A stretch of 64,000 nt of DNA from Microtetraspora niveoalba (GTDB taxonomy: Bacteria > Actinomycetota > Actinomycetes > Streptosporangiales > Streptosporangiaceae). The stretch lies in contig NZ_BBYM01000014.1 of NCBI RefSeq assembly GCF_001570405.1, forward strand, positions 23,316 through 87,315, read 5' to 3'. Positions within the stretch are counted from its first letter, which is position 1. Each line of letters opens with the position of its first letter. Below the pieces are notes generated by a model. The model searched no databases. It was not told where the DNA came from and saw only the letters and a list, made by a program, of their open reading frames with translations. Positions 1 to 64,000 of the stretch are shown in pieces. The translations under genes and the position numbers were made by a program.

Positions 1-1238
1 CCGCCTGCCTGCGCGTCTGCTGGAGCGACCTGTCCGCCGAGCCGTGGCCTGGCGTGCCCGCCTCCGTCGCGGACGTGCTGGCCTGCTACCGCGCGCTGAC
101 CGGGCGCGGGGACGACATGACGCGGAGCTGGGCCGTGGGCGCGCTGCGCCGCCTGGCCGACACCGGATGGATCATCAGGTCGGGTGACGCCGTACGGCTC
201 GGCCCCCGGTGCGCGACCTGGCCGCCGGAGGCGCACTCGGTGCTGCGCGAACTGGTCCGCCGGATGCCCGGACCGGCCGCGGACGGCCCGATGGTGCTTC
301 CCCTGGACGGCTCCGCTCCGGCGGAAACGCCGATCCCGCCGGAGGAGCCGATCGCCGCCCCTTCCTCCGAGCCCACGCCCTCGGGAGCGCCACTCTCAGG
401 AGCGGCGGACTCTGACCCCACGGAGGCTCGGTCAGGACCCGAGAAACCGGGATCTGCGGACTCGCGCCCCACTGAGCCGGGGGCGGCGGACTCGGGCCCC
501 ACGGCGGAGGGCCCCACGGACCTGAGATCGGCGGGCTCGGGATCGGAGCCCGCGGTCCCGGAGCGGCGGCCGGGCGGCGCCGGGCGCGACGAGACCGGCT
601 CCGACCTCGACGGGTTGTTGTCCCCCTACGACGAACGCCGCCGGGCCGAGCTGGTCGCGGCCTTCATGGCCGTCGAGCACGCGGCCGAGCCCGTCCACGA
701 GGCGAGGTTCGCCGCCCTGCGCGATCCCGCGCTGCGCCGTACGCTCGCGGAGATGCTGGCGCGGCGCGGCCGGACCCTCATCCAGCGCCGCGACACGTGG
801 ACCTCGGGATACGACGACGAGGTCGCGGCCCGCACCGCCCGGGCTCCCGGCGGGAGCGGAGGCGCGCGGACAGGACTGTCGGAGGGCGAGCGGGCGGTTC
901 TCACGCTGGTGCTGGTCCACTCGGTCGCCATCCCCCGGGCCGACGGGCTGCTGTCGGAGGACACGTGGCTCTCGCCGTACCCCGTGGCGGTGGAGGAGCT
1001 GCGCCGCCGGACGCTGCTGCCGATCGGCGAGCTGGAGTCGGCCCTGCGGACGCTGCGCCAGGCGGGCCTGCTGACCCAGGTGAAGGCCGTCTCGGAGGAG
1101 GCGCCCGGCGGGTACGTGCCCGGCCCCCAGTTCCACCGGCTCACCGCGGCGGCCCGCCGCCGCCTTCAGGAGGAGCTGATCCTGGCCGCCGGGCCGCAGA
1201 CGCCGCTCGCCACCGCGATCAGGGCGCGGCGGGCATGA
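1..1238 (+). CDS. Winged-helix-like protein paired with an SMC-like ATPase (5' end outside window)
   Basis: The frame is open to the left edge with no stop, so the true start lies upstream; the first internal start codon is GTG at 54. The visible part has an N-terminal segment that looks like a winged helix (about residues 10-85, counted from that GTG), a low-complexity Pro/Ser/Gly/Glu linker with repeated GAADS-PTE-type units (about 90-195), and a C-terminal helical/winged-helix-like part (about 200-390). It directly precedes an SMC/SbcC-like ATPase. In MukBEF, Mks and Wadjet loci, kleisin and winged-helix partners lie next to the SMC gene, so a partner or kleisin role is inferred from context. 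No family was recognised with certainty. Confidence 0.7.
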   Translation, partial: ACLRVCWSDLSAEPWPGVPASVADVLACYRALTGRGDDMTRSWAVGALRRLADTGWIIRSGDAVRLGPRCATWPPEAHSVLRELVRRMPGPAADGPMVLPLDGSAPAETPIPPEEPIAAPSSEPTPSGAPLSGAADSDPTEARSGPEKPGSADSRPTEPGAADSGPTAEGPTDLRSAGSGSEPAVPERRPGGAGRDETGSDLDGLLSPYDERRRAELVAAFMAVEHAAEPVHEARFAALRDPALRRTLAEMLARRGRTLIQRRDTWTSGYDDEVAARTARAPGGSGGARTGLSEGERAVLTLVLVHSVAIPRADGLLSEDTWLSPYPVAVEELRRRTLLPIGELESALRTLRQAGLLTQVKAVSEEAPGGYVPGPQFHRLTAAARRRLQEELILAAGPQTPLATAIRARRA

Positions 1239-1333
1239 CCGGAAACGCGGGTGTGATCGGCAACGCGGGTGTGACCGGGAACGCCGTGGGCGTGGCAGGG
1301 GAAGACGAGCGAGGAAAGGAAGCAGCGGCTTGA
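1235..1333 (+). CDS. Possible 32-residue coupled small ORF with six-residue repeats
   Basis: An ATG at 1235 overlaps the preceding stop (ATGA). The frame runs 32 codons and stops at 1331-1333, overlapping the TTG start of the next gene at 1330. The peptide would contain three GNAGV-like six-residue repeats. Double overlap is typical of translational coupling in actinomycete operons, but the Shine-Dalgarno sequence is weak and the repeat could simply be a tandem DNA expansion. It is a candidate only. Confidence 0.2.
   Translation: MTGNAGVIGNAGVTGNAVGVAGEDERGKEAAA
1236..1289 (+). repeat. Three tandem 18-bp direct repeats
   Basis: Three consecutive 18-bp units begin exactly at the stop codon of the upstream gene: TGACCGGAAACGCGGGTG, TGATCGGCAACGCGGGTG and TGACCGGGAACGCCGTGG. 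The first two differ at two positions and the third is more diverged. They fill most of the gap before the SMC-like gene. Confidence 0.85.
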
Positions 1334-4300
1334 CGCAGACCGAGAACGTCGTCGGAGACCGGGTGCTGGTCGCCGTGCAGGCGATCAACATCTCCAGGTT
1401 GTCGACCCATCCGGTGCCGACAGTGCCCGGGACGCTGATCGTGGTCGCGGGCGCGGGTCCGAAGGACTCCAACGGCGCGGGCAAGTCGTCGTTCATCGCG
1501 GCGGTCACCGCGTTGCTCGGCGACGAGCAGTGGCGGTTCGCGTCCGGGGCGAAGGCCGTCTCCGAGCTGCTGTTCAACGCCGAGCTGGCCGCGCACGGCG
1601 ACCAGCAGTGGGCCAGCGCCGACCACGGCTACATCGTGGGCGTGTTCGACGTGCCGTCGGCCGGGCTGCCGATCACGGTGTGGCTGCGCGTCAACCGCGA
1701 GGCGCCGTACCTGGAGATCAGGTGGACGGACGGGGTGCGCCTGGCGGCGGGCGCGTCGGAGGCCGAGCGCGTCACCCGGTCCGACGAGGTGTGGGCCCAG
1801 CTCCCGCGCGGGGCCGGGCGGCGCGACGTCGTCGCCCGCGACCTCACCCGGGTCCTGTACGGCGACCGCGTCCGGTGCGTGTCGTTCCTGTCCACGTCGG
1901 TGCGCAGCAAGGTCGCGACGAACCTGCTGTCCCAGCCGCTCAACGAGATCTCCCCTGAGCGGATCTTCGAGGCGATCGCGGCGCTCACCGGGCTGGACGC
2001 CGAGCTGGACCAGGAGCGCGAGGCCCGGCGGGACGAGCACGCCAAGCGGGTCAGGGCGGCCGAGGCGGCCGACCGGCTGCGCGAGTTCGAGGCCGAGTCG
2101 GAGCGGCTGATCGCCGCCTTCGACCGGCGCGACCGGGCGCGCGTCGAACTCGCGGGCGCGCTGCACTGCTGGCGGGGGCGGCTGGCCCGGCGGCTGGTGG
2201 ACGCCGCCGCGCGGGACGAGCTGCTGGAGACCGAGCTGGCCACCTGCCAGGAGGCGGGCGAGTCGGCGGCGGACGCGATCGCCGCGCTGCGCGAGGAGAT
2301 CGCCACGCTGAAGGACGACTCGCTCGACCGCGCGCTCGCCGCCGCCCGCCGCGAGCTGGCCGGGACCCAGGCGCGGGCGGCCAAGCTCGAGGCCGACCGG
2401 GCGGTGGCCCAGAGCACCGCCGACAGGCTCAGGGCGCAGATGCCCGCGCTGGAGGATCTGCGGCGGCAGGCCGATGGGCGGGACGTGGCCGCCGCCGAGC
2501 GGGAGACCGCCGAGGCGCGCGGCCGGGTGGACGAGGCGCTCAAGGCACTGGGCGTGGCCGACCGGGAGGCCGAGACCGCGCAGGCGGCCCTCGACGACGT
2601 GGAGAACGGTCCCGCCGCCGCCCAGCTCGCGGCCCTGGCCGCGCGGGGCGTCGCCGCCACCGGCCTGCTCGACGCGATCGACGTCGCCGAGCAGGCGCGG
2701 GACGCGTCCACCGCCGGGAGTTCAGCAGGAGGCGCGGCGGGGGGCGCGGTGAGCCCGGCCGCCGATCCGGCCACGGGGCCGGGGGTGGGGGTGGCCGCGG
2801 CGCCCGCGTACGGCCCGGCCGCGGCGCCCGCGTACGTCCCGCTCGCCGCCGGGGGCTGGCCGCACGAGCACGCGGTGATCGTGGACGGCGGCGACCTGGC
2901 CGCGGCGGCGGAGGCGCTGGCCGGTCTGCCCGGGTCCGTGCTGGTCGCCTCCACGGGGGTCACGGTCGTCGGCGCGTTCGAGAGCGCGGTGACGGGGCGG
3001 GAGGCCCGGGTCAAGGCCGCCGAGCAGCGGCTGAACCGGGCCCGCGACGCGCAGGAGCGGGCCGCGGCGGCGGTGCGGCGGGCGGAGGCCGAGATGGCGG
3101 AGGCGGCCCGCCGCGCGGAGGGAGCCCGGGCGGCGGTCCGCCTGGAGGAGGTGCGCACCCGGCTGGAGGCCCAGCGGGAGCTGCTGGCCACGCTGCATGC
3201 GGCGGCGTCCGAGCTGGCCCCGGCGCTCGACGCGTCCGAGGAGAGCGTGAGCGCGCTCGACTTCCGGGCGCGCACCCGGGACATGGAGATCGAGCGGCTG
3301 GAGGGCCGCCGGGCGCGCTTCGAGGCGGACCGCGACCGGGCCCGGGAGCAGGCCGCCCGGACGGCGGCCGAGCGTCTGGCGCTCGACCTCGACGGGCTGG
3401 CCGCCGAGTGGGGCGGCTCGGTCGAGGAGGCCCGCAAGTGGCTCTCCGAGGAGGAGCCGCTGTCCGCCGACGAGTGGTGGCGCGGGGCCGAGCGGCATCT
3501 CGACGCCGCCCTGCGCGGCGGTTTCGGCGACGCCGCCGAGACCGGCGACGAGATGCCGGAGGAGCTCGCGTTCCTCGTCAACGAGCGGCGCGGCGGGCGG
3601 GCCGCCGACGAGTTGGCGACGTTCCCGGCGGTGTGCGCGGCGCTCGGCGCGTACCTGCGCGGCCAGGAGGAGTACGAACGCCACCGCCGCCAGCAGATCG
3701 AGACCCAGCTCTCCTCGCGCCGCCGTGACCTGGAGACGGCGACCCGGGGGGCCGAGGACGCGGCGCAGTCCACGGCCGTGCACCGGGCGGCCCTCACCGA
3801 GGCGATCAGGACCCGCCTGGCCCGGGTGGCCGACGAGTTCGAGAAGCTCGACGTGGGTTACGGCGGCTACGGCGCGACGCTGGACTTCCCGGTGCCGGCC
3901 GCGCCCGCCGACCCCGAGCAGCGCTGGTCGTGGCGGGTCGTGCCGAAGTGGCGGCGGGGCGACGGCCAGGGGTTCGTGCCGTACAACCGGCGGGCCAACA
4001 CGGCGCTGATGGACGAGAAGGCGGTCAAGCTCGTCTGCGCCGCCGCGATCGCCTCCTCCGGAGGCGGCCACCTGACGCTGGTGCTGGACGAGCTCGGCCG
4101 CAACCTCGGCAAGGAGCACCGCAGGGAGGCGGTCGCGCTGTTCCGCAGGATCGGCGAGACGCACGGCATCACGGTCATCGGCGCCCTGCAGGACGACATG
4201 GAGCCCTACGCCATCGACGCCTGCGGGCAGTACGTGAAGCTGCGCCGCTCGTCGGACGCCATGCCGTACAACGAGCCGCCGGTGATCGTGGGGCACGACC

Positions 4301-4392
4301 GGCACGCCGAGCGGGTGCGGATGCTCGCGGACTGGGTCGCCCGTCCGCGAGCGGCGGCGGCGCCGAACCCCGAGGGCGCCGCCGCGCCGTAG
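1330..4392 (+). CDS. SMC/SbcC-like chromosome-segregation-type ATPase
   Basis: This 1020-residue protein has the split-ATPase plan of SMC/MukB/JetC proteins. A Walker A motif (GPKDSNGAGKS, about 43-53) lies in the N-terminal head. Long Ala/Glu/Arg-rich coiled coils (about 220-430 and 560-860) flank a globular hinge-like stretch (about 440-560). A C-terminal head has an SSGGGH signature-like motif and a Walker B region (LTLVLDELGRN, about 916-926). The start is TTG at 1330 behind a GAGGAAAGGA ribosome-binding site. It follows a winged-helix-like gene. A role in chromosome or plasmid organisation, or plasmid defence of Wadjet type, is inferred; no JetD-like topoisomerase gene is visible in the window. 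Confidence 0.8.
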   Translation: MTQTENVVGDRVLVAVQAINISRLSTHPVPTVPGTLIVVAGAGPKDSNGAGKSSFIAAVTALLGDEQWRFASGAKAVSELLFNAELAAHGDQQWASADHGYIVGVFDVPSAGLPITVWLRVNREAPYLEIRWTDGVRLAAGASEAERVTRSDEVWAQLPRGAGRRDVVARDLTRVLYGDRVRCVSFLSTSVRSKVATNLLSQPLNEISPERIFEAIAALTGLDAELDQEREARRDEHAKRVRAAEAADRLREFEAESERLIAAFDRRDRARVELAGALHCWRGRLARRLVDAAARDELLETELATCQEAGESAADAIAALREEIATLKDDSLDRALAAARRELAGTQARAAKLEADRAVAQSTADRLRAQMPALEDLRRQADGRDVAAAERETAEARGRVDEALKALGVADREAETAQAALDDVENGPAAAQLAALAARGVAATGLLDAIDVAEQARDASTAGSSAGGAAGGAVSPAADPATGPGVGVAAAPAYGPAAAPAYVPLAAGGWPHEHAVIVDGGDLAAAAEALAGLPGSVLVASTGVTVVGAFESAVTGREARVKAAEQRLNRARDAQERAAAAVRRAEAEMAEAARRAEGARAAVRLEEVRTRLEAQRELLATLHAAASELAPALDASEESVSALDFRARTRDMEIERLEGRRARFEADRDRAREQAARTAAERLALDLDGLAAEWGGSVEEARKWLSEEEPLSADEWWRGAERHLDAALRGGFGDAAETGDEMPEELAFLVNERRGGRAADELATFPAVCAALGAYLRGQEEYERHRRQQIETQLSSRRRDLETATRGAEDAAQSTAVHRAALTEAIRTRLARVADEFEKLDVGYGGYGATLDFPVPAAPADPEQRWSWRVVPKWRRGDGQGFVPYNRRANTALMDEKAVKLVCAAAIASSGGGHLTLVLDELGRNLGKEHRREAVALFRRIGETHGITVIGALQDDMEPYAIDACGQYVKLRRSSDAMPYNEPPVIVGHDRHAERVRMLADWVARPRAAAAPNPEGAAAP

Positions 4393-4405
4393 CCCGTGAG
4401 GGCCG

Positions 4406-5839
4406 TCAGGACATCTCCGCGAAGTCGGTCTCGGTGGTGCCGATCGTCTGCGCCACCGAGGGCCGCGCCGCCCTGAGGTAGCCGTACCACGCCAGCGCCG
4501 CGGCGAACGTGACGAGGAACGCGCAGATCACGAAGTTCAGCGGCCAGGCCGGCCAGGGCACGACGTTGACGTAGAAGACGTACGCCATGCCGACGACCGA
4601 GACGACCACGCAGGGCCAGATCAGCGGCACCCGGACGCCCATGCGGCGCAGGAAGATCGGCGCGGCGAGCGCGACGACGGCGTAGGCCACCATGTAGCCG
4701 AACGTGCCGTACGTGTCGACGAACACGACGATCTCCATGCCGTCCACCTTGAGGGCGAAGAGCAGCGCGGTGAGCAGCACCGCGACCGGCGCGATCGCGA
4801 GGATGGCGCGGTGCGGGGTCTGCTGGGTCCGGTGCGTACGGCCGAGCGCGGCGGGCAGCACGCCCTCCTTGCCCATCACGAAGGCGATGCGGCCGAGCAC
4901 GTTGATCGGCGCGACCACGACGGCGAAGAACGACGCCGTGATGCCGAGGCTGAGCACCGGGCGGAACCAGCCGGGCATGCCGACGGCCACCGCCAGCTCG
5001 TCCAGCGGGTTGCCGCTCGCGCCGAGGTCGCCGAGCGCGCGGTAGCCGGTGACCTGGGTGTAGGAGGCGAAGATGTAGAGCAGGCCGACGCCGGCGGCGC
5101 TCCACATGATGGCCCTCGGGATGGCCTTGAACGGGTTGCGCGCCTCGCGGCCGAGCGCGTCGGAGCTGGAGAAGCCGACGAAGCCGAGGATGGCCAGCAC
5201 CATGCCGACCGCGATGCCGTGCGGGGTGGCGCCGCTGAGCGAGAACTGGTCGGCGTCGAAGACGGGGCCGCCGCCGGCGACCAGCACGATCACCAGCATG
5301 ATGGTGATGATCGCGATGGAGAGGACCTCCAGGATCAGCGAGATCCTCGCCGACATGCGGATGCCCCACACGGTGAACAGGATGGCGAGCCCGCCGATCA
5401 CCACCGCGAGCAGGACGTTCCACGCCGTGTTGTCGATCGTCAGCCCGATCCCGGACAGGAAGGCGTTGAAGTGGTAGACGGCGCCGGCCAGGGAGCCGGA
5501 CGCGATGCCGAAGCAGCCGATGATCAGCGTGACTCCGGTGACGTACGCGCCGAGGGGGCCGAGCCCCTGGGCCGCGTAGTTGTAGAGGGAGCCGGCCGAC
5601 GCGCGGCGCTTGGCGAACTGGGAGATGCAGTAGCCGACGGCGAGGATCACGACCGTGGCCAGGGCGAACGACAACCACGTGGCGTTCCCCGAGCTGGCGA
5701 AGATCCCGGCCACCGAGAAGGCGATGACGGCGCTGGGGGCGATGTTGGCGATGGCCTGGGCGACGACCTCGCCGCCCGACATCGCCCCTCGCCGCAACCC
5801 GTGCTCGGCCGGCGAGGTGGGGACGCTGGTCTGGGTCAT
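4406..5839 (-). CDS. APC-family amino acid/amine permease
   Basis: The 477-residue polytopic protein has about 12 hydrophobic segments. It contains typical APC-superfamily features: an N-terminal GAMSGGEVVAQAIANIAPSA stretch, a Gly/Ser-rich first helix, and GFSSSDALGREARNP in the middle. It is expected to import an amino acid, amine or similar nitrogen compound through the plasma membrane. The start ATG at 5839 follows the stop of the alcohol dehydrogenase gene by 11 bp, with AAGGAA upstream, so the two are co-transcribed. The divergent PucR gene is the probable regulator. The substrate cannot be read from the sequence. Confidence 0.88.
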   Translation of the reverse strand: MTQTSVPTSPAEHGLRRGAMSGGEVVAQAIANIAPSAVIAFSVAGIFASSGNATWLSFALATVVILAVGYCISQFAKRRASAGSLYNYAAQGLGPLGAYVTGVTLIIGCFGIASGSLAGAVYHFNAFLSGIGLTIDNTAWNVLLAVVIGGLAILFTVWGIRMSARISLILEVLSIAIITIMLVIVLVAGGGPVFDADQFSLSGATPHGIAVGMVLAILGFVGFSSSDALGREARNPFKAIPRAIMWSAAGVGLLYIFASYTQVTGYRALGDLGASGNPLDELAVAVGMPGWFRPVLSLGITASFFAVVVAPINVLGRIAFVMGKEGVLPAALGRTHRTQQTPHRAILAIAPVAVLLTALLFALKVDGMEIVVFVDTYGTFGYMVAYAVVALAAPIFLRRMGVRVPLIWPCVVVSVVGMAYVFYVNVVPWPAWPLNFVICAFLVTFAAALAWYGYLRAARPSVAQTIGTTETDFAEMS

Positions 5840-5850
5840 TGGGGAGTTCC

Positions 5851-6948
5851 TTACGGGATCAGGAGGGTGCGCAACGCCTCGCCGCTGGCGAGGGCGTCCA
5901 GGGCGGGGCCGGCCTCGTCCAGGGAGGTGCGGCGGCTGACGAGCTGGTCGAGCTGGAGGTGGCCGTCCATGTAGCGGTCGACCAGCGCGGGGATGTCGAT
6001 GGCGGGGCGCACGCTGCCGTAGTTGGAGCCGAGGATCCGCTGGTCCGCCTCGGCGAGCACGAGGGGGTCGAACCGGGCGAGGGTGCCCTTGGGCGGCAGC
6101 CCGACCGCGACGGCCGCGCCGCCCAGGCCGAGCATCCGCACCGCCGACTCGAGCGTGGCCTGGTGGCCGACCGCGTCGAAGGCGTAGTCCACGCCGTCGG
6201 GCAGCAGGTCGCGCAGCGCCTCGGACACGTCGATGCCGGCGCCGGAGATCTGGTCGGTCGCGCCGAGCGTGGCGGCGAGCGCGGTCTTCTCCGCGCGGGT
6301 GTCGATCGCGATGATCCGCTCGGCTCCGGCGAGCTTGGCGCCCTGGACGACGGAGAGCCCGACGCCGCCGCAGCCGATGACCGCGACCGTGCTGCCGGGC
6401 AGGACGGCGGCGGTGTTCGTCACCGCGCCGACTCCGGTGGCGACGGCGCAGCCGACCAGCGCCACGGTGTCGAGCGGCGCGTCCTCGCGGATCTTGACCG
6501 CGCCCGACGCCGGGACCACGGCCTCCTCGGCGAACGACGACACGCCGAGGTAGTGGTAGAGCCGCTCGCCGCCCCGGCTGAGCCGGCTGGTGCCGTCCTG
6601 GAGCACGCCGCCGGGGGCGACGACGGTGGCGGCGACCTGGCAGCGGGCCTCGTGCCCGCTGCGGCAGTAGCGGCACTGGCCGCAGGGGGCAACCCAGGAG
6701 AGGACGACGTGGTCGCCCTCGGCGAGGCTGGTCACGCCGGGGCCGAGCGCGGTCACGACGCCGGAGCCCTCGTGGCCCATGACGAGCGGCAGCGGCACGT
6801 CCCACTCCCCGCGGCGTACGTGCAGGTCCGATCCGCAGACCCCGGCCGCGGCGATCTTGACGCGGACCTCGCCGGGGCCGGGCGCGGCCAACTCGACCTG
6901 CTCGATCGTGACGGGCCTGTCGGGTGCTTCGAATACCGCGGCGCGCAT
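5851..6948 (-). CDS. Zinc-dependent medium-chain alcohol dehydrogenase
   Basis: The 365-residue MDR protein has catalytic-zinc residues in GVCGSDLH and GHEGSGVV (about 37-66). The structural-zinc cysteines are in CGQCRYCRSGHEARC (about 90-105). The NAD-binding motif is GCGGVGLSVVQ (about 195-205). It should oxidise an alcohol to an aldehyde with NAD or a related cofactor. It is first in an operon with an APC permease and divergent from a PucR regulator, so the substrate is probably an amino alcohol or a product of the imported compound. It resembles NDMA- or thiol-dependent class III enzymes, but its exact subgroup is uncertain. Confidence 0.9.
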   Translation of the reverse strand: MRAAVFEAPDRPVTIEQVELAAPGPGEVRVKIAAAGVCGSDLHVRRGEWDVPLPLVMGHEGSGVVTALGPGVTSLAEGDHVVLSWVAPCGQCRYCRSGHEARCQVAATVVAPGGVLQDGTSRLSRGGERLYHYLGVSSFAEEAVVPASGAVKIREDAPLDTVALVGCAVATGVGAVTNTAAVLPGSTVAVIGCGGVGLSVVQGAKLAGAERIIAIDTRAEKTALAATLGATDQISGAGIDVSEALRDLLPDGVDYAFDAVGHQATLESAVRMLGLGGAAVAVGLPPKGTLARFDPLVLAEADQRILGSNYGSVRPAIDIPALVDRYMDGHLQLDQLVSRRTSLDEAGPALDALASGEALRTLLIP

Positions 6949-7241
6949 ACCGCCCCTTCCCCTCGTCCGGGAACAGCGCAGCCGTCACCCGGTGTTACTG
7001 GAACGGGGTCCAGGGTAGGTTTGTCGGTTTTCTTCCCGCATGTAGCCAAATGTCCATTGAGCTGCGCCAAGGACGCCGATCCGATATGTCCCCCCGCGCC
7101 CGGCCTCGTGCCACGGTGACCCGACGTCGATCCGCGTACGGCCCGGTGGCCCGTCCCCGCCGTACGTTCGCGCCGCCGACGGCCCCCGGACGGCCGCTCG
7201 GACCGCGGGGAGAGGTGCGTCAGAAGAGAGGGAGTGCGTCC

Positions 7242-8726
7242 GTGCTGGAGACAGTGGGCGATGTCGCGCAACGGTTCCGGTTGCGCGTGCCGACCGGCTC
7301 GACCGGCCTGGACCGCCCCATCCGGTGGACGCACATCTCGGAGCTGGCCGACCCGACCCCGTGGCTGCGCGGCGGTGAGATGCTCCTCACCCTCGGACTC
7401 CAGCTCGACCGGCCGGCCCCGCCCGAGGCGCTCACGGCGTACGCCGCGCGGCTGGCCGAGGCGGGGGTCGCCGCCCTCGGCTTCGGCGTCGGCGTCCGGC
7501 ACACCTCCGTGCCCGAGGCCCTGGTGTCCGCGGCGGTCGCGCACGACCTGGCGGTGCTGGAGATCCCCGGCGGCGTCGCCTTCCAGGACATCACCTACCA
7601 GCTCAACGGCGACCTGCTGCGCACCGGCGCCGCCGAGTCGCGGCTGATCGCCGAGGGCGTCTCCAGCATGACCAAGGTCGCGCGCAGCGCCGGGCCGGAG
7701 GGCATCGTCGCCACCCTCGCCACCCGGATCGACAGCTGGGCGGTGCTCATGGACCGGCGCGGGAAGACGCACGCCGCGGTCGGCGCGGCCCGGGTGCACC
7801 TCGACGACGCCCGCGCCGCCGCGCTCGGCCAGCGGTCCCGCATCCGCCACCCCGGTCTGACCGTGTACGGCGTCGGCGACCCGGTGCGCCCGCGCGCCCA
7901 CCTGGTCGTCGCCCCGCGCCCCGACCGGATCACCCTCACCAGGGAGCTGGCCCAGCACGCCGCCCTGCTGATCGACCTGGCGCTCAACCCGCTGAGCGGT
8001 GGCGACACCTGGGCCCTGGCCCGGGCCGACGCCGTGGACGCCCTGATGTCCGGCGACGCCGCGCTCGTGTCGCGCGTCTCGGCCCGGTGGAACCTCCTCG
8101 CCGGGAACGTCGCCGTCGCGCTGCTGCGCTCCCGGTCGAGGGCCGTACCGCTGGAGGACACCGTGCTGGAGTGGTGCGCGGAACTGGATCTCCCGCCGCT
8201 GGTCAGCTCCGAGTCGTCCCTGATCGCGGTCATCCTGCCCGAGGACGAGCTGGGCCGGTGGAGCGCCCGGGTGTGCGACGCCGTCGAGCGCGAGGGCGTC
8301 CCGGCCCGCTGCGGCGTGGGAACCGCCCAGCCGCCGTCCGCGTCCCTGCTCAGCCGGCGGCAGGCGGAGCAGGCGCTGGAGGTGGCGGTCGCCGACGCCC
8401 GGCCGGTCGTCGAGTTCGCCGGGCTGCCCACCCAGCGGCTGGTGCTCCAGCATCTCGACCCGGCGGCCCGCGCCGCGCTCACCTCGCCGCTGCTGCCGCT
8501 CCTGGAGAACGACTCCACCCGGATTCTGCTCCGGTCGTTGCGGGTGTTCCTCAGCGAGAACAACAACTGGGAGGCGGCGTCCTCCCAGCTCGGCATCCAC
8601 CGGCACACCCTCCGCCAGCGGATGGGGCGCGTCGAGGAGCTGACCGGCCTGTCGGTCGGCGTCACCGAGGACCGGGTCATCGCCTGGCTGGCCCTGCAGG
8701 CCCTCCAGGCCGACGCCGCCCCCTGA
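7242..8726 (+). CDS. PucR-family transcriptional regulator
   Basis: The protein has the PucR layout. An N-terminal purine-catabolism-type domain carries LDRPIRWTHISELADP and a GGEMLLTLG motif (about 20-55). A middle GGDEF-like (CdaR) region follows, then a C-terminal helix-turn-helix (about 441-470, NNWEAASSQLGIHRHTLRQR). The start is GTG at 7242 because AGAGAGGGA lies just upstream and the family domain begins there; an in-frame ATG at 7086 would add a Pro/Arg-rich leader that the family lacks. PucR proteins usually activate neighbouring nitrogen-catabolism genes, here probably the divergent dehydrogenase-permease operon. Confidence 0.88.
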   Translation: MLETVGDVAQRFRLRVPTGSTGLDRPIRWTHISELADPTPWLRGGEMLLTLGLQLDRPAPPEALTAYAARLAEAGVAALGFGVGVRHTSVPEALVSAAVAHDLAVLEIPGGVAFQDITYQLNGDLLRTGAAESRLIAEGVSSMTKVARSAGPEGIVATLATRIDSWAVLMDRRGKTHAAVGAARVHLDDARAAALGQRSRIRHPGLTVYGVGDPVRPRAHLVVAPRPDRITLTRELAQHAALLIDLALNPLSGGDTWALARADAVDALMSGDAALVSRVSARWNLLAGNVAVALLRSRSRAVPLEDTVLEWCAELDLPPLVSSESSLIAVILPEDELGRWSARVCDAVEREGVPARCGVGTAQPPSASLLSRRQAEQALEVAVADARPVVEFAGLPTQRLVLQHLDPAARAALTSPLLPLLENDSTRILLRSLRVFLSENNNWEAASSQLGIHRHTLRQRMGRVEELTGLSVGVTEDRVIAWLALQALQADAAP

Positions 8727-8764
8727 CCCCGGCCCGGCCACCACCGCGCACCGGGTCCCCGGGG
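8727..8764. terminator. Possible GC-rich terminator hairpin after PucR gene
   Basis: Immediately after the PucR stop, CCCCGGCCCGG can pair with CCGGG and CCGGGG downstream, with a small bulge and a loop of about 13 nt. It lies between convergent genes. There is no T tract, so the call rests on the stem alone. Confidence 0.35.
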
Positions 8765-8842
8765 GCAGGCCGGAGCGCCTGACGAATGCCACCCGCCGCG
8801 CGCCCTCCGCCCCTTGGAGATCCGGGAGCGGGGCGGGCGGGG

Positions 8843-11800
8843 TCAGACCATGGCGAGGGTGGAGCCGCCGCGGCCCTTGCGCACCCGGATCTGGGCGGGG
8901 ACGCGGGTGCGCAGCTCGGCCACGTGGCTGACGATGCCGACCGCCCGGCCGCCTTCGCGCAGGCCGTCCAGGATGTCCAGGACGTCGTCGAGCGTGTCCT
9001 CGTCGAGCGTGCCGAACCCCTCGTCCACGAACAGGGTGCCGATCTCGGGGCCGCCCGCCTCCTGCGTCACGACGTCGGCGAGGCCGAGGGCCAGCGCCAG
9101 CGACGTGATGAAGCTCTCGCCGCCGGACAGGGTCGCCGGGTCGCGGTCCACGCCGGTCCAGCCGTCGAGCACCCGCAGCCCCAGGCCGCCGCCGGACCTG
9201 CCCCGGTCGCCCGCCGCCTGCTTCAGGTTGTGCTGCAGCAGGTAGCGGCCGCCGGACATCCGGTCGAGCCGGTCGTTCGCCGCCGCCACGACCTGGCGCA
9301 GCCGCTCCCCCAGCACGTACGCCGACAGCCGGATGTGCAGGGGGTTGTCGGACGAGGTGCCCCCCGCGAGCTCGGCGAGCTTGCGGGCGAGGCGGTGCCG
9401 CTCGGCGGCCGGGCCGTAGCGCCCGTGGGCGTCCTCCAGCTCCGCGGCGAGCCCGGTGAGCTGCTCCAGCCTGCTCCCGGCGTGGTCGCGGGCCGACGTC
9501 CGGCCGGCGGCCTCCCGCTCGGCCCGCTCGTGCTCCTCCTCCAGCGCCGCGAGGTCCGGCTCGGGCTCGGCCGCCGCGGCGACCAGTTCGGGGTCGGCGA
9601 GCAGCGCCTCCACGGCGGCCTGCTCGTCCGCGAAGCGCCGGAGCCGCTCGGCCATCTCCTCGCGCTCGGCCGGGCCGCGCGCGGCGGCGCGCGCGTCGTC
9701 GAGGGTGGCGAACCCGGCCTCGGCGGCCGCGGACGACGCCTCCGCGCGGGCCGCCTCCCGCTCCCGCTCGGCCGTCGCGGACGCGCCCACCGCCTCGGCG
9801 GCGTCGTGGAGCAGCGCGGCCTCCGCGGCGAGCCGCTCCAGCCTGGCCTCCAACGACGGGTCGCCGCCGCGCGCCTCGTCGAGCAGCGCGGCCAGCCGGG
9901 CCACCTGTTCGGCGAGCTGGCCGCGCCGGGTCCGGGTCTCGGCGGCCTCCAGGTCGAGGGACCGGGAACGCTCCCCGGCCTCGGCGAGCTCGGCCGCCAG
10001 CCGCTCGGTCTCCTCCTGGATCGCGGTCCCGCCGGCCGCCGCTTCGCTCGCCTCCAGCAGCGCCCGTTCCGCCTCCGCGAGGACCGCCGCCACCGCCTCC
10101 TCGCCCGGCTCCTCGTCACAGGCGTCCGCCCCCGCCGCACGGAGGAATGCCGGATCGGCCGGTCCGCCGGCCACGGGCGCCGCGCCGGAAAGCCGGGTCC
10201 GGGTCTCGGCGACCTCGGCCCGGACCTTCTCGTACGCGAGACGGACCTCGGTCGCCCGGGCGACGGCGCCGGCCGCCGCGGCGAGCGCCAGCGCCTCCGC
10301 CGCCACGCTGTCGCGCCTGGCCCGGACGCTGCCGTCCGCTCCCCTGGCCTCCGAGACGCGGGCGGCGAGGCGGTCGCGCTCGGCCAGCAGCTCCGCCTCG
10401 CCTCTGCGGTGCCCGGCCAGCTCGCGCGCCGCCTCGTCGGCCCGCTCGCGCAGCGCCTCCGACTCCGCGGCGAGCCGTTCGGTCTCGTCGGCGGCGTCCC
10501 GCTCCCCCGCCGCGGTGTCCCGGGCGCCGGCCAGTTCGGCGTCGGCGGCGATGACCCGGGCCCGCGCCTCCTCCACGGACAGGCCGTGCGCCTGCCGGGC
10601 GACCTCGTCCAGCAGGGACGTCAGCGCGGCGACCCGGCTCTCGGCCGCCTCACGGACCTGCCGCGCGGAGTCGAAGGCGTCCTGCGCCGCCTGCTCGTCG
10701 TCGGCGGTCGGGGCGGACGCGGACGGCGCGGCGGGCGCCGGATGCTCGGCGGAGCCGCACACGGCGCACGGCTCTCCGGGAACGAGGGACCGGGCCAGCT
10801 CGGCGGCCATGCCCTCGATCCGGGCGGTCCGCACGGTGTGGAGGCGGTCGCGCGCCTCCTGGGACAGGTCCACCGCCGCCCGCCGCTCCCCCTCGGCCGC
10901 CTCCAGCTCGGCGGCCAGCGTGTCCCGCTGGGACGCGGCGTCGCACAGGTCGCGGGCCGCGCCCACGGCGGACTCCAGCGCCGGGATCCGCGCGACGGCG
11001 GCGCGGGCCAGGGCCAGCCGCCCGTCCGCCTCGGCGAGCGCGGACGGCAGCGACGCGAGGTCCGCGAGCGCGGCGGCCTCCCGTTCCGCGGCCTCCTCGA
11101 TGTCGGCGCGTACCTTCGACAGCCGGGTCGCGACGCCCGCCAGCCGTTCCTCCTCTCCGGCCAGCAGTTCCAGCCTGGCCAGCTCGTCCCGCCGGGCCCG
11201 CTCCAGCGTGGCCAGCTCGTCGCGCAGGGCGCGCTCCGCCTCCGCCGCGTCGCCCGCGCCGTCCCGCGGCGTGAGCCGTACCGGCCGGAGCTCGGGGGTG
11301 TCGGGCAACGCCGCGAGGGCGTCGGTCCTGGCCCGCGCGGCGTCGGCCAGCTCGGCCTCGAGGGCGTCACGGCGGCGCACCGCGGCCAGATCGCGCTCGG
11401 CCGCGTCCCGCGCGGCCCGCAGGCCGGTGAGGCGGGCGGCGGCCAGGCGCGCCTCCGCCAGCCGCTCCTCGGCGAGGGCAAGCTCCCCGGGCAGTACGGC
11501 GAGCCGCTCCCGGAGCCCGTCCCGCAGCCCCGCCAGCTCGGCCAGCCGGGCGTCCGCCCGGACGAGCTGCGCCCGCGACTCCCTCAGCCGGGTCTCCTCG
11601 GGGAGGAGCTGCTCCAGGCGGGCCGCCTCGTCGCGGCGCTCGCGCTCCCGCTCGCGCAGCCCGGCCACGTCCGGCCATGTGCCGTCGGACGGGAGGCCCG
11701 GGGGAACGTCGGCGGGCGTGGCGGGACCCGCGCCGGCACCGGGGACGGTGAACGGCAGCGCCCTCGCCACGGCGTCCGCGGCGAGCCGCCGCGCCTTGGT

Positions 11801-12859
11801 CGCGGCCTCCACCCGCTGGCTCGCCTGGCGGATCAGCGGCAGCACCCGGTCCGCCCGGGCCGCCTCGTCGAGCATCGTCTCCAGGTCGGCCCGCTCGTCG
11901 GCGGCCAGCGCCAGCTCCTCGCGGCGGGCGAGCGCGGAGGCGTGCCGCCTGCGGCGCTCGGCCAGCGCCCGGCCGTCGTCCAGGCGGCCCCGGGCGGAGG
12001 CCAGCGCGGCGGCGGCCAGCGCCTGCCCCTGCCTCTCCCGCTCGACCGCGCCGGTGGCGGCCGCGAGCACGGCGGTCGACCAGCCGAGCGGGTCCTCCTC
12101 CGGCTCGGGAGGCGTCTGCGCCGGGAGGAGCGCGGCCACGGCGCTCGGGTCTTCCCCGGGGGCGGGAGGCGTCTCCGTCAGGAGAGGTCCGGCCGCGCCG
12201 CGCATCCGGTTGACGACGGAGTCGACCTCCTGCCGGAGCTCCTGCTGCTCGCGCCCGGTGCGGGTGCGGTGCTCGGCGAGCCACTTCTCGACCTCGGTGT
12301 ACACCTTGACCGAGAACAGCCGTTCCAGGAGCTTGCGCCGGTCGTCCCCGTCCGCGCGCAGGAAACGGGCGAAGTCCCCCTGGGGGAGCATCGCGACCTG
12401 CCAGAACTGGTCGGCGTTCATCCCGAGGAGCTCGCCGACCAGGTGACCCGCCTCGTCGCTGCGGGTGCTGCGGGGCGTCCAGGCGCCGGACACCCCGTCC
12501 AGCTCCTCGACCAGCGCCTTGGCCTTCTCCTCCACGAAACCGGAGCCGCGGAGCTTGGGCCGCATCCAGGCGGGCGACCGCGTGATCCGGAACCGCCGGT
12601 TCCTGATCGTCGCCTCCAGCGTCACGGCGGGGCCGCGCCCGGCCGGGGCGTGGTCGCAGCGCAGGCTGCGGGCGCTGTCGCGCTGCCCGGGGACCCTGCC
12701 GTACAGGGCGTAGCAGACGGCGTCGAGCAGCGTGGTCTTCCCGGCACCGGTCGGCCCGTGGACGAGGAACAGACCGGCCTCGCCCAGCGCGTCGAAGTCG
12801 ACCTCCTCCTCACCGGGGAAGGAGCCGAAGGCGATCAGCCTCAGCCGGTGCAGCCTCAC
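8843..12859 (-). CDS. sbcC: SbcC nuclease ATPase subunit (large)
   Basis: The 1338-residue protein is the ATPase of the SbcCD (Mre11-Rad50-type) nuclease that opens hairpins and trims DNA ends. Walker A is GPTGAGKTT (about 35-43). Long coiled coils surround a zinc hook CAVC (about 699-702), close to the midpoint. The ABC signature LSGGESF (about 1242) and Walker B TLFVDEGFGTLDE (about 1276) are at the C terminus. The GTG start overlaps the sbcD stop by 4 bp with GGGAGG upstream. It is longer than the roughly 1000-1050 residues usual for SbcC; the extra length appears to be in the Ala/Glu-rich coiled coils. Confidence 0.93.
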   Translation of the reverse strand: MRLHRLRLIAFGSFPGEEEVDFDALGEAGLFLVHGPTGAGKTTLLDAVCYALYGRVPGQRDSARSLRCDHAPAGRGPAVTLEATIRNRRFRITRSPAWMRPKLRGSGFVEEKAKALVEELDGVSGAWTPRSTRSDEAGHLVGELLGMNADQFWQVAMLPQGDFARFLRADGDDRRKLLERLFSVKVYTEVEKWLAEHRTRTGREQQELRQEVDSVVNRMRGAAGPLLTETPPAPGEDPSAVAALLPAQTPPEPEEDPLGWSTAVLAAATGAVERERQGQALAAAALASARGRLDDGRALAERRRRHASALARREELALAADERADLETMLDEAARADRVLPLIRQASQRVEAATKARRLAADAVARALPFTVPGAGAGPATPADVPPGLPSDGTWPDVAGLRERERERRDEAARLEQLLPEETRLRESRAQLVRADARLAELAGLRDGLRERLAVLPGELALAEERLAEARLAAARLTGLRAARDAAERDLAAVRRRDALEAELADAARARTDALAALPDTPELRPVRLTPRDGAGDAAEAERALRDELATLERARRDELARLELLAGEEERLAGVATRLSKVRADIEEAAEREAAALADLASLPSALAEADGRLALARAAVARIPALESAVGAARDLCDAASQRDTLAAELEAAEGERRAAVDLSQEARDRLHTVRTARIEGMAAELARSLVPGEPCAVCGSAEHPAPAAPSASAPTADDEQAAQDAFDSARQVREAAESRVAALTSLLDEVARQAHGLSVEEARARVIAADAELAGARDTAAGERDAADETERLAAESEALRERADEAARELAGHRRGEAELLAERDRLAARVSEARGADGSVRARRDSVAAEALALAAAAGAVARATEVRLAYEKVRAEVAETRTRLSGAAPVAGGPADPAFLRAAGADACDEEPGEEAVAAVLAEAERALLEASEAAAGGTAIQEETERLAAELAEAGERSRSLDLEAAETRTRRGQLAEQVARLAALLDEARGGDPSLEARLERLAAEAALLHDAAEAVGASATAEREREAARAEASSAAAEAGFATLDDARAAARGPAEREEMAERLRRFADEQAAVEALLADPELVAAAAEPEPDLAALEEEHERAEREAAGRTSARDHAGSRLEQLTGLAAELEDAHGRYGPAAERHRLARKLAELAGGTSSDNPLHIRLSAYVLGERLRQVVAAANDRLDRMSGGRYLLQHNLKQAAGDRGRSGGGLGLRVLDGWTGVDRDPATLSGGESFITSLALALGLADVVTQEAGGPEIGTLFVDEGFGTLDEDTLDDVLDILDGLREGGRAVGIVSHVAELRTRVPAQIRVRKGRGGSTLAMV

Positions 12860-13971
12860 GAGACCTCCCTGATCCGGCAGTCCTCCACGGCCCGCTCCAG
12901 CAGCCGTCTCTCCTCGTCGTCGGCGGGCTCTCCGCGTACGTCGCGGACGAAGTCGAGCGCCACCTCGATCTCGGCGCGCCCGGCGATCGGACGCGGAGCG
13001 GCCGCCGCCCCGGTCGCGCCGTCCGGCTCGAAGGCCAGGGCGAGCGTGTGAGGGAAGCGCACGCGCAGCCGCTCCATGGCCTCCTTGGGCCGCACCGGGT
13101 CGGTCAGGGTGACCTGCAGCCAGTGGTCCTCGCGGTCGGCGTACTTTGCGGAGGTGAGCAGGTCGTCGATGCGGCCGCGCAGGCGGGCGAGCCGCCGCGG
13201 CACCGGCGCGGGCACGAACTCGGCGCGGACCCCGCCCGCCTCCAGGTCGACCAGCCAGCACCCCTTGACGTGATCGGCCTCGGAGAACGAGTACGCCAGC
13301 GGCGACCCCGAGTAGCGCACCGTCTCGCTCATGGTCTGCCGCCCGTGCAGGTGGCCGAGCGCGACGTAGTCCACGCCCTCGAAGGCGCTCAGCGGCACGT
13401 GCGCGACACCGCCCACGGTGATGTCGCGCTCGCTGTCGCTGGCCTCCCCCCCGGTGACGAAGGCGTGGGCCAGCACGAGGGACGGCCCGCCGCGCGTCGC
13501 GGCGTCGGCCCTGATCGCGGCCATCGCGTGGCCGATCGCCGCGCCGTGGCTGCGCTCCGGCAGCTCCCACGGCCCCCTGACCAGCTCGGGCTCCAGGTAC
13601 GGGATGCCGTAGAAGGCGGCGCCGCCGACCTGCACCGGCTCCCAGGCGCGGGCCGGATCGGTGCGCAGGTGCACCCGCTCCATCAGGTCGGCGCCGAACC
13701 CGAGGCGCACGGCCGAGTCGTGGTTGCCGCTGATCACCACCGTGTGGGCGCCGAGCGCGGCGAGGCGGCGCAGCGAGTCGTCGAAGAGCGCGACGGCGTC
13801 CACCGGCGGCAGGGCCCGGTCGTAGACGTCGCCCGAGACGGCCACCACGTCCACCCGCTCGGCCCGTACGGTCTCCACGAGATGGTCGACGAACGCCTCC
13901 TGGGCGGCCAGCAGGCTCTCCCTGTGGAAGGATCGGCCCAGGTGCCAGTCGGAGGTGTGCAGGACCCGCAT
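12856..13971 (-). CDS. sbcD: SbcD exonuclease subunit
   Basis: The 371-residue metallophosphoesterase has the canonical Mre11/SbcD metal motifs: HTSDWHLG (about 5-12), SGDVYDR (about 46-52), SGNHDS (about 79-84) and GHLHGRQ (about 204-210). It is the nuclease partner of SbcC, which follows with a 4-bp overlap. An ATG start at 13971 fits the conserved N terminus MRVLHTSDWHLG. Confidence 0.95.
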   Translation of the reverse strand: MRVLHTSDWHLGRSFHRESLLAAQEAFVDHLVETVRAERVDVVAVSGDVYDRALPPVDAVALFDDSLRRLAALGAHTVVISGNHDSAVRLGFGADLMERVHLRTDPARAWEPVQVGGAAFYGIPYLEPELVRGPWELPERSHGAAIGHAMAAIRADAATRGGPSLVLAHAFVTGGEASDSERDITVGGVAHVPLSAFEGVDYVALGHLHGRQTMSETVRYSGSPLAYSFSEADHVKGCWLVDLEAGGVRAEFVPAPVPRRLARLRGRIDDLLTSAKYADREDHWLQVTLTDPVRPKEAMERLRVRFPHTLALAFEPDGATGAAAAPRPIAGRAEIEVALDFVRDVRGEPADDEERRLLERAVEDCRIREVS

Positions 13972-14269
13972 GTCGCACGAAGCTAACAGATCCCCAAAGG
14001 CACCGTTGGTTGAGTTAGATACTGTTGCGCCGCGTTAGGCCCCCGCGCTCATCTCAGTAGATCTCCATCGGCCGTTCAGGGCGGCCGGAGGCCGTACCAG
14101 GTCCTGCTGTTTCCGCGGTTCCCCGTACGGCGGCCGGTACGGATCCTCCCCTTCCGCGAAGGTCGCGACGACGGAGCGCCACCGGTGCCCGCGCGCCGCC
14201 CCGGGAGAGCGTTCCCCTCAGGGAGATCAGCAGGAGGAATCCTGGACCGAGCCCGGCGGCTCGGCCACG
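13972..14269. other. Intergenic region between sbcD and an anchored hypothetical gene
   Basis: This divergent 298-bp gap must hold the sbcDC promoter and that of the next gene. The 40 bases next to sbcD are relatively AT-rich. No operator, RNA gene or convincing ORF was recognised. Confidence 0.5.
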
Positions 14270-14953
14270 ATGAGGGGCATGACGGAGAAGGGATCGGCGC
14301 AGCCGCGGCCGGAGGGCGGACGAGCGCGCTTTCGCCGGGACTGGGCGGCGGCGGTGAGCGCTCTGGCGGGTGCGTTGGCCGCCGTGATCGCGCTGGTCGC
14401 CTATCTGTCGCCGCCGGAGTCGCGTCGGGAAGAAGGGGCCGGCCCGAAAGTCGCCACGCCGACCGTGCAGTCGCCGTCGCCGGATCCGGACACCTCGACT
14501 CCTCCTCCCCCTCCCCCGTCACCGTCTCCGGATCCAGAAACGGAGACGGATGAGGACCCGGCTGGGGATCCGAACCCGAGCCCGTCGCCCGAGCCCATCA
14601 GGCACGATTCGCCGTCCCCGAGCCCCGAGCGAGTCTCAGATGCCTTCCCGCCGCAGTCGTCGGTCCCGCCCGGCGGCTGCGTCGAGGCGACGACGGCGCT
14701 GAACGCATACATCCAGAACGCCGGGACCACCCGCGGCGGCCAGGCGGCCGCGGCTCAGCAGACCTACCTCGACCTGATGGGCGCGCGCCTCCACGCGGAA
14801 GGAGTGGTGGGTATGACGATCAGCCGACTGGCCGCCGAATTCCAGGAACTGGGCTTCCGGCTGAGCGGTATGACGGGCGGCGATCCCAACCAGGTGATCG
14901 CGGACATCAGAACGGACGTGGCAACGTTCAACAGACTGTGCCAACCCGGCTGA
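14270..14953 (+). CDS. Membrane-anchored Pro/Ser-rich hypothetical protein
   Basis: A short basic N terminus is followed by one hydrophobic segment (about 27-47, AAVSALAGALAAVIALVAYL). Then comes a spacer of about 80 residues dominated by Pro, Ser, Asp and Glu (SPSPDP-type repeats). The C-terminal domain of about 90 residues is Ala-rich, with two Cys (VPPGGC and NRLCQPG) that could form a disulfide. This plan suggests a membrane-tethered protein with an extracellular helical domain held away from the membrane by the spacer. ATG codons at 14270 and 14279 are both possible starts, and neither has a strong ribosome-binding site. No family was recognised. Confidence 0.65.
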   Translation: MRGMTEKGSAQPRPEGGRARFRRDWAAAVSALAGALAAVIALVAYLSPPESRREEGAGPKVATPTVQSPSPDPDTSTPPPPPPSPSPDPETETDEDPAGDPNPSPSPEPIRHDSPSPSPERVSDAFPPQSSVPPGGCVEATTALNAYIQNAGTTRGGQAAAAQQTYLDLMGARLHAEGVVGMTISRLAAEFQELGFRLSGMTGGDPNQVIADIRTDVATFNRLCQPG

Positions 14954-14988
14954 TCTGACGGCACGTCGCGGCCCCGCCCGCCGTACGT

Positions 14989-15016
14989 GCCCGCCCATCA
15001 CGGCGGATGGGCGGGC
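14989..15016. terminator. Bidirectional terminator hairpin
   Basis: A perfect 11-bp stem, GCCCGCCCATC paired with GATGGGCGGGC, encloses the loop ACGGCG. It sits between two convergent genes, as expected for a shared terminator. No T tract follows. Confidence 0.65.
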
Positions 15017-15024
15017 CGCGGTGG

Positions 15025-15828
15025 TCAGACCTGCTTGAGGAACCCGGCGTCGACGACGAAGTCCGCGCCGGTCGTGGCGGCCGAACGGGGCGAGGCGAGC
15101 AGGGCGACCACGTCGGCGACCTCCTGGGGTTCGACCAGGCGCCCGGTCGTCAGGCTCATCATCTCGGGCGCCACCCGCTCGATGACGCTGTCGCGGTCGG
15201 TTCCGGCCTGGGCGGCGATGATGTCGGCCGCGCCGCCGCTCTCCGTCCACCACGCCGTGCGCACCGGGCCCGGGGAGACGGTGTTCACCCGGATGCCCTG
15301 CGGGCCGAACTCCTCGGAAAGGGCCTTGGTCAGGTTGTTGAGGCCCGCCTTGGCGGCGTTGTAGTCGACGTTCATGGGCGCGGGCAGGCGGGCGCTCCCG
15401 GAGGAGACGTTGACGATCGAGCCGCCGCCACGGGCGAGCATCGGCGTGACGGCCGCCCGTACGGCACGCACGACCGAGAACAGGTTGAACTCGAACATCA
15501 TCCGCCAGTCCTCGTCCGTGGGGGCCAGGAACGAGAAACGCGGCAGGGCGACGCCGGGCGGCGGGCCGCCCGCGTTGTTCACCAGGATGTCGAGCCCTCC
15601 GAACTCGGCGACGGCCCTGTCCACGATCCGCGCGGGCGCCTCGGGGTCCATCAGGTCGGCCGGAACGTGGACCAGGTCGCCGCCGAGGGCCTCCAGCTCG
15701 GGGCTGACCTTGCGCGAGGCGGCGACGACACGCGCCCCCTCGCTCAGGAGGGTGCGGGTGACGGCCAGGCCGATGCCCTTGGAGGCGCCGGTGACGACGG
15801 CGACCCGGCCGGAAAGCTGGAGATCCAT
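15025..15828 (-). CDS. SDR-family oxidoreductase
   Basis: A classical 267-residue short-chain dehydrogenase/reductase. It has the cofactor motif GASKGIG (about 14-20), NNAG, a catalytic Ser in VNVSSGS and the YNAAK pair (about 155-159). The sequence is close to the 3-oxoacyl-ACP-reductase-like group, but the substrate is unknown. It stands alone, convergent with the anchored hypothetical gene. Confidence 0.88.
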   Translation of the reverse strand: MDLQLSGRVAVVTGASKGIGLAVTRTLLSEGARVVAASRKVSPELEALGGDLVHVPADLMDPEAPARIVDRAVAEFGGLDILVNNAGGPPPGVALPRFSFLAPTDEDWRMMFEFNLFSVVRAVRAAVTPMLARGGGSIVNVSSGSARLPAPMNVDYNAAKAGLNNLTKALSEEFGPQGIRVNTVSPGPVRTAWWTESGGAADIIAAQAGTDRDSVIERVAPEMMSLTTGRLVEPQEVADVVALLASPRSAATTGADFVVDAGFLKQV

Positions 15829-15993
15829 ATCGTATTCCCCTCATCGTGGGCTCCGTCCGCGGACAGCGGATGGAGCGGACGGGAGAAACGCTACGAATGA
15901 TCGCGCGACCAGGGATGGCACCATTCGGACCAGCAGTTCCGGCGGAAATCGGACCGGGCGTTCCCGGGGTCCACGACCGGATGACGGGCGGGG

Positions 15994-16764
15994 TCAGGAG
16001 AAGCGCTCGATCGTCACGGGGATCAGCCGTTCACGGCGCATGGCCGTCCTGAGCTCGCGGAGCAGGGGCCCGAGGGCGCCGCTCGGCGGATCCCCGAGGC
16101 AGGCGGTCAGGTCGACGCACGAGGCCGCCCCCGGGCCGATCCGGCGCAGCTCCCACGTGAACACGTCGCCGGCCACCTGTGAGCGGGCCGTGCCGAGCAC
16201 GCGGGCGCGCGGGTCGGCGGCGTCGGCGGTGAGCTCGATCCCCCAGACCCGTGCGAGGGGCGCGAGCCGTTCCGGGCGCGGCTCGCCGGCGAAGAGGATC
16301 CGGTAGAGGCGCTTCTCGTGGAACCCCTCGGGGATCTCCGGAGGGGTGAGCAGCAGCGGAGGCGAGCCGGGCAGGGACGCGGTGTCGCGGAAGCGGGTCC
16401 GCAGCGTCGTCTCGCCGGGCAGCTCGCCCGCCCCCAGACCTCGGTGCGCCGCGTCCGCGTCCTCCCGCGCGACCGGGACGACACGGGCGCGGAGCCCCGG
16501 GTCCGCCCGCATCGCACGGCCGAACTCCGCCGAGCTCCACCACTCGCGGTCGGCCGCGGTCCACACCGCTCCGGCCAGGCCGACCGCCGTGTGATCGTCC
16601 GCGAGCAGGAACTCCTCGACGCGGATCCCGTCCGGCCGGGCCGACGGGTCGCCGTCCCACGCCTCCGGATAGATCAGGTAGTAGTCGAGGTCGGCGCGGG
16701 CGGCGACCGGCGTCGCCTCCCCTGCCCGGCGCGGTTCAGCGGCCAATGGTCGTGTCTCCCTCAT
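15994..16764 (-). CDS. Hypothetical protein, 256 residues
   Basis: A soluble-looking protein without signal peptide or membrane segment. It is rich in Arg and Glu, with aromatic stretches such as DLDYYLIYPEAWDGD (about 26-40) and EKRLYRILFAGEPRPERL in the middle. High-GC codon bias is consistent with real coding. ATG at 16764 is used as start. No catalytic motif or family was recognised. Confidence 0.6.
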   Translation of the reverse strand: MRETRPLAAEPRRAGEATPVAARADLDYYLIYPEAWDGDPSARPDGIRVEEFLLADDHTAVGLAGAVWTAADREWWSSAEFGRAMRADPGLRARVVPVAREDADAAHRGLGAGELPGETTLRTRFRDTASLPGSPPLLLTPPEIPEGFHEKRLYRILFAGEPRPERLAPLARVWGIELTADAADPRARVLGTARSQVAGDVFTWELRRIGPGAASCVDLTACLGDPPSGALGPLLRELRTAMRRERLIPVTIERFS

Positions 16765-16982
16765 GTCCTCGCACGTCCTCGCGCCCCGGCCCCGCCGGCT
16801 GGAGGCGCGTCCCCGCCCCTCCGTCTCGTACGGCCCGGCACAGGGTCGAGGATCCCACGCGCAAAACCCGCCTCTCAGGCAACATCCGTAAATGATGGGA
16901 TGACTTAGCCTGGCGATCAGCGGGCAAAGGTAAAAAGCAGGGCGCGACTGCGTACGGATTCCGTCAGTCGGGGAGCGGTGTG

Positions 16983-18476
16983 ATGAACATCGGCCGGGGA
17001 ACGCTTGCCGCGACCGTCACCGTGGTGGCGGTCGCACTCGCGATGGTCGGTTACGTGCTTTCACCTCCGTCGTTCGACCCGGCGCCGCTGCCCGTTTCCG
17101 AGGAGTTCCACTCGCTGCCGGCCCAGCCGGCCGCCGAGTTCCGTCCCATGGCCGCCGAGAGCGCGTTCAGCACCGAGCGGGTCACGGTCCAGGCGCGGGG
17201 AGAGAAGCTGACCGCCACGATCCGCGCCCCCCTCTCCCCCGGGCGGCATCCGGCGATGGTGTTCGTGCAGGGCTCCGGCTCGGGCACCGGCAGCGAGTTC
17301 ACCTCGCAGGCGAGGTGGCTGGCCGAGCGGGGCGTCGTGACCGTCGCGTACGACAAGCGCACGGTGGGGTACTCCTTCCGCGACCGCGACTTCGGGCTGC
17401 TGGCCGACGACGCGCTCCGGATGATCGACCTGCTGCTGGCCAGGCCCGACGTCGACCCGGAGCGCACCGGGCTGTGGGGGGTCAGCGAGGGCGGCTGGGT
17501 GGTGCCCATCGCCGCGGCGCGCAGCACGGGCGTGCGGTACGTCGTCCTGGTGTCCTCGCCGAACGTCTCCCCGCTCCGGCAGGTCGCCTGGGCGCTGAAC
17601 GAGCAGTTGCTGCGGCTGCACGCGCCGGCGGGCGCGCGTGACCTGCTGACGCGCGCCATGGGCGGCGTCGGCTTCGACTTCCTGCGCCACGACGGCGTCC
17701 CGGCGCTGTCGCGGATCACCCAGCCGGTCCTCGCGCTGTACGGCACGATGGACCCCTCGATCCCGTTCGTCGAGAGCACCAGGACGCTGACCTCGGCGCT
17801 CGCCGCGGCCGGCAACGGCGACTACACGATCAGGTTCCTCGCCGGGGCCGACCACGCGATGCGGATCAACGGCGGGCGGTTCGTGACCGACTACCTGCCG
17901 ACCCTGGCGAACTGGATCAAGGGCCTGCCGGGGACGGCCCGGCAGACGCCGCCGATCGCGGGCGCGACGCCGGTCCAGCGGTTCGAGGCCAGCGACGTGC
18001 CCGCGGCTCCCTGGTACGGCGGCACGACGTTCCTGTGGCTCACGATCTGCCTGGCCGCCGTCGGCTACGTCACCGCTCCCGTCACCGAGATGGTCGTCCG
18101 GCTGCGCGGCCGGGACCTGAGGCTGGCCGCGAACGCGCGCGCGTGGTCCGGGATCCGGCGCAGGATCAGGCGGATGGCCTGGACGGGGCTCGGCCTGCTG
18201 GCCGCGGCCCTCGCGTTCATCACGCTGATCGTGCTGTTCTCGGTGAACCAGGCCGGAGCCTGGCCCGCCGTGCAGTCCGGATGGCTGGTCGTACGGCTGC
18301 TGGCGGTGCTGATGCTCGCGCAGGAGGTCGCCACGATCGCCGCCGTGATCGGCTCCCTGCGCGACGGGTGGGAGCCCACCCGCTGGCAGTCGTTCACGCT
18401 GGCCTGCGTGCTCGGAGGCACCGGGCTGCTGCTGCTCACCGCCGCCTACTTCGGGCTGTTCGCCTTCCCCTGGTGA
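16983..18476 (+). CDS. Alpha/beta hydrolase with C-terminal membrane domain
   Basis: ATG at 16983 lies 7 nt after GGGGAG; a GTG at 16980 is also in frame. An N-terminal hydrophobic signal/anchor (about 8-27) is followed by a hydrolase domain with nucleophile motif GVSEGGW (about 166-172), an acidic residue in YGTMDP (about 255) and His in GADHAM (about 290), giving a complete triad. The last 150 residues hold about four hydrophobic segments. The domain is like S9/DUF1100-type hydrolases. It probably acts outside the membrane on an ester or peptide. The membrane tail is unusual for these hydrolases. Confidence 0.8.
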   Translation: MNIGRGTLAATVTVVAVALAMVGYVLSPPSFDPAPLPVSEEFHSLPAQPAAEFRPMAAESAFSTERVTVQARGEKLTATIRAPLSPGRHPAMVFVQGSGSGTGSEFTSQARWLAERGVVTVAYDKRTVGYSFRDRDFGLLADDALRMIDLLLARPDVDPERTGLWGVSEGGWVVPIAAARSTGVRYVVLVSSPNVSPLRQVAWALNEQLLRLHAPAGARDLLTRAMGGVGFDFLRHDGVPALSRITQPVLALYGTMDPSIPFVESTRTLTSALAAAGNGDYTIRFLAGADHAMRINGGRFVTDYLPTLANWIKGLPGTARQTPPIAGATPVQRFEASDVPAAPWYGGTTFLWLTICLAAVGYVTAPVTEMVVRLRGRDLRLAANARAWSGIRRRIRRMAWTGLGLLAAALAFITLIVLFSVNQAGAWPAVQSGWLVVRLLAVLMLAQEVATIAAVIGSLRDGWEPTRWQSFTLACVLGGTGLLLLTAAYFGLFAFPW

Positions 18477-19504
18477 CCGTTCCCCGGGTGAGCACTCTCC
18501 CGGAGGCCGTTGCCCGGGCGACCGTGCGCCTCGTGACCGTGCTCGGGAGGGCTCGGGGGCGCTCCCGGGGCGGCGTAGGCGAGCCAGCGGTCGATCTCGG
18601 CGAGCACCCGCTCGCGCACCGGCGCGGCCGACAGCAGCAGGTCGTGCATCCCGCCGGGGACCCGCACGCACGTCACGTGCGGACCGATCCTGGTGGACCA
18701 GCGGGCGATCTGTCCGGGGTCGAGGACGACGTCGGCCGAGTGCGCCTCCGGGACGAAGTCCCGCACCCGCAGCCCGCGGTCGGAGCACAGCACCAGCACG
18801 GGCACGTCGACGCCGAGTCCGGCGTGCAGCCGCCGGTGGGCCCGGCGGATCGCCGCCAGCCACACCGCGTGCACGGGGAAGCCGCCCAGCGGCTTCCACC
18901 CCAGGTCGTACTCCCACTCCCCGCTGTGGTCGCGGTGCAGGCTCGTGCCGTACGCGGTGGCGGCGCCGAGGGGCAGCACGGCCGTCGCGGGGAGCCGGGC
19001 GAGGAGGCCGCCGAGCGCGTCCGCGGCTCCCCTGGCCAGGGCGGGCACGTTCAGGTCGAGGAACGGGCTGTTGAGGACGAGGGCGTCCGCCAGCCCGCGG
19101 CCGCGCACGCGGTCCGCCCACAGCGCGGCGATCAGGCCGCCGGTCGAGTGGGCGCTGATCACCAGCTCGTCGTGGTCGGCCCGGACGATCCGGACCGCCT
19201 CGTCGATCTCCGGGAAGTGCTCCGTGACGCTGCCGACCAGGCCCCTCGTCTGGTGCGCCAGTAGGGACCGGCCGTACTTGCGCAGGTCGAGCGCGTAGAA
19301 GCTGATCCCCTGCCTGACGTAGTGGTCGGCCACGTGGGTCTGGAAGAAATAGTCGGTGAAGCCGTGGATGTAGAGGACGGCGCGGCGGGCGCCGGCCACG
19401 AGGCGCCGTACGAGCGTGGCGACGACCTCGCCCTCGGCGTCGTGGCCCATGGGCAGCACGAGGGCCTCGTAGTCCTCGCCGAGGATGTCGGGGCCGGCGT
19501 TCAC
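18446..19504 (-). CDS. Alpha/beta hydrolase (serine aminopeptidase/lysophospholipase-like)
   Basis: The 352-residue cytosolic hydrolase has an oxyanion-region motif YIHGFTDYF (about 45-53), nucleophile elbow SAHSTGG (about 116-122), LCSDRG and a terminal GGMHDL, forming a plausible Ser-Asp-His triad. It resembles S33/monoglyceride-lipase-type proteins. The last 40 residues are a low-complexity His/Gly/Pro tail whose codons overlap the end of the convergent hydrolase gene by 31 bp. The start at 19504 is the first of the frame. Confidence 0.8.
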   Translation of the reverse strand: MNAGPDILGEDYEALVLPMGHDAEGEVVATLVRRLVAGARRAVLYIHGFTDYFFQTHVADHYVRQGISFYALDLRKYGRSLLAHQTRGLVGSVTEHFPEIDEAVRIVRADHDELVISAHSTGGLIAALWADRVRGRGLADALVLNSPFLDLNVPALARGAADALGGLLARLPATAVLPLGAATAYGTSLHRDHSGEWEYDLGWKPLGGFPVHAVWLAAIRRAHRRLHAGLGVDVPVLVLCSDRGLRVRDFVPEAHSADVVLDPGQIARWSTRIGPHVTCVRVPGGMHDLLLSAAPVRERVLAEIDRWLAYAAPGAPPSPPEHGHEAHGRPGNGLRESAHPGNGHQGKANSPK

Positions 19505-19781
19505 CGGGCCCCCAGCGGGCGGGGCGACCGCGGCGGAACGGCGGCTCTCTCACACCGCAACCTTCGGTAACGGCCCAGGTCAGCGACGGCGGGATGGGCA
19601 TTGACCCGGTCAAATGCCCGTATCGACTCGCCACGGCGCGCGGGGGCTCCCGGGTGGCGGTGGGCTCGGGGGGCCACTGTGATCACGGCCGCATTCCTGG
19701 CCGCGCGGTTCTCGATCTCCTCGAAAGCCATGAGCCGAACTTTATTCAGTTCTGTGCGGATACGTTCCTTGGGGTGAGCAC

Positions 19782-21224
19782 GTGCCCTTCGCCCGTCCGA
19801 TATTTGACCGGTTCCGTGACCGTGAGCCGGAGCAGGCGCGAGAGCCCGTCGGCGCGGCGGCGCTGATCGGCTGGACAGCGCTGTCCGTCGTGCTGCCGGG
19901 GGCCGCGCACATACGCTCCGGGTGGAAGCGCACCGGCTACGCACTGCTCGGCGCGTACGCCGTGCTCCTGGCCGTCATGGGCGCGGTCGCGGTGAACGCG
20001 GACGCGCACCTGGCCGGCCGGGCGCTCAACTGGCTCGGTCTGATCACCGTCGTCACGGCGGCCGCCGGCGTCGCCTGGTTCGCCCTGGTGATCCACTCGT
20101 TCGTGGTGCTGCGGCCGCAGGGCCTGCCGAGGACCGCGCAGGTGCTCACCGGGCTCGTCGCGGGGACGCTGTCCGTCGCCGTCGCGCTTCCGTTCGCGCT
20201 GGCCGCCCAGTTCGTCGCCGAGTCGGAGCGGACCATCGACAAGGTGTTCGCGGCGCCCGCGGGCCCCCTGGCCCCCGTGGTGCCCGGCGGGCGGCTCGCC
20301 GCGAGCGACCCGTGGGGGGGCCGGGACCGCGTCAACGTGCTGCTGCTCGGAGGCGACTGGGGCAACGACAGGACCGGCATGCGCACCGACAGCCTGAACG
20401 TCGCGAGCGTGGACGTCCGCACCGGCAACACCGTGCTGCTCGGCCTGCCGAGGAACCTGGAGCACGTGCCGTTCCCGCCGGGCAGCCCCATGGCCCGCCG
20501 CTTCCCGACCGGGTTCACGCTCCCCGAGTACCGGCCCGGCTGGCGCGACGACCTGCTGTTCGGCGTCTGGCAGTACGCCGAGGACCATCCCGAGATCTTC
20601 GGCGGGCGCCGCCACATGGGCGCCGAGACGCTGAAGGAGACGGTCGGCTACATCCTCGGCATCCGGATCGACTGGTACACCCTCGTCAACATCTGGGGCT
20701 TCGCCAAGATCATCGACGCTCTCGGCGGGCTCGTCCTGACCGTGGACAACGACATCGTGTACGGCAAGTACAACGAGGGCCTGATCCCCGCGGGCACCCG
20801 CAGACTGAGCGGGGCCGACGCGCTGTGGTTCGCCCGGTCGCGGACCAACAGCGACGACTTCACCCGGATGCGCCGCCAGCGGTGCGTGTTCAGCGCGCTG
20901 CTCGACCAGGCCGACCCGGCGACCGTGCTCTCCCGGTTCACCCGGATCGCCACGGAGGCCCGGAAGATGTTCCACACGGACATCCCGCGGTCGATGCTGG
21001 AGGACCTCGTGCCGCTGGCGGTGAAGGCCAAGAACGCCCGGGTGACCAGCGTGCAGTTCATGCCTCCGCTGATCAGCACGAGCGCCCCCGACTGGGAGCA
21101 GATCCGGTTCCTCACCGCCAAGGCGATCCAGAACTCGTCCGCGCCCAGGCGCCGGGGGCCCAAGCACGCGCCGGTCACACCGGGTGCGCCGAGCCCGATC
21201 GGCGAGGGGTGCAGCGCCGTCTGA
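19782..21224 (+). CDS. LytR-CpsA-Psr (LCP) family protein
   Basis: The 480-residue protein has about four N-terminal hydrophobic segments (to about residue 150), then an LCP domain beginning near DRVNVLLLGGDWG (about 184). The family hallmarks follow: RTDSLNVASVD, GLPRNLE, and later GTRRLSGADALWFARSR with the conserved Arg residues that bind polyprenyl pyrophosphate. LCP enzymes attach teichoic-acid-like polymers or arabinogalactan to peptidoglycan. Four membrane passes instead of one is unusual but known in actinomycetes. The start is GTG at 19782. A link to the glycan locus 22 kb downstream is possible but not shown. Confidence 0.9.
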   Translation: MPFARPIFDRFRDREPEQAREPVGAAALIGWTALSVVLPGAAHIRSGWKRTGYALLGAYAVLLAVMGAVAVNADAHLAGRALNWLGLITVVTAAAGVAWFALVIHSFVVLRPQGLPRTAQVLTGLVAGTLSVAVALPFALAAQFVAESERTIDKVFAAPAGPLAPVVPGGRLAASDPWGGRDRVNVLLLGGDWGNDRTGMRTDSLNVASVDVRTGNTVLLGLPRNLEHVPFPPGSPMARRFPTGFTLPEYRPGWRDDLLFGVWQYAEDHPEIFGGRRHMGAETLKETVGYILGIRIDWYTLVNIWGFAKIIDALGGLVLTVDNDIVYGKYNEGLIPAGTRRLSGADALWFARSRTNSDDFTRMRRQRCVFSALLDQADPATVLSRFTRIATEARKMFHTDIPRSMLEDLVPLAVKAKNARVTSVQFMPPLISTSAPDWEQIRFLTAKAIQNSSAPRRRGPKHAPVTPGAPSPIGEGCSAV

Positions 21225-21279
21225 CCGCCCTGCCCCGGTCCCGTCCCTGGAGCGGGGAACGCGAGCGACCTGGCACGCC

Positions 21280-21390
21280 TCAGACGGAGGCGGCTTTGAG
21301 GAGGGTTTCGGCGGCGGTGCGGGCGTGAAGGACGGAGCGGCCGGCGCGGTGGGCGCTGACCAGGCCCGCGTCGCGTAGGGGCCGCTCCCT
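21280..21390 (-). pseudogene. Remnant of an ArsR-type helix-turn-helix regulator (C-terminal end)
   Basis: On the minus strand the last 37 or so codons before a stop at 21280 read like the wing and tail of an ArsR-family regulator: RPLRDAGLVSAHRAGRSVL, then an Ala/Leu-rich tail ending LLKAASV. The upstream part of the domain, including the recognition helix, is missing: the frame runs into the 3' end of the enolase-like gene, which is coded in another frame. It looks like a decayed fragment in the gap between convergent genes. Confidence 0.4.
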
Positions 21391-21427
21391 TCCCCACCAG
21401 ACCGTGCGGAGGGAACGCACGAGCCCG

Positions 21428-22477
21428 TCAGGCCCGGAAGGCGTCCTTGGCCAGGCGGCGGACCTTCTCCTCGTCGATCTTGTGTCCGAGGCCCGGCTGG
21501 GTGAGGGGAACGGCGACGACCCCGCCGGACGCGCCGACCGGCGGGGTGACGATCTGGGCGCTGCGCGGCGGCTCCGCGACATCGCTCGGCAGCGTGCAGC
21601 CGGGCAGGCTCGCCACCGCCACCGTGGCCGCCCGGGCCAGCCCCACTCCGAGCCCGCCCGCGCAGGTGACGTCCCAGCCGGCCGCCACGGCGGTGTCGTG
21701 CGCGAGCCGTACGGAGGACAGGGAGCCGAACCGCGCCGGGCGCAGCAGCAGGCCGCGTCCCGCCCGCGCGGCCACCGCCTCGTCCAGTTCCTCGACGGAA
21801 CGCGCCTCGACGACGACGGCCGCCGCGACCCGCTCCTGCAGGTCGGCGCTCGCCGCCAGGTCGGTGAACGGCCGCTCGATCGCCACCAGCCCGTACGCGT
21901 CGAGCGCCTGGAGCTGGGAGATCTCGGTGTACGCGCCGCGCCCGTCCACGGCGATCGCAAGGCCGGGGTAGGCGGCGCGGACCGCGCGCAGCGGCTCGAC
22001 GTCCCACCCGGGGTGCACGTCCATGGTCACGTGGGCGTATCCGGCGCAGACGTGCCGGTTCACCCGGGCCACCATGCCCTCCAGCGAGCGCTCCGCGCCC
22101 AGCCGCACGGTCGCCATCAGGGAGGTGCGGCTGCCGCCGAGGGCGTGGGCCAGCGGGACGCCCTTCATGCGGGCCCACAGGTCCCAGCAGGCCATATCGG
22201 CGGCCGAGCCTCCGGGGATGCGCCCCAGTTCTGAGGGGTGCTCCCAGTCGACGCCGATCAGGGCGGCGGGGAGGGACTCCTCCAGGGAGGCCCACAGTTT
22301 CTCCTGCCCGTCCTCCCGCTCGTCTCGCCGCTCACCGGGCCGCGCGGCGGGGGGCCGGACGGCCTCACCCCAGCCGACCATCCCGCCGTAGTCGGTGATC
22401 CTCACCAGGATGCTCTCTGGCCGCCTCCCGTAGGGCAGGGTCAGCCTGAAGAGTTCGAGCTCCCGGACACGCGGCAA
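21428..22477 (-). CDS. Enolase-superfamily (MR/MLE) protein lacking catalytic lysines
   Basis: The 349-residue protein matches the o-succinylbenzoate-synthase/N-acylamino-acid-racemase fold along its length (WGEAV, AADMACWDLWARMKGVPL, YAHVTMDVHPGWD, AIAVDGRGAY, AIERPF). The KxK pair before PG is replaced by T-M-D (about 150-152). The DES metal motif reads EAR, and the Lys of the KPxRxGG motif is Arg (LLRPARFGS, about 244). Only the metal-ligand-like Asp (about 176) and Glu (about 200) remain. It may be a pseudoenzyme or have a new activity. TTG at 22477 is chosen because GGAGGGGG lies 7 nt upstream. It follows the MFS gene by 16 bp. Confidence 0.82.
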   Translation of the reverse strand: MPRVRELELFRLTLPYGRRPESILVRITDYGGMVGWGEAVRPPAARPGERRDEREDGQEKLWASLEESLPAALIGVDWEHPSELGRIPGGSAADMACWDLWARMKGVPLAHALGGSRTSLMATVRLGAERSLEGMVARVNRHVCAGYAHVTMDVHPGWDVEPLRAVRAAYPGLAIAVDGRGAYTEISQLQALDAYGLVAIERPFTDLAASADLQERVAAAVVVEARSVEELDEAVAARAGRGLLLRPARFGSLSSVRLAHDTAVAAGWDVTCAGGLGVGLARAATVAVASLPGCTLPSDVAEPPRSAQIVTPPVGASGGVVAVPLTQPGLGHKIDEEKVRRLAKDAFRA

Positions 22478-22493
22478 GTGACATCCCCCTCCG

Positions 22494-23939
22494 TTAGGTT
22501 TCCATGGTGCCCGGTGCGCGGGAGTGCTCAAAACGTCCGGAGGAGAGCGCGGCGGCGCCGGCCATGAAAGCGAGCAGGCCGAAGCAGACCAGATAGCTGG
22601 CCGCCGACCGGTGCGCGGCGGTGGAGATCGCGCCGGTGACCGCGACGGCGACCACGGAGTAGATCGATTCGCCGATGGAGAGCGACGCGCTGTTGGCACC
22701 CTTCTCCGCGGGCGGCGACAGCTCCAGGATCAGCACGGACAGGGTCGGATACACCAGCCCGATGCCGAACCCGCCCACACACCAGGCGAGGAACCCGACG
22801 ATCACCGGCACGTCCGGGAACACCGTCAGCGCCGTCAGCAGGATCGCCGCCGCGATCAGGGAGGTTCCCGTACGCAGGATCACGCGCCGGTCGTGCCGCC
22901 CGCGCCCCTGGATCCACGATCCGGTCGACCAGAAGACCGCGCCGCCGGTGAGCGCGAGACCGGCCTGCGTGGGGCTCAGGCCGCGATCGGTGGTGAGCAG
23001 GAGCGGCACGAACACCTCGGCCGCGAAGAACGCGCCCGCCGCCAGGCCCCGCAGCGCCACGACGGCCGGGACGCCGCGGGCCGCGCGCAGGGTCCCCTTA
23101 GGCAGCAGCCGGGGCAGGGCGACCGCGAGGACGGCCAGCCCGGCGACCAGGAGCGGCACGATCCCGGCCCCGCTGCCGTACTGCATGAGCGCCGCTCCGG
23201 TCGCCACGACCACACCCCAGACCAGCTTCTTCGCGAACCCCGGGGACGCGCTCCCGTCGGCCGCTCCGGGGTCCCCCGGCCCGGCGTCGGCCGCTTCCGC
23301 TCCCGGCCGGGGGCGGTCCGCGAGCCCCCGCCACAGGAAGACGGCCGCGGGGGCGGCGAGCAGCGGCACCCCGAGGAACACCCAGCGCCAGCCCACGTGC
23401 TCGACGACCAGGCCGGTGATGGCCGGGCCGACCAGCGAGGGCACCACCCAGGCCGCCGAGAGCAGGGAGAACACCTTGGGATGCAGCTCCGGCGGATAGA
23501 CCCGGTCGATCAGCACGTACAACGCGACCGAGAACATGCCGCCGCCGAGCCCCTGCAGGAACCGCCCGGCGATGAAGACGTCCATGCTCTGGGCGGTGCC
23601 GGCGACCAGCAGGCCGCCGCCGAAGCCGGCCAGACCGGTCCACAGCGGCGCCAGCGGGCCGCGCGTGTCGCTCCACCTGCCGCCCACCAGGGTCGCGATC
23701 ACACTGGCGACCAGGCTCGCGTTGAAGGCCAGGCCGTACAGCGACATGCCGTCGAGCCGCTCGGCGACGACGGGCATCGCGGTGGCGACCGCGAGGTACT
23801 CGAACGCGATCAGCATGATGATGGCCACCATGCCGATGCCCAGAGCACGATGACGCTGCGAGAACACCGGCGGTGCCGTGATTACCGAATCCACGGCTGG
23901 GACGTTACAGACGGCCGTCTTCTGTCCGAAATCGGTCAT
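22494..23939 (-). CDS. MFS transporter
   Basis: A 481-residue major-facilitator protein with about 14 hydrophobic segments. The loop after the second helix is GGRWSDTRGP, the typical MFS signature, and GRFLQGLGGGMF lies in helix 4. The composition suggests a DHA-type drug/metabolite exporter. The start ATG at 23939 is only 5 nt after the stop of the VWA gene, so translation is probably coupled; a GTG at 23894 is an alternative. It links the MoxR-VWA operon to the enolase-like gene. Confidence 0.88.
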   Translation of the reverse strand: MTDFGQKTAVCNVPAVDSVITAPPVFSQRHRALGIGMVAIIMLIAFEYLAVATAMPVVAERLDGMSLYGLAFNASLVASVIATLVGGRWSDTRGPLAPLWTGLAGFGGGLLVAGTAQSMDVFIAGRFLQGLGGGMFSVALYVLIDRVYPPELHPKVFSLLSAAWVVPSLVGPAITGLVVEHVGWRWVFLGVPLLAAPAAVFLWRGLADRPRPGAEAADAGPGDPGAADGSASPGFAKKLVWGVVVATGAALMQYGSGAGIVPLLVAGLAVLAVALPRLLPKGTLRAARGVPAVVALRGLAAGAFFAAEVFVPLLLTTDRGLSPTQAGLALTGGAVFWSTGSWIQGRGRHDRRVILRTGTSLIAAAILLTALTVFPDVPVIVGFLAWCVGGFGIGLVYPTLSVLILELSPPAEKGANSASLSIGESIYSVVAVAVTGAISTAAHRSAASYLVCFGLLAFMAGAAALSSGRFEHSRAPGTMET

Positions 23940-23944
23940 TGGTC

Positions 23945-25099
23945 CTAGGCCATATTCCGCTCGATATTGCGTTCCACCCATTGGGAGATGTCGCGGCGCT
24001 CGATGGCGGCCGCCATCATGCCGGGGAACGCGTCCGGCGTGCAGGCGAACGCGGGCACCCCCAGCGCCGCGAGCGCCGCCGCGTTGTCGCGGTCGTAGGA
24101 CGGCGCGCCCTCGTCCGACAGGGCCAGCAGGACGATCACCTGCACGCCGGCGGCCGTCATCGCGGCCACCCGGCGCAGCATCTCCTGGCGGACGCCTCCC
24201 TCGTAGAGGTCGCTGATCAGAATGAAGATCGAGTCCGTGGGCCGGGTGATCAGCCCCTGTCCGTAGGCGATCGCCCGGTTGATGTCGGTGCCGCCGCCGA
24301 GCTGGGTGCCGAACAGCAGCTCCACCGGGTCGTGCAGCCGGTCCGTCAGGTCGACCACCGCGGTGTCGAACACGACGAGGCTGGTCCGCAGCGACCGCAT
24401 CGACGCGAGGACCGCGCCGAAGACGCTGGAGTAGACGACCGACGCCGCCATCGACCCGCTCTGGTCGATGCACAGGACCACCTCGCGCTGGACCGCCCGC
24501 TGCCTGCGCGCGTACCCCACGAGCCGGGACGGCACGACCGTGTTCCGCTCGGGCAGGTAGTTCTTCAGGTTCGCCCGGATGGTGCGGTCCCAGTCGATGT
24601 CGGCCACCCGCCGGGGCCGGTGCGTGCGCGCCGACCGGTCCAGCGCGCCGGTGACCGCCGCCCTGGTCCGCTGCGCGAGCTTGGCCTCCAGCTCGGCGAC
24701 GACCTTGCGGACCACCGCGCGGGCCGACTCGCGCGCCTTCTCCGGCATGACCCGGCTCAGCGAGAGCAGCGTGCCGACCAGGTGGACGTCGGGCTCGACC
24801 GCCTCCAGCATCTCCGGTTCGAGCAGGAGGCGGCTGAGGTCGAGCCGCTCGATCGCGTCCTTCTGCATCACCTGCACGACGGTGGACGGGAAGTAGGCGC
24901 GGATGTCCCCCAGCCAGCGGGCCACCCTGGGCGCGGACCCGCCGAGGCCCGCGCCCCGCTCGCCGCGCCCCGCTCCCCCGTCGTACAGCGCGGCCAGTGC
25001 CACGTCCATGCCGGCGTCGGCCCCGCCGAGCGCGCAGCCCGTGCCGTCGGCGTCACCTCCGCCGAGGACCAGCCGCCAGCGGCGCGACCGCTCCTCCAT
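23945..25099 (-). CDS. VWA-domain protein of the SWIM/MoxR operon
   Basis: The 384-residue protein has a helical N-terminal half and a C-terminal von Willebrand A domain with a complete MIDAS: CIDQSGSM (about 207-214), the Thr in GGGTDIN (about 268) and the Asp in ISDLYEGG (about 294). It is the last of five genes running SWIM, DUF5691, MoxR, DUF5682, VWA. VWA partners of MoxR ATPases (as in RavA-ViaA or CbbQ-CbbO) recruit substrates for the AAA+ ring. ATG at 25099 has GGGGAGGG just upstream; a GTG overlapping the preceding stop near 25163 is an alternative. Confidence 0.87.
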   Translation of the reverse strand: MEERSRRWRLVLGGGDADGTGCALGGADAGMDVALAALYDGGAGRGERGAGLGGSAPRVARWLGDIRAYFPSTVVQVMQKDAIERLDLSRLLLEPEMLEAVEPDVHLVGTLLSLSRVMPEKARESARAVVRKVVAELEAKLAQRTRAAVTGALDRSARTHRPRRVADIDWDRTIRANLKNYLPERNTVVPSRLVGYARRQRAVQREVVLCIDQSGSMAASVVYSSVFGAVLASMRSLRTSLVVFDTAVVDLTDRLHDPVELLFGTQLGGGTDINRAIAYGQGLITRPTDSIFILISDLYEGGVRQEMLRRVAAMTAAGVQVIVLLALSDEGAPSYDRDNAAALAALGVPAFACTPDAFPGMMAAAIERRDISQWVERNIERNMA

Positions 25100-25158
25100 C
25101 ACGCCCTCCCCGGAGCTCCAGGCACGGTCACCGCGCCCTCCCGACGCCTCCACCCCGA

Positions 25159-27654
25159 TCACCACGCCCTCCCGAGGATTTCCAGCACGGTCCGGACCGC
25201 GGACGCGGCCTGCTCGTCGTCGGGGGCCGCGCCGTCGCCCGCTCCCCCATGGCCCGCACCCGCGACGCCGTCCGCGGCCGGCGTGCCGGACCTGACCCGC
25301 TCGCCGATCGCGCGGCGCTCGGGAGCGGCGAAGGCGCCGAACGTGCGCCGCAGGAGCGGGAGCACGTCCACGAACGCCTCCGGTGACAGCCCGGTCAGCC
25401 ATCCGTCCACGGCCGCCAGCAGCCGGGGATCGTGGACGAGCAGCAGCCCCCCTCCTGAGAGGAAGCCCTCGATCCACGCGGCGGCGCGCGCCGGCGGATG
25501 GCCGGGGGACATCGCCCGGGCCATGCGGACCTGGACGTCGTCCGCCATCCGCCCGTCGAACAGGATCCGCACCAGGCGGCCTTCGATCAGGCCGGGCAGG
25601 TCGCTCCGGTTCGCGAGGCCGCGCAGGGTCGAGAGCCAGCGGTCGCCCGGCGCCTCCTGCCCCGCATCCCCCGGCCCGGCGTGGTCGTTCTCGTACGATC
25701 CGGGGTGCAGCAGGGCGACCGCGGAATGGACCGCGTCGATCTGGGCGACGAGGTGCCGCGCGGGTTCGTCGTCCAGCCCGGTGACGGCGATCGGCAGCCC
25801 GGCGCAGACGCGGGTCAGCAGCGAGTCCACGATCGCGGCCAGTCCCGTGGAGGGCGTGCCGCGGACGTCGCCGTACCGCTGCGCGCGCACCAGCGCGGGA
25901 AGCGCCGCCATCAGATGCCCGACGTCACTGTCCAGGGCCGCCCGGTCGCCGATCGCCCGCAGCACGTACGGCAGGGCCTCCGGCAGGTCGGCGAGCAGGC
26001 ATCGCTCGACCAGGGCGGTCAGGTCGGCGAGCGGCGCCTCCGGGTCGGCGGCCAGCTCGCACACCCGCGTGGTGGCCGCCGCCTCGACGGTGATCCCCCA
26101 GACCGCCGCCTCGATCAGGCCGACGTCGAACTCCGGCCGCCACTCCAGGGTCCAGGACTCCTTGAACGTGCCCTTGCCCCTGCTCTCCCGGGGAGTGCCC
26201 CACGGGACGCCGATGAGCCCGAGCCGGTGCAGCAGCCTGCTCCGGTCGAGGTCGAGCGTCTTGCGGAGGTCGAGGTCGTGGTCCCTGCCGAGCGCCTCGG
26301 GCTTGAGCCTGACCCGCCGCTGCTCCTCCCGCAGGTTCCGCTGCAACGGGACCATCGGGGTCGAGTCGGGCACCCGGCCGAGCCGCTCTCCGAGGACCAT
26401 CCGGCGCCGCACCAGCTCGGCGGGCAGCTCGTCCCCCTCGCACAGGACGGCCCTGACCGCCTCGCTCACCTCGTTCAGGCCGGCGAGCGGCCGGTCCCGC
26501 AGCGTCGCCAGGCCGTGCGCGAGCCTCACGGCCTCGATGACGTGCGCGGACGAGACGTGCAGGTCCTCCTGGCGGAGCACCTCGGCCGCCCGCGCGAGCC
26601 ACCGCTCCACCGGGCGGTCGGTTGCGGTGAACAGGTGGTGGTACCAGCCCGGGGAGGTGACGCCCGCGCCGTAGCCGCTCCAGGCGGCCAGCCGGCCGTG
26701 CGTCCACGGAACCCAGGTCGTCTCGACCCGGACCTTGGGCAGGCCCCTGAGCAGCCGGTCGTCGTCGGCCACCCGGGACGACGCCGTGAGCGCGGGGACG
26801 TGCCAGGCGCCGCACACGACCGCGATCTCACGGAAGCCGTCCTTGACCGCCTGCCGGAGCGACCGGCGCATGTACGCCTCGCGGCGCGCCTCGTGCGGGT
26901 CGGGCGTGTGCCCCTCGCGGACGGCCGCCATGGCCTCCGCGATCGCTTCGAACACCGCCCCGGGCCCGGCCTCGCCATCCGTGCCGCCCTCGCCCGAACG
27001 GTCCGGCCCGTGCACCCCGGGCCCGGCCTCGCCATCCGTGCCGCCCTCGCCCGAACGGTCCGGCCCGTGCGCCCCGGCCCCGGCCGTGCCGCCCTCGCCC
27101 GGATGTCCCGTCTCCCGCCCGGGGCCGGCCGGGTCCCCGCTCCGGCGGGCGCCGCGCCGCTCGTCCGGGTGGCCTGACGGGTGATCCGCCGGGTGGTCGA
27201 GCCGGTGCTCGACGGCGTCCTCCCACCATCGCTCCGGATCGTCGTACCCGGCCGCCTCGGCCAGCGCGGCGATCGGGTCGACGCGGACGGCCTCCTCGCC
27301 CTGGGACGCCTCGCCCTCGGGCGCCGCGCCCGCGCCGATCGCGAGCGAGTGCGCGGCGGGCAGGTCGCAGAACCGCACCTCGGCGCCGGCCTCCACCGCG
27401 TAGCGGATCGCCTGCCACTCAGGCGAGAACACCGCGAACGGCCAGAACGCGGCCTTCGCCGGGTCACCCGGCACGTACGCGAGCAGCGCGACGGGCGGCT
27501 CCATGCCGGGGTCGGCGGCGAGCGGCAGCAGCGCGTCCGCCTCCGGCGGCCCCTCGATGAGCACGATGTCCGGCTTCAACCGCTCCAGGGCGGAACGCAC
27601 GGCGCGGGCGGACCCCGGACCGTGGTGCCGGACGCCCAGAATCGTGGTCGTCAC
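25159..27654 (-). CDS. DUF5682-type large protein of the SWIM/MoxR operon
   Basis: The 831-residue protein begins ILGVRHHGPGSARAV and has EGPPEADALLPL (about 35-45) and RFCDLPAAHS (about 95-105). This N terminus recalls the Ring-B/TraB-like fold with conserved His and Glu and is diagnostic of DUF5682. A Gly-rich insert holds a duplicated 19-residue repeat (about 193-231). The rest is helical and includes CGAWHVPAL (about 280). It is soluble, with function unknown. It sits between the MoxR ATPase gene (12 bp upstream) and the VWA gene (59 bp downstream), so it probably works with both. Family assignment is from recognition of the N terminus and gene order. Confidence 0.82.
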   Translation of the reverse strand: MTTTILGVRHHGPGSARAVRSALERLKPDIVLIEGPPEADALLPLAADPGMEPPVALLAYVPGDPAKAAFWPFAVFSPEWQAIRYAVEAGAEVRFCDLPAAHSLAIGAGAAPEGEASQGEEAVRVDPIAALAEAAGYDDPERWWEDAVEHRLDHPADHPSGHPDERRGARRSGDPAGPGRETGHPGEGGTAGAGAHGPDRSGEGGTDGEAGPGVHGPDRSGEGGTDGEAGPGAVFEAIAEAMAAVREGHTPDPHEARREAYMRRSLRQAVKDGFREIAVVCGAWHVPALTASSRVADDDRLLRGLPKVRVETTWVPWTHGRLAAWSGYGAGVTSPGWYHHLFTATDRPVERWLARAAEVLRQEDLHVSSAHVIEAVRLAHGLATLRDRPLAGLNEVSEAVRAVLCEGDELPAELVRRRMVLGERLGRVPDSTPMVPLQRNLREEQRRVRLKPEALGRDHDLDLRKTLDLDRSRLLHRLGLIGVPWGTPRESRGKGTFKESWTLEWRPEFDVGLIEAAVWGITVEAAATTRVCELAADPEAPLADLTALVERCLLADLPEALPYVLRAIGDRAALDSDVGHLMAALPALVRAQRYGDVRGTPSTGLAAIVDSLLTRVCAGLPIAVTGLDDEPARHLVAQIDAVHSAVALLHPGSYENDHAGPGDAGQEAPGDRWLSTLRGLANRSDLPGLIEGRLVRILFDGRMADDVQVRMARAMSPGHPPARAAAWIEGFLSGGGLLLVHDPRLLAAVDGWLTGLSPEAFVDVLPLLRRTFGAFAAPERRAIGERVRSGTPAADGVAGAGHGGAGDGAAPDDEQAASAVRTVLEILGRAW
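26962..27075 (-). repeat. Two tandem 57-bp repeats inside the DUF5682 gene
   Basis: Copies at 26962-27018 and 27019-27075 are identical except for one base. Each codes for 19 residues with the core HGPDRSGEGGTDGEAGPG. A shorter, diverged third copy follows. The length keeps the frame, so the linker can expand or contract without breaking the gene. Confidence 0.9.
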
Positions 27655-27666
27655 CGCGTCACCCGC

Positions 27667-28743
27667 TCAGCCCGCATCGCGGCAGGCACGGTAGAAGTCA
27701 CGCCAGTCCTCGCGCTCGCGTACGACGGCCTCCAGGTACTCCCGCCAGACGACCCGGTCGGACACGGGGTCCTGCACGACGGCCCCGACGATCCCCGCCG
27801 CCACGTCGGAGGGCCGCAGCACGCCGTCGCCGAAGTGGGCCGCGAGGGCGAGGCCGCTGGTCACGACGGAGATGGCCTCCGCGGTGCTGAGCGTGCCGCT
27901 CGGCGACTTGACCTTGGTCCGGCCGTCGGCGGTCACTCCCGAGCGCAGCTCGCGGAACACCGTGACGACCCGGCGGATCTCCTCCAGCCCGGCCGGCGTC
28001 TCGGGCAGCTCCAGGGAGCGGCCCAGTTGGGCGACGCGGCGGGAGACGATGTCCACCTCCTCCTCGGCACTCGCGGGCACGGGCAGCACGACGGTGTTGA
28101 ACCGCCTGCGCAGGGCGCTGGACAGCTCGTTCACCCCGCGGTCCCGGTCGTTGGCGGTCGCGATCAGGTTGAACCCCCTGGCCGCCTGGACCTCCTCGTT
28201 CAGCTCGGGGATCGGGAGCGTCTTCTCCGACAGGACGGTGATCAGCGCGTCCTGGACGTCGGACGGCATGCGGGTCAGCTCCTCCACGCGGGCCAGCCGT
28301 CCCTCGGCCATCGCCCGCATGACCGGGCTCGGGGTCAGCGCCTGTCTGGACGGGCCCTCCGACAGCAGCCGCGCGTAGTTCCACCCGTAGCGGACGGCCT
28401 CCTCGGCGGTGCCCGCCGTGCCCTGCACGAGCAGGGTCGAGTCGCCGCAGATCGCGGCGGCCAGGTGCTCGGAGAGCCAGGTCTTGGCCGTCCCAGGGAC
28501 GCCGAGCAGCAGCAGCGCCCGGTCGGTGGCCAGGGTGGCGACGGCGACCTCGACGATCCTTCTCGGGCCGATGTACTTGGGCGTGATCACGCCTCCGGGA
28601 TGGTCGGGGTCGCCGAGCAGGTACGTCGTCACCGCCCACGGCGAGAGCCGCCAGCCGGGCGGCCGCGGCCGGTCGTCCTCCTTGGCCAGGATCGCCAGTT
28701 CGTCGGCGTACTGGTCTTCCGCGTGCGGGCGCAGAACCGTCAC
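27667..28743 (-). CDS. MoxR-like AAA+ ATPase of the SWIM/MoxR operon
   Basis: The 358-residue AAA+ protein has Walker A GVPGTAKT (about 79-86), a Walker B position reading LARVEEL (about 147-153) and sensor 1 ATANDRDRGVNELSSALRRRF with the arginine finger (about 200-220). MoxR ATPases remodel or activate partner proteins with a VWA cochaperone, and a VWA gene lies two genes downstream. Walker B has Glu where Asp is usual, with the catalytic Glu kept. The GTG start overlaps the upstream stop by 4 bp. Confidence 0.9.
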   Translation of the reverse strand: MTVLRPHAEDQYADELAILAKEDDRPRPPGWRLSPWAVTTYLLGDPDHPGGVITPKYIGPRRIVEVAVATLATDRALLLLGVPGTAKTWLSEHLAAAICGDSTLLVQGTAGTAEEAVRYGWNYARLLSEGPSRQALTPSPVMRAMAEGRLARVEELTRMPSDVQDALITVLSEKTLPIPELNEEVQAARGFNLIATANDRDRGVNELSSALRRRFNTVVLPVPASAEEEVDIVSRRVAQLGRSLELPETPAGLEEIRRVVTVFRELRSGVTADGRTKVKSPSGTLSTAEAISVVTSGLALAAHFGDGVLRPSDVAAGIVGAVVQDPVSDRVVWREYLEAVVREREDWRDFYRACRDAG

Positions 28744-30509
28744 TTGTCCTCCTCGCCTAGCGGGCCGCCGGTCCCGTCGGGGGCGGCGCCGTGTCCGTCG
28801 TCTGTCCGTCTCTTCTCGGGTGTCTCGCCGGACGTCTCGCCTCGCCCGCCGGCGGGCCCGTCCCCGCGCCCGGCGGGGCCGTCCGGGGAAAGCACTCCGG
28901 GGCCGCCCGGGGAAAGCCCCGCGAAGCCGCTCGGGGAAGGCCCGGCGGAGCCGTCCGGGGAAGGCGCGGCGGTCCCGTCCGCCGACAGCTCCCTCGCCAT
29001 GTCGTGGCGGAAGCGGAGCGTGGCGGACACCTCGTGGACCTCGGGGAGGCCGAGGCGCGCCACCTGGTCGTACGCCGAGGCGTCGAACCGCTCCCCGGCG
29101 AGCCGCGCCAGTTCACCGGCGTTCCACGGTTGTGCCGTCGCGACGCTCGCGATCTTCTCCAGCACGGCCTTGGCCAGCGGCACGCCCCAGGGCCGGGGTA
29201 TGCCGCCCAACATCATGATCATCTGGCCGTCCACCGGATGCCTGCGGACGAAGTCCGCCGCCTTCTGCGACTGCTCCGCCGGAGGCAGGATCGCGAGCAG
29301 GTCGGTCAGCGGCTCCACCTCGACCAGCGCCCGCGCCCAGATCCCGTCGCGCTGGAGGATCGCCGCGCGGGTCCAGCCCATGCGGACCTCCCGCGCCCAG
29401 TCGCCGACCTCCATGGTCGTGATCTCCTCCGGGGTGAGCCCGAGGTGCCCGGTCCAGAAGGACAGCGGCGTGTGCGCGACGACCTGCTGCAGCCACCAGC
29501 CGCGTTGCCCGGTCCCGGCGGGCGGCCGGGCCCGGACCCCGTCGCGTTCCATACGGCTGTCGCACGCCTTCGGCGGCTCGGCGCGCAGCCGGTCGCCGTC
29601 CCGCGTGAGCAGCCGTGCCGCGCGCTCGGCCATCCGCGTCCCGAGTCGCGACTCCGGAAGGCGGGTGAGCAGGTCGGCGGCGGCCTGCCGCACCTCGCGG
29701 CGGCGGTCGTCGAGCGCGGCCTCCAGGAACGGCTCGTCGGCCATGGTCAGCCCCTCGGCGAGGATCCGCGTGAACGCCGCGCGGTCTTCGGGGGTCTCCC
29801 TGTCCCACCCTGCCGCGAGCAGCTCCCTGGCCGCCTCCGGGTCGGAGGCGCGCAGCGCGGCGAGGTGGTCCCGGCGGTCACCGCTGGTGCCGAACTCCCA
29901 CACGCCGTCGGATCCGGCGGCCCCGCCGGTCGGCTCGTCCCGGAGGTAGGACCAGGCGGGGTTGAGCCGGGCGAGCCACCGCCCGCGCGCCCCGGTGAGC
30001 ACGCCCAGGTGAGCCCGGATCGACTGGTCCCTGGCCCCCAGGTCGAGGAGCCTTGGGACGAGGCGCGCCGGAACCCGCGCGCCCCCGGCGGCCGCGATCT
30101 CCAGCCACTCCGGCAGCAGGCGTCCCTGTTCCCCGGCGAGGATCCGGTCCAGCCGGTCGGCCGCGGCGCGGCCCACCAGGGGCCGGGGCTCCGGCGAGGC
30201 GGGGGGCAGCGACCGGCCCCTATGCGGTCGCTGTCCCGCCCGCGCCCGGATCACCTGTACGGCCGCCTGCTCCAGGAGATCGACCGGAGGCGCGACCGGT
30301 GCCTCTCCCGGCCCGTCAGGCAGCGATCCGCCCGGTACGGGCCTCCTGTCCGTGCCGACCAGCGCCGCGGACACGAGGTCCTCCCACGCCGCCGTCTCGG
30401 GGATCGGGCGCCCGGAACCCCGGCCGGGAGCCTCGCGGGCCTGATCCACCGGCCCACGCGTCAGGTCGCCCGGGGCGGCGGAGCCGCCGTCGTGACGTGT
30501 CGCGGTCAC
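28740..30509 (-). CDS. DUF5691-type protein of the SWIM/MoxR operon
   Basis: The 589-residue soluble protein has an N-terminal WEDLVSAALVGTDRRPVPGG motif (about 41-60) and leucine/alanine-rich helical repeats resembling HEAT-like scaffolds (RREVRQAAADLLTRLPESRLG). The C-terminal 90 residues are low-complexity (SPDGSAGPSPSG-type). The GTG start overlaps the SWIM gene stop by 4 bp, and its own stop overlaps the MoxR start by 4 bp. The DUF5691 assignment rests on the N-terminal motif and the order of neighbours. Function is unknown; a scaffold or substrate adaptor is a guess. Confidence 0.8.
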   Translation of the reverse strand: MTATRHDGGSAAPGDLTRGPVDQAREAPGRGSGRPIPETAAWEDLVSAALVGTDRRPVPGGSLPDGPGEAPVAPPVDLLEQAAVQVIRARAGQRPHRGRSLPPASPEPRPLVGRAAADRLDRILAGEQGRLLPEWLEIAAAGGARVPARLVPRLLDLGARDQSIRAHLGVLTGARGRWLARLNPAWSYLRDEPTGGAAGSDGVWEFGTSGDRRDHLAALRASDPEAARELLAAGWDRETPEDRAAFTRILAEGLTMADEPFLEAALDDRRREVRQAAADLLTRLPESRLGTRMAERAARLLTRDGDRLRAEPPKACDSRMERDGVRARPPAGTGQRGWWLQQVVAHTPLSFWTGHLGLTPEEITTMEVGDWAREVRMGWTRAAILQRDGIWARALVEVEPLTDLLAILPPAEQSQKAADFVRRHPVDGQMIMMLGGIPRPWGVPLAKAVLEKIASVATAQPWNAGELARLAGERFDASAYDQVARLGLPEVHEVSATLRFRHDMARELSADGTAAPSPDGSAGPSPSGFAGLSPGGPGVLSPDGPAGRGDGPAGGRGETSGETPEKRRTDDGHGAAPDGTGGPLGEEDK

Positions 30510-31996
30510 AGCAGCACCACCTGGCCTTCCTCATCCCATGTCGTCAACGGCCGCAGCCCCCGGGGCGTCCACTCGCAGGCGACGGTGACCGGGTGGCCGC
30601 CCGACACCGCGAGCAGCCGCCACGGTGTGCCGGCCGACGGATCGAGCCGCATCCCGCTCACCTCGGCGCCCCCATGCCGACCGGCCGCCGGGCCGGAAGG
30701 CTCCGCGCCGAGGGCGGCCGCCGCCGCGCCCTGAGCCGAGACCGCCGCGTCCCCGGCCGAGACCACCCCGTCCCGAGCCGCCGCGGGGTCGGCGAGGAGC
30801 CAGCCGCCGCCGTCCGCCGGCACCACTCCGGTCAGGACGACCGGCCACGACTCCGTCCAGGGGTCCTCGGCCAGCACGCCGGCCAGGAGGCCGGACGCCT
30901 CGGCCGCGCTCACCCCGAGCGGCGGCCCCGAGGGGGCCGATCCGTGCCGCCGGACCACCAGCGCCCGCAGCGGCGCAGCCCCCGGATAGAACGCGAGGTC
31001 GGCGTCGACCGCGGTCCCGCTGACCAGGGAGGCGTCGAGCGCCTGCCCCACCGGCGCGAACGACAGCACGAGCGCCGCCCTGCCGGTCTCCCGGCCGCGC
31101 AGCCAGACGCGGCGGGCGATCAGCCGGTCCTGCTCCTCGTCCCGGCTGCCGATCACGTCCCACCGGTCCCGTACGGCGGGCGACGCGAGCACGTCCTCCC
31201 TCGCCGCGGGGAACCCGATCCGGGCGCGGACCGCCTCGCGGAGAGCGGGCGGCAGCCCGGCCGCGCGGCGGTGCGCGACGGCGAGCAGGTGGACCAGCGC
31301 GTACTCCCCGAGGAGACGGCCCGGCCAGTCGTCGTCGCGCAGCACGTCGGGCAGCCGGGTGAACGTCCCCGCCACCCCGGGCGCCTGCGCGTCGACCATG
31401 CGCTTGGCGAGGGAGTCCCACTCGCCGGGGCCGGTGCGCCGGGCGTCGGCGACGCCCTGCGCGATCTGGTCGGCCAGCCATCTCTCCAGCTCGGACAGCC
31501 CCGCCGTGACCCGCTGCTCCCGCTGCAGGGCGCGCCGGTCGGGCGTGCCCCCGGTGCGCGGCCCCGGGGTCGGGGAAGCCCCGGCCTCTCCCGTATCCCC
31601 CTGGGCGGCCTCGGCGGCCGCCCTCTCCTGTGCGGCGGCGAGCCGGGACGCCTGCTTCCCCACGCGTTCCCTGCGCTGGTCCATCCACTCGGCGGCCCAG
31701 TCGGCGGGCTCGTCCGCGGCCGGCACCCCGTCGGCCGACCAGAGCAGGAGCAGGCCCAGGGAGTGCTTGCAGGGGAACTTCCTGCTCGGGCAACTGCACC
31801 GGTACGCCGGCTCGGACAGGTCGACGCAGGCGCGGTACGGCTTGGACCCGCTTCCTTTGCACTCACCCCACAACACCTCGGGCGTCACCCCGAGGACGGA
31901 CCACTTCGCGGGCGAGCTCACGCCCGCGGCGGCCTTCTGCGACGCCGCGTCGGGTGCCAGTGCCAACACCTGATCGCGACTCCAGCGTTCGATCAC
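30506..31996 (-). CDS. SWIM zinc-finger protein of the MoxR operon
   Basis: The 496-residue protein contains an exact SWIM signature, CxCx6CxH, in RCSCPSRKFPCKH (about 65-77), which should bind zinc and contact nucleic acid or protein. An N-terminal VIERWSRDQVLALAPDA segment is typical of these operon-linked SWIM proteins. The rest is helical with a Gly/Ala-rich insert. The start is set at GTG 31996 because the conserved part begins there; no Shine-Dalgarno sequence is seen, and TACTGT 7 nt upstream fits a -10 box for a leaderless transcript. It is the first gene of the operon. Confidence 0.85.
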   Translation of the reverse strand: MIERWSRDQVLALAPDAASQKAAAGVSSPAKWSVLGVTPEVLWGECKGSGSKPYRACVDLSEPAYRCSCPSRKFPCKHSLGLLLLWSADGVPAADEPADWAAEWMDQRRERVGKQASRLAAAQERAAAEAAQGDTGEAGASPTPGPRTGGTPDRRALQREQRVTAGLSELERWLADQIAQGVADARRTGPGEWDSLAKRMVDAQAPGVAGTFTRLPDVLRDDDWPGRLLGEYALVHLLAVAHRRAAGLPPALREAVRARIGFPAAREDVLASPAVRDRWDVIGSRDEEQDRLIARRVWLRGRETGRAALVLSFAPVGQALDASLVSGTAVDADLAFYPGAAPLRALVVRRHGSAPSGPPLGVSAAEASGLLAGVLAEDPWTESWPVVLTGVVPADGGGWLLADPAAARDGVVSAGDAAVSAQGAAAAALGAEPSGPAAGRHGGAEVSGMRLDPSAGTPWRLLAVSGGHPVTVACEWTPRGLRPLTTWDEEGQVVLL

Positions 31997-32171
31997 GCGC
32001 CGCACAGTAGCCAGCCCCGCCGACAAAACCGGGAGGCCGCGTCCCGCCGCCCCGAAACCGCAGGTCAGACCGGCTGTCTGTACGGCGGGGCCGCCCGCGC
32101 GACAGGCCCCGGCCGGCACGGAGCGTCGCCGGCCCGGGGGCCGATTCCGCCCGGCGTGGCATACTCACGCC
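31997..32171. promoter_or_regulatory. Divergent promoter region of SWIM operon and LAL regulator
   Basis: These 175 bp separate two divergent genes. On the minus strand TACTGT (TAnnnT type) ends 7 nt before the SWIM GTG, as expected of a leaderless actinobacterial promoter. No clear -35 box or operator was found. Confidence 0.4.
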
Positions 32172-35084
32172 GTGACTCCGCGAACCGCGCGAACCGCGCT
32201 CATCGGGCGCTCGGGCGAGCTCGGCCGACTGCTGGGCGTGCTCGACGCGTCCGAGGGCGGGCTGGCCGGGGTCGCGCTGGTGGGCGGCGACGCGGGGATC
32301 GGCAAGACGCGTCTCGTCAACGAGGTCAGGGACCTGGCCGAGGAGCGCGGGTTCACCGTGCTCACCGGGCAGTGCGCGGAGCTCGGCGACACCCTGCCGT
32401 ACCTGCCGCTCGTGGACGCGCTGCGCGGGCTGGCGGACCCGGACGTGTCCGGCGGCGACGCGCTCGCCGCCTGGCCCGCGCTGCGGCGGCTGCTTCCCGG
32501 CGCCGACCCCGACGCGGCGGGGGCGATGACGGGCGCGCTCGCCCAGCAGCAGCTCTTCGGCTCGGTGCTCGGCCTCCTGGCGTGCCTCGCCGAGCGCCGC
32601 CCGGTGCTGGTGGTGGTCGAGGACCTGCACTGGGCCGACCGCTCGACCCGCGACCTGCTGGTCTTCCTCACCCGGATGCTGCAGCGCGAGCGGGTCGCCC
32701 TGATCGGCACCTACCGGACCGACGACCTGCACCGCAGGCACCCCCTGCGCCCGGTCCTCGCCGAGCTGCAGCGCCTGCCGCTGGTCGGCACGGTCGAGCT
32801 GCCCCCGCTCGGGGACGACGACCTGGCCCGCCATCTCGCCGGCGTCGACGCGGCCTCCCCCCAGCCGGGAGGCGTGACGGACGACGTGATCGGCCGGGTC
32901 GTCGAGAGGGCCGGCGGCAACCCCTTCTTCGCCGAGGAGCTGCTCACCGCCGCCGCGACCCGCGGCGGCGTGCCGGGCGGCCTGTCCGACCTGCTGCTCT
33001 CGCGGGTGGAGGCGCTGTCCGACCAGGCGCGCCACGTCCTGCGGGTGGCGGCGGTGGCGGGCCACAGCGTCGACCACGACATGCTCGCGGACGCCGCCGG
33101 GCTCGGGGAGGTCGCGCTCGACGACGCGCTGCGCGAGATCGTCTCGCGCGGGCTGCTGACCGCGGGCCGGTACGGCTACGCGTTCAGGCACGCGCTGCTC
33201 CAGGAGGCCGTGTACGACGACCTGCTCCCCGGCGAGCGGACCCGGCTGCACGGCGCCTTCGCCCGGATGCTCGCCGCGCGCGGCGCGCCGGCCGCCGAGC
33301 TGGCCCACCACTATCAGGCGGGGCACGACCTGCCCGGCGCGCTGCGCGCCTCGGTCGAGGCGGGCCGGATCGCGGCGGGTCTCGGTGCGCCCGCCGAGGC
33401 GCACCGGCACTTCGACCGGGTGCTGGAGCTCTGGGAGCACGTGCCCGACGCCGAGCGGGTCACCGGCACGACCGCCGTCCGCGTCACCTTCTCCAGCGCC
33501 GCTGCGGCCGCGGACGCCGGGGAGTACCGCCGGGCCATCGCCCGGATCCGGCGGCTGCTCCCGACGCTCGACGACCCGCTGCTGGTCTCCGAGGCCAACG
33601 AGCGGCTCGCCTACTATCTGAGCGACTCCGATCTCGGGGCCGGCATGGTGGAGGCGGCCCGCGCGGCCGTGGACGCGCTGCCTCCGGACGAGCCGACCCC
33701 CTTGCTCGCCCGCGCGCTCGCGACGTACGCCCGGACCATGTTCGCCGCGTCCGGCGCCACCGTGCGCGAGCTGGCGACGCGGGCGCTCGACGTCTCCCGG
33801 ACGGTCGGGGCGCGCGACGCCGAGGTCAGCGCGCTGATCTCGCTGGCGATCGTGGAGGAGGCGACGGGCACGATCGAGCGGGTGGTGGAACTGCTCGACC
33901 TGGCCGCCGCGACGGGGTCGGACGACCTGTCGATCCACCTGCGCGCCACCTTCCACACGGCCCGGGTGCACTACGAGCACGGCGAGCTCGAGGCCGCCGC
34001 GCGGCTGGCGGGCGCGGGCATCGAGCTGGCCGCCCGCAGCGGCCTAACCTGGAGCACGTACGGCACGGACCTGCGTTTCCTCAGCTTCCTCATCCAGTAC
34101 GCGGCGGGCGACTGGGACGCGGCCGAGCGGATCGCGGCGGGGTTCGGCGTGCGCGTCGGCACGCTCGCCGCGGCGCACCTGTCCTCGTTCGCGCTCTTCG
34201 TCGAGGTCGGGCGGGGCGACGACGCGGCCGACGAGCGGCTGTCGTGGCTGCGGCCGTTCTGGCGGCCGGACGAGCGCGGCGGCGCGGGCGATCCGCTGGT
34301 GGTCTACATGGCGGGCGGGCTCGCCGCCGAGCAGGCGCTCTGGCGCGGCGATCCGGAGACGGCGCTGCGCCACGTGACGGCGGTGACGGACACGCTCGAC
34401 GCCTTCGACCCGGGGCTGCTCCGGATCTGCGCGACCGGCCTGTGGGCGCTGGCGGAGGGCGCTGCGCCGGGCGACGCGCGCGAGCGCGCCGACGACATGA
34501 TCGAGCGGGCGCGGTGGGCCGCCGCGAACGGCCCGTACGGCCCGCGCGCGGAGCTGGGTCCGGAGGGCGTCGCCTGGCTGATGCGGGCCGAGGCCGAGTG
34601 GCACCGGGTCCGGGGGACGGCGGAGCCGGAGGCGTGGCGGAGGGCCGCGGACGCCTTCGGGTTCGGCTTCGTGTACGAGGAGGCGCGGTCCCGTTGGCGG
34701 CTCGCCGAGTCCCTGCTCGCGGTGGGCGAGCGCGAGGCCGCGCGGGCCGAGTGGACCCGGGCCGTCGAGACGGCCGACCGGCTCGGCGCCGCTCCGCTGC
34801 GGGCGGCGCTGGAGGCGCTGGGCGCGCGCGCCCGGTTCACCGAGCCGTCGCGGCCGGCCGCCGCCCCCGAGAACGGCGGTCTCGACGCGTTGACGGTCCG
34901 CGAGCGCGAGGTGCTCGGGCACGTGGCGGCGGGCCTGCCCAACCGCGAGATCGGCAGGCTGCTGTACATCTCGCAGAAGACCGTGAGCGTGCACGTCTCC
35001 AACATCCTGGCCAAGCTCGGCGTGGCCAGCCGTACGCAGGCGGCGGCGATCGCGCACCGGCACGGCGTGTCCGCCGACGGCTGA
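32172..35084 (+). CDS. LAL-family (large ATP-binding LuxR) transcriptional regulator
   Basis: The 970-residue protein starts with an AAA/STAND ATPase module: Walker A GGDAGIGKTRL (about 37-47) and Walker B VLVVVEDLHWAD (about 148-159). A long TPR-like helical middle follows. It ends with a LuxR helix-turn-helix (LTVREREVLGHVAAGLPNRE onward, about 905-960). LAL proteins are ligand-responsive activators of catabolic or antibiotic genes. It diverges from the SWIM operon and precedes an aldehyde dehydrogenase gene by 82 bp, either of which could be its target. The start is GTG at 32172. Confidence 0.92.
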   Translation: MTPRTARTALIGRSGELGRLLGVLDASEGGLAGVALVGGDAGIGKTRLVNEVRDLAEERGFTVLTGQCAELGDTLPYLPLVDALRGLADPDVSGGDALAAWPALRRLLPGADPDAAGAMTGALAQQQLFGSVLGLLACLAERRPVLVVVEDLHWADRSTRDLLVFLTRMLQRERVALIGTYRTDDLHRRHPLRPVLAELQRLPLVGTVELPPLGDDDLARHLAGVDAASPQPGGVTDDVIGRVVERAGGNPFFAEELLTAAATRGGVPGGLSDLLLSRVEALSDQARHVLRVAAVAGHSVDHDMLADAAGLGEVALDDALREIVSRGLLTAGRYGYAFRHALLQEAVYDDLLPGERTRLHGAFARMLAARGAPAAELAHHYQAGHDLPGALRASVEAGRIAAGLGAPAEAHRHFDRVLELWEHVPDAERVTGTTAVRVTFSSAAAAADAGEYRRAIARIRRLLPTLDDPLLVSEANERLAYYLSDSDLGAGMVEAARAAVDALPPDEPTPLLARALATYARTMFAASGATVRELATRALDVSRTVGARDAEVSALISLAIVEEATGTIERVVELLDLAAATGSDDLSIHLRATFHTARVHYEHGELEAAARLAGAGIELAARSGLTWSTYGTDLRFLSFLIQYAAGDWDAAERIAAGFGVRVGTLAAAHLSSFALFVEVGRGDDAADERLSWLRPFWRPDERGGAGDPLVVYMAGGLAAEQALWRGDPETALRHVTAVTDTLDAFDPGLLRICATGLWALAEGAAPGDARERADDMIERARWAAANGPYGPRAELGPEGVAWLMRAEAEWHRVRGTAEPEAWRRAADAFGFGFVYEEARSRWRLAESLLAVGEREAARAEWTRAVETADRLGAAPLRAALEALGARARFTEPSRPAAAPENGGLDALTVREREVLGHVAAGLPNREIGRLLYISQKTVSVHVSNILAKLGVASRTQAAAIAHRHGVSADG

Positions 35085-35166
35085 TCCGCCGCGCCGCCGT
35101 CCGCGACTTCACCGCGTCGCGCCCGCTTGTAAGAATGCGACGGTAGCCCGAAAGAGGAGGTCAACG

Positions 35167-36672
35167 GTGACCCACCAGATCACTTCCGTCATCGGTGGAG
35201 AGAACGAGCCCACAGGCTCCCCCTACACGTCCACGAACCCGGCGCGGCCCTCCGAGGTCGTCGCCACCGTCCCGCTCTCCGACGCGGCGACGTTCGCCCG
35301 GGCCTGCCGTACGGCGGCCGCCGCACAGAAGGAATGGGCCCGCGTGCCGGCCCCGGTGCGCGGGCGGGTGATCGCCTCGGTCGGCCGACTGGTCGAGGCG
35401 AACACCGAGGCCCTGGCCCGGCTGGTGACCGAGGAGATCGGCAAGCCGTACGCCGAGGCGCTGGGCGAGGTCCGCGAGATCGTGGACACCTGCGACTTCT
35501 TCCTCGGCGAGGGGCGCCGCCTGTACGGCCAGACGGTGCCGTCGGAGATGCCGGACAAGAACCTGTTCACCTTCCGGGTCCCGGTGGGCGTGGCGGCGGT
35601 GATCACCGCCGGCAACTTCCCGGTGGCCGTCCCCTCGTGGTACCTCGTGCCCGCCCTGCTGTGCGGGAACGCCGTGGTGTGGAAGCCCGCCGAGTACGCC
35701 GCGGCGTCCGCGCACGCGCTGTACCGGCTGTTCGCCGCCGCCGGCCTGCCGGACGGCGTGCTGAACGTGGTGTTCGCGGACGGGGAGCAGACCTACGAGG
35801 GGCTGGACCTCGCGCTGTCCGAGGGCACGGTGCAGAAGGTCGGCTTCACCGGGTCGAGCGCGGTCGGGCGCAGCGTCGGCGAGCTGTGCGGGCGGCACCT
35901 GCAGTCGCCCTGCCTGGAGCTCGGCGGCAAGAACCCGATGGTCGTCATGCCGGACGCCGATCTCGACCTCGCGGTGGAGGGCGCGCTGTTCTCCGGCTTC
36001 GGCACGGCCGGGCAGCGCTGCACGTCCCTCGGCACGGTCATCGTGCACCGCGACGTCCACGACGCGTTCGTCCGCGCGTACGTCCAGGCCGTGCAGGCGG
36101 CGAAGATCGGCGACCCGAACGGCGACGTGCTCTACGGCCCGCTGCTCGACGGGAAGTTCGCCGAGCGGTACGAGGAGTACCTGACCTGGATCGAGCCGCA
36201 CCACACGGTGCTGCCCGGGCCGACGGGGCGCATGGAGGGCGAGGGCCTCTACTACCACCCGGTGATCGTGGACGGCCTCCGCCCGGACGATCGGCTCTTC
36301 CTGGAGGAGACCTTCGGCCCGATCGTCGGAGTGACCGCGTTCGACACGCTCGACGAGGCGATCGAGCTGGCCAACCGGCCCGGCTACGGGTTGTCGTCGT
36401 CGATCTACACCACCGACCCGAAGGCCGCGTTCCGGTTCCGCGCGGGCGTCTCGGCCGGGATGGTCAGCGTCAACAACTCGACCTCCGGCGCGGAGGCGCA
36501 CCTGCCGTTCGGGGGGAACGGCAAGTCGGGCAACGGCAGCCGGCAGAGCGGCGTCTGGGTCCTCGACCAGTTCACCCGTTGGCAGGCGATGAACTGGGAC
36601 TACTCCGGCCGCCTGCAGAAGGCGCAGATGGACGTCGCCGACATCACGCCCGACCTGGGCTTCCGCCTCTGA
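35167..36672 (+). CDS. NAD(P)-dependent aldehyde dehydrogenase
   Basis: The 501-residue enzyme has the complete ALDH machinery: ITAGNFPVAVPSW (about 140-152), KPAEY, GFTGSSAVG, the general base in LELGGKNP (Glu about 251) and the nucleophile in AGQRCTS (Cys about 285). The region around GQRCTS and the C-terminal GNGKSGNGSRQSG recall ALDH7-type semialdehyde dehydrogenases, but the substrate is uncertain. The GTG start has AGAGGAGG 7 nt upstream. It may be controlled by the adjacent LAL regulator. Confidence 0.9.
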   Translation: MTHQITSVIGGENEPTGSPYTSTNPARPSEVVATVPLSDAATFARACRTAAAAQKEWARVPAPVRGRVIASVGRLVEANTEALARLVTEEIGKPYAEALGEVREIVDTCDFFLGEGRRLYGQTVPSEMPDKNLFTFRVPVGVAAVITAGNFPVAVPSWYLVPALLCGNAVVWKPAEYAAASAHALYRLFAAAGLPDGVLNVVFADGEQTYEGLDLALSEGTVQKVGFTGSSAVGRSVGELCGRHLQSPCLELGGKNPMVVMPDADLDLAVEGALFSGFGTAGQRCTSLGTVIVHRDVHDAFVRAYVQAVQAAKIGDPNGDVLYGPLLDGKFAERYEEYLTWIEPHHTVLPGPTGRMEGEGLYYHPVIVDGLRPDDRLFLEETFGPIVGVTAFDTLDEAIELANRPGYGLSSSIYTTDPKAAFRFRAGVSAGMVSVNNSTSGAEAHLPFGGNGKSGNGSRQSGVWVLDQFTRWQAMNWDYSGRLQKAQMDVADITPDLGFRL

Positions 36673-36680
36673 CAGTGCGC

Positions 36681-36712
36681 GGCCCCGGGCTCCGATCCGG
36701 AGTCCCGGGGCC
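36681..36712. terminator. Bidirectional terminator hairpin
   Basis: GGCCCCGGG-CTCCG pairs with CGGAG-T-CCCGGGGCC, forming a stem of 14 bp with one bulged base and a tiny loop. It lies between the convergent aldehyde dehydrogenase and FtsH-like genes. Confidence 0.65.
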
Positions 36713-36729
36713 GGAGAAGGGCGGCGGGG

Positions 36730-39700
36730 TCAGGGCGTGCCGTCGGGGCCGCGGCGGCCGTCGTACCCGAGCAGCCGCATCGCGACCTCGGGATCCATGG
36801 CCGCGGCGAGGAGCTGGGCGCGCTCGGCCGCCCGGTCCCTGGCCTCCTCCGCGCGCCTGCGGCCCGCCTGCTGGGCGCGCACCACCGCGGCGGCGGCCAC
36901 GATCAGGCCGACCACGCCGAGGAGCGCGAGGAGCAGGATCAGGGCGGTTCCCGGCGGGACGCCGTCGGCGGCCTCCTCCGTCGCCCCGGGGACGCCGCCC
37001 TGGAGGAAGGCCACGCCGAGCAGGGAGATCACGACGAGCGCGATGACGCCGCCGATGAGGGCCCAGAGCAGGCCGGGCGTCCCGCCGCGCCGGGGTGCGC
37101 GCCCCTGCGCGGCGCCCGCGCCCGGCTGGAGGAGGGCGGGGCCGTTGCGGTACGCCGCCACGTCGCCGTACCCGTAACCGTCGCCGTACGGGTGACCGTT
37201 GCCGTTGCCCTTGATGTTGCCGTTCGCCGCCGGCAGCGAGACCGGGACCACGGCCGGCACGTCCGGCGCCGCCCCCGGAGGCTCGTACGGATGTCCCGCC
37301 CACGGGGGTGCGAAGCTCGGCGACCCGGACGGCCCGGGCACGCCCGAGGTGCCGGAGGGGTCCGGCTCCATCGGGCGGGGAGCCGCGACGACGGCCGACG
37401 GCTCCAGTTCGAGCACCCGCCCCGGCGACGGCAGGTCGATGTGGACGGCGCTGTGGCCCCGGTGGGCCTCCGCGGCGGCCACGTGGTAGGCCTCGATCTC
37501 CTCGAGGAACGCGTCGGACGCGTAGACGGTGCCGTCCACGAGGGGCCCGCGGGTCCGCTCGATGACCGCGACCACGTCGTCGCCGTTCAGCGTCTTGTGG
37601 TGCTCCAGGGCGTGCGCGACGCTCAGCACCTCACGCCGGTTCTCCTCCAGCAGCGCGGCGGTCCGCTCCAGGAGCCGGCTGAGGTTGAACTCGATCCGCT
37701 CCGGCAGCATGTCGGGCGCGAGGTCGTTCCCTCCCGGCCCCGGGGTGCCGGTGAAGCCGATGCCGCCGCCCCGGCCCCGCGGCCCCTGCGCGCGGCCCTC
37801 GCGGATGCCGAGGTCCTGCAGCGCGGGCAGCGACGCCACGCCGACGCCCATGCCCCAGTGCGCCTCCATCATCCCGGTCAGCAGCGTGGCCGACTGGAGG
37901 TCGCCGGAGACGCCGGAGGAGTTGTCCTCGCCGAAGAACATCCGCTCGCCCGCGAGCGACGCGAGGGACACCATGATGTCCGCCTCGTACTCGGACTTCC
38001 AGCGGGTGAACTGATCCTCCGGCTTGATGCTGGAGACCATGCCGAGGTAGTCGGCGCCCTTCTCGATCGTCGCGAGGTCGATCTCCAGGTGGTGCCGGGT
38101 CCGGTAGGCGACGACGGCGTGGCACGCCTCGTGCACGGCCACCGCGTGCCGTTCCCGTTCGATGTACTCGACGTCCTCCGGCGGGCCGAGCTGCTTGAGC
38201 CGCTTGGCCCGCATCACGTCGGCCCAGGTGATGACGTCCCTGCCGTCCCTGATCGCGGTGATCAGCGACTCGTTGACCAGGTCCTTGATCGTAGCCCCGG
38301 TCGCGTACGGCGTGATCGTGGCCAGCTTGTCGATCTGCTCGTCGGTCAGCTCGTGCCGGACCTTGCCGAAGTAGCCCTGGTAGGTGCGGATCCGGCCGTC
38401 CTTGGACGGGTAGCCGACCTTGTAGATGCGGTCGATGCGTCCGGGGCGCAGCAGCGCCTCGTCCAGCGCCTCCGGCAGGTTGGTCGCCATCATGATCAGG
38501 ATGCGGTACTTCGGCGGCGGCTTGGGCCGCATCCCGAGGAGCCGCCGCACGTACCGGTTGACGAACCCGCGCGGCTTCTTCAGGCCGGAGATCTCGGTGA
38601 GCAGGGCCTGCAACGTGCCCATGCCGCCACCGCCGCCGCCCATGCCCGCGCCGTACACGAGGCGGCTGACGAACGCGCCGGTCCTGGAGACGGGCGCCGT
38701 GCCGTCCTCGCGTCCCCGCCCGAGCGCGCCGCGGCCGAGCAGCCACCGGGTCTCCTGGTCGAGGTAGGCGAAGCCGTTGCATCCGGCGTGCTCGAACGGC
38801 GCGGGGGCGGCCCGGCCCCACCCGCCGCCGGGGCCGCCCTGCGCGAGCGCGCCGCGGTTGCCGAGGGAGTCGGCCTCGTCGAAGAAGACGATGACGCCGC
38901 CGTAGCGGAGCGCGAGCTTGCGCAGCTTGCGGAACAGCGACTTGACCTTCAGCACGCCGACGCCGAAGAACATGTTGATGAACGCGCCGGGGTCCACGAA
39001 GACGTACGGCTTGCCGGTCGAGCCGGCGACGGCCTCGGCCATGAGGGTCTTGCCGGTGCCGGGAGGGCCCCACAGCAGGATGCCGCTCGGCACGTAGCCG
39101 CCCCTGGCCTCGATCTCGTCGGGCCGTTCGAGGAAGACGATGTTCTCCTTGACCCGCTCGACCACGTGGTCCTGGCCCCACACGTCGGAGAACCGCGTCT
39201 TGATGTCGTCGGGGAAGTAGACGTCGACGCCGCCGCGCGACAGGAACCAGAAGATCGCGGCGAACTGGCCGACGGCGAGCAGCATGTAGAGCAGGACCTG
39301 CAGGACCGTCGGGAGATATCCGATCGCCTGGGCGGGGGCCTGGATCAGCGCCTCGACGGGCGAGACGTCCCCCAGTTTGCCCAGCACGACGGCGACGACC
39401 GCGATCCAGATCGCCCATTTCAGGGCGCGGGCCAGCCGGTAGCGGGTCCAGTCGCCGAAGCGGCGCCTGGTCCACCGGTTCCACCCGCCGAACACCTTCG
39501 CCGTCCAGAACCGGTGGTACGCCGCGGACCGCTCGCTGATCAGGAAGTGGAGCTGCCTGACCAGTTCGAGCCCGGCCAGCCACAGGATCCAGGCGGACTC
39601 GCGGGCGGTGACGGCGATCGCCTCCGGGATCGTGATGATCCCGCGGAAGGCGCCCACGGTGTTCAGTACGAGGAACCCGAACAGGAACGCCAGCAGCAGC

Positions 39701-39810
39701 AGGAACTTCACCCGGTCCCACAGCGGGAGCCGTTTCCTGGTCAGCGGGTCGCGGTCGACGGGGCCGGATCCGGGTTCGCGCAGCCCCTCGGGCCGGTGTG
39801 CCGTGTTCAT
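36730..39810 (-). CDS. FtsH-like membrane AAA+ protease, enlarged
   Basis: The 1026-residue protein keeps all FtsH catalytic parts: Walker A GPPGTGKT (about 248-255), Walker B VFFDEAD (about 303-309), the second region of homology with ATNLPEAL and RPGRIDR (about 440-461), zinc motif HEACH (about 557-561) and the third ligand Asp in SGDLQSAT (about 634). Unlike FtsH (about 640 residues) it has about four N-terminal hydrophobic segments and two more at about 915-937 and 950-973. A Gly-rich insert of about 70 extra residues lies between Walker B and the second region of homology. It follows a lipoprotein gene by 13 bp. It probably degrades membrane or damaged proteins. Confidence 0.85.
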   Translation of the reverse strand: MNTAHRPEGLREPGSGPVDRDPLTRKRLPLWDRVKFLLLLAFLFGFLVLNTVGAFRGIITIPEAIAVTARESAWILWLAGLELVRQLHFLISERSAAYHRFWTAKVFGGWNRWTRRRFGDWTRYRLARALKWAIWIAVVAVVLGKLGDVSPVEALIQAPAQAIGYLPTVLQVLLYMLLAVGQFAAIFWFLSRGGVDVYFPDDIKTRFSDVWGQDHVVERVKENIVFLERPDEIEARGGYVPSGILLWGPPGTGKTLMAEAVAGSTGKPYVFVDPGAFINMFFGVGVLKVKSLFRKLRKLALRYGGVIVFFDEADSLGNRGALAQGGPGGGWGRAAPAPFEHAGCNGFAYLDQETRWLLGRGALGRGREDGTAPVSRTGAFVSRLVYGAGMGGGGGGMGTLQALLTEISGLKKPRGFVNRYVRRLLGMRPKPPPKYRILIMMATNLPEALDEALLRPGRIDRIYKVGYPSKDGRIRTYQGYFGKVRHELTDEQIDKLATITPYATGATIKDLVNESLITAIRDGRDVITWADVMRAKRLKQLGPPEDVEYIERERHAVAVHEACHAVVAYRTRHHLEIDLATIEKGADYLGMVSSIKPEDQFTRWKSEYEADIMVSLASLAGERMFFGEDNSSGVSGDLQSATLLTGMMEAHWGMGVGVASLPALQDLGIREGRAQGPRGRGGGIGFTGTPGPGGNDLAPDMLPERIEFNLSRLLERTAALLEENRREVLSVAHALEHHKTLNGDDVVAVIERTRGPLVDGTVYASDAFLEEIEAYHVAAAEAHRGHSAVHIDLPSPGRVLELEPSAVVAAPRPMEPDPSGTSGVPGPSGSPSFAPPWAGHPYEPPGAAPDVPAVVPVSLPAANGNIKGNGNGHPYGDGYGYGDVAAYRNGPALLQPGAGAAQGRAPRRGGTPGLLWALIGGVIALVVISLLGVAFLQGGVPGATEEAADGVPPGTALILLLALLGVVGLIVAAAAVVRAQQAGRRRAEEARDRAAERAQLLAAAMDPEVAMRLLGYDGRRGPDGTP

Positions 39811-39823
39811 CTGAGGGGCTCCT

Positions 39824-40528
39824 TCACGAGGTGGCGCGCTTGACTTTGAACGACCGCGCGACCAGGTCGATCTCCGCGGCCCGCTGCCGGTAGCAGGCGG
39901 CCGTGCAGCGGATCAGCAGCGTGGACACGTGGGCGCCGTCGGCGGACAGGTAGGCCGTCTCGTCGAACGTCTGGACCGGACCGCCGAGCAGCCGGTAGTT
40001 GAAGACCGTCCGTATCCCGCGCACGCCGTCCTGTACCGGAAGCACCTGGTCGCTGAGCACCTCGAAGCCCTTGAACGGCGAGGCCGCCGACGATTCGAGC
40101 TGCCGCCGCGTCTCCTCGTTCACCGCGACGGGGAGCCCGGACGAGTTGCGCAGCGTGTTGAGGGACACCTCGTCGCGCTGGGCCGGGGTGAGGGTCTGGA
40201 CCTTCGCCATCACGAACGGCCGGTCCTCGGCGACGGAGCCGGGGACCAGGAGGTGGTCGGCGGACGGGGTGGCGTGGGCGTCGAACCCGACCGTCCAGGT
40301 GAGCTGTTTCTGCGTGCGCGCGCTCGCCGACTCCGGGTCGCCGAAGACCTTGCCGTCGAGCGAGCCCTGGTCGACCTTGTGCCACGCCGCCGGCACCTTG
40401 AAGTAGGTCGCCCCGGCCTCGTCTCGCACGTACGTGAATCCGCCGCCCCCGCAGCCCGACAGTCCCGCGACGAGTGCGGAGGCTGTCGTCAACGCCACCG
40501 TTCCGGACCAAGCCCGCGATCTCTCCAC
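39824..40528 (-). CDS. Predicted lipoprotein upstream of the FtsH-like protease
   Basis: From GTG 40528 the product is 234 residues, with a signal peptide ending in a lipobox LSGC (Cys26). GGAGG lies 11 nt before this start; longer forms give no sensible signal. The mature part is a compact alpha/beta domain containing YFKVPAAWHKVD and two Cys in RCTAACYRQ. No enzyme motif was recognised. It probably sits on the outer face of the membrane. The 13-bp gap to the protease gene suggests joint expression. Confidence 0.78.
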   Translation of the reverse strand: MERSRAWSGTVALTTASALVAGLSGCGGGGFTYVRDEAGATYFKVPAAWHKVDQGSLDGKVFGDPESASARTQKQLTWTVGFDAHATPSADHLLVPGSVAEDRPFVMAKVQTLTPAQRDEVSLNTLRNSSGLPVAVNEETRRQLESSAASPFKGFEVLSDQVLPVQDGVRGIRTVFNYRLLGGPVQTFDETAYLSADGAHVSTLLIRCTAACYRQRAAEIDLVARSFKVKRATS

Positions 40529-40857
40529 CAGGGCCCCAACCTCCGCTTTGCGGGTGTACGAGGTAGTAGTGCCCGTTTTCCGATAGTCCATCTCGCGATC
40601 GGGCGCACCCGTCCGCGAAAAATTGCCCAAATCTTTCCCTTAATGTGGCTTCGCCTGTTATCGGCAGCCATGACGGAAAGGCGTGACTCGATCATGTAAT
40701 GCCCGATGACTGATCGCGTGAGATAGTGCTGTCCATCGGAGAGCCCGGCGAAAGACGACCTATCGCCAGCGCCCGAAGTGGCCAAGGATAGGAGGGTCGG
40801 GGGTGCCGCCCGCCGGACTCGCCGCAGACGCACAGCCGACGGACTTGGAGCACTTCG
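40529..40857. promoter_or_regulatory. Divergent intergenic region, AT-rich centre
   Basis: This 329-bp gap separates the lipoprotein-protease operon from the CMD gene. The part from about 40610 to 40735 is clearly more AT-rich than its surroundings (AAAAATTGCCCAAATC, CCCTTAATGTGG), which suits promoters in both directions. No ORF, RNA gene or firm operator was recognised. Confidence 0.45.
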
Positions 40858-41235
40858 ATGAGCGACAGCGTGGACGACCTTGACCGTTGGGCTCGCGGAC
40901 TGGAGATCATGAAGCGCGTGAACGGGTGGGACCAGCCCGGCGACGGGACGGGCGACTTCTTCGGCCTGACGGTGGAGCACCTGTTCGCCGAGATCTGGGC
41001 CCGTGACGTGCTGTCGGTCAGGGACCGGCGGCTGCTGCTGATCGGGCTGCTCGTCGGCGAGGGCCTCGACGACGCCCTGCGTGTCCAGCTCGACACCGCG
41101 CTGCGCACCGGGGAGCTGACCCCGGAGGAGCTGCGCGAGGTCGTCGTCTTCCTGACCCACTACGCCGGGTGGCCGCGCGGCACCCGGCTCAACAAGCAGG
41201 TCGAGGAGCTGATCGCCCGGGTGACCGGCGACTGA
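40858..41235 (+). CDS. Carboxymuconolactone decarboxylase (CMD)-family protein
   Basis: The 125-residue protein has the CMD fold signature, with FFGLTVEHLFAEIWARDVLSVRDRRLL in its first half and EVVVFLTHYAGWPRG near the end, typical of gamma-carboxymuconolactone-decarboxylase-like proteins. The CxxC of the AhpD peroxidase branch is absent, so a decarboxylase-like or unknown role is more likely. The ATG at 40858 has TTGGAG 8 nt upstream. No aromatic-degradation genes are nearby. Confidence 0.85.
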   Translation: MSDSVDDLDRWARGLEIMKRVNGWDQPGDGTGDFFGLTVEHLFAEIWARDVLSVRDRRLLLIGLLVGEGLDDALRVQLDTALRTGELTPEELREVVVFLTHYAGWPRGTRLNKQVEELIARVTGD

Positions 41236-41504
41236 CCTCCCGGCCGGCCCGGACGCCCGAGCCGCCCGGGCCGCTCAACCGGCCCGGACGGCTTGTGCGG
41301 CGCTCCGGGACGGTTCGCCCGCGTCTCCGTTTCCATTTCGAAAACCACCGGATACGACGGTTTCCGCATTTATGCGGCCCGCCGAATGCTTTTCTCCCGG
41401 CGACACACCCCGGCGGCACCTCCTTGACTGAAAAGCAGAGGAGCGATCCAATGCGGGCAGGCGTGCGCGAACAGGCACGATCACCGATCCGAGGAGGGCC
41501 CGAA

Positions 41505-42278
41505 ATGGATATCAGCTATCACGAAACCCAGGATCGCCTGACAAGTCGCATACGCGCGCACAAGCTGTTCGGAAACTTCGACATCACCGACTGGATCGAC
41601 GATTTCCTCGGCCGCCGCCCGCGCGTGAACATCCTCGACCTCGGGTGCGGCGACGGGAACCACATCGACCTCTACCTGCGGCACGCGGGCAAGACCGGCA
41701 CCGTCACCGGTGCCGACCGCGACGCCGCGCTGATCGCCCGCGCCCGGGACCGCTATTCGGACGCGGAGAACCTGAGCCTGCACGTCGGCTCGATGGACGA
41801 GGAGCTGCCCTTCGAGGACGGCTCGTTCGACCTGTGCATGGTGACTTTCGCCGTCTACAACGCGAAGAACGCCGAATTCACGCTCCGCGAGATGCACCGC
41901 GTGCTCGGCGAGAACGGCGAACTCGTCATGATCGGACCCACCGCGAACAATGTCGCGGAACTCTACGAATTCAACGAGAAGGTGACTGGCCGGAAGGCGG
42001 ACGACAAGACGCTGCGCCGTTCGGAGAGGATCGTCAACGAATTCCTGCCGCTCGCGCTGGGAATCTTCGGCGGCGTCCAGGCGGAAGTGATCAACTCCGT
42101 GCTGACCTTCCCGAACCGGGACGAGTTCCTCCGCTACTTCTGCTCGACCCTCCTCTACGAGGAGATCGCCGAGCGCGAGGGCCTCTCGCTCGACGACCTG
42201 AAGGCGTACTGCCCGCCGAGCGGAACGATGCCGGTGTCCAAGGAGATGGTCGCGGTGGTGGCCACGAAGTCGGCCTGA
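41505..42278 (+). CDS. SAM-dependent class I methyltransferase
   Basis: From ATG 41505 the protein has 257 residues, with motif I ILDLGCGDGNH (about 43-53), an acidic loop TGADRD, and LHVGSMDEELPFEDGSFDLCMV (about 88-108). It is a Methyltransf_11-type enzyme with unknown acceptor. Two starts are plausible: 41505 behind GAGGAGGG, and 41451 behind GAGGAG, which would add 18 residues. It lies 34 bp upstream of a PIG-L deacetylase gene, so the two may modify the same small molecule. Confidence 0.88.
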   Translation: MDISYHETQDRLTSRIRAHKLFGNFDITDWIDDFLGRRPRVNILDLGCGDGNHIDLYLRHAGKTGTVTGADRDAALIARARDRYSDAENLSLHVGSMDEELPFEDGSFDLCMVTFAVYNAKNAEFTLREMHRVLGENGELVMIGPTANNVAELYEFNEKVTGRKADDKTLRRSERIVNEFLPLALGIFGGVQAEVINSVLTFPNRDEFLRYFCSTLLYEEIAEREGLSLDDLKAYCPPSGTMPVSKEMVAVVATKSA

Positions 42279-42312
42279 GCGGCCCGGTACGGATCACGAA
42301 GGGGGAACCAGC

Positions 42313-43023
42313 ATGATGGACTGGACCGGCCAGCGGCTCCTGGTGGTCGCTCCGCATCCCGACGACGAACTCCTGGGCTGCGGCGGCCTCATCAACATGG
42401 TGAAGCGGTCCGGAGGGCAGGTGTACGTGCTCTTCGTCACCGTCGGCGACACGAGGGACTTCTCGCAGGCGGGACACTCCACCGGCTCGGAGCGCGAGCG
42501 CGAGATCGAGGAGGTCGTCAAGCACTTCGGCCTGGACGGCCACCACATCGCGCTGCGCGGCAGCGAGTACCACCTGCGGCTGGACCACCTGCCGCGGCAG
42601 CGTCTGATCGACGTCATCGAACGCGACGGCCCGCTCTCGCTCGCCGAGGTCCGCCCGTCCGTGGTGCTGCTGCCGGAGATCACCAGCTACAACCAGGACC
42701 ACAAGGCCGTCGCGCACGCGGGGATCACCGCGCTGCGGCCGGGCCCGCTGAACGAGCGCCACCAGCCGCGCGTGGTCCTCATGTACGAGGAGGTGGCCGA
42801 CGGCTGGAGCGGCGAGAGCGTCTCGCCGCGGAACTTCTTCGTCGGCATCGAGCCGGACGACCTCGACCAGAAGATGGAGGGGCTCCGCCTCTACGCGAGC
42901 CAGTGGCGGACGCACCCCCACACACGTTCGGAGGAGGCGCTCCGCGGCCTGGCCGCGGTGCGCGGCGTCCAGTCCGGGCAGCCGCTCGCCGAGGCCTTCA
43001 ACTGCCTCAGGTTCACCGCCTGA
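42313..43023 (+). CDS. PIG-L (LmbE) family zinc deacetylase
   Basis: The 236-residue protein has the zinc-binding motif AHPDDE-type (APHPDDELLG, about 13-22) and the later His in SYNQDHKAV (about 128-136). This family hydrolyses N-acetyl groups from amino sugars, for example in mycothiol synthesis or glycopeptide maturation. ATG codons at 42313 and 42316 both follow AAGGGGGAA. Pairing with a methyltransferase suggests modification of a sugar-containing metabolite, but the substrate is unknown. Confidence 0.9.
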   Translation: MMDWTGQRLLVVAPHPDDELLGCGGLINMVKRSGGQVYVLFVTVGDTRDFSQAGHSTGSEREREIEEVVKHFGLDGHHIALRGSEYHLRLDHLPRQRLIDVIERDGPLSLAEVRPSVVLLPEITSYNQDHKAVAHAGITALRPGPLNERHQPRVVLMYEEVADGWSGESVSPRNFFVGIEPDDLDQKMEGLRLYASQWRTHPHTRSEEALRGLAAVRGVQSGQPLAEAFNCLRFTA

Positions 43024-43126
43024 GGACGATCACGCGTACGCGGCGGCCCCGGCCGGCCCGCGCTCTCATCGGGAGCGACGGGTGGCCGGGGCCGCCGCCG
43101 TGTCTCCCTGGGGCTAGTCTGCCGTC

Positions 43127-43879
43127 ATGCCCACCGCTCTCATCACCGGCGCGACCGCCGGCATCGGCGCGGCGTTCGCCCGCCGCCTCGCCGCAGACGG
43201 CTTCTCCCTCGTGCTCGTCGCCCGCGACGGGGCCCGCCTGTCCGCCACCGCCGCCGAGTTGCGCAAGCGGTACGGCGTGGCCGCCGAGGTGCTGCCCGCC
43301 GACCTCTCCCTCGACGAGGGCGTGCGCCGGGTCGAGGAGCGGCTGGAGCGCGGCGTCGACCTGCTGGTGAACAACGCCGGCTTCGGGCACCCGGGCGCGT
43401 TCCTCGAGGTCCCGGTGGAGGACGAGGTGACCATGCTGCGCGTCCACTGCGAGGCGGTGCTGCGCCTCACCCTCGCCGCGCTGCCGGGGATGCGCTCACG
43501 CGGCCGGGGCGCGGTGATCAACGTGGCGTCGGTGGCGGCCTTCTTCACCCGGGGCACCTACAGCGCGTCCAAGGCGTGGGTGGTCAACTTCAGCGAGTCC
43601 GTCGCCGCCGAGATCGGCGACCCGAACGTACGCGTCATGGCGCTCTGCCCCGGGTTCGTCCGTACCGAGTTCCACCGGCGGGCGTCGATGGACACCTCCG
43701 GCATCCCGGGCTTCCTGTGGTTGTCGGCCGACCGCGTGGCCGCCGAGGCGATGCGCGACCTCGCCCGGGGGCGGCGGGTCAGCGTCCCCTCGGCGCGCTA
43801 CAAGGCGATCGTGTCGGTGGGCAGGTTCGTCCCGCGCAACCTGGTCGGGCAGGTGTCGGCCCGCCTCGGGCGCCGCTGA
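43127..43879 (+). CDS. SDR-family oxidoreductase
   Basis: The 250-residue short-chain dehydrogenase has GATAGIG (about 8-14), NNAGFG, a catalytic Ser in NVASVAAF and YSASK (about 145-149). LCPGFVRTEFH near the end is typical of the DltE/YqjQ-like group. The substrate is unknown. It ends 9 bp from the convergent membrane-protein gene. Confidence 0.88.
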   Translation: MPTALITGATAGIGAAFARRLAADGFSLVLVARDGARLSATAAELRKRYGVAAEVLPADLSLDEGVRRVEERLERGVDLLVNNAGFGHPGAFLEVPVEDEVTMLRVHCEAVLRLTLAALPGMRSRGRGAVINVASVAAFFTRGTYSASKAWVVNFSESVAAEIGDPNVRVMALCPGFVRTEFHRRASMDTSGIPGFLWLSADRVAAEAMRDLARGRRVSVPSARYKAIVSVGRFVPRNLVGQVSARLGRR

Positions 43880-43888
43880 CCGGTCCGG

Positions 43889-45829
43889 TCAGCGCAGCCG
43901 GGCCGGGATCCGGTAGACGGCGTAGTCGCCGGCGCGGAACCGCAGGTTCGCGGCGTCCCCGACGGGCGGCGTGCGGCGCTCCTCGACGACGAGCCACCGC
44001 ACGCCGAAGCGGTCGCGCAGATACTGGAAGGCCGCCGCGGACGGCCGCCGGAAGGCCGCGTCGTTCAGCCGGAGCCGCTCGGCGTCCCAGAACGGGAGCG
44101 GCGGCACCGGCTCGCCCGGCCGCCGGAGGTCGATGTTCGCCGTCGTGTACGCCCACCCCTCGACCAGCGCGCGCCGTTCGGACAGCGCGGTCACCCAGAA
44201 GTGGCGGCTGTCGCACGGGTCCTCCCGGCCCCAGACACAGTGCGCGTTCGTGGCGACCAGGTCGTCCGGACGCGAATGGGCGCGCAGCCACCGCCCGGCG
44301 GCGAGCGCGCCGCGCGGCACCTTCTCCCGGTCGGGGTGGACCGCGCGTCCCGCCGCCGGGTCGGTCCCTCCGGTCCCTCCGCCCGCGCCGAGCGCGAGCA
44401 CGCGGATCGGGTACGCCGCGAGCAACCCGAGGATGATCACGGCCGCCGCCCGGCGCCACGGCCGTTCCCTCCTCCTCATCACGACGAGGAACCCGTACAC
44501 CGAGAGGATCGCCAGGTACGGACAGACCGTCTGCAGGAAGTGGCCCTCGTTCAGGTAGGTGCCGCCGAGCGGGGACACCGGGCCGGCGCCCGCCTGGCGG
44601 ACGCCGCCGTACAGGACGAGCTGCGCGAAGGCCGTGCACGCGGCGGTCATGCCGAGCGCGGCGAGCGCGGCCCAGGGCGGGCGGCGGTCGCGGACCGCGC
44701 GCACCGCCGCGGTGAGGGCGAGCCCGGCCAGCAGCAGCGGCAGGTGGGTCGCCTCGGTCCCCATGACGGCGGCCAGCAGGACCGCCGGCAGGATCCACGC
44801 GCCCAGGCCGCCGCGTCCCTTCAGGAGGTCGGCGAGCACGAGTACGGCGGCCGCCGCCGACAACGCCCCGAACATCTGCGAGGGGTCGCCCCACCCGCTC
44901 GGCCCCGGGCCGTCCCACGGCAGCGGCCCGTCCGCGCCGCCGTACAGGCCGGGCATGGACACGAGCAGCGTCCCGGCGACGGCGAGCGCCGCCGCGACCC
45001 GCGAGCCGGTGACGCGGTGGCCGATCGCCCCGACGAGCACGGCGAACCCGGCCGACATCGGCAGCACGGCCAGGCGGTAGACCAGCACCATCGGCTCGAC
45101 GCCGGTGACCCAGCTCGCCGACGCGAGGTGGGCGTACACGAACCAGGGGTGGAGCAGCGGCTCTCCGGCGACCATCGGCGCCTGCGGCGGCATGTGGTGC
45201 CGCAGCTCGCCGACCAGGGCCAGGTGGTACGGCATGTCGGAGAGGGACGCCCCGGCCCGGGGCCAGGTCAGCGCGTTGGCGGCGAAGAGGCTCGCCGCGC
45301 TCCACACCGCGAGGCACACGACGACGAGCGCCAGGAACCACGACCACCAGCGCGGCGCGGCGGCTCCCCCGGACGGCGGCCGCCTCCAGTGGCGGCGCAG
45401 CCGGGGGACGGCCAGGAAGGCGACGTAGACGGCGGCCGGCCACGCGAGGACGAGCAGCGGCTCTCCGAGCGCGCGGGCGGCGACGTAGACGGGCACCTCG
45501 ACCGCGTATCCCAGCGCGACGCCGAGGGCGAGCTCCTCCCCCGGCGTGCGGCCGGACGCGCCGCCGCCTTTCCCCGCGCCCTTCCGCGCCCCGCGCACGG
45601 CCCCGCGCAGGCCCCGGAGCAGCAGGACGCCGGGCAGGGCGAGGCCGAGCGCGAGATAGAGCCCGAAGGCGGCGAGGTCGCGCGGCGACACGCCGTTGAG
45701 CAGCAGCACCGCGGCCGTGAACACGAGAGCGAGCGCGCCGGGCGCGCAGCGAGCCAGGCGGGATCTCCGATGCCGTCCGGCGTGCCTTCCCCCGCCTAAG
45801 GACACCCGCGCCGCGATGGTCCTGACCAT
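43889..45829 (-). CDS. GT-C-like polytopic membrane protein, paralogue 1
   Basis: A protein of about 646 residues with some 12-13 hydrophobic segments. The first large outer loop carries SDMPYHLALVGELRHHMPP and MVAGEPLLHPWFVYAHL, with an Asp/His arrangement like the catalytic loop of GT-C glycosyltransferases. A soluble C-terminal domain has conserved HC-x7-CDSRHF and SERRALVEGWAY. Two paralogues lie at 58177 and 62628. It probably transfers or polymerises a lipid-linked sugar on the outer face; this is inferred. ATG 45829 is chosen; GTG 45880 would add 17 residues. Codon 11 is TTA, rare in such genomes. Confidence 0.75.
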   Translation of the reverse strand: MVRTIAARVSLGGGRHAGRHRRSRLARCAPGALALVFTAAVLLLNGVSPRDLAAFGLYLALGLALPGVLLLRGLRGAVRGARKGAGKGGGASGRTPGEELALGVALGYAVEVPVYVAARALGEPLLVLAWPAAVYVAFLAVPRLRRHWRRPPSGGAAAPRWWSWFLALVVVCLAVWSAASLFAANALTWPRAGASLSDMPYHLALVGELRHHMPPQAPMVAGEPLLHPWFVYAHLASASWVTGVEPMVLVYRLAVLPMSAGFAVLVGAIGHRVTGSRVAAALAVAGTLLVSMPGLYGGADGPLPWDGPGPSGWGDPSQMFGALSAAAAVLVLADLLKGRGGLGAWILPAVLLAAVMGTEATHLPLLLAGLALTAAVRAVRDRRPPWAALAALGMTAACTAFAQLVLYGGVRQAGAGPVSPLGGTYLNEGHFLQTVCPYLAILSVYGFLVVMRRRERPWRRAAAVIILGLLAAYPIRVLALGAGGGTGGTDPAAGRAVHPDREKVPRGALAAGRWLRAHSRPDDLVATNAHCVWGREDPCDSRHFWVTALSERRALVEGWAYTTANIDLRRPGEPVPPLPFWDAERLRLNDAAFRRPSAAAFQYLRDRFGVRWLVVEERRTPPVGDAANLRFRAGDYAVYRIPARLR

Positions 45830-45916
45830 GCGGAGAGTCTGGCGGCGGGGCCGCGGCCCCGCCGCCGTCTTTGCCAGCACTTCACCCTGGCGCCCGGCCC
45901 CGGCCGGGCACCGGGG

Positions 45917-47176
45917 TCACAACCGCTCGACGTTGAAGCCCCGGCAGCGATTGCGGGTGTCGAAGATGAACGGGGCGGCCCGCTGGACCAGCTCGTAGTC
46001 GAAGCAGTCGTGGTCGGTGAGCACGACGACCGCATCCGCCCGGGCCAGCTCGTGGTAGGACGCCTCGGCGATCTCGATGCCCTCGGGCAGCAGCGCGAGG
46101 TCGACGTGCGGGTCGGCGGCCCGGACCTCCGCGCCGAGCTTGACCAGCGCCCGGGCCACCTCGATCGCCGGGGACTCGCGGCAGTCGCCCGCGTTCTTCT
46201 TGTACGCGAGGCCGAGCAGCAGCACGCGGCTGCCCCTCACCGGCTTGAACCGCTGGTTGAGCGCGAGCGTCAACCGGTGGACGACGTGCTCAGGCATGTG
46301 GTCGTTGACGTCGTTGGCCAGCTCGACGAACCGGAAGTTGTGCCCCAGGCTGCGCTTGACCTTCCAGGACAGGTACGACGGGTCGATCGGGAGGCAGTGC
46401 CCGCCGACGCCGGGACCCGGAGTGAAGCGCATGTAGCCGAACGGCTTCGTCGAAGCCGCGTCGATGGCCTCCCACACGTCGATGCCGAGTTGCCGGGCGA
46501 AGATCGACAGCTCGTTCACCAGCGCGATGTTGACGTGCCGGAACGTGTTCTCCAGGAGCTTGCACAGCTCGGCCACCTGGAGCGACGACACCGGGACGAC
46601 CTGCTCGACGAGCGCGCCGTAGAACGCCGCGATCCGGGCGAGCGACGCGTCGTCGACTCCCGAGACGACCTTCGGCGTGTTCTCCAGCCGCCAGCGGGCG
46701 TTGCCCGGGTCGATGCGCTCCGGGCTGTAGCCGAGGAAGAAGTCCTCCGGCGCGCGCAGCCCGGACCCCTCCTCCAGGATCGGACGCAGGTACTCCTCCG
46801 TCGTCCCCGGATAGGTGGTGGACTCCAGCACCACGGTGGAGCCGCGCCGTACGAGCGGGGCGACGCACCGCCCGGCCGAGGCGATGTGGCGCAGGTCGGG
46901 CGCGCCCTCGCTCAGCGGCGTCGGCACCGTGATCACGCAGATGTCGAATCCCTCGGCCTGCGTGTAGTCGGCGGCGGCGCGGTACCGGCCGGAGCGGTGG
47001 GCCGCGGCCAGCACCTCGTCACCGATGTCCTCGACGTAGCTCTGCGCCGCGTTGAGCCGTTTGACCCGCCATTCGTCCAGGTCGACGCCCACGACGTCGA
47101 ACCCGGCCTCGACCGCCCGCATCGCGAGCGGCAGGCCGACGTATCCCTGGCCGACCACGACCAGCTTCTCTCCCAC
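45917..47176 (-). CDS. UDP-N-acetylhexosamine 6-dehydrogenase-like nucleotide-sugar dehydrogenase
   Basis: The 419-residue enzyme has an N-terminal Rossmann motif GQGYVGLPL (about 9-17), TVPTPL, LESTTYPGTTEE, FFLGYSPERIDPGN, and the catalytic Cys in GGHCLPIDP (about 260). The STTYPGTTEE/SPERIDPGN combination is closest to WbpA- or WecC-type enzymes, which oxidise UDP-GlcNAc or UDP-ManNAc to the uronic acid, rather than to UDP-glucose dehydrogenase. The start is GTG 47176. It supplies an acidic sugar for the glycan locus. Confidence 0.88.
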   Translation of the reverse strand: MGEKLVVVGQGYVGLPLAMRAVEAGFDVVGVDLDEWRVKRLNAAQSYVEDIGDEVLAAAHRSGRYRAAADYTQAEGFDICVITVPTPLSEGAPDLRHIASAGRCVAPLVRRGSTVVLESTTYPGTTEEYLRPILEEGSGLRAPEDFFLGYSPERIDPGNARWRLENTPKVVSGVDDASLARIAAFYGALVEQVVPVSSLQVAELCKLLENTFRHVNIALVNELSIFARQLGIDVWEAIDAASTKPFGYMRFTPGPGVGGHCLPIDPSYLSWKVKRSLGHNFRFVELANDVNDHMPEHVVHRLTLALNQRFKPVRGSRVLLLGLAYKKNAGDCRESPAIEVARALVKLGAEVRAADPHVDLALLPEGIEIAEASYHELARADAVVVLTDHDCFDYELVQRAAPFIFDTRNRCRGFNVERL

Positions 47177-47738
47177 TTCTCAGGACCCCCGTCATTTCCA
47201 GACCAGATGGCCTGACTCTAGAAGTCGGGAGATCCCGGACCGCCGAAGGCGGATTCGGCGTGTCGCATTCCAAGTCCGGCATCCCGGCGACCCGTCGTCG
47301 TAATGTCACGCCACTGACGGACCGCGATCGGATTTCGAACAACGGGACCGCTTCGCGAAAGAAGAAAAATCTTCGCCTCCACCGTCTCGGCCCTTCTCGT
47401 CAGCACCGGATCGTCGCCGCATTTCGCCGACGCCCGCCCCGGAGTCGAGATGCCACGGCGCGACGTAAATTCCCGGCAACGCGCCCGACGCTCTTCGGCA
47501 AAAGCCACGGTGTACGCGGGACCGTTGATCGGTTTCGCCGTAAATTCAAACGGTTACCTGGTCGCTGCACCCATAGGTTCCTGTCGCCCCCTTCAGGCGA
47601 GGCAGCCGATGTGTCCCACAGGTGACGCCCGACGGCCGATGTCGCCGGTCGGCGCCCGCCCGCAGCGAGGGGGGCCACGGAATCGCCGTGCTCTCGCCGA
47701 ACACAAATCACGCCGAACAATACGAAAGCGCGAAACGA
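47177..47738. promoter_or_regulatory. Long divergent intergenic region, less GC-rich
   Basis: These 562 bp separate the sugar dehydrogenase from the WbqC gene. The composition is patchy, with AT-rich blocks (AAAGAAGAAAAATCTTCG near 47360, GTAAATTCAAACGG near 47540). A direct repeat CGTAAATTC occurs at 47464-47472 and 47539-47547. Open frames here lack actinomycete codon bias and were not accepted. It probably contains the promoters of both genes. Confidence 0.5.
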
Positions 47739-48485
47739 ATGAAGCGAGTTGCGATAGTGCAATCGAATTATATCCCCTGGAAGGGATATTTCGATCTCAT
47801 CGCCCATGTCGACGAGTTCATCCTGCTCGACGACGTGCAATACACCAACAGAGATTGGCGTAATCGCAACCGCATAAAGACGGTCACGGGCCCCATGTGG
47901 CTGTCGATTCCCATCAGGCACGGAAGCCGGAGCCAGCTGATCAACGAGGCGACCGCCACCGACCAGTCCTGGCGCGTCAAGCACTGGCGAGCGCTTACAC
48001 ACGCCTACCGGAGGGCCCCCTACTTCGACGAGTACGCCATGGTCCTGGAAAAGATGTACCGTGAGTGCCCGGGAAACAGGCTGTCCGAAATCAACAGACA
48101 CTTCCTCGAAGGGCTCTGTTCAATTCTCGGCGTCCAGGCCAACCTGCGTCAATCCACCAACTACGGCGCGACCGGCTCCAAAAGCGAGCGTCTCATCGAC
48201 CTGTGCCGGAAGTCGGGAGCGACCGGATACGTCACCGGCCCGGCCGCCCGGGCCTACCTCGACGAAGCCCTCTTCCAGAATGCGGGAATCGAGGTTCAAT
48301 GGTTCGATTACTCGGGCTATCGCGAGTATCCGCAACTCCACCCGCCCTTCGACCATCACGTGAGCGTCCTCGATCTCATCTTCAGCACGGGGCCGGACGC
48401 CAAGGGATACCTGAAGATCGCCACCGCCCCGGGGCCTCATGAGGCGCCGTCACTCCAGCCCGCGCTACCGCAGGCGCCCACCTGA
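47739..48485 (+). CDS. WbqC-family protein
   Basis: From ATG 47739 the 248-residue protein shows the WbqC hallmark QSNYIPWKGYF (about 8-18), LDDVQYTNRDWRNRN, and NYGATGSKSERLIDLC with SGATGYVTGPAARAYLD. WbqC proteins occur in O-antigen and other glycan clusters; a role in amino-sugar acylation has been suggested, but the biochemistry is poorly known. Codon use is less GC-biased than that of the neighbours, which may indicate separate acquisition. A longer frame to 47622 lacks family similarity. Confidence 0.85.
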   Translation: MKRVAIVQSNYIPWKGYFDLIAHVDEFILLDDVQYTNRDWRNRNRIKTVTGPMWLSIPIRHGSRSQLINEATATDQSWRVKHWRALTHAYRRAPYFDEYAMVLEKMYRECPGNRLSEINRHFLEGLCSILGVQANLRQSTNYGATGSKSERLIDLCRKSGATGYVTGPAARAYLDEALFQNAGIEVQWFDYSGYREYPQLHPPFDHHVSVLDLIFSTGPDAKGYLKIATAPGPHEAPSLQPALPQAPT

Positions 48486-48597
48486 CCCGGATCTTCCGTT
48501 ATCTCGATACCGGCAGCCGTAGATCGAGGTCAGTACTCCGGCCGTAGTTCTTGATCGCCTCTCGTGAACGGCCTGGCGGCGGTGATGGCCGATCCGG

Positions 48598-48641
48598 GCG
48601 GGCGCCGGGTGGTGGGACACGCCCCACCACCCGGCGCCCGC
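48598..48641. terminator. Strong bidirectional terminator hairpin
   Basis: A perfect 19-bp stem (48598-48616 with 48623-48641), containing GGGCGCCGGGTGGTGGG, encloses the 6-nt loop ACACGC. It lies between the convergent WbqC and GT2 genes. No T tract follows on either strand. Confidence 0.8.
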
Positions 48642-48688
48642 AGGTCGACCTCGTTCCGGTGAGCCACCGTGAAGAGGGTGGCGACTGA

Positions 48689-49684
48689 TCAGCGATCGCC
48701 CGATCCGTCACCCGCGTACACACCGACGCCGGCAGCGGAGGCCGCGACGGCGACCGAACCGGCCTGCTCGGCGCGCTCCCGCACGACGTAGGTCGGCCGT
48801 CCCATCCCGCTGCTGTGGATGCGGCCGACGTACTCCCCCAGAACGCCGACGGCGATGAGCTGGGCGGCGGAGAAGAGCGCCACCATCGAGGCGATGGTGG
48901 TGAATCCCGCCACCGTGGTCTCCCCTGTGGCGAAACGCCATAGAACGGACGCGCCCAGCAGAAGCCCGAAGGTCCCGACGAGGAACCCCAGATAGCTCGC
49001 CACTCTTAGCGGTGCGGTGCTGTAGCCGAGCAACAAGCTGACCGCGTGCCGGATCAGCAGGCTCGGGGTGTAGTTGGACCGCCCGTGACGACGCCGATCC
49101 ATGTGCACGTGGACGAAGCCGACGCGAGTCGTCGTCCACGACAAGGCCACGTCCACGGAGAAGTGCGGCCCGGACAGTTCCTCGAACCCCTCACGCAAGC
49201 GGGTCCGGAAGACGCGGAACGCGCTGATCACCCGGGCGCTGCGCACGCCCAGCATTCCGGAGATGCAGGTCTTCAGCGCCCGCGAACCGAGGTTGCGGAT
49301 CACCCCGTGCTCCTCCTCGTGCGCGACGCCGTACACCAGGTCGAGGCGGTCCCCTTCGAGCGTGGCCAGCATCAGCGGAATCTGCTCCGGCGGGTGTTGC
49401 AGGTCGTCATCCATGGTGACGATCACGTCGAAGCGCGCCTCCCTGATGCCGGCCATCAGCGCATTGTGCTGCCCGTAATTGCGGGACAGATGGATCGCAC
49501 GGACGGCGGCGATCTCGCGGGCCAGGCCGGAGGCCACGTCCCACGTGTCATCGGGGCTTCCATCGACGACGAGGACGACCTCGTACGGTACGGAGAGATC
49601 CCGCAGAACCGGAACGAGCCTCGCCAGCAGCGATGGCAGGGTTCCCGCCGATCGGTAACACGGGATGACCACCGACACGGACAT
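48689..49684 (-). CDS. GtrB-like polyprenyl-phosphate glycosyltransferase (GT2), copy 1
   Basis: The 331-residue protein has a GT-A domain with VVIPCYRSAGT, VDGSPDDTW (about 40-48), LSRNYGQHNAL and the metal motif MDDDLQHP (about 91-98). Two C-terminal hydrophobic segments follow (about 225-250 and 260-285). This is the GtrB/DPM1 layout: transfer of a sugar from a nucleotide donor to polyprenyl phosphate on the inner membrane face. A close paralogue lies in opposite orientation at 53470. The ATG at 49684 has GGGGGA upstream. Confidence 0.9.
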   Translation of the reverse strand: MSVSVVIPCYRSAGTLPSLLARLVPVLRDLSVPYEVVLVVDGSPDDTWDVASGLAREIAAVRAIHLSRNYGQHNALMAGIREARFDVIVTMDDDLQHPPEQIPLMLATLEGDRLDLVYGVAHEEEHGVIRNLGSRALKTCISGMLGVRSARVISAFRVFRTRLREGFEELSGPHFSVDVALSWTTTRVGFVHVHMDRRRHGRSNYTPSLLIRHAVSLLLGYSTAPLRVASYLGFLVGTFGLLLGASVLWRFATGETTVAGFTTIASMVALFSAAQLIAVGVLGEYVGRIHSSGMGRPTYVVRERAEQAGSVAVAASAAGVGVYAGDGSGDR

Positions 49685-49794
49685 AAATCCCCCGGTTGTT
49701 TCGCATTGGCCGACTACGATCCACTCGCACGCGAAGCCGCGGACGCCTCACCTCCGCCTGACTTCGGCGAGCCCCCATCACACGCGCCCGGCGG

Positions 49795-50559
49795 TCACTC
49801 CGGGATCAGCTCCAGAAAGAGGCGGATCACGGTGCCGTCGAGCGTGCGGAGCCGCACGCAGTTGTCCCGGTTGAAGCACCGGCCCCGGACGATGTCCACC
49901 ATGCGTCCGACCGTCATGATCTGGTCCGGGTCAAGGTACGCGAGTTCCTCGAACTCTTCGGTCGTGTGTGCGGTGGCCTTGTCGTGATCCTGTTCTTCCG
50001 GTGTGAGCGCGTTCGCGCACAGCAAGGGCCACGAGCGCCGGAACAGTTCGACGGCGGCGTCCTCTACTTTTCGATAGAGCGAACCGCCTGTGTCGTGCGG
50101 CTGGACGGGGACCTCCTCCTGCGCGAGCACCGGACCCGTGTCGACTCCCTGGTCGACCATGTGCAACGTCGCACCGGCCGGCGTGCCGTCGATGATCGAC
50201 CAGATCGCCGTCCGCCGCCCCCGGTTGTACGGCAGCAGGGAGGGATGGAGGTTGACGATCCCGCGCGGAAACGCGTTGATGAGCTCTGATCTGAATATGT
50301 GCCCGAAATACAGGGATATCCCCAGCTCCGCGCCGAGCCCTGCGATGCGGCGCACCGTCTCCCCGTTCTTGAGCATGTCCCCGGTGAGGATCAGGCCCGC
50401 CCGCTCCAGGTCGGGGAACAGGCTCCTGATCTCGTCTGCCCGGCGCTGCTGCCCGGGGGCGTTGAGGACGACCGCGGCGACCTCCGCGTCAGGCCTGCCC
50501 TGCAGCCACGTCGCGATGTCGAGACCGGTGCGGTCATTACAGAATAGGACGATCCGCAT
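49795..50559 (-). CDS. Sugar N-formyltransferase-like protein
   Basis: The 254-residue protein carries the formyltransferase catalytic set Asn-His-Asp: NLHPSLLPYNRG (about 101-112) and MVDQGVDTGPV (Asp about 137). It uses N10-formyl-tetrahydrofolate. In a locus making amino-dideoxy sugars, a dTDP-amino-sugar N-formyltransferase is more likely than a tRNA enzyme, whose C-terminal tRNA-binding domain is missing. ATG 50559 has GGGAG 6 nt upstream. A hairpin separates it from rmlAB. Confidence 0.82.
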   Translation of the reverse strand: MRIVLFCNDRTGLDIATWLQGRPDAEVAAVVLNAPGQQRRADEIRSLFPDLERAGLILTGDMLKNGETVRRIAGLGAELGISLYFGHIFRSELINAFPRGIVNLHPSLLPYNRGRRTAIWSIIDGTPAGATLHMVDQGVDTGPVLAQEEVPVQPHDTGGSLYRKVEDAAVELFRRSWPLLCANALTPEEQDHDKATAHTTEEFEELAYLDPDQIMTVGRMVDIVRGRCFNRDNCVRLRTLDGTVIRLFLELIPE

Positions 50560-50626
50560 TCTTTGCTCCCTGGGAATCGGGTTCGTGATCGTGCGGGCGC
50601 TCAACGCTCCGCGTCGTCGGCGCACG

Positions 50627-50663
50627 ACGCCCGGCGGCCCGCCGTGACAGGGCCCCCGGGCGT
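50627..50663 (-). terminator. Terminator hairpin between rmlB and the formyltransferase gene
   Basis: ACGCCCGG-C-GGCCC pairs with GGGCC-C-CCGGGCGT, a 13-bp stem with one C-C mismatch and a 9-nt loop. It lies downstream of rmlB and upstream of the formyltransferase gene, so rmlAB probably forms its own transcript. Confidence 0.65.
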
Positions 50664-50731
50664 GCGCGTGAATTTCGAGCGGTTCCACCTCTGGGCGTCC
50701 GCATGACGGACGACCACAACCGCCCTGATGA

Positions 50732-51709
50732 TCAGGAGGTCGTCGCCCTGAGCCCGCGCCACCAGTCCTCGTGGTCGCGGTACCACCGCACGACCTCGTC
50801 GAGTCCCTTGTCGAAGTCGACCAGCGGCGTGTACCCGATCGAGCGGATCTTGGAGGAGTCGACGGAGTAGCGCAGATCGTGACCGAGCCGGTCCGGGACG
50901 CGCTCGACCATCTCCCAGCCGGCACCGAGGGCGTCGAGCAGCCGTTCCGTCAACTCCAGGTTCGTCAGCTCGACCCCGCCGCCGATGTTGTAGATCTCGC
51001 CGCCGGAGCCCTTGTCGAGCACGAGCTGGATGCCCCGGCAGTGGTCGTCGACATGCAGCCATTCACGCACGTTGCGGCCGTCGCCGTACAGCGGGACAGG
51101 TCTGCCGTCGATCAGGTTGGTGACGAACAGCGGGATGACCTTCTCCGGGTACTGGTAGGGGCCGTAGTTGTTCGAGCACCTGGTGACGCGCACGTCCAGC
51201 CCGTGCGTCCGGTGGTACGCGCGGCAGAGCAGGTCGGCGCCCGCCTTGGCGGCGGAGTAGGGCGAGTTGGGCAGCAGCGGCTCGGCCTCCGTCCACGACC
51301 CGTCGTCGATCGACCCGTACACCTCGTCGGTCGAGACCTGGACGACCGTGCGCACGTCGTGCTCGAGCGCCGCCTGCAGCAGCCGCTGCGTGCCCTGCAC
51401 GTTGGTGACCACGAAGTCGCCCGCGCCGGCGATGGAGCGGTCCACGTGCGTCTCGGCGGCGAAGTTGACCATGACGTCGTGGCCGGGCACGAGCTCGTCG
51501 AGCAGGGCGGCGTCGGTGATGTCGCCGCGGACGAAGGTGAGCCGGGTGTTCCCGTCAACCGGCCGCAGGTTGGCCAGGTTGCCCGCGTACGTGAGCTTGT
51601 CGAGCACCGTCACGTGCGCGTCCTCGTAGCCGGCGTACGCGCCGGACAGCAGGCACCGCACGTAGTGGGAGCCGATGAAACCGGCCCCGCCGGAAACCAG
51701 GATCCTCAT
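50732..51709 (-). CDS. rmlB: dTDP-glucose 4,6-dehydratase
   Basis: The 325-residue extended SDR has GGAGFIG (about 7-13), the catalytic STDEVYG (about 122-128) and YSAAK (about 147-151). It converts dTDP-glucose to dTDP-4-keto-6-deoxyglucose, the branch point for all the amino-dideoxy sugars inferred here. Its ATG overlaps the rmlA stop (ATGA). No rmlC or rmlD is present in the window. Confidence 0.95.
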   Translation of the reverse strand: MRILVSGGAGFIGSHYVRCLLSGAYAGYEDAHVTVLDKLTYAGNLANLRPVDGNTRLTFVRGDITDAALLDELVPGHDVMVNFAAETHVDRSIAGAGDFVVTNVQGTQRLLQAALEHDVRTVVQVSTDEVYGSIDDGSWTEAEPLLPNSPYSAAKAGADLLCRAYHRTHGLDVRVTRCSNNYGPYQYPEKVIPLFVTNLIDGRPVPLYGDGRNVREWLHVDDHCRGIQLVLDKGSGGEIYNIGGGVELTNLELTERLLDALGAGWEMVERVPDRLGHDLRYSVDSSKIRSIGYTPLVDFDKGLDEVVRWYRDHEDWWRGLRATTS

Positions 51710-52773
51710 GCGCGCACCTGAACCTTGCTGTGGTCTCCCACCATGAGCTGGTAGGAGTTCGGCACTCCGGCCGCCTTCGTGACCTCGACGTTACGGCCGA
51801 TGAGGGAGTAGCTCAGCCCGCTGACGCCCCTGATGGCCGATTCGCCCAGGACGATGCTGTACTCCACCTCGGCCTCCTCCAGCGCGCAGCCCTCCCCGAT
51901 GGACGTGTACGGGCCGATGTACGAGCGATCGATCTTGGTGTTGGCGCCGATGACCGCGGGCCCCCTGATGACGGAGTTCTCCACGACCGCTCCCGGGCCG
52001 ATGACGACCCGGCCGGTGATCTCCGAGAGCGCGTCCACCGTCCCCCGGCAGTCGCGCTCGATCGCCTCGAGCACGATGCGGTTGCACTCCAGCATGTCCT
52101 GGAGCCTTCCGGTGTCCTTCCAGTAGCCGGTGACCAGGTGCGACTGGACCCGGCGGCCGCTGTCGATGAGCCACGTGATCGCGTCGGTGATCTCCAGCTC
52201 GCCCCGCGCGGACGGCCTGATCGCGCGCACGGCCTCGTGGATGGCGGGCGAGAACGTGTAGACCCCGACGATCGCGAGATCGCTGCGCGGGTTCTCCGGC
52301 TTCTCCTCGAGCGCGACGATCTCCCCGTCCGGCCCGAGCTCCGCGACGCCGTAGAACTGCGGCTCGGCGACCGGGGTGAGCAGGATGCGCGCGTCGCAGT
52401 CGGCCGCCCGGAAGGCGTCGACCAGGCCGGAGATGCCGTCGACCAGGAAGTTGTCCCCGAGGTACATCACGAAGGGGTCGTCACCGAGGAAGTCCCGGGC
52501 GATCAGGACGCAGTGCGCCAGGCCGAGCGGGGCCTCCTGCTCGATGTAGGTGACGTCGAGCCCGAACGACGACCCGTCGCCGACGGCATCGCGGATCTCG
52601 TGGGCCGTGTCACCGACGATGATGCCGACGCTGGTGATCCCCGCCTCGCGGATCGCCTCGAGCCCGTAGAAGAGCACCGGCTTGTTCGCGACGGGAACCA
52701 GTTGTTTCGCCGACGTGTGGGTCAGCGGGCGCAATCTGGTCCCCTTGCCGCCCGCCAGAACGAGTGCCTTCAC
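51706..52773 (-). CDS. rmlA: Glucose-1-phosphate thymidylyltransferase, long form
   Basis: The 355-residue enzyme begins with LAGGKGTRLRP and has KQLVPVANKPV, YLGDNFL (about 115-121) and EEKPENPRSD. A C-terminal left-handed-helix region with IGPGAVVENSVI-type hexapeptides extends it beyond the 290-residue classical RmlA. This long form is the StrD-like type common in actinomycete deoxysugar clusters. It makes dTDP-glucose for RmlB. The start is GTG 52773; the longer open frame upstream lacks similarity. Confidence 0.93.
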   Translation of the reverse strand: MKALVLAGGKGTRLRPLTHTSAKQLVPVANKPVLFYGLEAIREAGITSVGIIVGDTAHEIRDAVGDGSSFGLDVTYIEQEAPLGLAHCVLIARDFLGDDPFVMYLGDNFLVDGISGLVDAFRAADCDARILLTPVAEPQFYGVAELGPDGEIVALEEKPENPRSDLAIVGVYTFSPAIHEAVRAIRPSARGELEITDAITWLIDSGRRVQSHLVTGYWKDTGRLQDMLECNRIVLEAIERDCRGTVDALSEITGRVVIGPGAVVENSVIRGPAVIGANTKIDRSYIGPYTSIGEGCALEEAEVEYSIVLGESAIRGVSGLSYSLIGRNVEVTKAAGVPNSYQLMVGDHSKVQVRA

Positions 52774-52924
52774 CGCTCTTCGAGTCCTTCCATGCTTTGG
52801 ATCCCTCTTTGAAGAACGCATGGCCGCAGCGACCATCTGACCGGTCGAAATTACTGGGGACTCGAATCGAGAACGTCGCGCCGAAGGCCGCATTTGCCGA
52901 ACGGTGTTGCACATGTTGCCAGGG

Positions 52925-53392
52925 CTAGACGTTGCGGGCGCCGTCCCGCTCCCGGAAGGTCCAGGCCCGGTGTATCGCATAACTCAGCGGCGGGCTGAGC
53001 AGGATTATCAGGCCCTGCGCCACCATGATGGGAATCCCGGCGAACTCCACCAGAATGGGCAGACCGATGACGGACAGGCCGAGGAAGCTCAGCCCGACGG
53101 CATAGAAGCGCAGGTAACCGGGCAGCCATCCCACACCGGAGGACTTGAAGACCACCAGCCTGTACGCCGGATAGACGATCAGCGTGGTGATGAGGTGGCC
53201 GACCACGACGAGGAAAAGATAGGGCACCGAATTCTTGGCGACCAGCAATCCTAGGCCAAGGAGAACGTAATACACCCCGGCCGTCATGGCACCGGCCAGC
53301 AGATATGTGATGCGCTGGCCGAGGAGAGCCGGCATCGCGATCCGCCGCGCATCTGGGTTTTCCCGGGCACTCCGGCTTTTGAGTTCGAGCAT
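52925..53392 (-). CDS. GtrA-like membrane protein, copy 1
   Basis: The 155-residue protein has four hydrophobic segments in the GtrA pattern, with YLLAGAMTAGVYYVLLGLGLL (about 30-50) and SYAIHRAWTFRERDG at the end. GtrA proteins are thought to flip polyprenyl-phosphate sugars or to help GtrB. It diverges from the GtrB-like gene at 53470 with a 77-bp gap, and the two probably form a functional pair. Confidence 0.87.
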   Translation of the reverse strand: MLELKSRSARENPDARRIAMPALLGQRITYLLAGAMTAGVYYVLLGLGLLVAKNSVPYLFLVVVGHLITTLIVYPAYRLVVFKSSGVGWLPGYLRFYAVGLSFLGLSVIGLPILVEFAGIPIMVAQGLIILLSPPLSYAIHRAWTFRERDGARNV

Positions 53393-53469
53393 ATTTAGGT
53401 CACTCCGGATCTGCCGTGGACGCCGATCAGAGGGAGTGTAATCGGCGGCGCGAGAGAATCGGAGGATCG

Positions 53470-54471
53470 ATGTCGGTGTCGGTGGTAATTCCGTGTTACG
53501 GATCAGCGCGGACCCTTCCGCGGCTGCTGGCCAGGCTCATGCCCGTGCTGCGCGGCGTCTCCCCCTGTCACGAGGTGATCCTCGTCGTCGATGGGAGCCC
53601 GGACGACACCTGGGCCGTCGCCTCCGATCTGGCCCGCCGGGTCGAGGGGGTGCGCGCCCTCCACCTCTCCCGCAACTACGGCCAGCACAACGCCCTGGTC
53701 GCGGGCATCAGGGAGGCCAGGTTCGACGTCGTCGTGACGATGGACGACGACCTCCAGCACCCGCCCGAGCAGATCCCCCTCCTGCTGGCCGCGCTGGAGG
53801 GCGAGCGTCTCGACCTGGTCTACGGCGTCCCGCACGAGGAGGAGCACGGTTTCCTGCGCAGTCTCGCCTCCCGTTCGGTGAAGGCGGGGATGGCGGCCGC
53901 GCTCGGCGTCCGCGCCGCACGGTCGATCAGCGCGTTCCGCGCCTTCCGCACCCGGATGCGCGAAGGCTTCGACGGCCTGACGGGGCCGCACGCCTGTGTC
54001 GACGTGGCGCTCTCGTGGGCCACGACCCGCGTCGGCACCGTCCCGGTGCACATGAGCGAGCGCAGCGACGGCCGGTCCAACTACACCCCCCGCCTGCTCG
54101 TACGGCACGCCGTCACCATGCTGATCGGCTACAGCGCGGCTCCCCTGAGGGCGGCCAGCTATCTGGGATTCCTCGCGGGCATCGTCGGCCTGCTGCTCGG
54201 CGCGGCCGTGCTGTGGAGGTTCGTCATGGGTGACACCACGGTGGCGGGGTTCACGACGATCGCCTCGATGGTCGCGCTCTTCTCGGCGGCGCAGCTCGTA
54301 TCCATCGGAGTGCTCGGCGAGTATGTCGGCCGCATCCACGGCGGGGGGATGGGCCGCCCGAGCTACGTCGTTCGCGAACGGGCCGAGACGACGGACGACG
54401 GCACCGCCGGGCGGGTGTCGGATGGCATCGACTCCCCAATCGGAGCCGGCTCCGGATCGGGTGGCCGGTGA
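53470..54471 (+). CDS. GtrB-like polyprenyl-phosphate glycosyltransferase (GT2), copy 2
   Basis: The 333-residue protein is collinear with the GT2 at 48689 over nearly its whole length, with the same VVIPCY, VDGSPDDTW, LSRNYGQHNAL, MDDDLQHPPEQIP and C-terminal GFTTIASMVALFSAAQL stretches and two membrane segments. ATG 53470 is preceded by GGAGGA. It is convergent with the GtrA-like gene at 54494. It should load a sugar onto polyprenyl phosphate. The C-terminal 25 residues are Gly/Ser-rich and differ between the copies. Confidence 0.9.
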   Translation: MSVSVVIPCYGSARTLPRLLARLMPVLRGVSPCHEVILVVDGSPDDTWAVASDLARRVEGVRALHLSRNYGQHNALVAGIREARFDVVVTMDDDLQHPPEQIPLLLAALEGERLDLVYGVPHEEEHGFLRSLASRSVKAGMAAALGVRAARSISAFRAFRTRMREGFDGLTGPHACVDVALSWATTRVGTVPVHMSERSDGRSNYTPRLLVRHAVTMLIGYSAAPLRAASYLGFLAGIVGLLLGAAVLWRFVMGDTTVAGFTTIASMVALFSAAQLVSIGVLGEYVGRIHGGGMGRPSYVVRERAETTDDGTAGRVSDGIDSPIGAGSGSGGR

Positions 54472-54493
54472 GAAAGGCGCGGCGCGGTCGTAC

Positions 54494-54901
54494 TTAGACG
54501 GGAAGGCGGTCGGGCGCCGGCGCGGCTTCGGCCCGCCGGGCCCCGCCCTGGAGGACGCGCCGGCTCAGCACGAACGTGAGCGGGACGGTGACGCACATCG
54601 TCATCGGCATCGCCACCCGGCTGTCGACCCCCCAGTGGACCAGCACCGTCAGGAGCGCCAGACCGGTGAGGTACTGGACCAGGTAGACCCCCGGGAAGCG
54701 CACCGCGGAACGGAGCGACGCCCTCGTCTGGAACACGAAGGCCGCGTTGAGGACGTAGGAGAGGGCGATGCCGCACACGAAGACCACCGAATAGGCGACC
54801 GGCGGCGGCGCCCACCGGCAGAGGACCACGAACAGCCCGTACGTCACGCCGGTGTTCGCGGCCCCGGCCACGAGGAACCGGGCGAACGGCGCCCCCCTCA
54901 C
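54494..54901 (-). CDS. GtrA-like membrane protein, copy 2
   Basis: From GTG 54901, which overlaps the preceding stop by 4 bp, the product is 135 residues with four hydrophobic segments. It has the GtrA motifs [20 protein letters not shown] and [15 protein letters not shown]. It is last in an operon with the aminotransferase, a GT2 and the fused acyltransferase/ketoisomerase. It probably moves the polyprenyl-linked sugar made by that operon's GT2. Confidence 0.86.
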
Positions 54902-55848
54902 GCGGGCGCCGGCTGCCCGGACACGATCCGCCGGAACTCGTCGTACGAACGGATGTAGTCGTCCGGGTCGTAGTAGTCGGAGGCGAACACGAGGAGCACG
55001 GCGTCGGGCGAGTAGCGGTACTGCGTGCCCCAGATCATGGCCGGCATGTAGACGCCGCGGCTGGGGCGGTCCAGGGTGACCTCGCGGCGGTTGCGGCCGT
55101 CGTCGAGCAGGACGCCGCAGGAGCCGCGCACGCAGATGAGGAACTGCTCGCAGCGCCGGTGGGCGTGCTCGCCCCGCACCTCCATGCTCGGAACGTTGAA
55201 GACCAGGAAGTACCGCTTGGGCACGAAGGGCAGCTCGCGTTCGAACTCCCCGACGGAGAGCTCGCCGCGCAGGTCCTTCGTGACACGTAGCTCGTGCAGG
55301 CCGGCCGCCCCGACTCCGAGCCCGACCGTCCCGGCGGCCCGGGCGTCGCCGCCCGGGCGGGAGCCGCCCAGCCGCTCCCCGCCCGTGACGTAGCCCTTGA
55401 TGCGCGCCGGGTTGCCGACCACGATCGCGTTGGGCGGCACCGAACGCGTCACGACCGCGCCGGCCCCCACCATGGCGCCGGTGCCGATCTCCACCCCCGG
55501 CAGGATCGTGCTGTTCGCGCCGATGGAGGCGCCGGAGCGGACCACCGTCCGGGCGAACCGTTCCGGGTAGACCCTGCTGCGCGGGAAGGGGTCGTTCGTG
55601 AACGTCGCGTTCGGCCCGATGAAGACGTCGTCCTCGATCGTGATCCCGTCCCAGATCTGGACTCCGCACTTGACGGTCACGCGGTCGCCCAGCACGACGT
55701 CGTTCTCGACGAAGACGCCGTCGCAGATGTTGCAGTCGGCCCCGATCCGCGCTCCCGGCAGCACGTGCGCGAACGCCCACACGCGGCTGCCCGCTCCGAC
55801 GTGCGCGCTCTCACAGAGGGCCTGCGGGTGGACGAAGGTCTCTTTCAT
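54898..55848 (-). CDS. Fused N-acyltransferase and dTDP-4-keto-6-deoxyhexose 3,4-ketoisomerase
   Basis: The 316-residue protein joins two enzymes. Residues 1-165 form a left-handed beta-helix acyltransferase ([49 protein letters not shown]). Residues 180-316 are a FdtA/QdtA-type cupin ([45 protein letters not shown]). Known relatives isomerise dTDP-4-keto-6-deoxyglucose to the 3-keto sugar and later N-acetylate the 3-amino sugar. A bifunctional FdtD of this kind is described from Shewanella. The ATG at 55848 overlaps the upstream stop. The adjacent aminotransferase supplies the step in between. Confidence 0.88.
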
Positions 55849-56831
55849 GCGCGCCTGCCGCTGGAGAGAAGGTCGGACCTGGATTTCGGAGCGCCGTCGA
55901 AGGTGCGGACGGTGCGCACCAGGGCCAGCGGCCGCTTCTTGGTGTTCTCGTAGCTCCGCCACGCGTACGAACCGATGAAACCGAGCCCCAGGGTGTTCAG
56001 CGCCCCGAAGAAGGTGATGACCAGGATCGTGGTCGTGTAGCCCGCCGCCGCGATCTGACCGGTCAGCCGCATGACGAAGACGAAGACGGCCAGGCAGCCG
56101 GCCACGGCGACGCCCAGCGCCCCCAGGATCGTGAGGATGCGGATCGGCAGGTCCGTGAAGGCGAAGACGCTGTCCAGCAGATAGTCGACCTTCTTGCGGA
56201 TCGTCCAGGCGCTTCGGCCGTACTCTCGCGCGCGCCGCTGGTACGGCACCTCGCAGCGCCGGAAGCCGAGCCAGTAGACGAGGCCGACGAGGGAGCTGTT
56301 CGCCTCCTCCAGCCGCAGGAGCTCGTCCCTGATCCGCCGGTTGCACCCGAAGACGTCCACCCCGCCGGACGGGATGTCGCGCACGACGAAACGCCGGTAG
56401 AAGCGCCAGAAGAGGTTGGCCGACAACCGCGAGATCCCCGGATCGTCCCGGCTCTCCCGCACGCCGACCGCGATGTCGGCGTCGCCGAACACGAGCCGGT
56501 CGAGGAACCTCAGCAGCAGGTCGGGCGGCTCCTGGAGGTCCGCGGCGATCGTGGCGAAGTAGTCGCCCTGAGCCGCGCGAAGGCCGGTGCGGACGGCCGC
56601 GAACGAGCCGAAGTTGCGCGCGTGCAGCAGCAGTTGCGACCGGAACGGCGCCCGCGGCAACGCCGCCTCGAGCAGCTCGTAGCTGTCGTCGGGACTCGCG
56701 TCGACGACGAAGACGAACTCCGTCGGCATGCCGTGGCGTTCCGCGACGATCGCGCTGACGGCGCTGAACTCCGCGATGAGCTGCGGCACGAACTCCGCGT
56801 TCCGGTAGACGGGGACGATCACCGACAACAC
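55845..56831 (-). CDS. GtrB/DPM1-like glycosyltransferase (GT2), copy 3
   Basis: The 328-residue protein has a GT-A domain with [20 protein letters not shown] (about 43-51), [15 protein letters not shown] and the metal motif AADLQEPP (about 95-102). Two C-terminal membrane segments follow (about 232-254 and 264-288). It is diverged from the two other GT2 proteins, so it probably uses a different sugar, likely the 3-acylamino sugar made by its operon partners. The GTG start lies 4 nt after the aminotransferase stop, and its own stop overlaps the fused enzyme's ATG. Confidence 0.88.
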
Positions 56832-56835
56832 GGCG

Positions 56836-57939
56836 TCACCAGGCGTTGACGTGGGAGATCACTCTCGTGACCTCCTCATCCGACAGTTCGGGATAGCACG
56901 GCAGGGTCGTGATCGAGGCCGCCAGCTCGTCGGTCACCGGGAGCGCGGCGACCGGGCCTCCGGCACCGGTCAGCACGGGCTGGCGGTGGTCCGGGACCGG
57001 ATAGTGCACGTCCGTCGTGATCCCCGCCTCGGCGAGCCGGGCGCGGAGCGCCTCCCTGCCGTCGCACGTGACGACGTAGAGATGGGCGACGTACTCCTCG
57101 CCGTGGACGGCCGGGCGATCCACGCGGGGATGGCGGATCTCCCGCGTGTACCGCGTCGCGATGTCGCGGCGACGCCGGTTCCAGCCGTCGAGGAAGGGCA
57201 GCTTGGCCCGCAGGACCGCGGCCTGCATCTCGTCGAGGCGGCTGTTGCGCCCTCCCCCCTCGCCGGTGCGGTATCTCGACTCCCATCCGTACTGCCGCAG
57301 GCGCCTGACCCGGAGGGCGACGTCCGCGCTGCCGGTCACCACGGCGCCGCCGTCGCCGAGCGCGCCCAGGTTCTTGGTCGGATAGAAGCTGAAGCTCGCC
57401 GCGGCCCCGAAGGAGCCGGCGGCCCGGCCGCCCCGGCGGGCGCCGTGCGCCTGCGCGCAGTCCTCGAACACGGGAACGCCGGCCTGGTCGGCGATCGCCA
57501 GCACCGCGTCCATGTCGTGCAGGAGCCCGAAGAGGTGGGTGACCACGACCGCGTCGGGCGCGGCCTGCTCGACGACCTGCTTGAGGTGGGCGAGATCCAT
57601 CAGCTTCGTGTCGCGGTCCACGTCGACGAAGACCGGCTCGGCGCCGAGCGCCGCCAGGGCGGTCGTCGTGTAGAAGCCGGCGTTCGCGACCGTGGCCACG
57701 CGGCTTCCCCGGCCGACGCCGAGGGCGCGCAGCCCGAGCTCGATGGCGTCCGTGCCGTTGGCGACGCCGACGCAGTGGCCCACGCCGCAGTAATCGGCGA
57801 ACTCCCGCTCGAAGGCCTCAACCTCCTGGCCCAGGACGTACCAGCCACTGCTCAGGACGCGCTCGACCGAAGTGCGCACGGCCGTTTCCGTCGAGATCGC
57901 ATGCCGGCGGAGGTCGTTGACCGCGATCCGATCAGCCAC
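56836..57939 (-). CDS. DegT-family dTDP-3-keto-6-deoxyhexose 3-aminotransferase (FdtB/QdtB-like)
   Basis: The 367-residue PLP enzyme has VANGTDAIELGLRALGV (about 58-74), DCAQAHGARRGG and the PLP lysine in FYPTKNLGALGDGG (about 180-193). It groups with VioA/DesV/FdtB-type aminotransferases. Placed before the fused ketoisomerase/acyltransferase, it should convert a dTDP-3-keto-6-deoxyhexose to the 3-amino sugar (Fuc3N or Qui3N type). GTG 57939 is preferred because AAAGGGAGAG lies 7 nt upstream; GTG 57960 is also in frame. First gene of a four-gene operon. Confidence 0.88.
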   Translation of the reverse strand: MADRIAVNDLRRHAISTETAVRTSVERVLSSGWYVLGQEVEAFEREFADYCGVGHCVGVANGTDAIELGLRALGVGRGSRVATVANAGFYTTTALAALGAEPVFVDVDRDTKLMDLAHLKQVVEQAAPDAVVVTHLFGLLHDMDAVLAIADQAGVPVFEDCAQAHGARRGGRAAGSFGAAASFSFYPTKNLGALGDGGAVVTGSADVALRVRRLRQYGWESRYRTGEGGGRNSRLDEMQAAVLRAKLPFLDGWNRRRRDIATRYTREIRHPRVDRPAVHGEEYVAHLYVVTCDGREALRARLAEAGITTDVHYPVPDHRQPVLTGAGGPVAALPVTDELAASITTLPCYPELSDEEVTRVISHVNAW

Positions 57940-58176
57940 GTCGGCTCTCCCTTTCTTCACGGCCGGCCCGCGCCAGGTGAACGCCGGTCGACACGCTGCT
58001 CTCCCACGTTCGATGGGCGGCCCGCCCGACCTCGCCGAGCTTCTCCGATGCCGCAGTGAAGCACGGCGTTCGAGGTGGCAACGGGTGCGCCGTCGCCTCT
58101 TATCGAGTCATTACGAAACCCTTGCGCCGGGATCGGCACCGGGCCACCGGGCGGCTCCGGTCGTCCGTCCCCCTCA

Positions 58177-60498
58177 TCAGGCCCGCTCCGGCACCTGGTA
58201 AACGGCGTAGTCCCCCGAGTGGAACCGGGGAACGGCGAATTCACCGATCTTCGACGCCGCCTTCGTCAACCTTTCGTTCACGAAGAGCCAGCGCACTCCG
58301 TAGCGTTCGCGCAGGAGCCGCATCGACGCCGCCGAGGGTGCGGAGAAGACCGTGTCGTTCGCCTTCAGCATCGAGCGGTCCCAGAACGGGAGGTTCACCG
58401 CCTGCTCCCCGGGTCGCCAGCGGTCCTGACTGGAGGACGCGAACGCCCACCCCTCCACCAGCACCCGCCGTTCCGACAGCGCGGACACCTCGAAGTGGCG
58501 GCTGTCGCACGGGCCCTCCTGGCCGACGCAATGCTCGTTCGTGGCGACCAGATCGTCGGGATCCGAGTGCGCGCGCAGCCAGCGTCCGGCGTCCATGGCT
58601 CCCCGCGGGACGGTCCACGGCCGGGTGGCCGGCTCCGATCCGGTGGAGCCGATCGCGCCGAGCAGGTGCGGGGAGGCGAGGACGTACGCGTGGCCGTCGG
58701 CGAGCAGGCCGACGGTCGAGAGCACGACGATCGCGACGGCCGCCGCGCGCAGACGCCCCCACACCGCGATCAGTGCGGCGGTCGCCGCCACCGCGACGAC
58801 CAGCAGCGCGACGTAGGGGCGGATCAGCAGGTCGGCCGGACGCCCCGGGGCGAGTGGCACCCGCACTCCGCAGACGACGGGGATCACATAGGCGACGGCC
58901 AGCCCGGCACAGAACGCGACGAGCACCGTACGGCGGGACAGACCCGCACGCCGCACCACAGCGATGATTCCGTAGACCGCCATGATGGCCAGATAGGGAT
59001 AGGCGCCGTAAAGGAAGAAGAACTGGCTGCGGCCGGGATGCCCGAGTAGGAGCGCCGTGCCGATGCCCACCGCGCCGATGCTCATCATGAGGGTCACCGG
59101 GGCCCGCAGGAGCGACCGCGGGCGGGTCAGCAGTCCGAGCACCCCGAACCAGGAGAGAAGCAAGGCCGGCACCCACACCATGGTCAGGGCGAGCAGCAGA
59201 GCCGGCGACGGCGCCGCGGAACCGTCCGATCCGGTGAGCTCCGCCCAGGTTGCCCGAACGAAATAGAACGGAGCGACGACCACGGCCTGCCGGGCATGGC
59301 CGAACAGGACAAATTGCGCATAGAGGAAGCAGCCTGCGGAGATCGCCAGCGCCGTGAACGTGGTCCGGAACAGCCGGCGCCGTCTCACGATCTCCACCAG
59401 GGCGATCCCCAGCAGGCCGACGATGAGCATCGGCAGATAGGTCGCCTTGGCACCCATCACTCCGAGAAGCAGGACACCCAGCAGGAGCACCTCGCGGACG
59501 GCGGCGTTCCCTCGATGACGGTAGACGTCGATCAGCACGAGAACGGCGGCGGCGAACAGGAGGGCGCCGAAGGTCTGGGTCGGACTCGTCCAGCCGAGAT
59601 CGGGGAAGCCTCCTCGGCTGAACGACGAGTTGTTGCCGAGGTACAGGGTGGGGATCGCGGTGAGAATCGCCCCGGCGACGGCGAGCGAAGCGCCGGCCCA
59701 CAGGCCGATCACGCGCCTGGCCGTCATCCCGATCAGCACGACGAGGGCCGCGAGCATGGGCAGCATCGCCAGGCGAGTCAGCAACACCAGCGGTTCCAGC
59801 CCGGTGACCCAGCTCGTCGCGGCGAGGTCCGCGTAAACGAACCAGTGATAGAGCAGTGGCTCGCCGGCGACCATCGGGACGGTGGGCGGCATGTGGTGCT
59901 TCAGCTCGCCGGTCAGGGCCAGATGGTAGAAGACGTCGGGCTCGGCGTTCCCGAGCGCCGGCCAGGTCAGCGCGGTCTCCCTGAGGTAGGAGACGGCTCC
60001 CCAGATCACCAGATAGACGAAGGCGAGCGCGAGCGCCCAGGAGTACCAGACAGGCGCCTTGTCGCGGCTCCGCCCGCTCCTCCAATGGCGGCGCAGCCGG
60101 GGGGCCGCGAGGAAGAGTACGTAGGTGAGGATCGGCCAGATCACCACGAGCCGTGGCATCCCCACGGCCCGTGCGCCTATGTAGGCGAACGTCTCGATCG
60201 CGTAGCCCAGGGATACGCCGAGGGCGACCTCCTCCCCGAGTGTGCGGGCGCCGCTGTACACGGCTCGGAGCACCAGCACACCCGGCAACGCGATCAAGAA
60301 GCCGACATACGCCGCGAAGACGGCGACATCCTTGACACCGACTCCGAAGCGGAACACGACCCCCAGGACCAGAGCGGTCGTGAAGACCGCCGGCAACCAC
60401 CTCGCCGCCTGCCGCACGTGGGCGGGCAGCCGGCTCGCGTGGCCCTCTCCCCCGGCCGCCTTCGGTGCGGGACTCAGGAGGGACGAAGCATTACCCAT
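58177..60498 (-). CDS. GT-C-like polytopic membrane protein, paralogue 2
   Basis: The 773-residue protein has about 15 hydrophobic segments and the same landmarks as the product at 43889: EPDVFYHLALTGELKHHMPP, MVAGEPLLYHWFVYADL, GHPGRSQFFFLYGAYPYLAI, and an outer C-terminal domain with EHC-x6-CDSRHF (about 652-668) and SERRVLVEGWAF. It has a longer middle membrane region than paralogue 1. The family is like GT-C glycosyltransferases or polymerases, but no exact match was recognised. The ATG at 60498 has no strong ribosome-binding site. Confidence 0.77.
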   Translation of the reverse strand: MGNASSLLSPAPKAAGGEGHASRLPAHVRQAARWLPAVFTTALVLGVVFRFGVGVKDVAVFAAYVGFLIALPGVLVLRAVYSGARTLGEEVALGVSLGYAIETFAYIGARAVGMPRLVVIWPILTYVLFLAAPRLRRHWRSGRSRDKAPVWYSWALALAFVYLVIWGAVSYLRETALTWPALGNAEPDVFYHLALTGELKHHMPPTVPMVAGEPLLYHWFVYADLAATSWVTGLEPLVLLTRLAMLPMLAALVVLIGMTARRVIGLWAGASLAVAGAILTAIPTLYLGNNSSFSRGGFPDLGWTSPTQTFGALLFAAAVLVLIDVYRHRGNAAVREVLLLGVLLLGVMGAKATYLPMLIVGLLGIALVEIVRRRRLFRTTFTALAISAGCFLYAQFVLFGHARQAVVVAPFYFVRATWAELTGSDGSAAPSPALLLALTMVWVPALLLSWFGVLGLLTRPRSLLRAPVTLMMSIGAVGIGTALLLGHPGRSQFFFLYGAYPYLAIMAVYGIIAVVRRAGLSRRTVLVAFCAGLAVAYVIPVVCGVRVPLAPGRPADLLIRPYVALLVVAVAATAALIAVWGRLRAAAVAIVVLSTVGLLADGHAYVLASPHLLGAIGSTGSEPATRPWTVPRGAMDAGRWLRAHSDPDDLVATNEHCVGQEGPCDSRHFEVSALSERRVLVEGWAFASSSQDRWRPGEQAVNLPFWDRSMLKANDTVFSAPSAASMRLLRERYGVRWLFVNERLTKAASKIGEFAVPRFHSGDYAVYQVPERA

Positions 60499-60643
60499 GT
60501 GCGGGAGCCTGGCGACACCATGCGCCGGCGGCTTCTTCGAACACTCGTGGAAGGCAGGGTCCTTGCCGGTCCTTTGATGACGGCTGACGACCGGCCCGTG
60601 GTCGGGGAGTCAGGATGCCCGAAAGCCGGCCGGTGGCAACTCC

Positions 60644-61405
60644 TCACACAAGGAGCCGGTCCCGGATCAGGTGAACCGTCAGCACTGTCTGCACCGGCTC
60701 GAAGCCGTACCTCGCCCACGCCCGCTGCACCCGTGTGTTGTGTCCCTGCGTGGAGATGACCACCTCGGCCGCCCCGCGTGACGCCGCGCGGTCCTCGACC
60801 ACCCGCAGCAGGTGCGCGTAGATACTCCGGCCCCGGGCCTGGGGCACCACGCCGGCGAGCAGGATCTCGGTGCGCGCGGCGTCCTCCTCCAGCGTGGCGA
60901 GCGCCAGCACACCGGCCTGGTCCGACACCGTGACGCACGCCCCCTGCGCCGCGGACCTCAGCGCCCACTCCTCGTAGCCGTCGAGCGCGGCGCCCGCCTC
61001 GAACAGCGGGTTCGCGAGGTAGTGGTTGCCGTACGCGGCGAAGATGTCGCGCACCAGCCGCCGCACTTCGGCGGCGGCGGGCGTTCCCCCAGGCCACATC
61101 CCGGGCGCGGGATCGGGCGCCCTCCCCTTCCCCACACGCAACCGCCAGTACGCGAGCGAGTCGGCGGGGATGGCGGTGCGGCCCAGCGTGGTGAGCCCGG
61201 CGAACCAGCCGACGTACTCGGCCGGGTAGCGCAGGACGATGATGTCGGCGTCCGAGGCCAGGATCGCCGCGCGCACGTCGGAGAGCTCGGCGGCCGACTC
61301 GGCGGAGACGGTGAGGCGCTCGACGGAGCGGCCGAACCTGGCGGAGTCGAGCGGCGACGCCGCGGCGCGCACGGCCTCCGCCTCCATCACCTCGTGCCAG
61401 CCCAT
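60644..61405 (-). CDS. GNAT acetyltransferase, probably for the 4-amino sugar
   Basis: From ATG 61405 (TGATG overlap with the aminotransferase stop) the 253-residue protein has an N-terminal arm and a C-terminal GNAT domain: VLALATLEEDAARTEILLAGVVPQARGRSIY (about 158-188) with the acetyl-CoA loop QARGRS. A downstream GNAT next to an RffA-type transaminase matches WecD/RffC, which N-acetylates dTDP-4-amino-4,6-dideoxygalactose. The function is inferred from this coupling; sequence similarity to WecD is only general. Confidence 0.8.
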   Translation of the reverse strand: MGWHEVMEAEAVRAAASPLDSARFGRSVERLTVSAESAAELSDVRAAILASDADIIVLRYPAEYVGWFAGLTTLGRTAIPADSLAYWRLRVGKGRAPDPAPGMWPGGTPAAAEVRRLVRDIFAAYGNHYLANPLFEAGAALDGYEEWALRSAAQGACVTVSDQAGVLALATLEEDAARTEILLAGVVPQARGRSIYAHLLRVVEDRAASRGAAEVVISTQGHNTRVQRAWARYGFEPVQTVLTVHLIRDRLLV

Positions 61406-62553
61406 CAGGTCACCGTGAAGGAGCGTATGGTGCCGATCACGCGGGTCACGTCGTCCTCGTCCAGGTCGGCGTACAGCGGCAGCCGTACCAGGCGATCGGC
61501 CACCTCCTCGGTGACCGGGCATCCGCCGGCCGCCGCGCGCCCGCACCGGACGCCCGCCGGGGCGGAGTGCAGCGCCTGGTAATGGAAGGTCGCCTGCACG
61601 CCGTGCTCGGCGAGGTGGGCGATGAGCGCCTGCCGGTTATCGAGGTCCGGGAGGAGCAGGTAGTAGAGGTGCGCCGGGTGCTCGCAGCCGTCGGGGACGA
61701 TCGGGCGGCGGACCCCGTTCTCCTCCGCCCAGCCGGCCAGTTCCTCGTCGTACCTGGCCCAGACGGCGTGCCGCAACGACTGGATCCTGTCGAAGGACTC
61801 GAACTGCGCGGTGAGCATCGCGGCGAGGATGTCGGAGGGCAGGTAGCTGGAGCCGATGTCGATCCAGCGGTACTTGTCCACCTGTCCGCGGAAGAACCTG
61901 CTCCTGTCGGTGCCCTTCTCCCTGATGATCTCCGCCCGTGCGGTGAGTTCCGGGTCGTTCAGCAGCAGGGCCCCGCCTTCGCCGCACTGCACGTTCTTCG
62001 TCGAGTGGAAGCTCTGCGCCGCCAACGCGCCGAAGGAGCCGAGTGGCCGGCCGCGGTAGAAGCCGCCCAGGCCGTGGGCGTTGTCCTCGATCAAGGCGAG
62101 GCCGTACCGCTCACACAGTTTGCCGATCGTCTCCATCTCGCAGGCGACCCCCGCGTAGTGGACCACGACCACCGCCCGCGTGCGATCCGTGATCGCGGCC
62201 TCGATGAGCTGTTCGTCGATGTTCAGGGTGTCCGGCCGGCAGTCGACGAACACCGGCACCGTGCCCCGGAGGGCGAACGCGTTGGCGGTCGACACGAAGG
62301 TGAAGGACGGCATGATCACCTCGTCGCCCGGCCGCAGGTCCAGCAGAAGCGCCGACATCTCCAACGCGTGTGTGCAGGACGTGGTCAGCAACGCGCCGCG
62401 GGACTTCGTGATCTCTGTCAACAGCCGGGTGGCCCGCGCTGTGAATGGTCCGTCACCGGACGTGGATCCGCGACGTACCGCCTCGGCGAGGTACTCCAGC
62501 TCGTTCCGAGAGACGTGCGGTCGGTTGAAGGGAACTGTGTCGGCTGTTGTCAC
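61405..62553 (-). CDS. rffA: dTDP-4-amino-4,6-dideoxygalactose transaminase-like
   Basis: From GTG 62553 the 382-residue DegT-family enzyme has VPFNRPHVSRNELEYLAEAV at the N terminus, TTSCTHALEMSALLLDL (about 53-69), EVIMPSFTFVSTANAFAL, EDNAHGLGG and the PLP lysine in SFHSTKNVQCGEGG (about 180-193). These are the diagnostic stretches of RffA/WecE. It aminates dTDP-4-keto-6-deoxyglucose from RmlB to the Fuc4N donor. It is coupled to the GNAT gene. No Shine-Dalgarno sequence precedes the GTG, so the start could be a little upstream. Confidence 0.9.
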   Translation of the reverse strand: MTTADTVPFNRPHVSRNELEYLAEAVRRGSTSGDGPFTARATRLLTEITKSRGALLTTSCTHALEMSALLLDLRPGDEVIMPSFTFVSTANAFALRGTVPVFVDCRPDTLNIDEQLIEAAITDRTRAVVVVHYAGVACEMETIGKLCERYGLALIEDNAHGLGGFYRGRPLGSFGALAAQSFHSTKNVQCGEGGALLLNDPELTARAEIIREKGTDRSRFFRGQVDKYRWIDIGSSYLPSDILAAMLTAQFESFDRIQSLRHAVWARYDEELAGWAEENGVRRPIVPDGCEHPAHLYYLLLPDLDNRQALIAHLAEHGVQATFHYQALHSAPAGVRCGRAAAGGCPVTEEVADRLVRLPLYADLDEDDVTRVIGTIRSFTVT

Positions 62554-62627
62554 GAGTGCAGTGAACAACGAGCGGCCACGCCGCCTCCTGCCGCGCCGCA
62601 GCCGCTTGGCGAGCCATTGCGAAAGCC

Positions 62628-64000
62628 TTACGCAGCGCGCGGCATTTCGTAAATCGCGCAGCCGGGAGATCGGAATCGCAGCGTCGCGAACGCGCCGATC
62701 CGTGGGCTCGCGTCTCGCTCGTCCACGAACAACCAGCGCACGCCGTACCGGTCGCGCAGCCGTTCCACCGCCTTCCGGGACGGCGAGGTGAAGGCCAGAT
62801 CGTTCGCGCGCAGCCGCTCCCGGTCCCAGAACGGCAGATACTCCGGAGAGTCGCCCGGCCGCCACTGGCTCATGTTCCTGCCGGTGAAGGCCCATCCTTC
62901 GACCAGTACGCGCCGTTCGCTCAAAGCGGCGACCCAGAAATGGCGTTCATCGCACGCGACCTGCCCATCGGGCCTGCAGTGAGCGTTCGTGGCGACGAGG
63001 TCGCCCGGGTCCGAGTGGGAACGCAGCCATCGGCCGGCCGCCATGAGGCCGGGGGCCGTCAGGGTGCTCTGGATGGCCTGGGACTCCTGGAACTCGGTGG
63101 TCGCGACCGCCTCGTGCATCCCGGACCCGGCCACGCGGGGCAGCACCGACAGGACGTGACCCTGCACGTCCGCCTGCAGGGCGAGCGCCGTGGAAGCGAC
63201 GGACACGAGCGCCCACGCGCGGTACCCGCCCCACGTACGGAGGAGGAATGTCCCCGCCAACACGGAAACGGCCACGAGCACCAGGTAGGGCCGGTACAGG
63301 ACACTGTCGGGCTGCCCCTGGCCCAGCGGAATCCTGACGCCGCAGATGAAGGGGAGCAGGTACGCGACGGCGATTCCTGCCGCTGCCGCACAGATCGCCG
63401 CCCTGCGTGGAACACGCGCCCGCCGCACCAGTACGAGAAGCCCGTACACCGACAGGATCACCAGGTAAGGGTAGGCGCCGTACATGAAGAAGAGCTGGCT
63501 GCGACCGGGGTGGCCGAGCATGAGTGCCGTGCCGAGCCCGATCACGCCGATGCCGAGCATGAGGAGCACGCTGTGGCGCGTGAGTGACCGCGTCCGGCTC
63601 AGCAGGCCGAGGGTTCCGGACCACATGACCACCAAGCTCAGCAGGAACACCGACGTGACACCGACCAGAGCGCCCGTGGAAGGCTCGACCGCCGCGCCCA
63701 GGTCCCTCCATGCCTGCCAGCAGGTACGCATGAAGAACAGCGGCACGACCATGATGGCGGACCGGGCCCCGCCGAACAGCACGAACTGCGCGTACAGGAG
63801 GCAGGCGACGGTCATCCCCAGGGCGCCGAGCACGGGCCGGCTCAATCTCCGATGTCTGACGGCCTCGACCAGGGTGATCGCCACGAGCCCCGCGCCGAGC
63901 ATGGGCAGGTACGTGGCCTTGGCGCCCATCACCGCCAGCAGGAAGATCGCCAGCAGGACCCAGACGGTGCCGGTGTGCCTGCGTTCCAGAAGATCGATCA
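62628..64000 (-). CDS. GT-C-like polytopic membrane protein, paralogue 3 (N terminus outside window)
   Basis: The frame is open to the right edge, so about 300 N-terminal residues, including the YHLAL loop, are missing. The visible 457 residues carry AVMGAKATYLPML, GHPGRSQLFFMYGAYPYLVI, and the C-terminal domain with AHC-x7-CDERHF, SERRVLVEGWAF, LPFWDRERLRANDLAF and RYGVRWLFVDERD, matching the proteins at 43889 and 58177. It ends 74 bp before the RffA-like gene, probably in the same transcript. Confidence 0.77.
   Translation of the reverse strand, partial: IDLLERRHTGTVWVLLAIFLLAVMGAKATYLPMLGAGLVAITLVEAVRHRRLSRPVLGALGMTVACLLYAQFVLFGGARSAIMVVPLFFMRTCWQAWRDLGAAVEPSTGALVGVTSVFLLSLVVMWSGTLGLLSRTRSLTRHSVLLMLGIGVIGLGTALMLGHPGRSQLFFMYGAYPYLVILSVYGLLVLVRRARVPRRAAICAAAAGIAVAYLLPFICGVRIPLGQGQPDSVLYRPYLVLVAVSVLAGTFLLRTWGGYRAWALVSVASTALALQADVQGHVLSVLPRVAGSGMHEAVATTEFQESQAIQSTLTAPGLMAAGRWLRSHSDPGDLVATNAHCRPDGQVACDERHFWVAALSERRVLVEGWAFTGRNMSQWRPGDSPEYLPFWDRERLRANDLAFTSPSRKAVERLRDRYGVRWLFVDERDASPRIGAFATLRFRSPGCAIYEMPRAA

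What the first reader, a model, noticed from the sequence alone, without database searches (positions are those of the whole stretch)
21428..31996. Five-gene SWIM / DUF5691 / MoxR / DUF5682 / VWA operon of unknown function
Five genes (30506-31996, 28740-30509, 27667-28743, 25159-27654, 23945-25099) are read in one direction with 4-bp overlaps or small gaps. They combine a zinc-finger reader (CxCx6CxH), a helical-repeat scaffold, a MoxR AAA+ motor, a large DUF5682 protein and a VWA protein with a full MIDAS. MoxR-VWA pairs elsewhere act as protein-remodelling machines. The added SWIM, DUF5691 and DUF5682 parts suggest a larger machine that senses a nucleic-acid or protein signal, with no known target. 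A stress, DNA-repair or conflict role is possible but unproven. This is the best candidate in the window for an undescribed system.
Basis: partly seen in the sequence, partly recalled or inferred. Interest (0 to 1): 0.8.

Follow-up and report, generated by a model that had tools for sequence, protein, structure and literature searches.

The report
ATP-driven hydrolase operon, relative of yehLMPQ
Five neighbouring genes encode a widespread but little-studied bacterial machine, related to the orphan E. coli genes yehL-yehM-yehP-yehQ, in which an ATP-burning ring and its partner probably work on a protein that carries the intact active-site signature of a known protease superfamily.

Summary
In detail: SWIM, DUF5691, MoxR, DUF5682 and VWA genes lie at the stated places, in one direction, with overlaps of 4 and 4 bp and gaps of 12 and 59 bp. 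The MFS and enolase-like genes inside the stated span are separate. The set is real: 68 of 68 untruncated relatives (of 80 loci kept) have all five, and in 447 sampled genomes DUF5691 at Pfam's cut-off occurred only beside DUF5682 (21 of 21). It is not a new locus: E. coli K-12 yehL, yehM, yehP and yehQ are a sister type with DUF4132 proteins instead of DUF5691. I found no published function. New point: the DUF5682 N-terminus matches the TraB/TIKI superfamily (hhalign score 50.3; best of 100 column shuffles 21.7), and its H10, E34, R258 and H285 are invariant in 117 of 117 sequences (37 of 37 not picked by motif). DUF5682-VWA and SWIM-DUF5691 fusions argue for contact. Best reading: a MoxR-VWA machine that drives, loads or gates a TIKI-type hydrolase, with SWIM and HEAT-like adaptors. 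Presence in nearly all E. coli and in 78 of 81 genomes of a probable Streptomyces genus argues against a high-turnover defence island.

The parts
30506..31996 (-). SWIM zinc-finger protein (496 aa)
   Evidence: Pfam SWIM 7.6e-5. Its middle part is remotely related to E. coli YehQ outside the finger (hhalign prob 74, 138 columns). A loose motif CxC-5to15-CxH is in 85 of 92 type I SWIM proteins as extracted, window included.
31745..31825 (-). SWIM finger (CxCx6CxH), residues 58-84
   Evidence: Pfam match, sequence
28740..30509 (-). DUF5691 protein (589 aa), HEAT-like repeats, probable scaffold
   Evidence: PF18944 E 6.9e-144; HEAT_2 7 of 15, HEAT_EZ 5 of 15, HEAT 2 of 15 relatives, weak scores; one ORF with SWIM in 15 of 68 loci
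27667..28743 (-). MoxR AAA+ ATPase, YehL-type (358 aa)
   Evidence: AAA_5 3.8e-39; 41% identical to YehL over 356 positions; Walker A lysine, Walker B E-E, sensor N and R214 invariant in 115 of 115
28480..28503 (-). Walker A motif GVPGTAKT, residues 81-88
25159..27654 (-). DUF5682 protein (831 aa): N-terminal TraB/TIKI-type hydrolase domain plus C-terminal region without another Pfam match above cut-off
   Evidence: PF18934 1.2e-273; hhalign to TraB prob 90, score 50.3 vs best of 100 shuffles 21.7; C-terminal part
27553..27636 (-). first TIKI motif block: G7xRHH (H10, H11) to E34
   Evidence: H10, H11 and E34 invariant in 117 of 117, 37 of 37 outside the pattern-selected loci; H to E distance 24, as in the first row of the TraB alignment
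26800..26883 (-). second TIKI motif block: R258-E259..G282xxH285
   Evidence: R258, E259, G282 and H285 invariant in 117 of 117; aligned with TraB R182 and G207xxH210
23945..25099 (-). VWA protein (CoxE type, 384 aa)
   Evidence: PF05762 9.4e-55; 38% identical to YehP; in one ORF with DUF5682 in three type III loci and one type I locus, L132
24449..24466 (-). MIDAS core DQSGSM, residues 212-217
   Evidence: D212, S214, S216, D297 in 110 of 110; T271 in 107 of 110, N in 3

Best explanation
This is a type I member of a widespread YehL-type MoxR-VWA machine whose central enzyme is DUF5682, probably a cytosolic TIKI/TraB-superfamily hydrolase, most likely a peptidase. Shown: the five genes form a conserved unit, MoxR and VWA keep their ATPase and MIDAS residues, and DUF5682 keeps the residues that mark the TraB/TIKI active site. 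Inferred: the MoxR hexamer docks on the VWA protein as in NorQ-NorD; ATP hydrolysis twists the VWA protein; because VWA and DUF5682 touch (they are fused in some relatives), this force opens, loads with metal or feeds the hydrolase. SWIM and the HEAT-like DUF5691 form the adaptor module that chooses the substrate; in the E. coli type that place is taken by DUF4132 proteins (several with WGR or HEAT parts) plus a SWIM protein (YehQ). The substrate is unknown. Its near-core status within the two groups examined suggests protein maturation or quality control under stress rather than a dispensable weapon.
For: Unit: all five in 68 of 68 untruncated loci; 12 truncated ones dropped. DUF5691 at or above Pfam's cut-off in 16 of 198 Actinomycetota and 5 of 249 genomes of the Comamonas phylum, each time on the same contig within about 6 kb of DUF5682 (Fisher p 1e-22 and 6e-8 for presence, unadjusted for phylogeny). 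TIKI domain: hhalign DUF5682 N-terminus vs TraB prob 77.8 over 37 columns, 82.2 over 202 columns with a deeper profile, 90.4 and score 50.3 on match columns, against a maximum of 21.7 in 100 column shuffles, 19.6 reversed and at most 21.6 for six other profiles; hmmscan of 27 members gives TraB_PrgY_gumN (4 members, best 0.0096) and the Tiki-superfamily ChaN family (2 members, 0.016). Invariance 117 of 117 across four types, 37 of 37 among those not found by a motif pattern. Fusions: DUF5682-VWA (L051-L053, L132), SWIM-DUF5691 15 of 68. Adaptor swap: DUF5691 versus DUF4132; among eight DUF4132 proteins scanned WGR in 4 and HEAT_2 above cut-off in 2. NorQ-NorD precedent: PMC13036017 abstract. 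Near-core status.
Against: No structure could be predicted and no solved structure matched DUF5682 by sequence. The match is to TraB; a 7-sequence erythromycin-esterase-family alignment did not match. The second GxxH block aligns only with the deeper profile (versus 60). 80 of the 117 sequences came from a scan that used RHH and GxxH patterns, so their H10, H11, G282 and H285 are partly built in; E34, R258 and the other 37 sequences are free of this. Not all TIKI-fold proteins are hydrolases (PMC6254334 passages). No assay, substrate or interaction is known; fusion and synteny show association, not mechanism. One of 15 regions fetched (L209) has DUF5682 with no recognisable partner.
Confidence: 0.5

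Rival explanations
1. A metal- or cofactor-insertion chaperone, as NorQ-NorD, CbbQ-CbbO and CoxD-CoxE: MoxR-VWA loads a metal into a separate client enzyme, and DUF5682 is the client-binding or metal-delivery part rather than a working peptidase.
For: MoxR-VWA pairs are described as facilitating target remodelling and metal insertion (PMC13036017 abstract). NorQ is among the nearest solved relatives (2.1e-10; the best matches are midasin AAA domains, 7.4e-19). The VWA is of CoxE type. A DUF4132 gene and MolR are linked to molybdenum in passages of PMC8533742; that yehH/yehI are MolR-like is recalled, and the primary paper is not held. yehM is among genes mutated in copper-grown E. coli (PMC12409786 passages).
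Against: No metalloenzyme that I recognised stands among the 22 most shared flanking clusters of 80 loci (clusters beyond these were not printed). Invariant catalytic-type residues in DUF5682 suggest it is itself an enzyme.
Confidence: 0.25
2. A DNA- or RNA-linked stress machine: SWIM (and WGR in the sister type) binds nucleic acid, and the ATPase-hydrolase removes or cuts proteins there.
For: SWIM in both types; WGR in YehF and in 4 of 8 DUF4132 proteins scanned, WGR being known from PARPs (recalled). D. radiodurans genes with WGR and DUF4132 rise on DdrO depletion (PMC8533742 passages); whether those genes sit beside MoxR there was not checked.
Against: No WGR was found in the window's five proteins nor, by Pfam, in YehI. 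SWIM can serve protein contacts (recalled). An SbcD-like gene (my reading, no Pfam scan) recurs nearby in seven genera, but within Streptosporangiales synteny.
Confidence: 0.13
3. A conflict (anti-phage or anti-plasmid) system of the MoxR-VWA ternary kind described by Kaur and others 2020.
For: MoxR plus VWA plus a third part resembles those ternary systems (PMC7159879, start of abstract and passages); the window MoxR has a sub-threshold match to bpMoxR (22.6 bits, cut-off 27); several DUF5682 types in one actinobacterial genome; phylum-level patchiness (17 of 198, 11 of 249, 4 of 148, each including its centre genome).
Against: Near-universal within a species and a genus (5284 of 5426 E. coli; 78 of 81). 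Only weak AAA-level PADLOC hits for MoxR. No yeh, SWIM, DUF5682, TIKI or TraB in that paper's main text. No effector domain in the window's five proteins, apart from the TIKI-like domain proposed here. One unverified, unannotated faecal scaffold was the only hit in 50,697 phage records.
Confidence: 0.1

Closest known systems
E. coli K-12 yehI-yehK-yehL-yehM-yehP-yehQ region (YehL subfamily of MoxR)
   Same: MoxR 41%, VWA 38%, DUF5682 26% and 40% in two segments; SWIM protein; same core order MoxR-DUF5682-VWA
   Different: SWIM gene at the 3' end; DUF4132 proteins and a WGR protein (YehF) upstream instead of DUF5691. I found no published function; K-12 yehH is annotated as a pseudogene.
NorQ-NorD, CbbQ-CbbO, CoxD-CoxE, RavA-ViaA (MoxR-VWA chaperones)
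   Same: MoxR AAA+ plus VWA partner; NorQ is among the closest solved relatives, after midasin
   Different: No partner of TIKI type, SWIM or HEAT scaffold is known to me there; Walker B is E-E here and D-E in RavA; RavA only 21% identical
TraB/PrgY/GumN and TIKI proteases (TIKI superfamily)
   Same: GxxH - 24 residues - E ... R - 27/28 - GxxH layout in the reference rows
   Different: No MoxR-VWA partnership found in print; DUF5682 has about 500 further residues and extra invariant H11, S77, E79, D97, E149
MoxR-vWA ternary conflict systems (Kaur and others 2020, PMC7159879)
   Same: MoxR plus VWA plus a third component
   Different: Third component here is DUF5682 with SWIM/DUF5691; DUF5682, SWIM, TIKI and TraB have no occurrence in that main text

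Membership tests
YehL-type MoxR-VWA system | MoxR closer to YehL than to RavA | tested here: met
   41% to YehL versus 21% to RavA. In the tree of 30 rows type I is one side of a branch only with weak support (61/64), and type III lies inside type II.
YehL-type MoxR-VWA system | Adjacent DUF5682 and CoxE-like VWA genes | tested here: met
   68 of 68 untruncated loci; K-12 yehL-yehM-yehP
YehL-type MoxR-VWA system | SWIM protein related to YehQ | tested here: inconclusive
   SWIM motif in both; hhalign prob 74 over 138 columns outside the finger; K-12 YehQ was not hit by the type I SWIM profile
TIKI/TraB superfamily (DUF5682 N-terminus) | Sequence-profile similarity over the whole domain | tested here: met
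   hhalign prob 82-90, 196-202 columns, controls far lower; only 37 columns with the first, shallower profile
TIKI/TraB superfamily (DUF5682 N-terminus) | Two GxxH motifs, Glu and Arg with conserved spacing | tested here: met
   H10, E34, R258, G282 and H285 in 117 of 117, 37 of 37 not pattern-selected; the first Gly is Pro in 3 of 3 type IV and 5 of 10 type II. The TraB layout is the invariant columns.
TIKI/TraB superfamily (DUF5682 N-terminus) | TIKI fold in three dimensions | not testable with these tools
   structure prediction switched off; no PDB sequence match
TIKI/TraB superfamily (DUF5682 N-terminus) | Similarity to the erythromycin-esterase branch | tested here: not met
   hhalign prob 1.2 and 0.4 with 7 sequences; a shallow test of one branch, not of the superfamily
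TIKI/TraB superfamily (DUF5682 N-terminus) | Hydrolase activity | not testable with these tools
   needs an assay
MoxR-vWA ternary conflict systems | Third component of a described type (iSTAND, FtsH and beta-propeller named; VMAP likewise) | tested here: not met
   the Pfam scan at E 0.001 shows none in the five proteins; bpMoxR only below cut-off
Known anti-phage systems | PADLOC family match | tested here: not met
   six proteins scanned: five without a match, MoxR only AAA-level hits with E 0.0046 or worse

The most novel reading that the evidence does not exclude
A new class of ATP-dependent proteolytic machine: a MoxR ring that works through a VWA adaptor on a TIKI-fold peptidase, with exchangeable adaptors (DUF5691 or DUF4132, often HEAT- or WGR-bearing), present in E. 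coli K-12 and, as a near-core gene, in a probable Streptomyces genus, and overlooked because each part bore a DUF or y-name.
Probability: 0.28. Interest if true: 0.87.

Novelty: new variant of a known kind. Interest (0 to 1): 0.62.

Why it matters
Four orphan E. coli genes (of which yehM was counted in 5284 of 5426 genomes) and a near-core actinobacterial operon gain a concrete, testable biochemical hypothesis. MoxR-VWA pairs have few known clients; here the likely client, a protein with a recognisable active site, is encoded beside them and is sometimes fused to the VWA. If the TIKI assignment holds, point mutants of four residues in E. coli K-12 yehM would test the whole idea directly. The yehI/yehH (DUF4132) proteins would also be tied to the same machine, a lead for the old molybdate phenotype of molR (recalled).

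Tried and rejected
PDB sequence searches: nothing for DUF5682, three weak hits for VWA, 20 hits for TraB, mostly designed proteins. The erythromycin-esterase branch as a closer relative of DUF5682: not supported. DUF5691 as a diverged DUF4132, or as part of YehQ: not supported (hhalign prob 0.1). A recurrent sixth gene: none among the 22 most shared clusters printed; nearly all are confined to Streptosporangiales or to Streptomyces and its kin, one MFS-like cluster spans five genera of several orders (the ORF list holds antisense ORFs, so the ranking is rough). Defence-island reading: no support. The enolase-like and MFS genes as operon members: rejected. Promoter or terminator scan: uninformative. 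Literature: DUF names, 0 papers; at least two of yehL/M/P/Q, 2 papers (not opened); at least one of yehM/P/Q, 71 papers of which 40 were listed, many plainly unrelated; I opened passages in six of these and found mutant or expression lists or a medium name.
Full report
What is there. The window comes from an 8.47-Mb genome, near Microtetraspora by its DUF5682 protein (82% in the best segment). On the minus strand five genes follow one another: SWIM (31996-30506), DUF5691 (30509-28740), MoxR (28743-27667), DUF5682 (27654-25159) and VWA (25099-23945), with 4-bp overlaps twice and gaps of 12 and 59 bp. Pfam confirms each name; NCBIfam has no match for SWIM, DUF5691 and DUF5682 and only hits far below cut-off for MoxR and VWA. 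A LuxR-type AAA_16 regulator is divergent upstream (32172-35084 +); an MFS transporter and an enolase-like gene follow downstream. Among the 22 most shared flanking clusters printed, these two downstream genes recur only in Streptosporangiales genera, so the unit is the five genes.

Is the unit real? I dropped 12 loci cut by contig ends (two of these still had all five). Of the remaining 68, 68 have all five families: 48 in the window's order, 20 with SWIM-DUF5691 turned round and divergent from MoxR-DUF5682-VWA. SWIM and DUF5691 are one ORF in 15 of 68. The 68 include Actinomycetota and single loci from Cyanobacteria, Chloroflexi, Chthonomonas, Sphingobacteriales and Comamonas, and annotated records show the same five in a Deinococcus and a Rhizobium plasmid. 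In evenly drawn genomes DUF5682 is patchy: 17 of 198 Actinomycetota, 11 of 249 in the phylum of Comamonas, 4 of 148 in the phylum of a Sphingobacteriales MAG; each count includes the genome that was the centre of the draw. DUF5691 reached Pfam's cut-off in 16 of 198 and 5 of 249, every time on the same contig and within about 6 kb of DUF5682. Five further DUF5691 hits were below the cut-off and in genomes without a DUF5682 match.

Four types. Reading 35 fetched regions (one, L211, is the same Comamonas locus as L129) and K-12 shows that MoxR, DUF5682 and VWA are the constant core and that the rest varies. Type I: SWIM plus DUF5691 (window). Type II: DUF4132 proteins plus a YehQ-like SWIM protein; E. 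coli K-12 yehI-yehL-yehM-yehP-yehQ is of this type. Of eight DUF4132 proteins scanned, four have a Pfam WGR domain and two have HEAT_2 above cut-off; YehI has neither. Type III: DUF5682 and VWA in one protein, behind a 1683-1962-residue partner without Pfam match. Type IV: VWA-MoxR-divergent DUF5682; the window's own genome carries one on another contig (L055). Of the 15 regions, 14 have such partners (one of them, L205, cut by the contig end) and one, L209, has DUF5682 alone.

What DUF5682 is. No annotation beyond the DUF name was found. An alignment over types I-III shows invariant R9, H10, H11, E34, S77, E79, D97, E149, R258, E259, G282 and H285. A TraB/PrgY/GumN alignment made from 21 genome-derived sequences has invariant G8, H11, E35, R182, G207 and H210. 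In the reference rows the distance from the first His to Glu is 24 in both; from Arg to the last His 27 versus 28. Profile comparison gives prob 77.8 over the first motif block, and with 102 sequences 82.2 over 202 columns, pairing R with R and GAWH with GAGH. On match columns only the score is 50.3 (prob 90.4); the best of 100 column shuffles is 21.7, the reversed profile 19.6, five other profile targets at most 21.6 and the erythromycin-esterase set 18.2. Independently, TraB and ChaN (Tiki superfamily) are the only other Pfam families hit by more than one of the 27 members (4 and 2). Over 117 sequences of the four types H10, H11, E34, S77, E79, D97, E149, R258, E259, M262, G282 and H285 never vary. 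Eighty of these were found by a scan that used the RHH and GxxH motifs, so part of that is built in; the other 37, found by Pfam profile or by name, are also 37 of 37 at each site, and E34 and R258 were in neither pattern. The TIKI layout of two His and two Glu, and the spread from metal-dependent (Tiki) to metal-independent members and to one without the catalytic residues, is from passages of PMC6254334. I could not test the fold.

The motor. MoxR keeps the Walker A lysine, the sensor Asn and R214 in 115 of 115; its Walker B is E-E in 115 of 115, whereas RavA has D-E. VWA keeps MIDAS D, S, S and D in 110 of 110 and T in 107. The nearest solved relatives of MoxR are midasin and NorQ. In NorQ-NorD a VWA finger enters the ring and force on a NorD linker is proposed to enable metal insertion (PMC13036017 abstract).

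How it most likely works. The motor pair is adjacent to, and sometimes fused with, a hydrolase-like protein, so the simplest reading is that it acts on that protein: opening it, loading its metal, or feeding it. SWIM-DUF5691 (one ORF in 15 of 68 loci) behaves as a separate adaptor module, since it is inverted as a block in 20 of 68 and DUF5691 is exchanged for DUF4132 proteins in type II. The step from association to mechanism is inference.

Role. The operon is not a high-turnover accessory in the two groups examined: yehM is found in 5284 of 5426 E. coli genomes, 5166 with at least 80% of it, and DUF5682 of any type in 78 of 81 genomes of the genus of G023, 74 of them with a best match of 799 bits or more, the level of type I there. 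In the window's own family it is 59 of 80. With the window protein as query, 30 of 72,556 plasmid records and 1 of 50,697 phage records (an unverified scaffold without annotation) have a match. This argues for a housekeeping or stress role. Leads to a target are weak: molybdenum and DdrO-regulated WGR/DUF4132 genes (PMC8533742 passages), a copper-selected yehM mutation, a butanol-strain yehQ mutation, yehP in a list of CRP targets and among genes lowered in simulated microgravity, yehM in a list of genes expressed in colonic fluid.

Known or new. The genes, Pfam domains and the YehL subfamily are known. In the held library no paper names DUF5682 or DUF5691, and the searches that combined MoxR with TraB, TIKI, SWIM or DUF4132 gave no paper that I recognised as describing this set (listings only). 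Subscription papers, including the original MoxR classification and the molR paper, were not available. I therefore rate it a new variant of a known kind, MoxR-VWA machines, with a new assignment for its central protein.

Noticed in passing
L051:2475-7526, L052:1573-7461: Type III paralogues in two genomes of the probable Streptomyces genus carry a 1683- or 1962-residue protein without any Pfam match (E 0.001) directly upstream of MoxR and the DUF5682-VWA fusion; an undescribed large partner.
   Followed up: partly
L055 (G000:C31:97511-117510), 13941-18900: The window's own genome has a second, type IV locus (VWA-MoxR-divergent DUF5682) near the end of a contig; GxRHH is PxCHH there but H, E, R and the second GxxH are kept.
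   Followed up: partly
L009:1475-8912 (E. coli yehF, yehH, yehI): WGR (YehF) and DUF4132 (YehI) genes of K-12 probably belong to the yehL-Q machine; K-12 yehH is annotated as a pseudogene.
   Followed up: partly
L209: A DUF5682 gene (741 aa) with intact motifs but no recognisable MoxR, VWA, SWIM or DUF5691 in 20 kb.
   Followed up: no
L132:9977-13603: In Streptomyces griseocarneus a type I DUF5682 and VWA form one 1208-residue ORF; real fusion or lost stop not decided.
   Followed up: no
MT835988.1 10638-12755 (L214): A faecal 'Bacteriophage sp.' scaffold, unverified, encodes a DUF5682 relative (27%); may be a bacterial contaminant.
   Followed up: no
window 32172-35084 (+): Divergent LuxR-type AAA_16 regulator just upstream of the operon; possible regulator.
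   Followed up: no
window 27667-28743: Walker B of this MoxR clade is E-E in 115 of 115 members, where RavA has D-E: a simple signature for the subfamily.
   Followed up: yes
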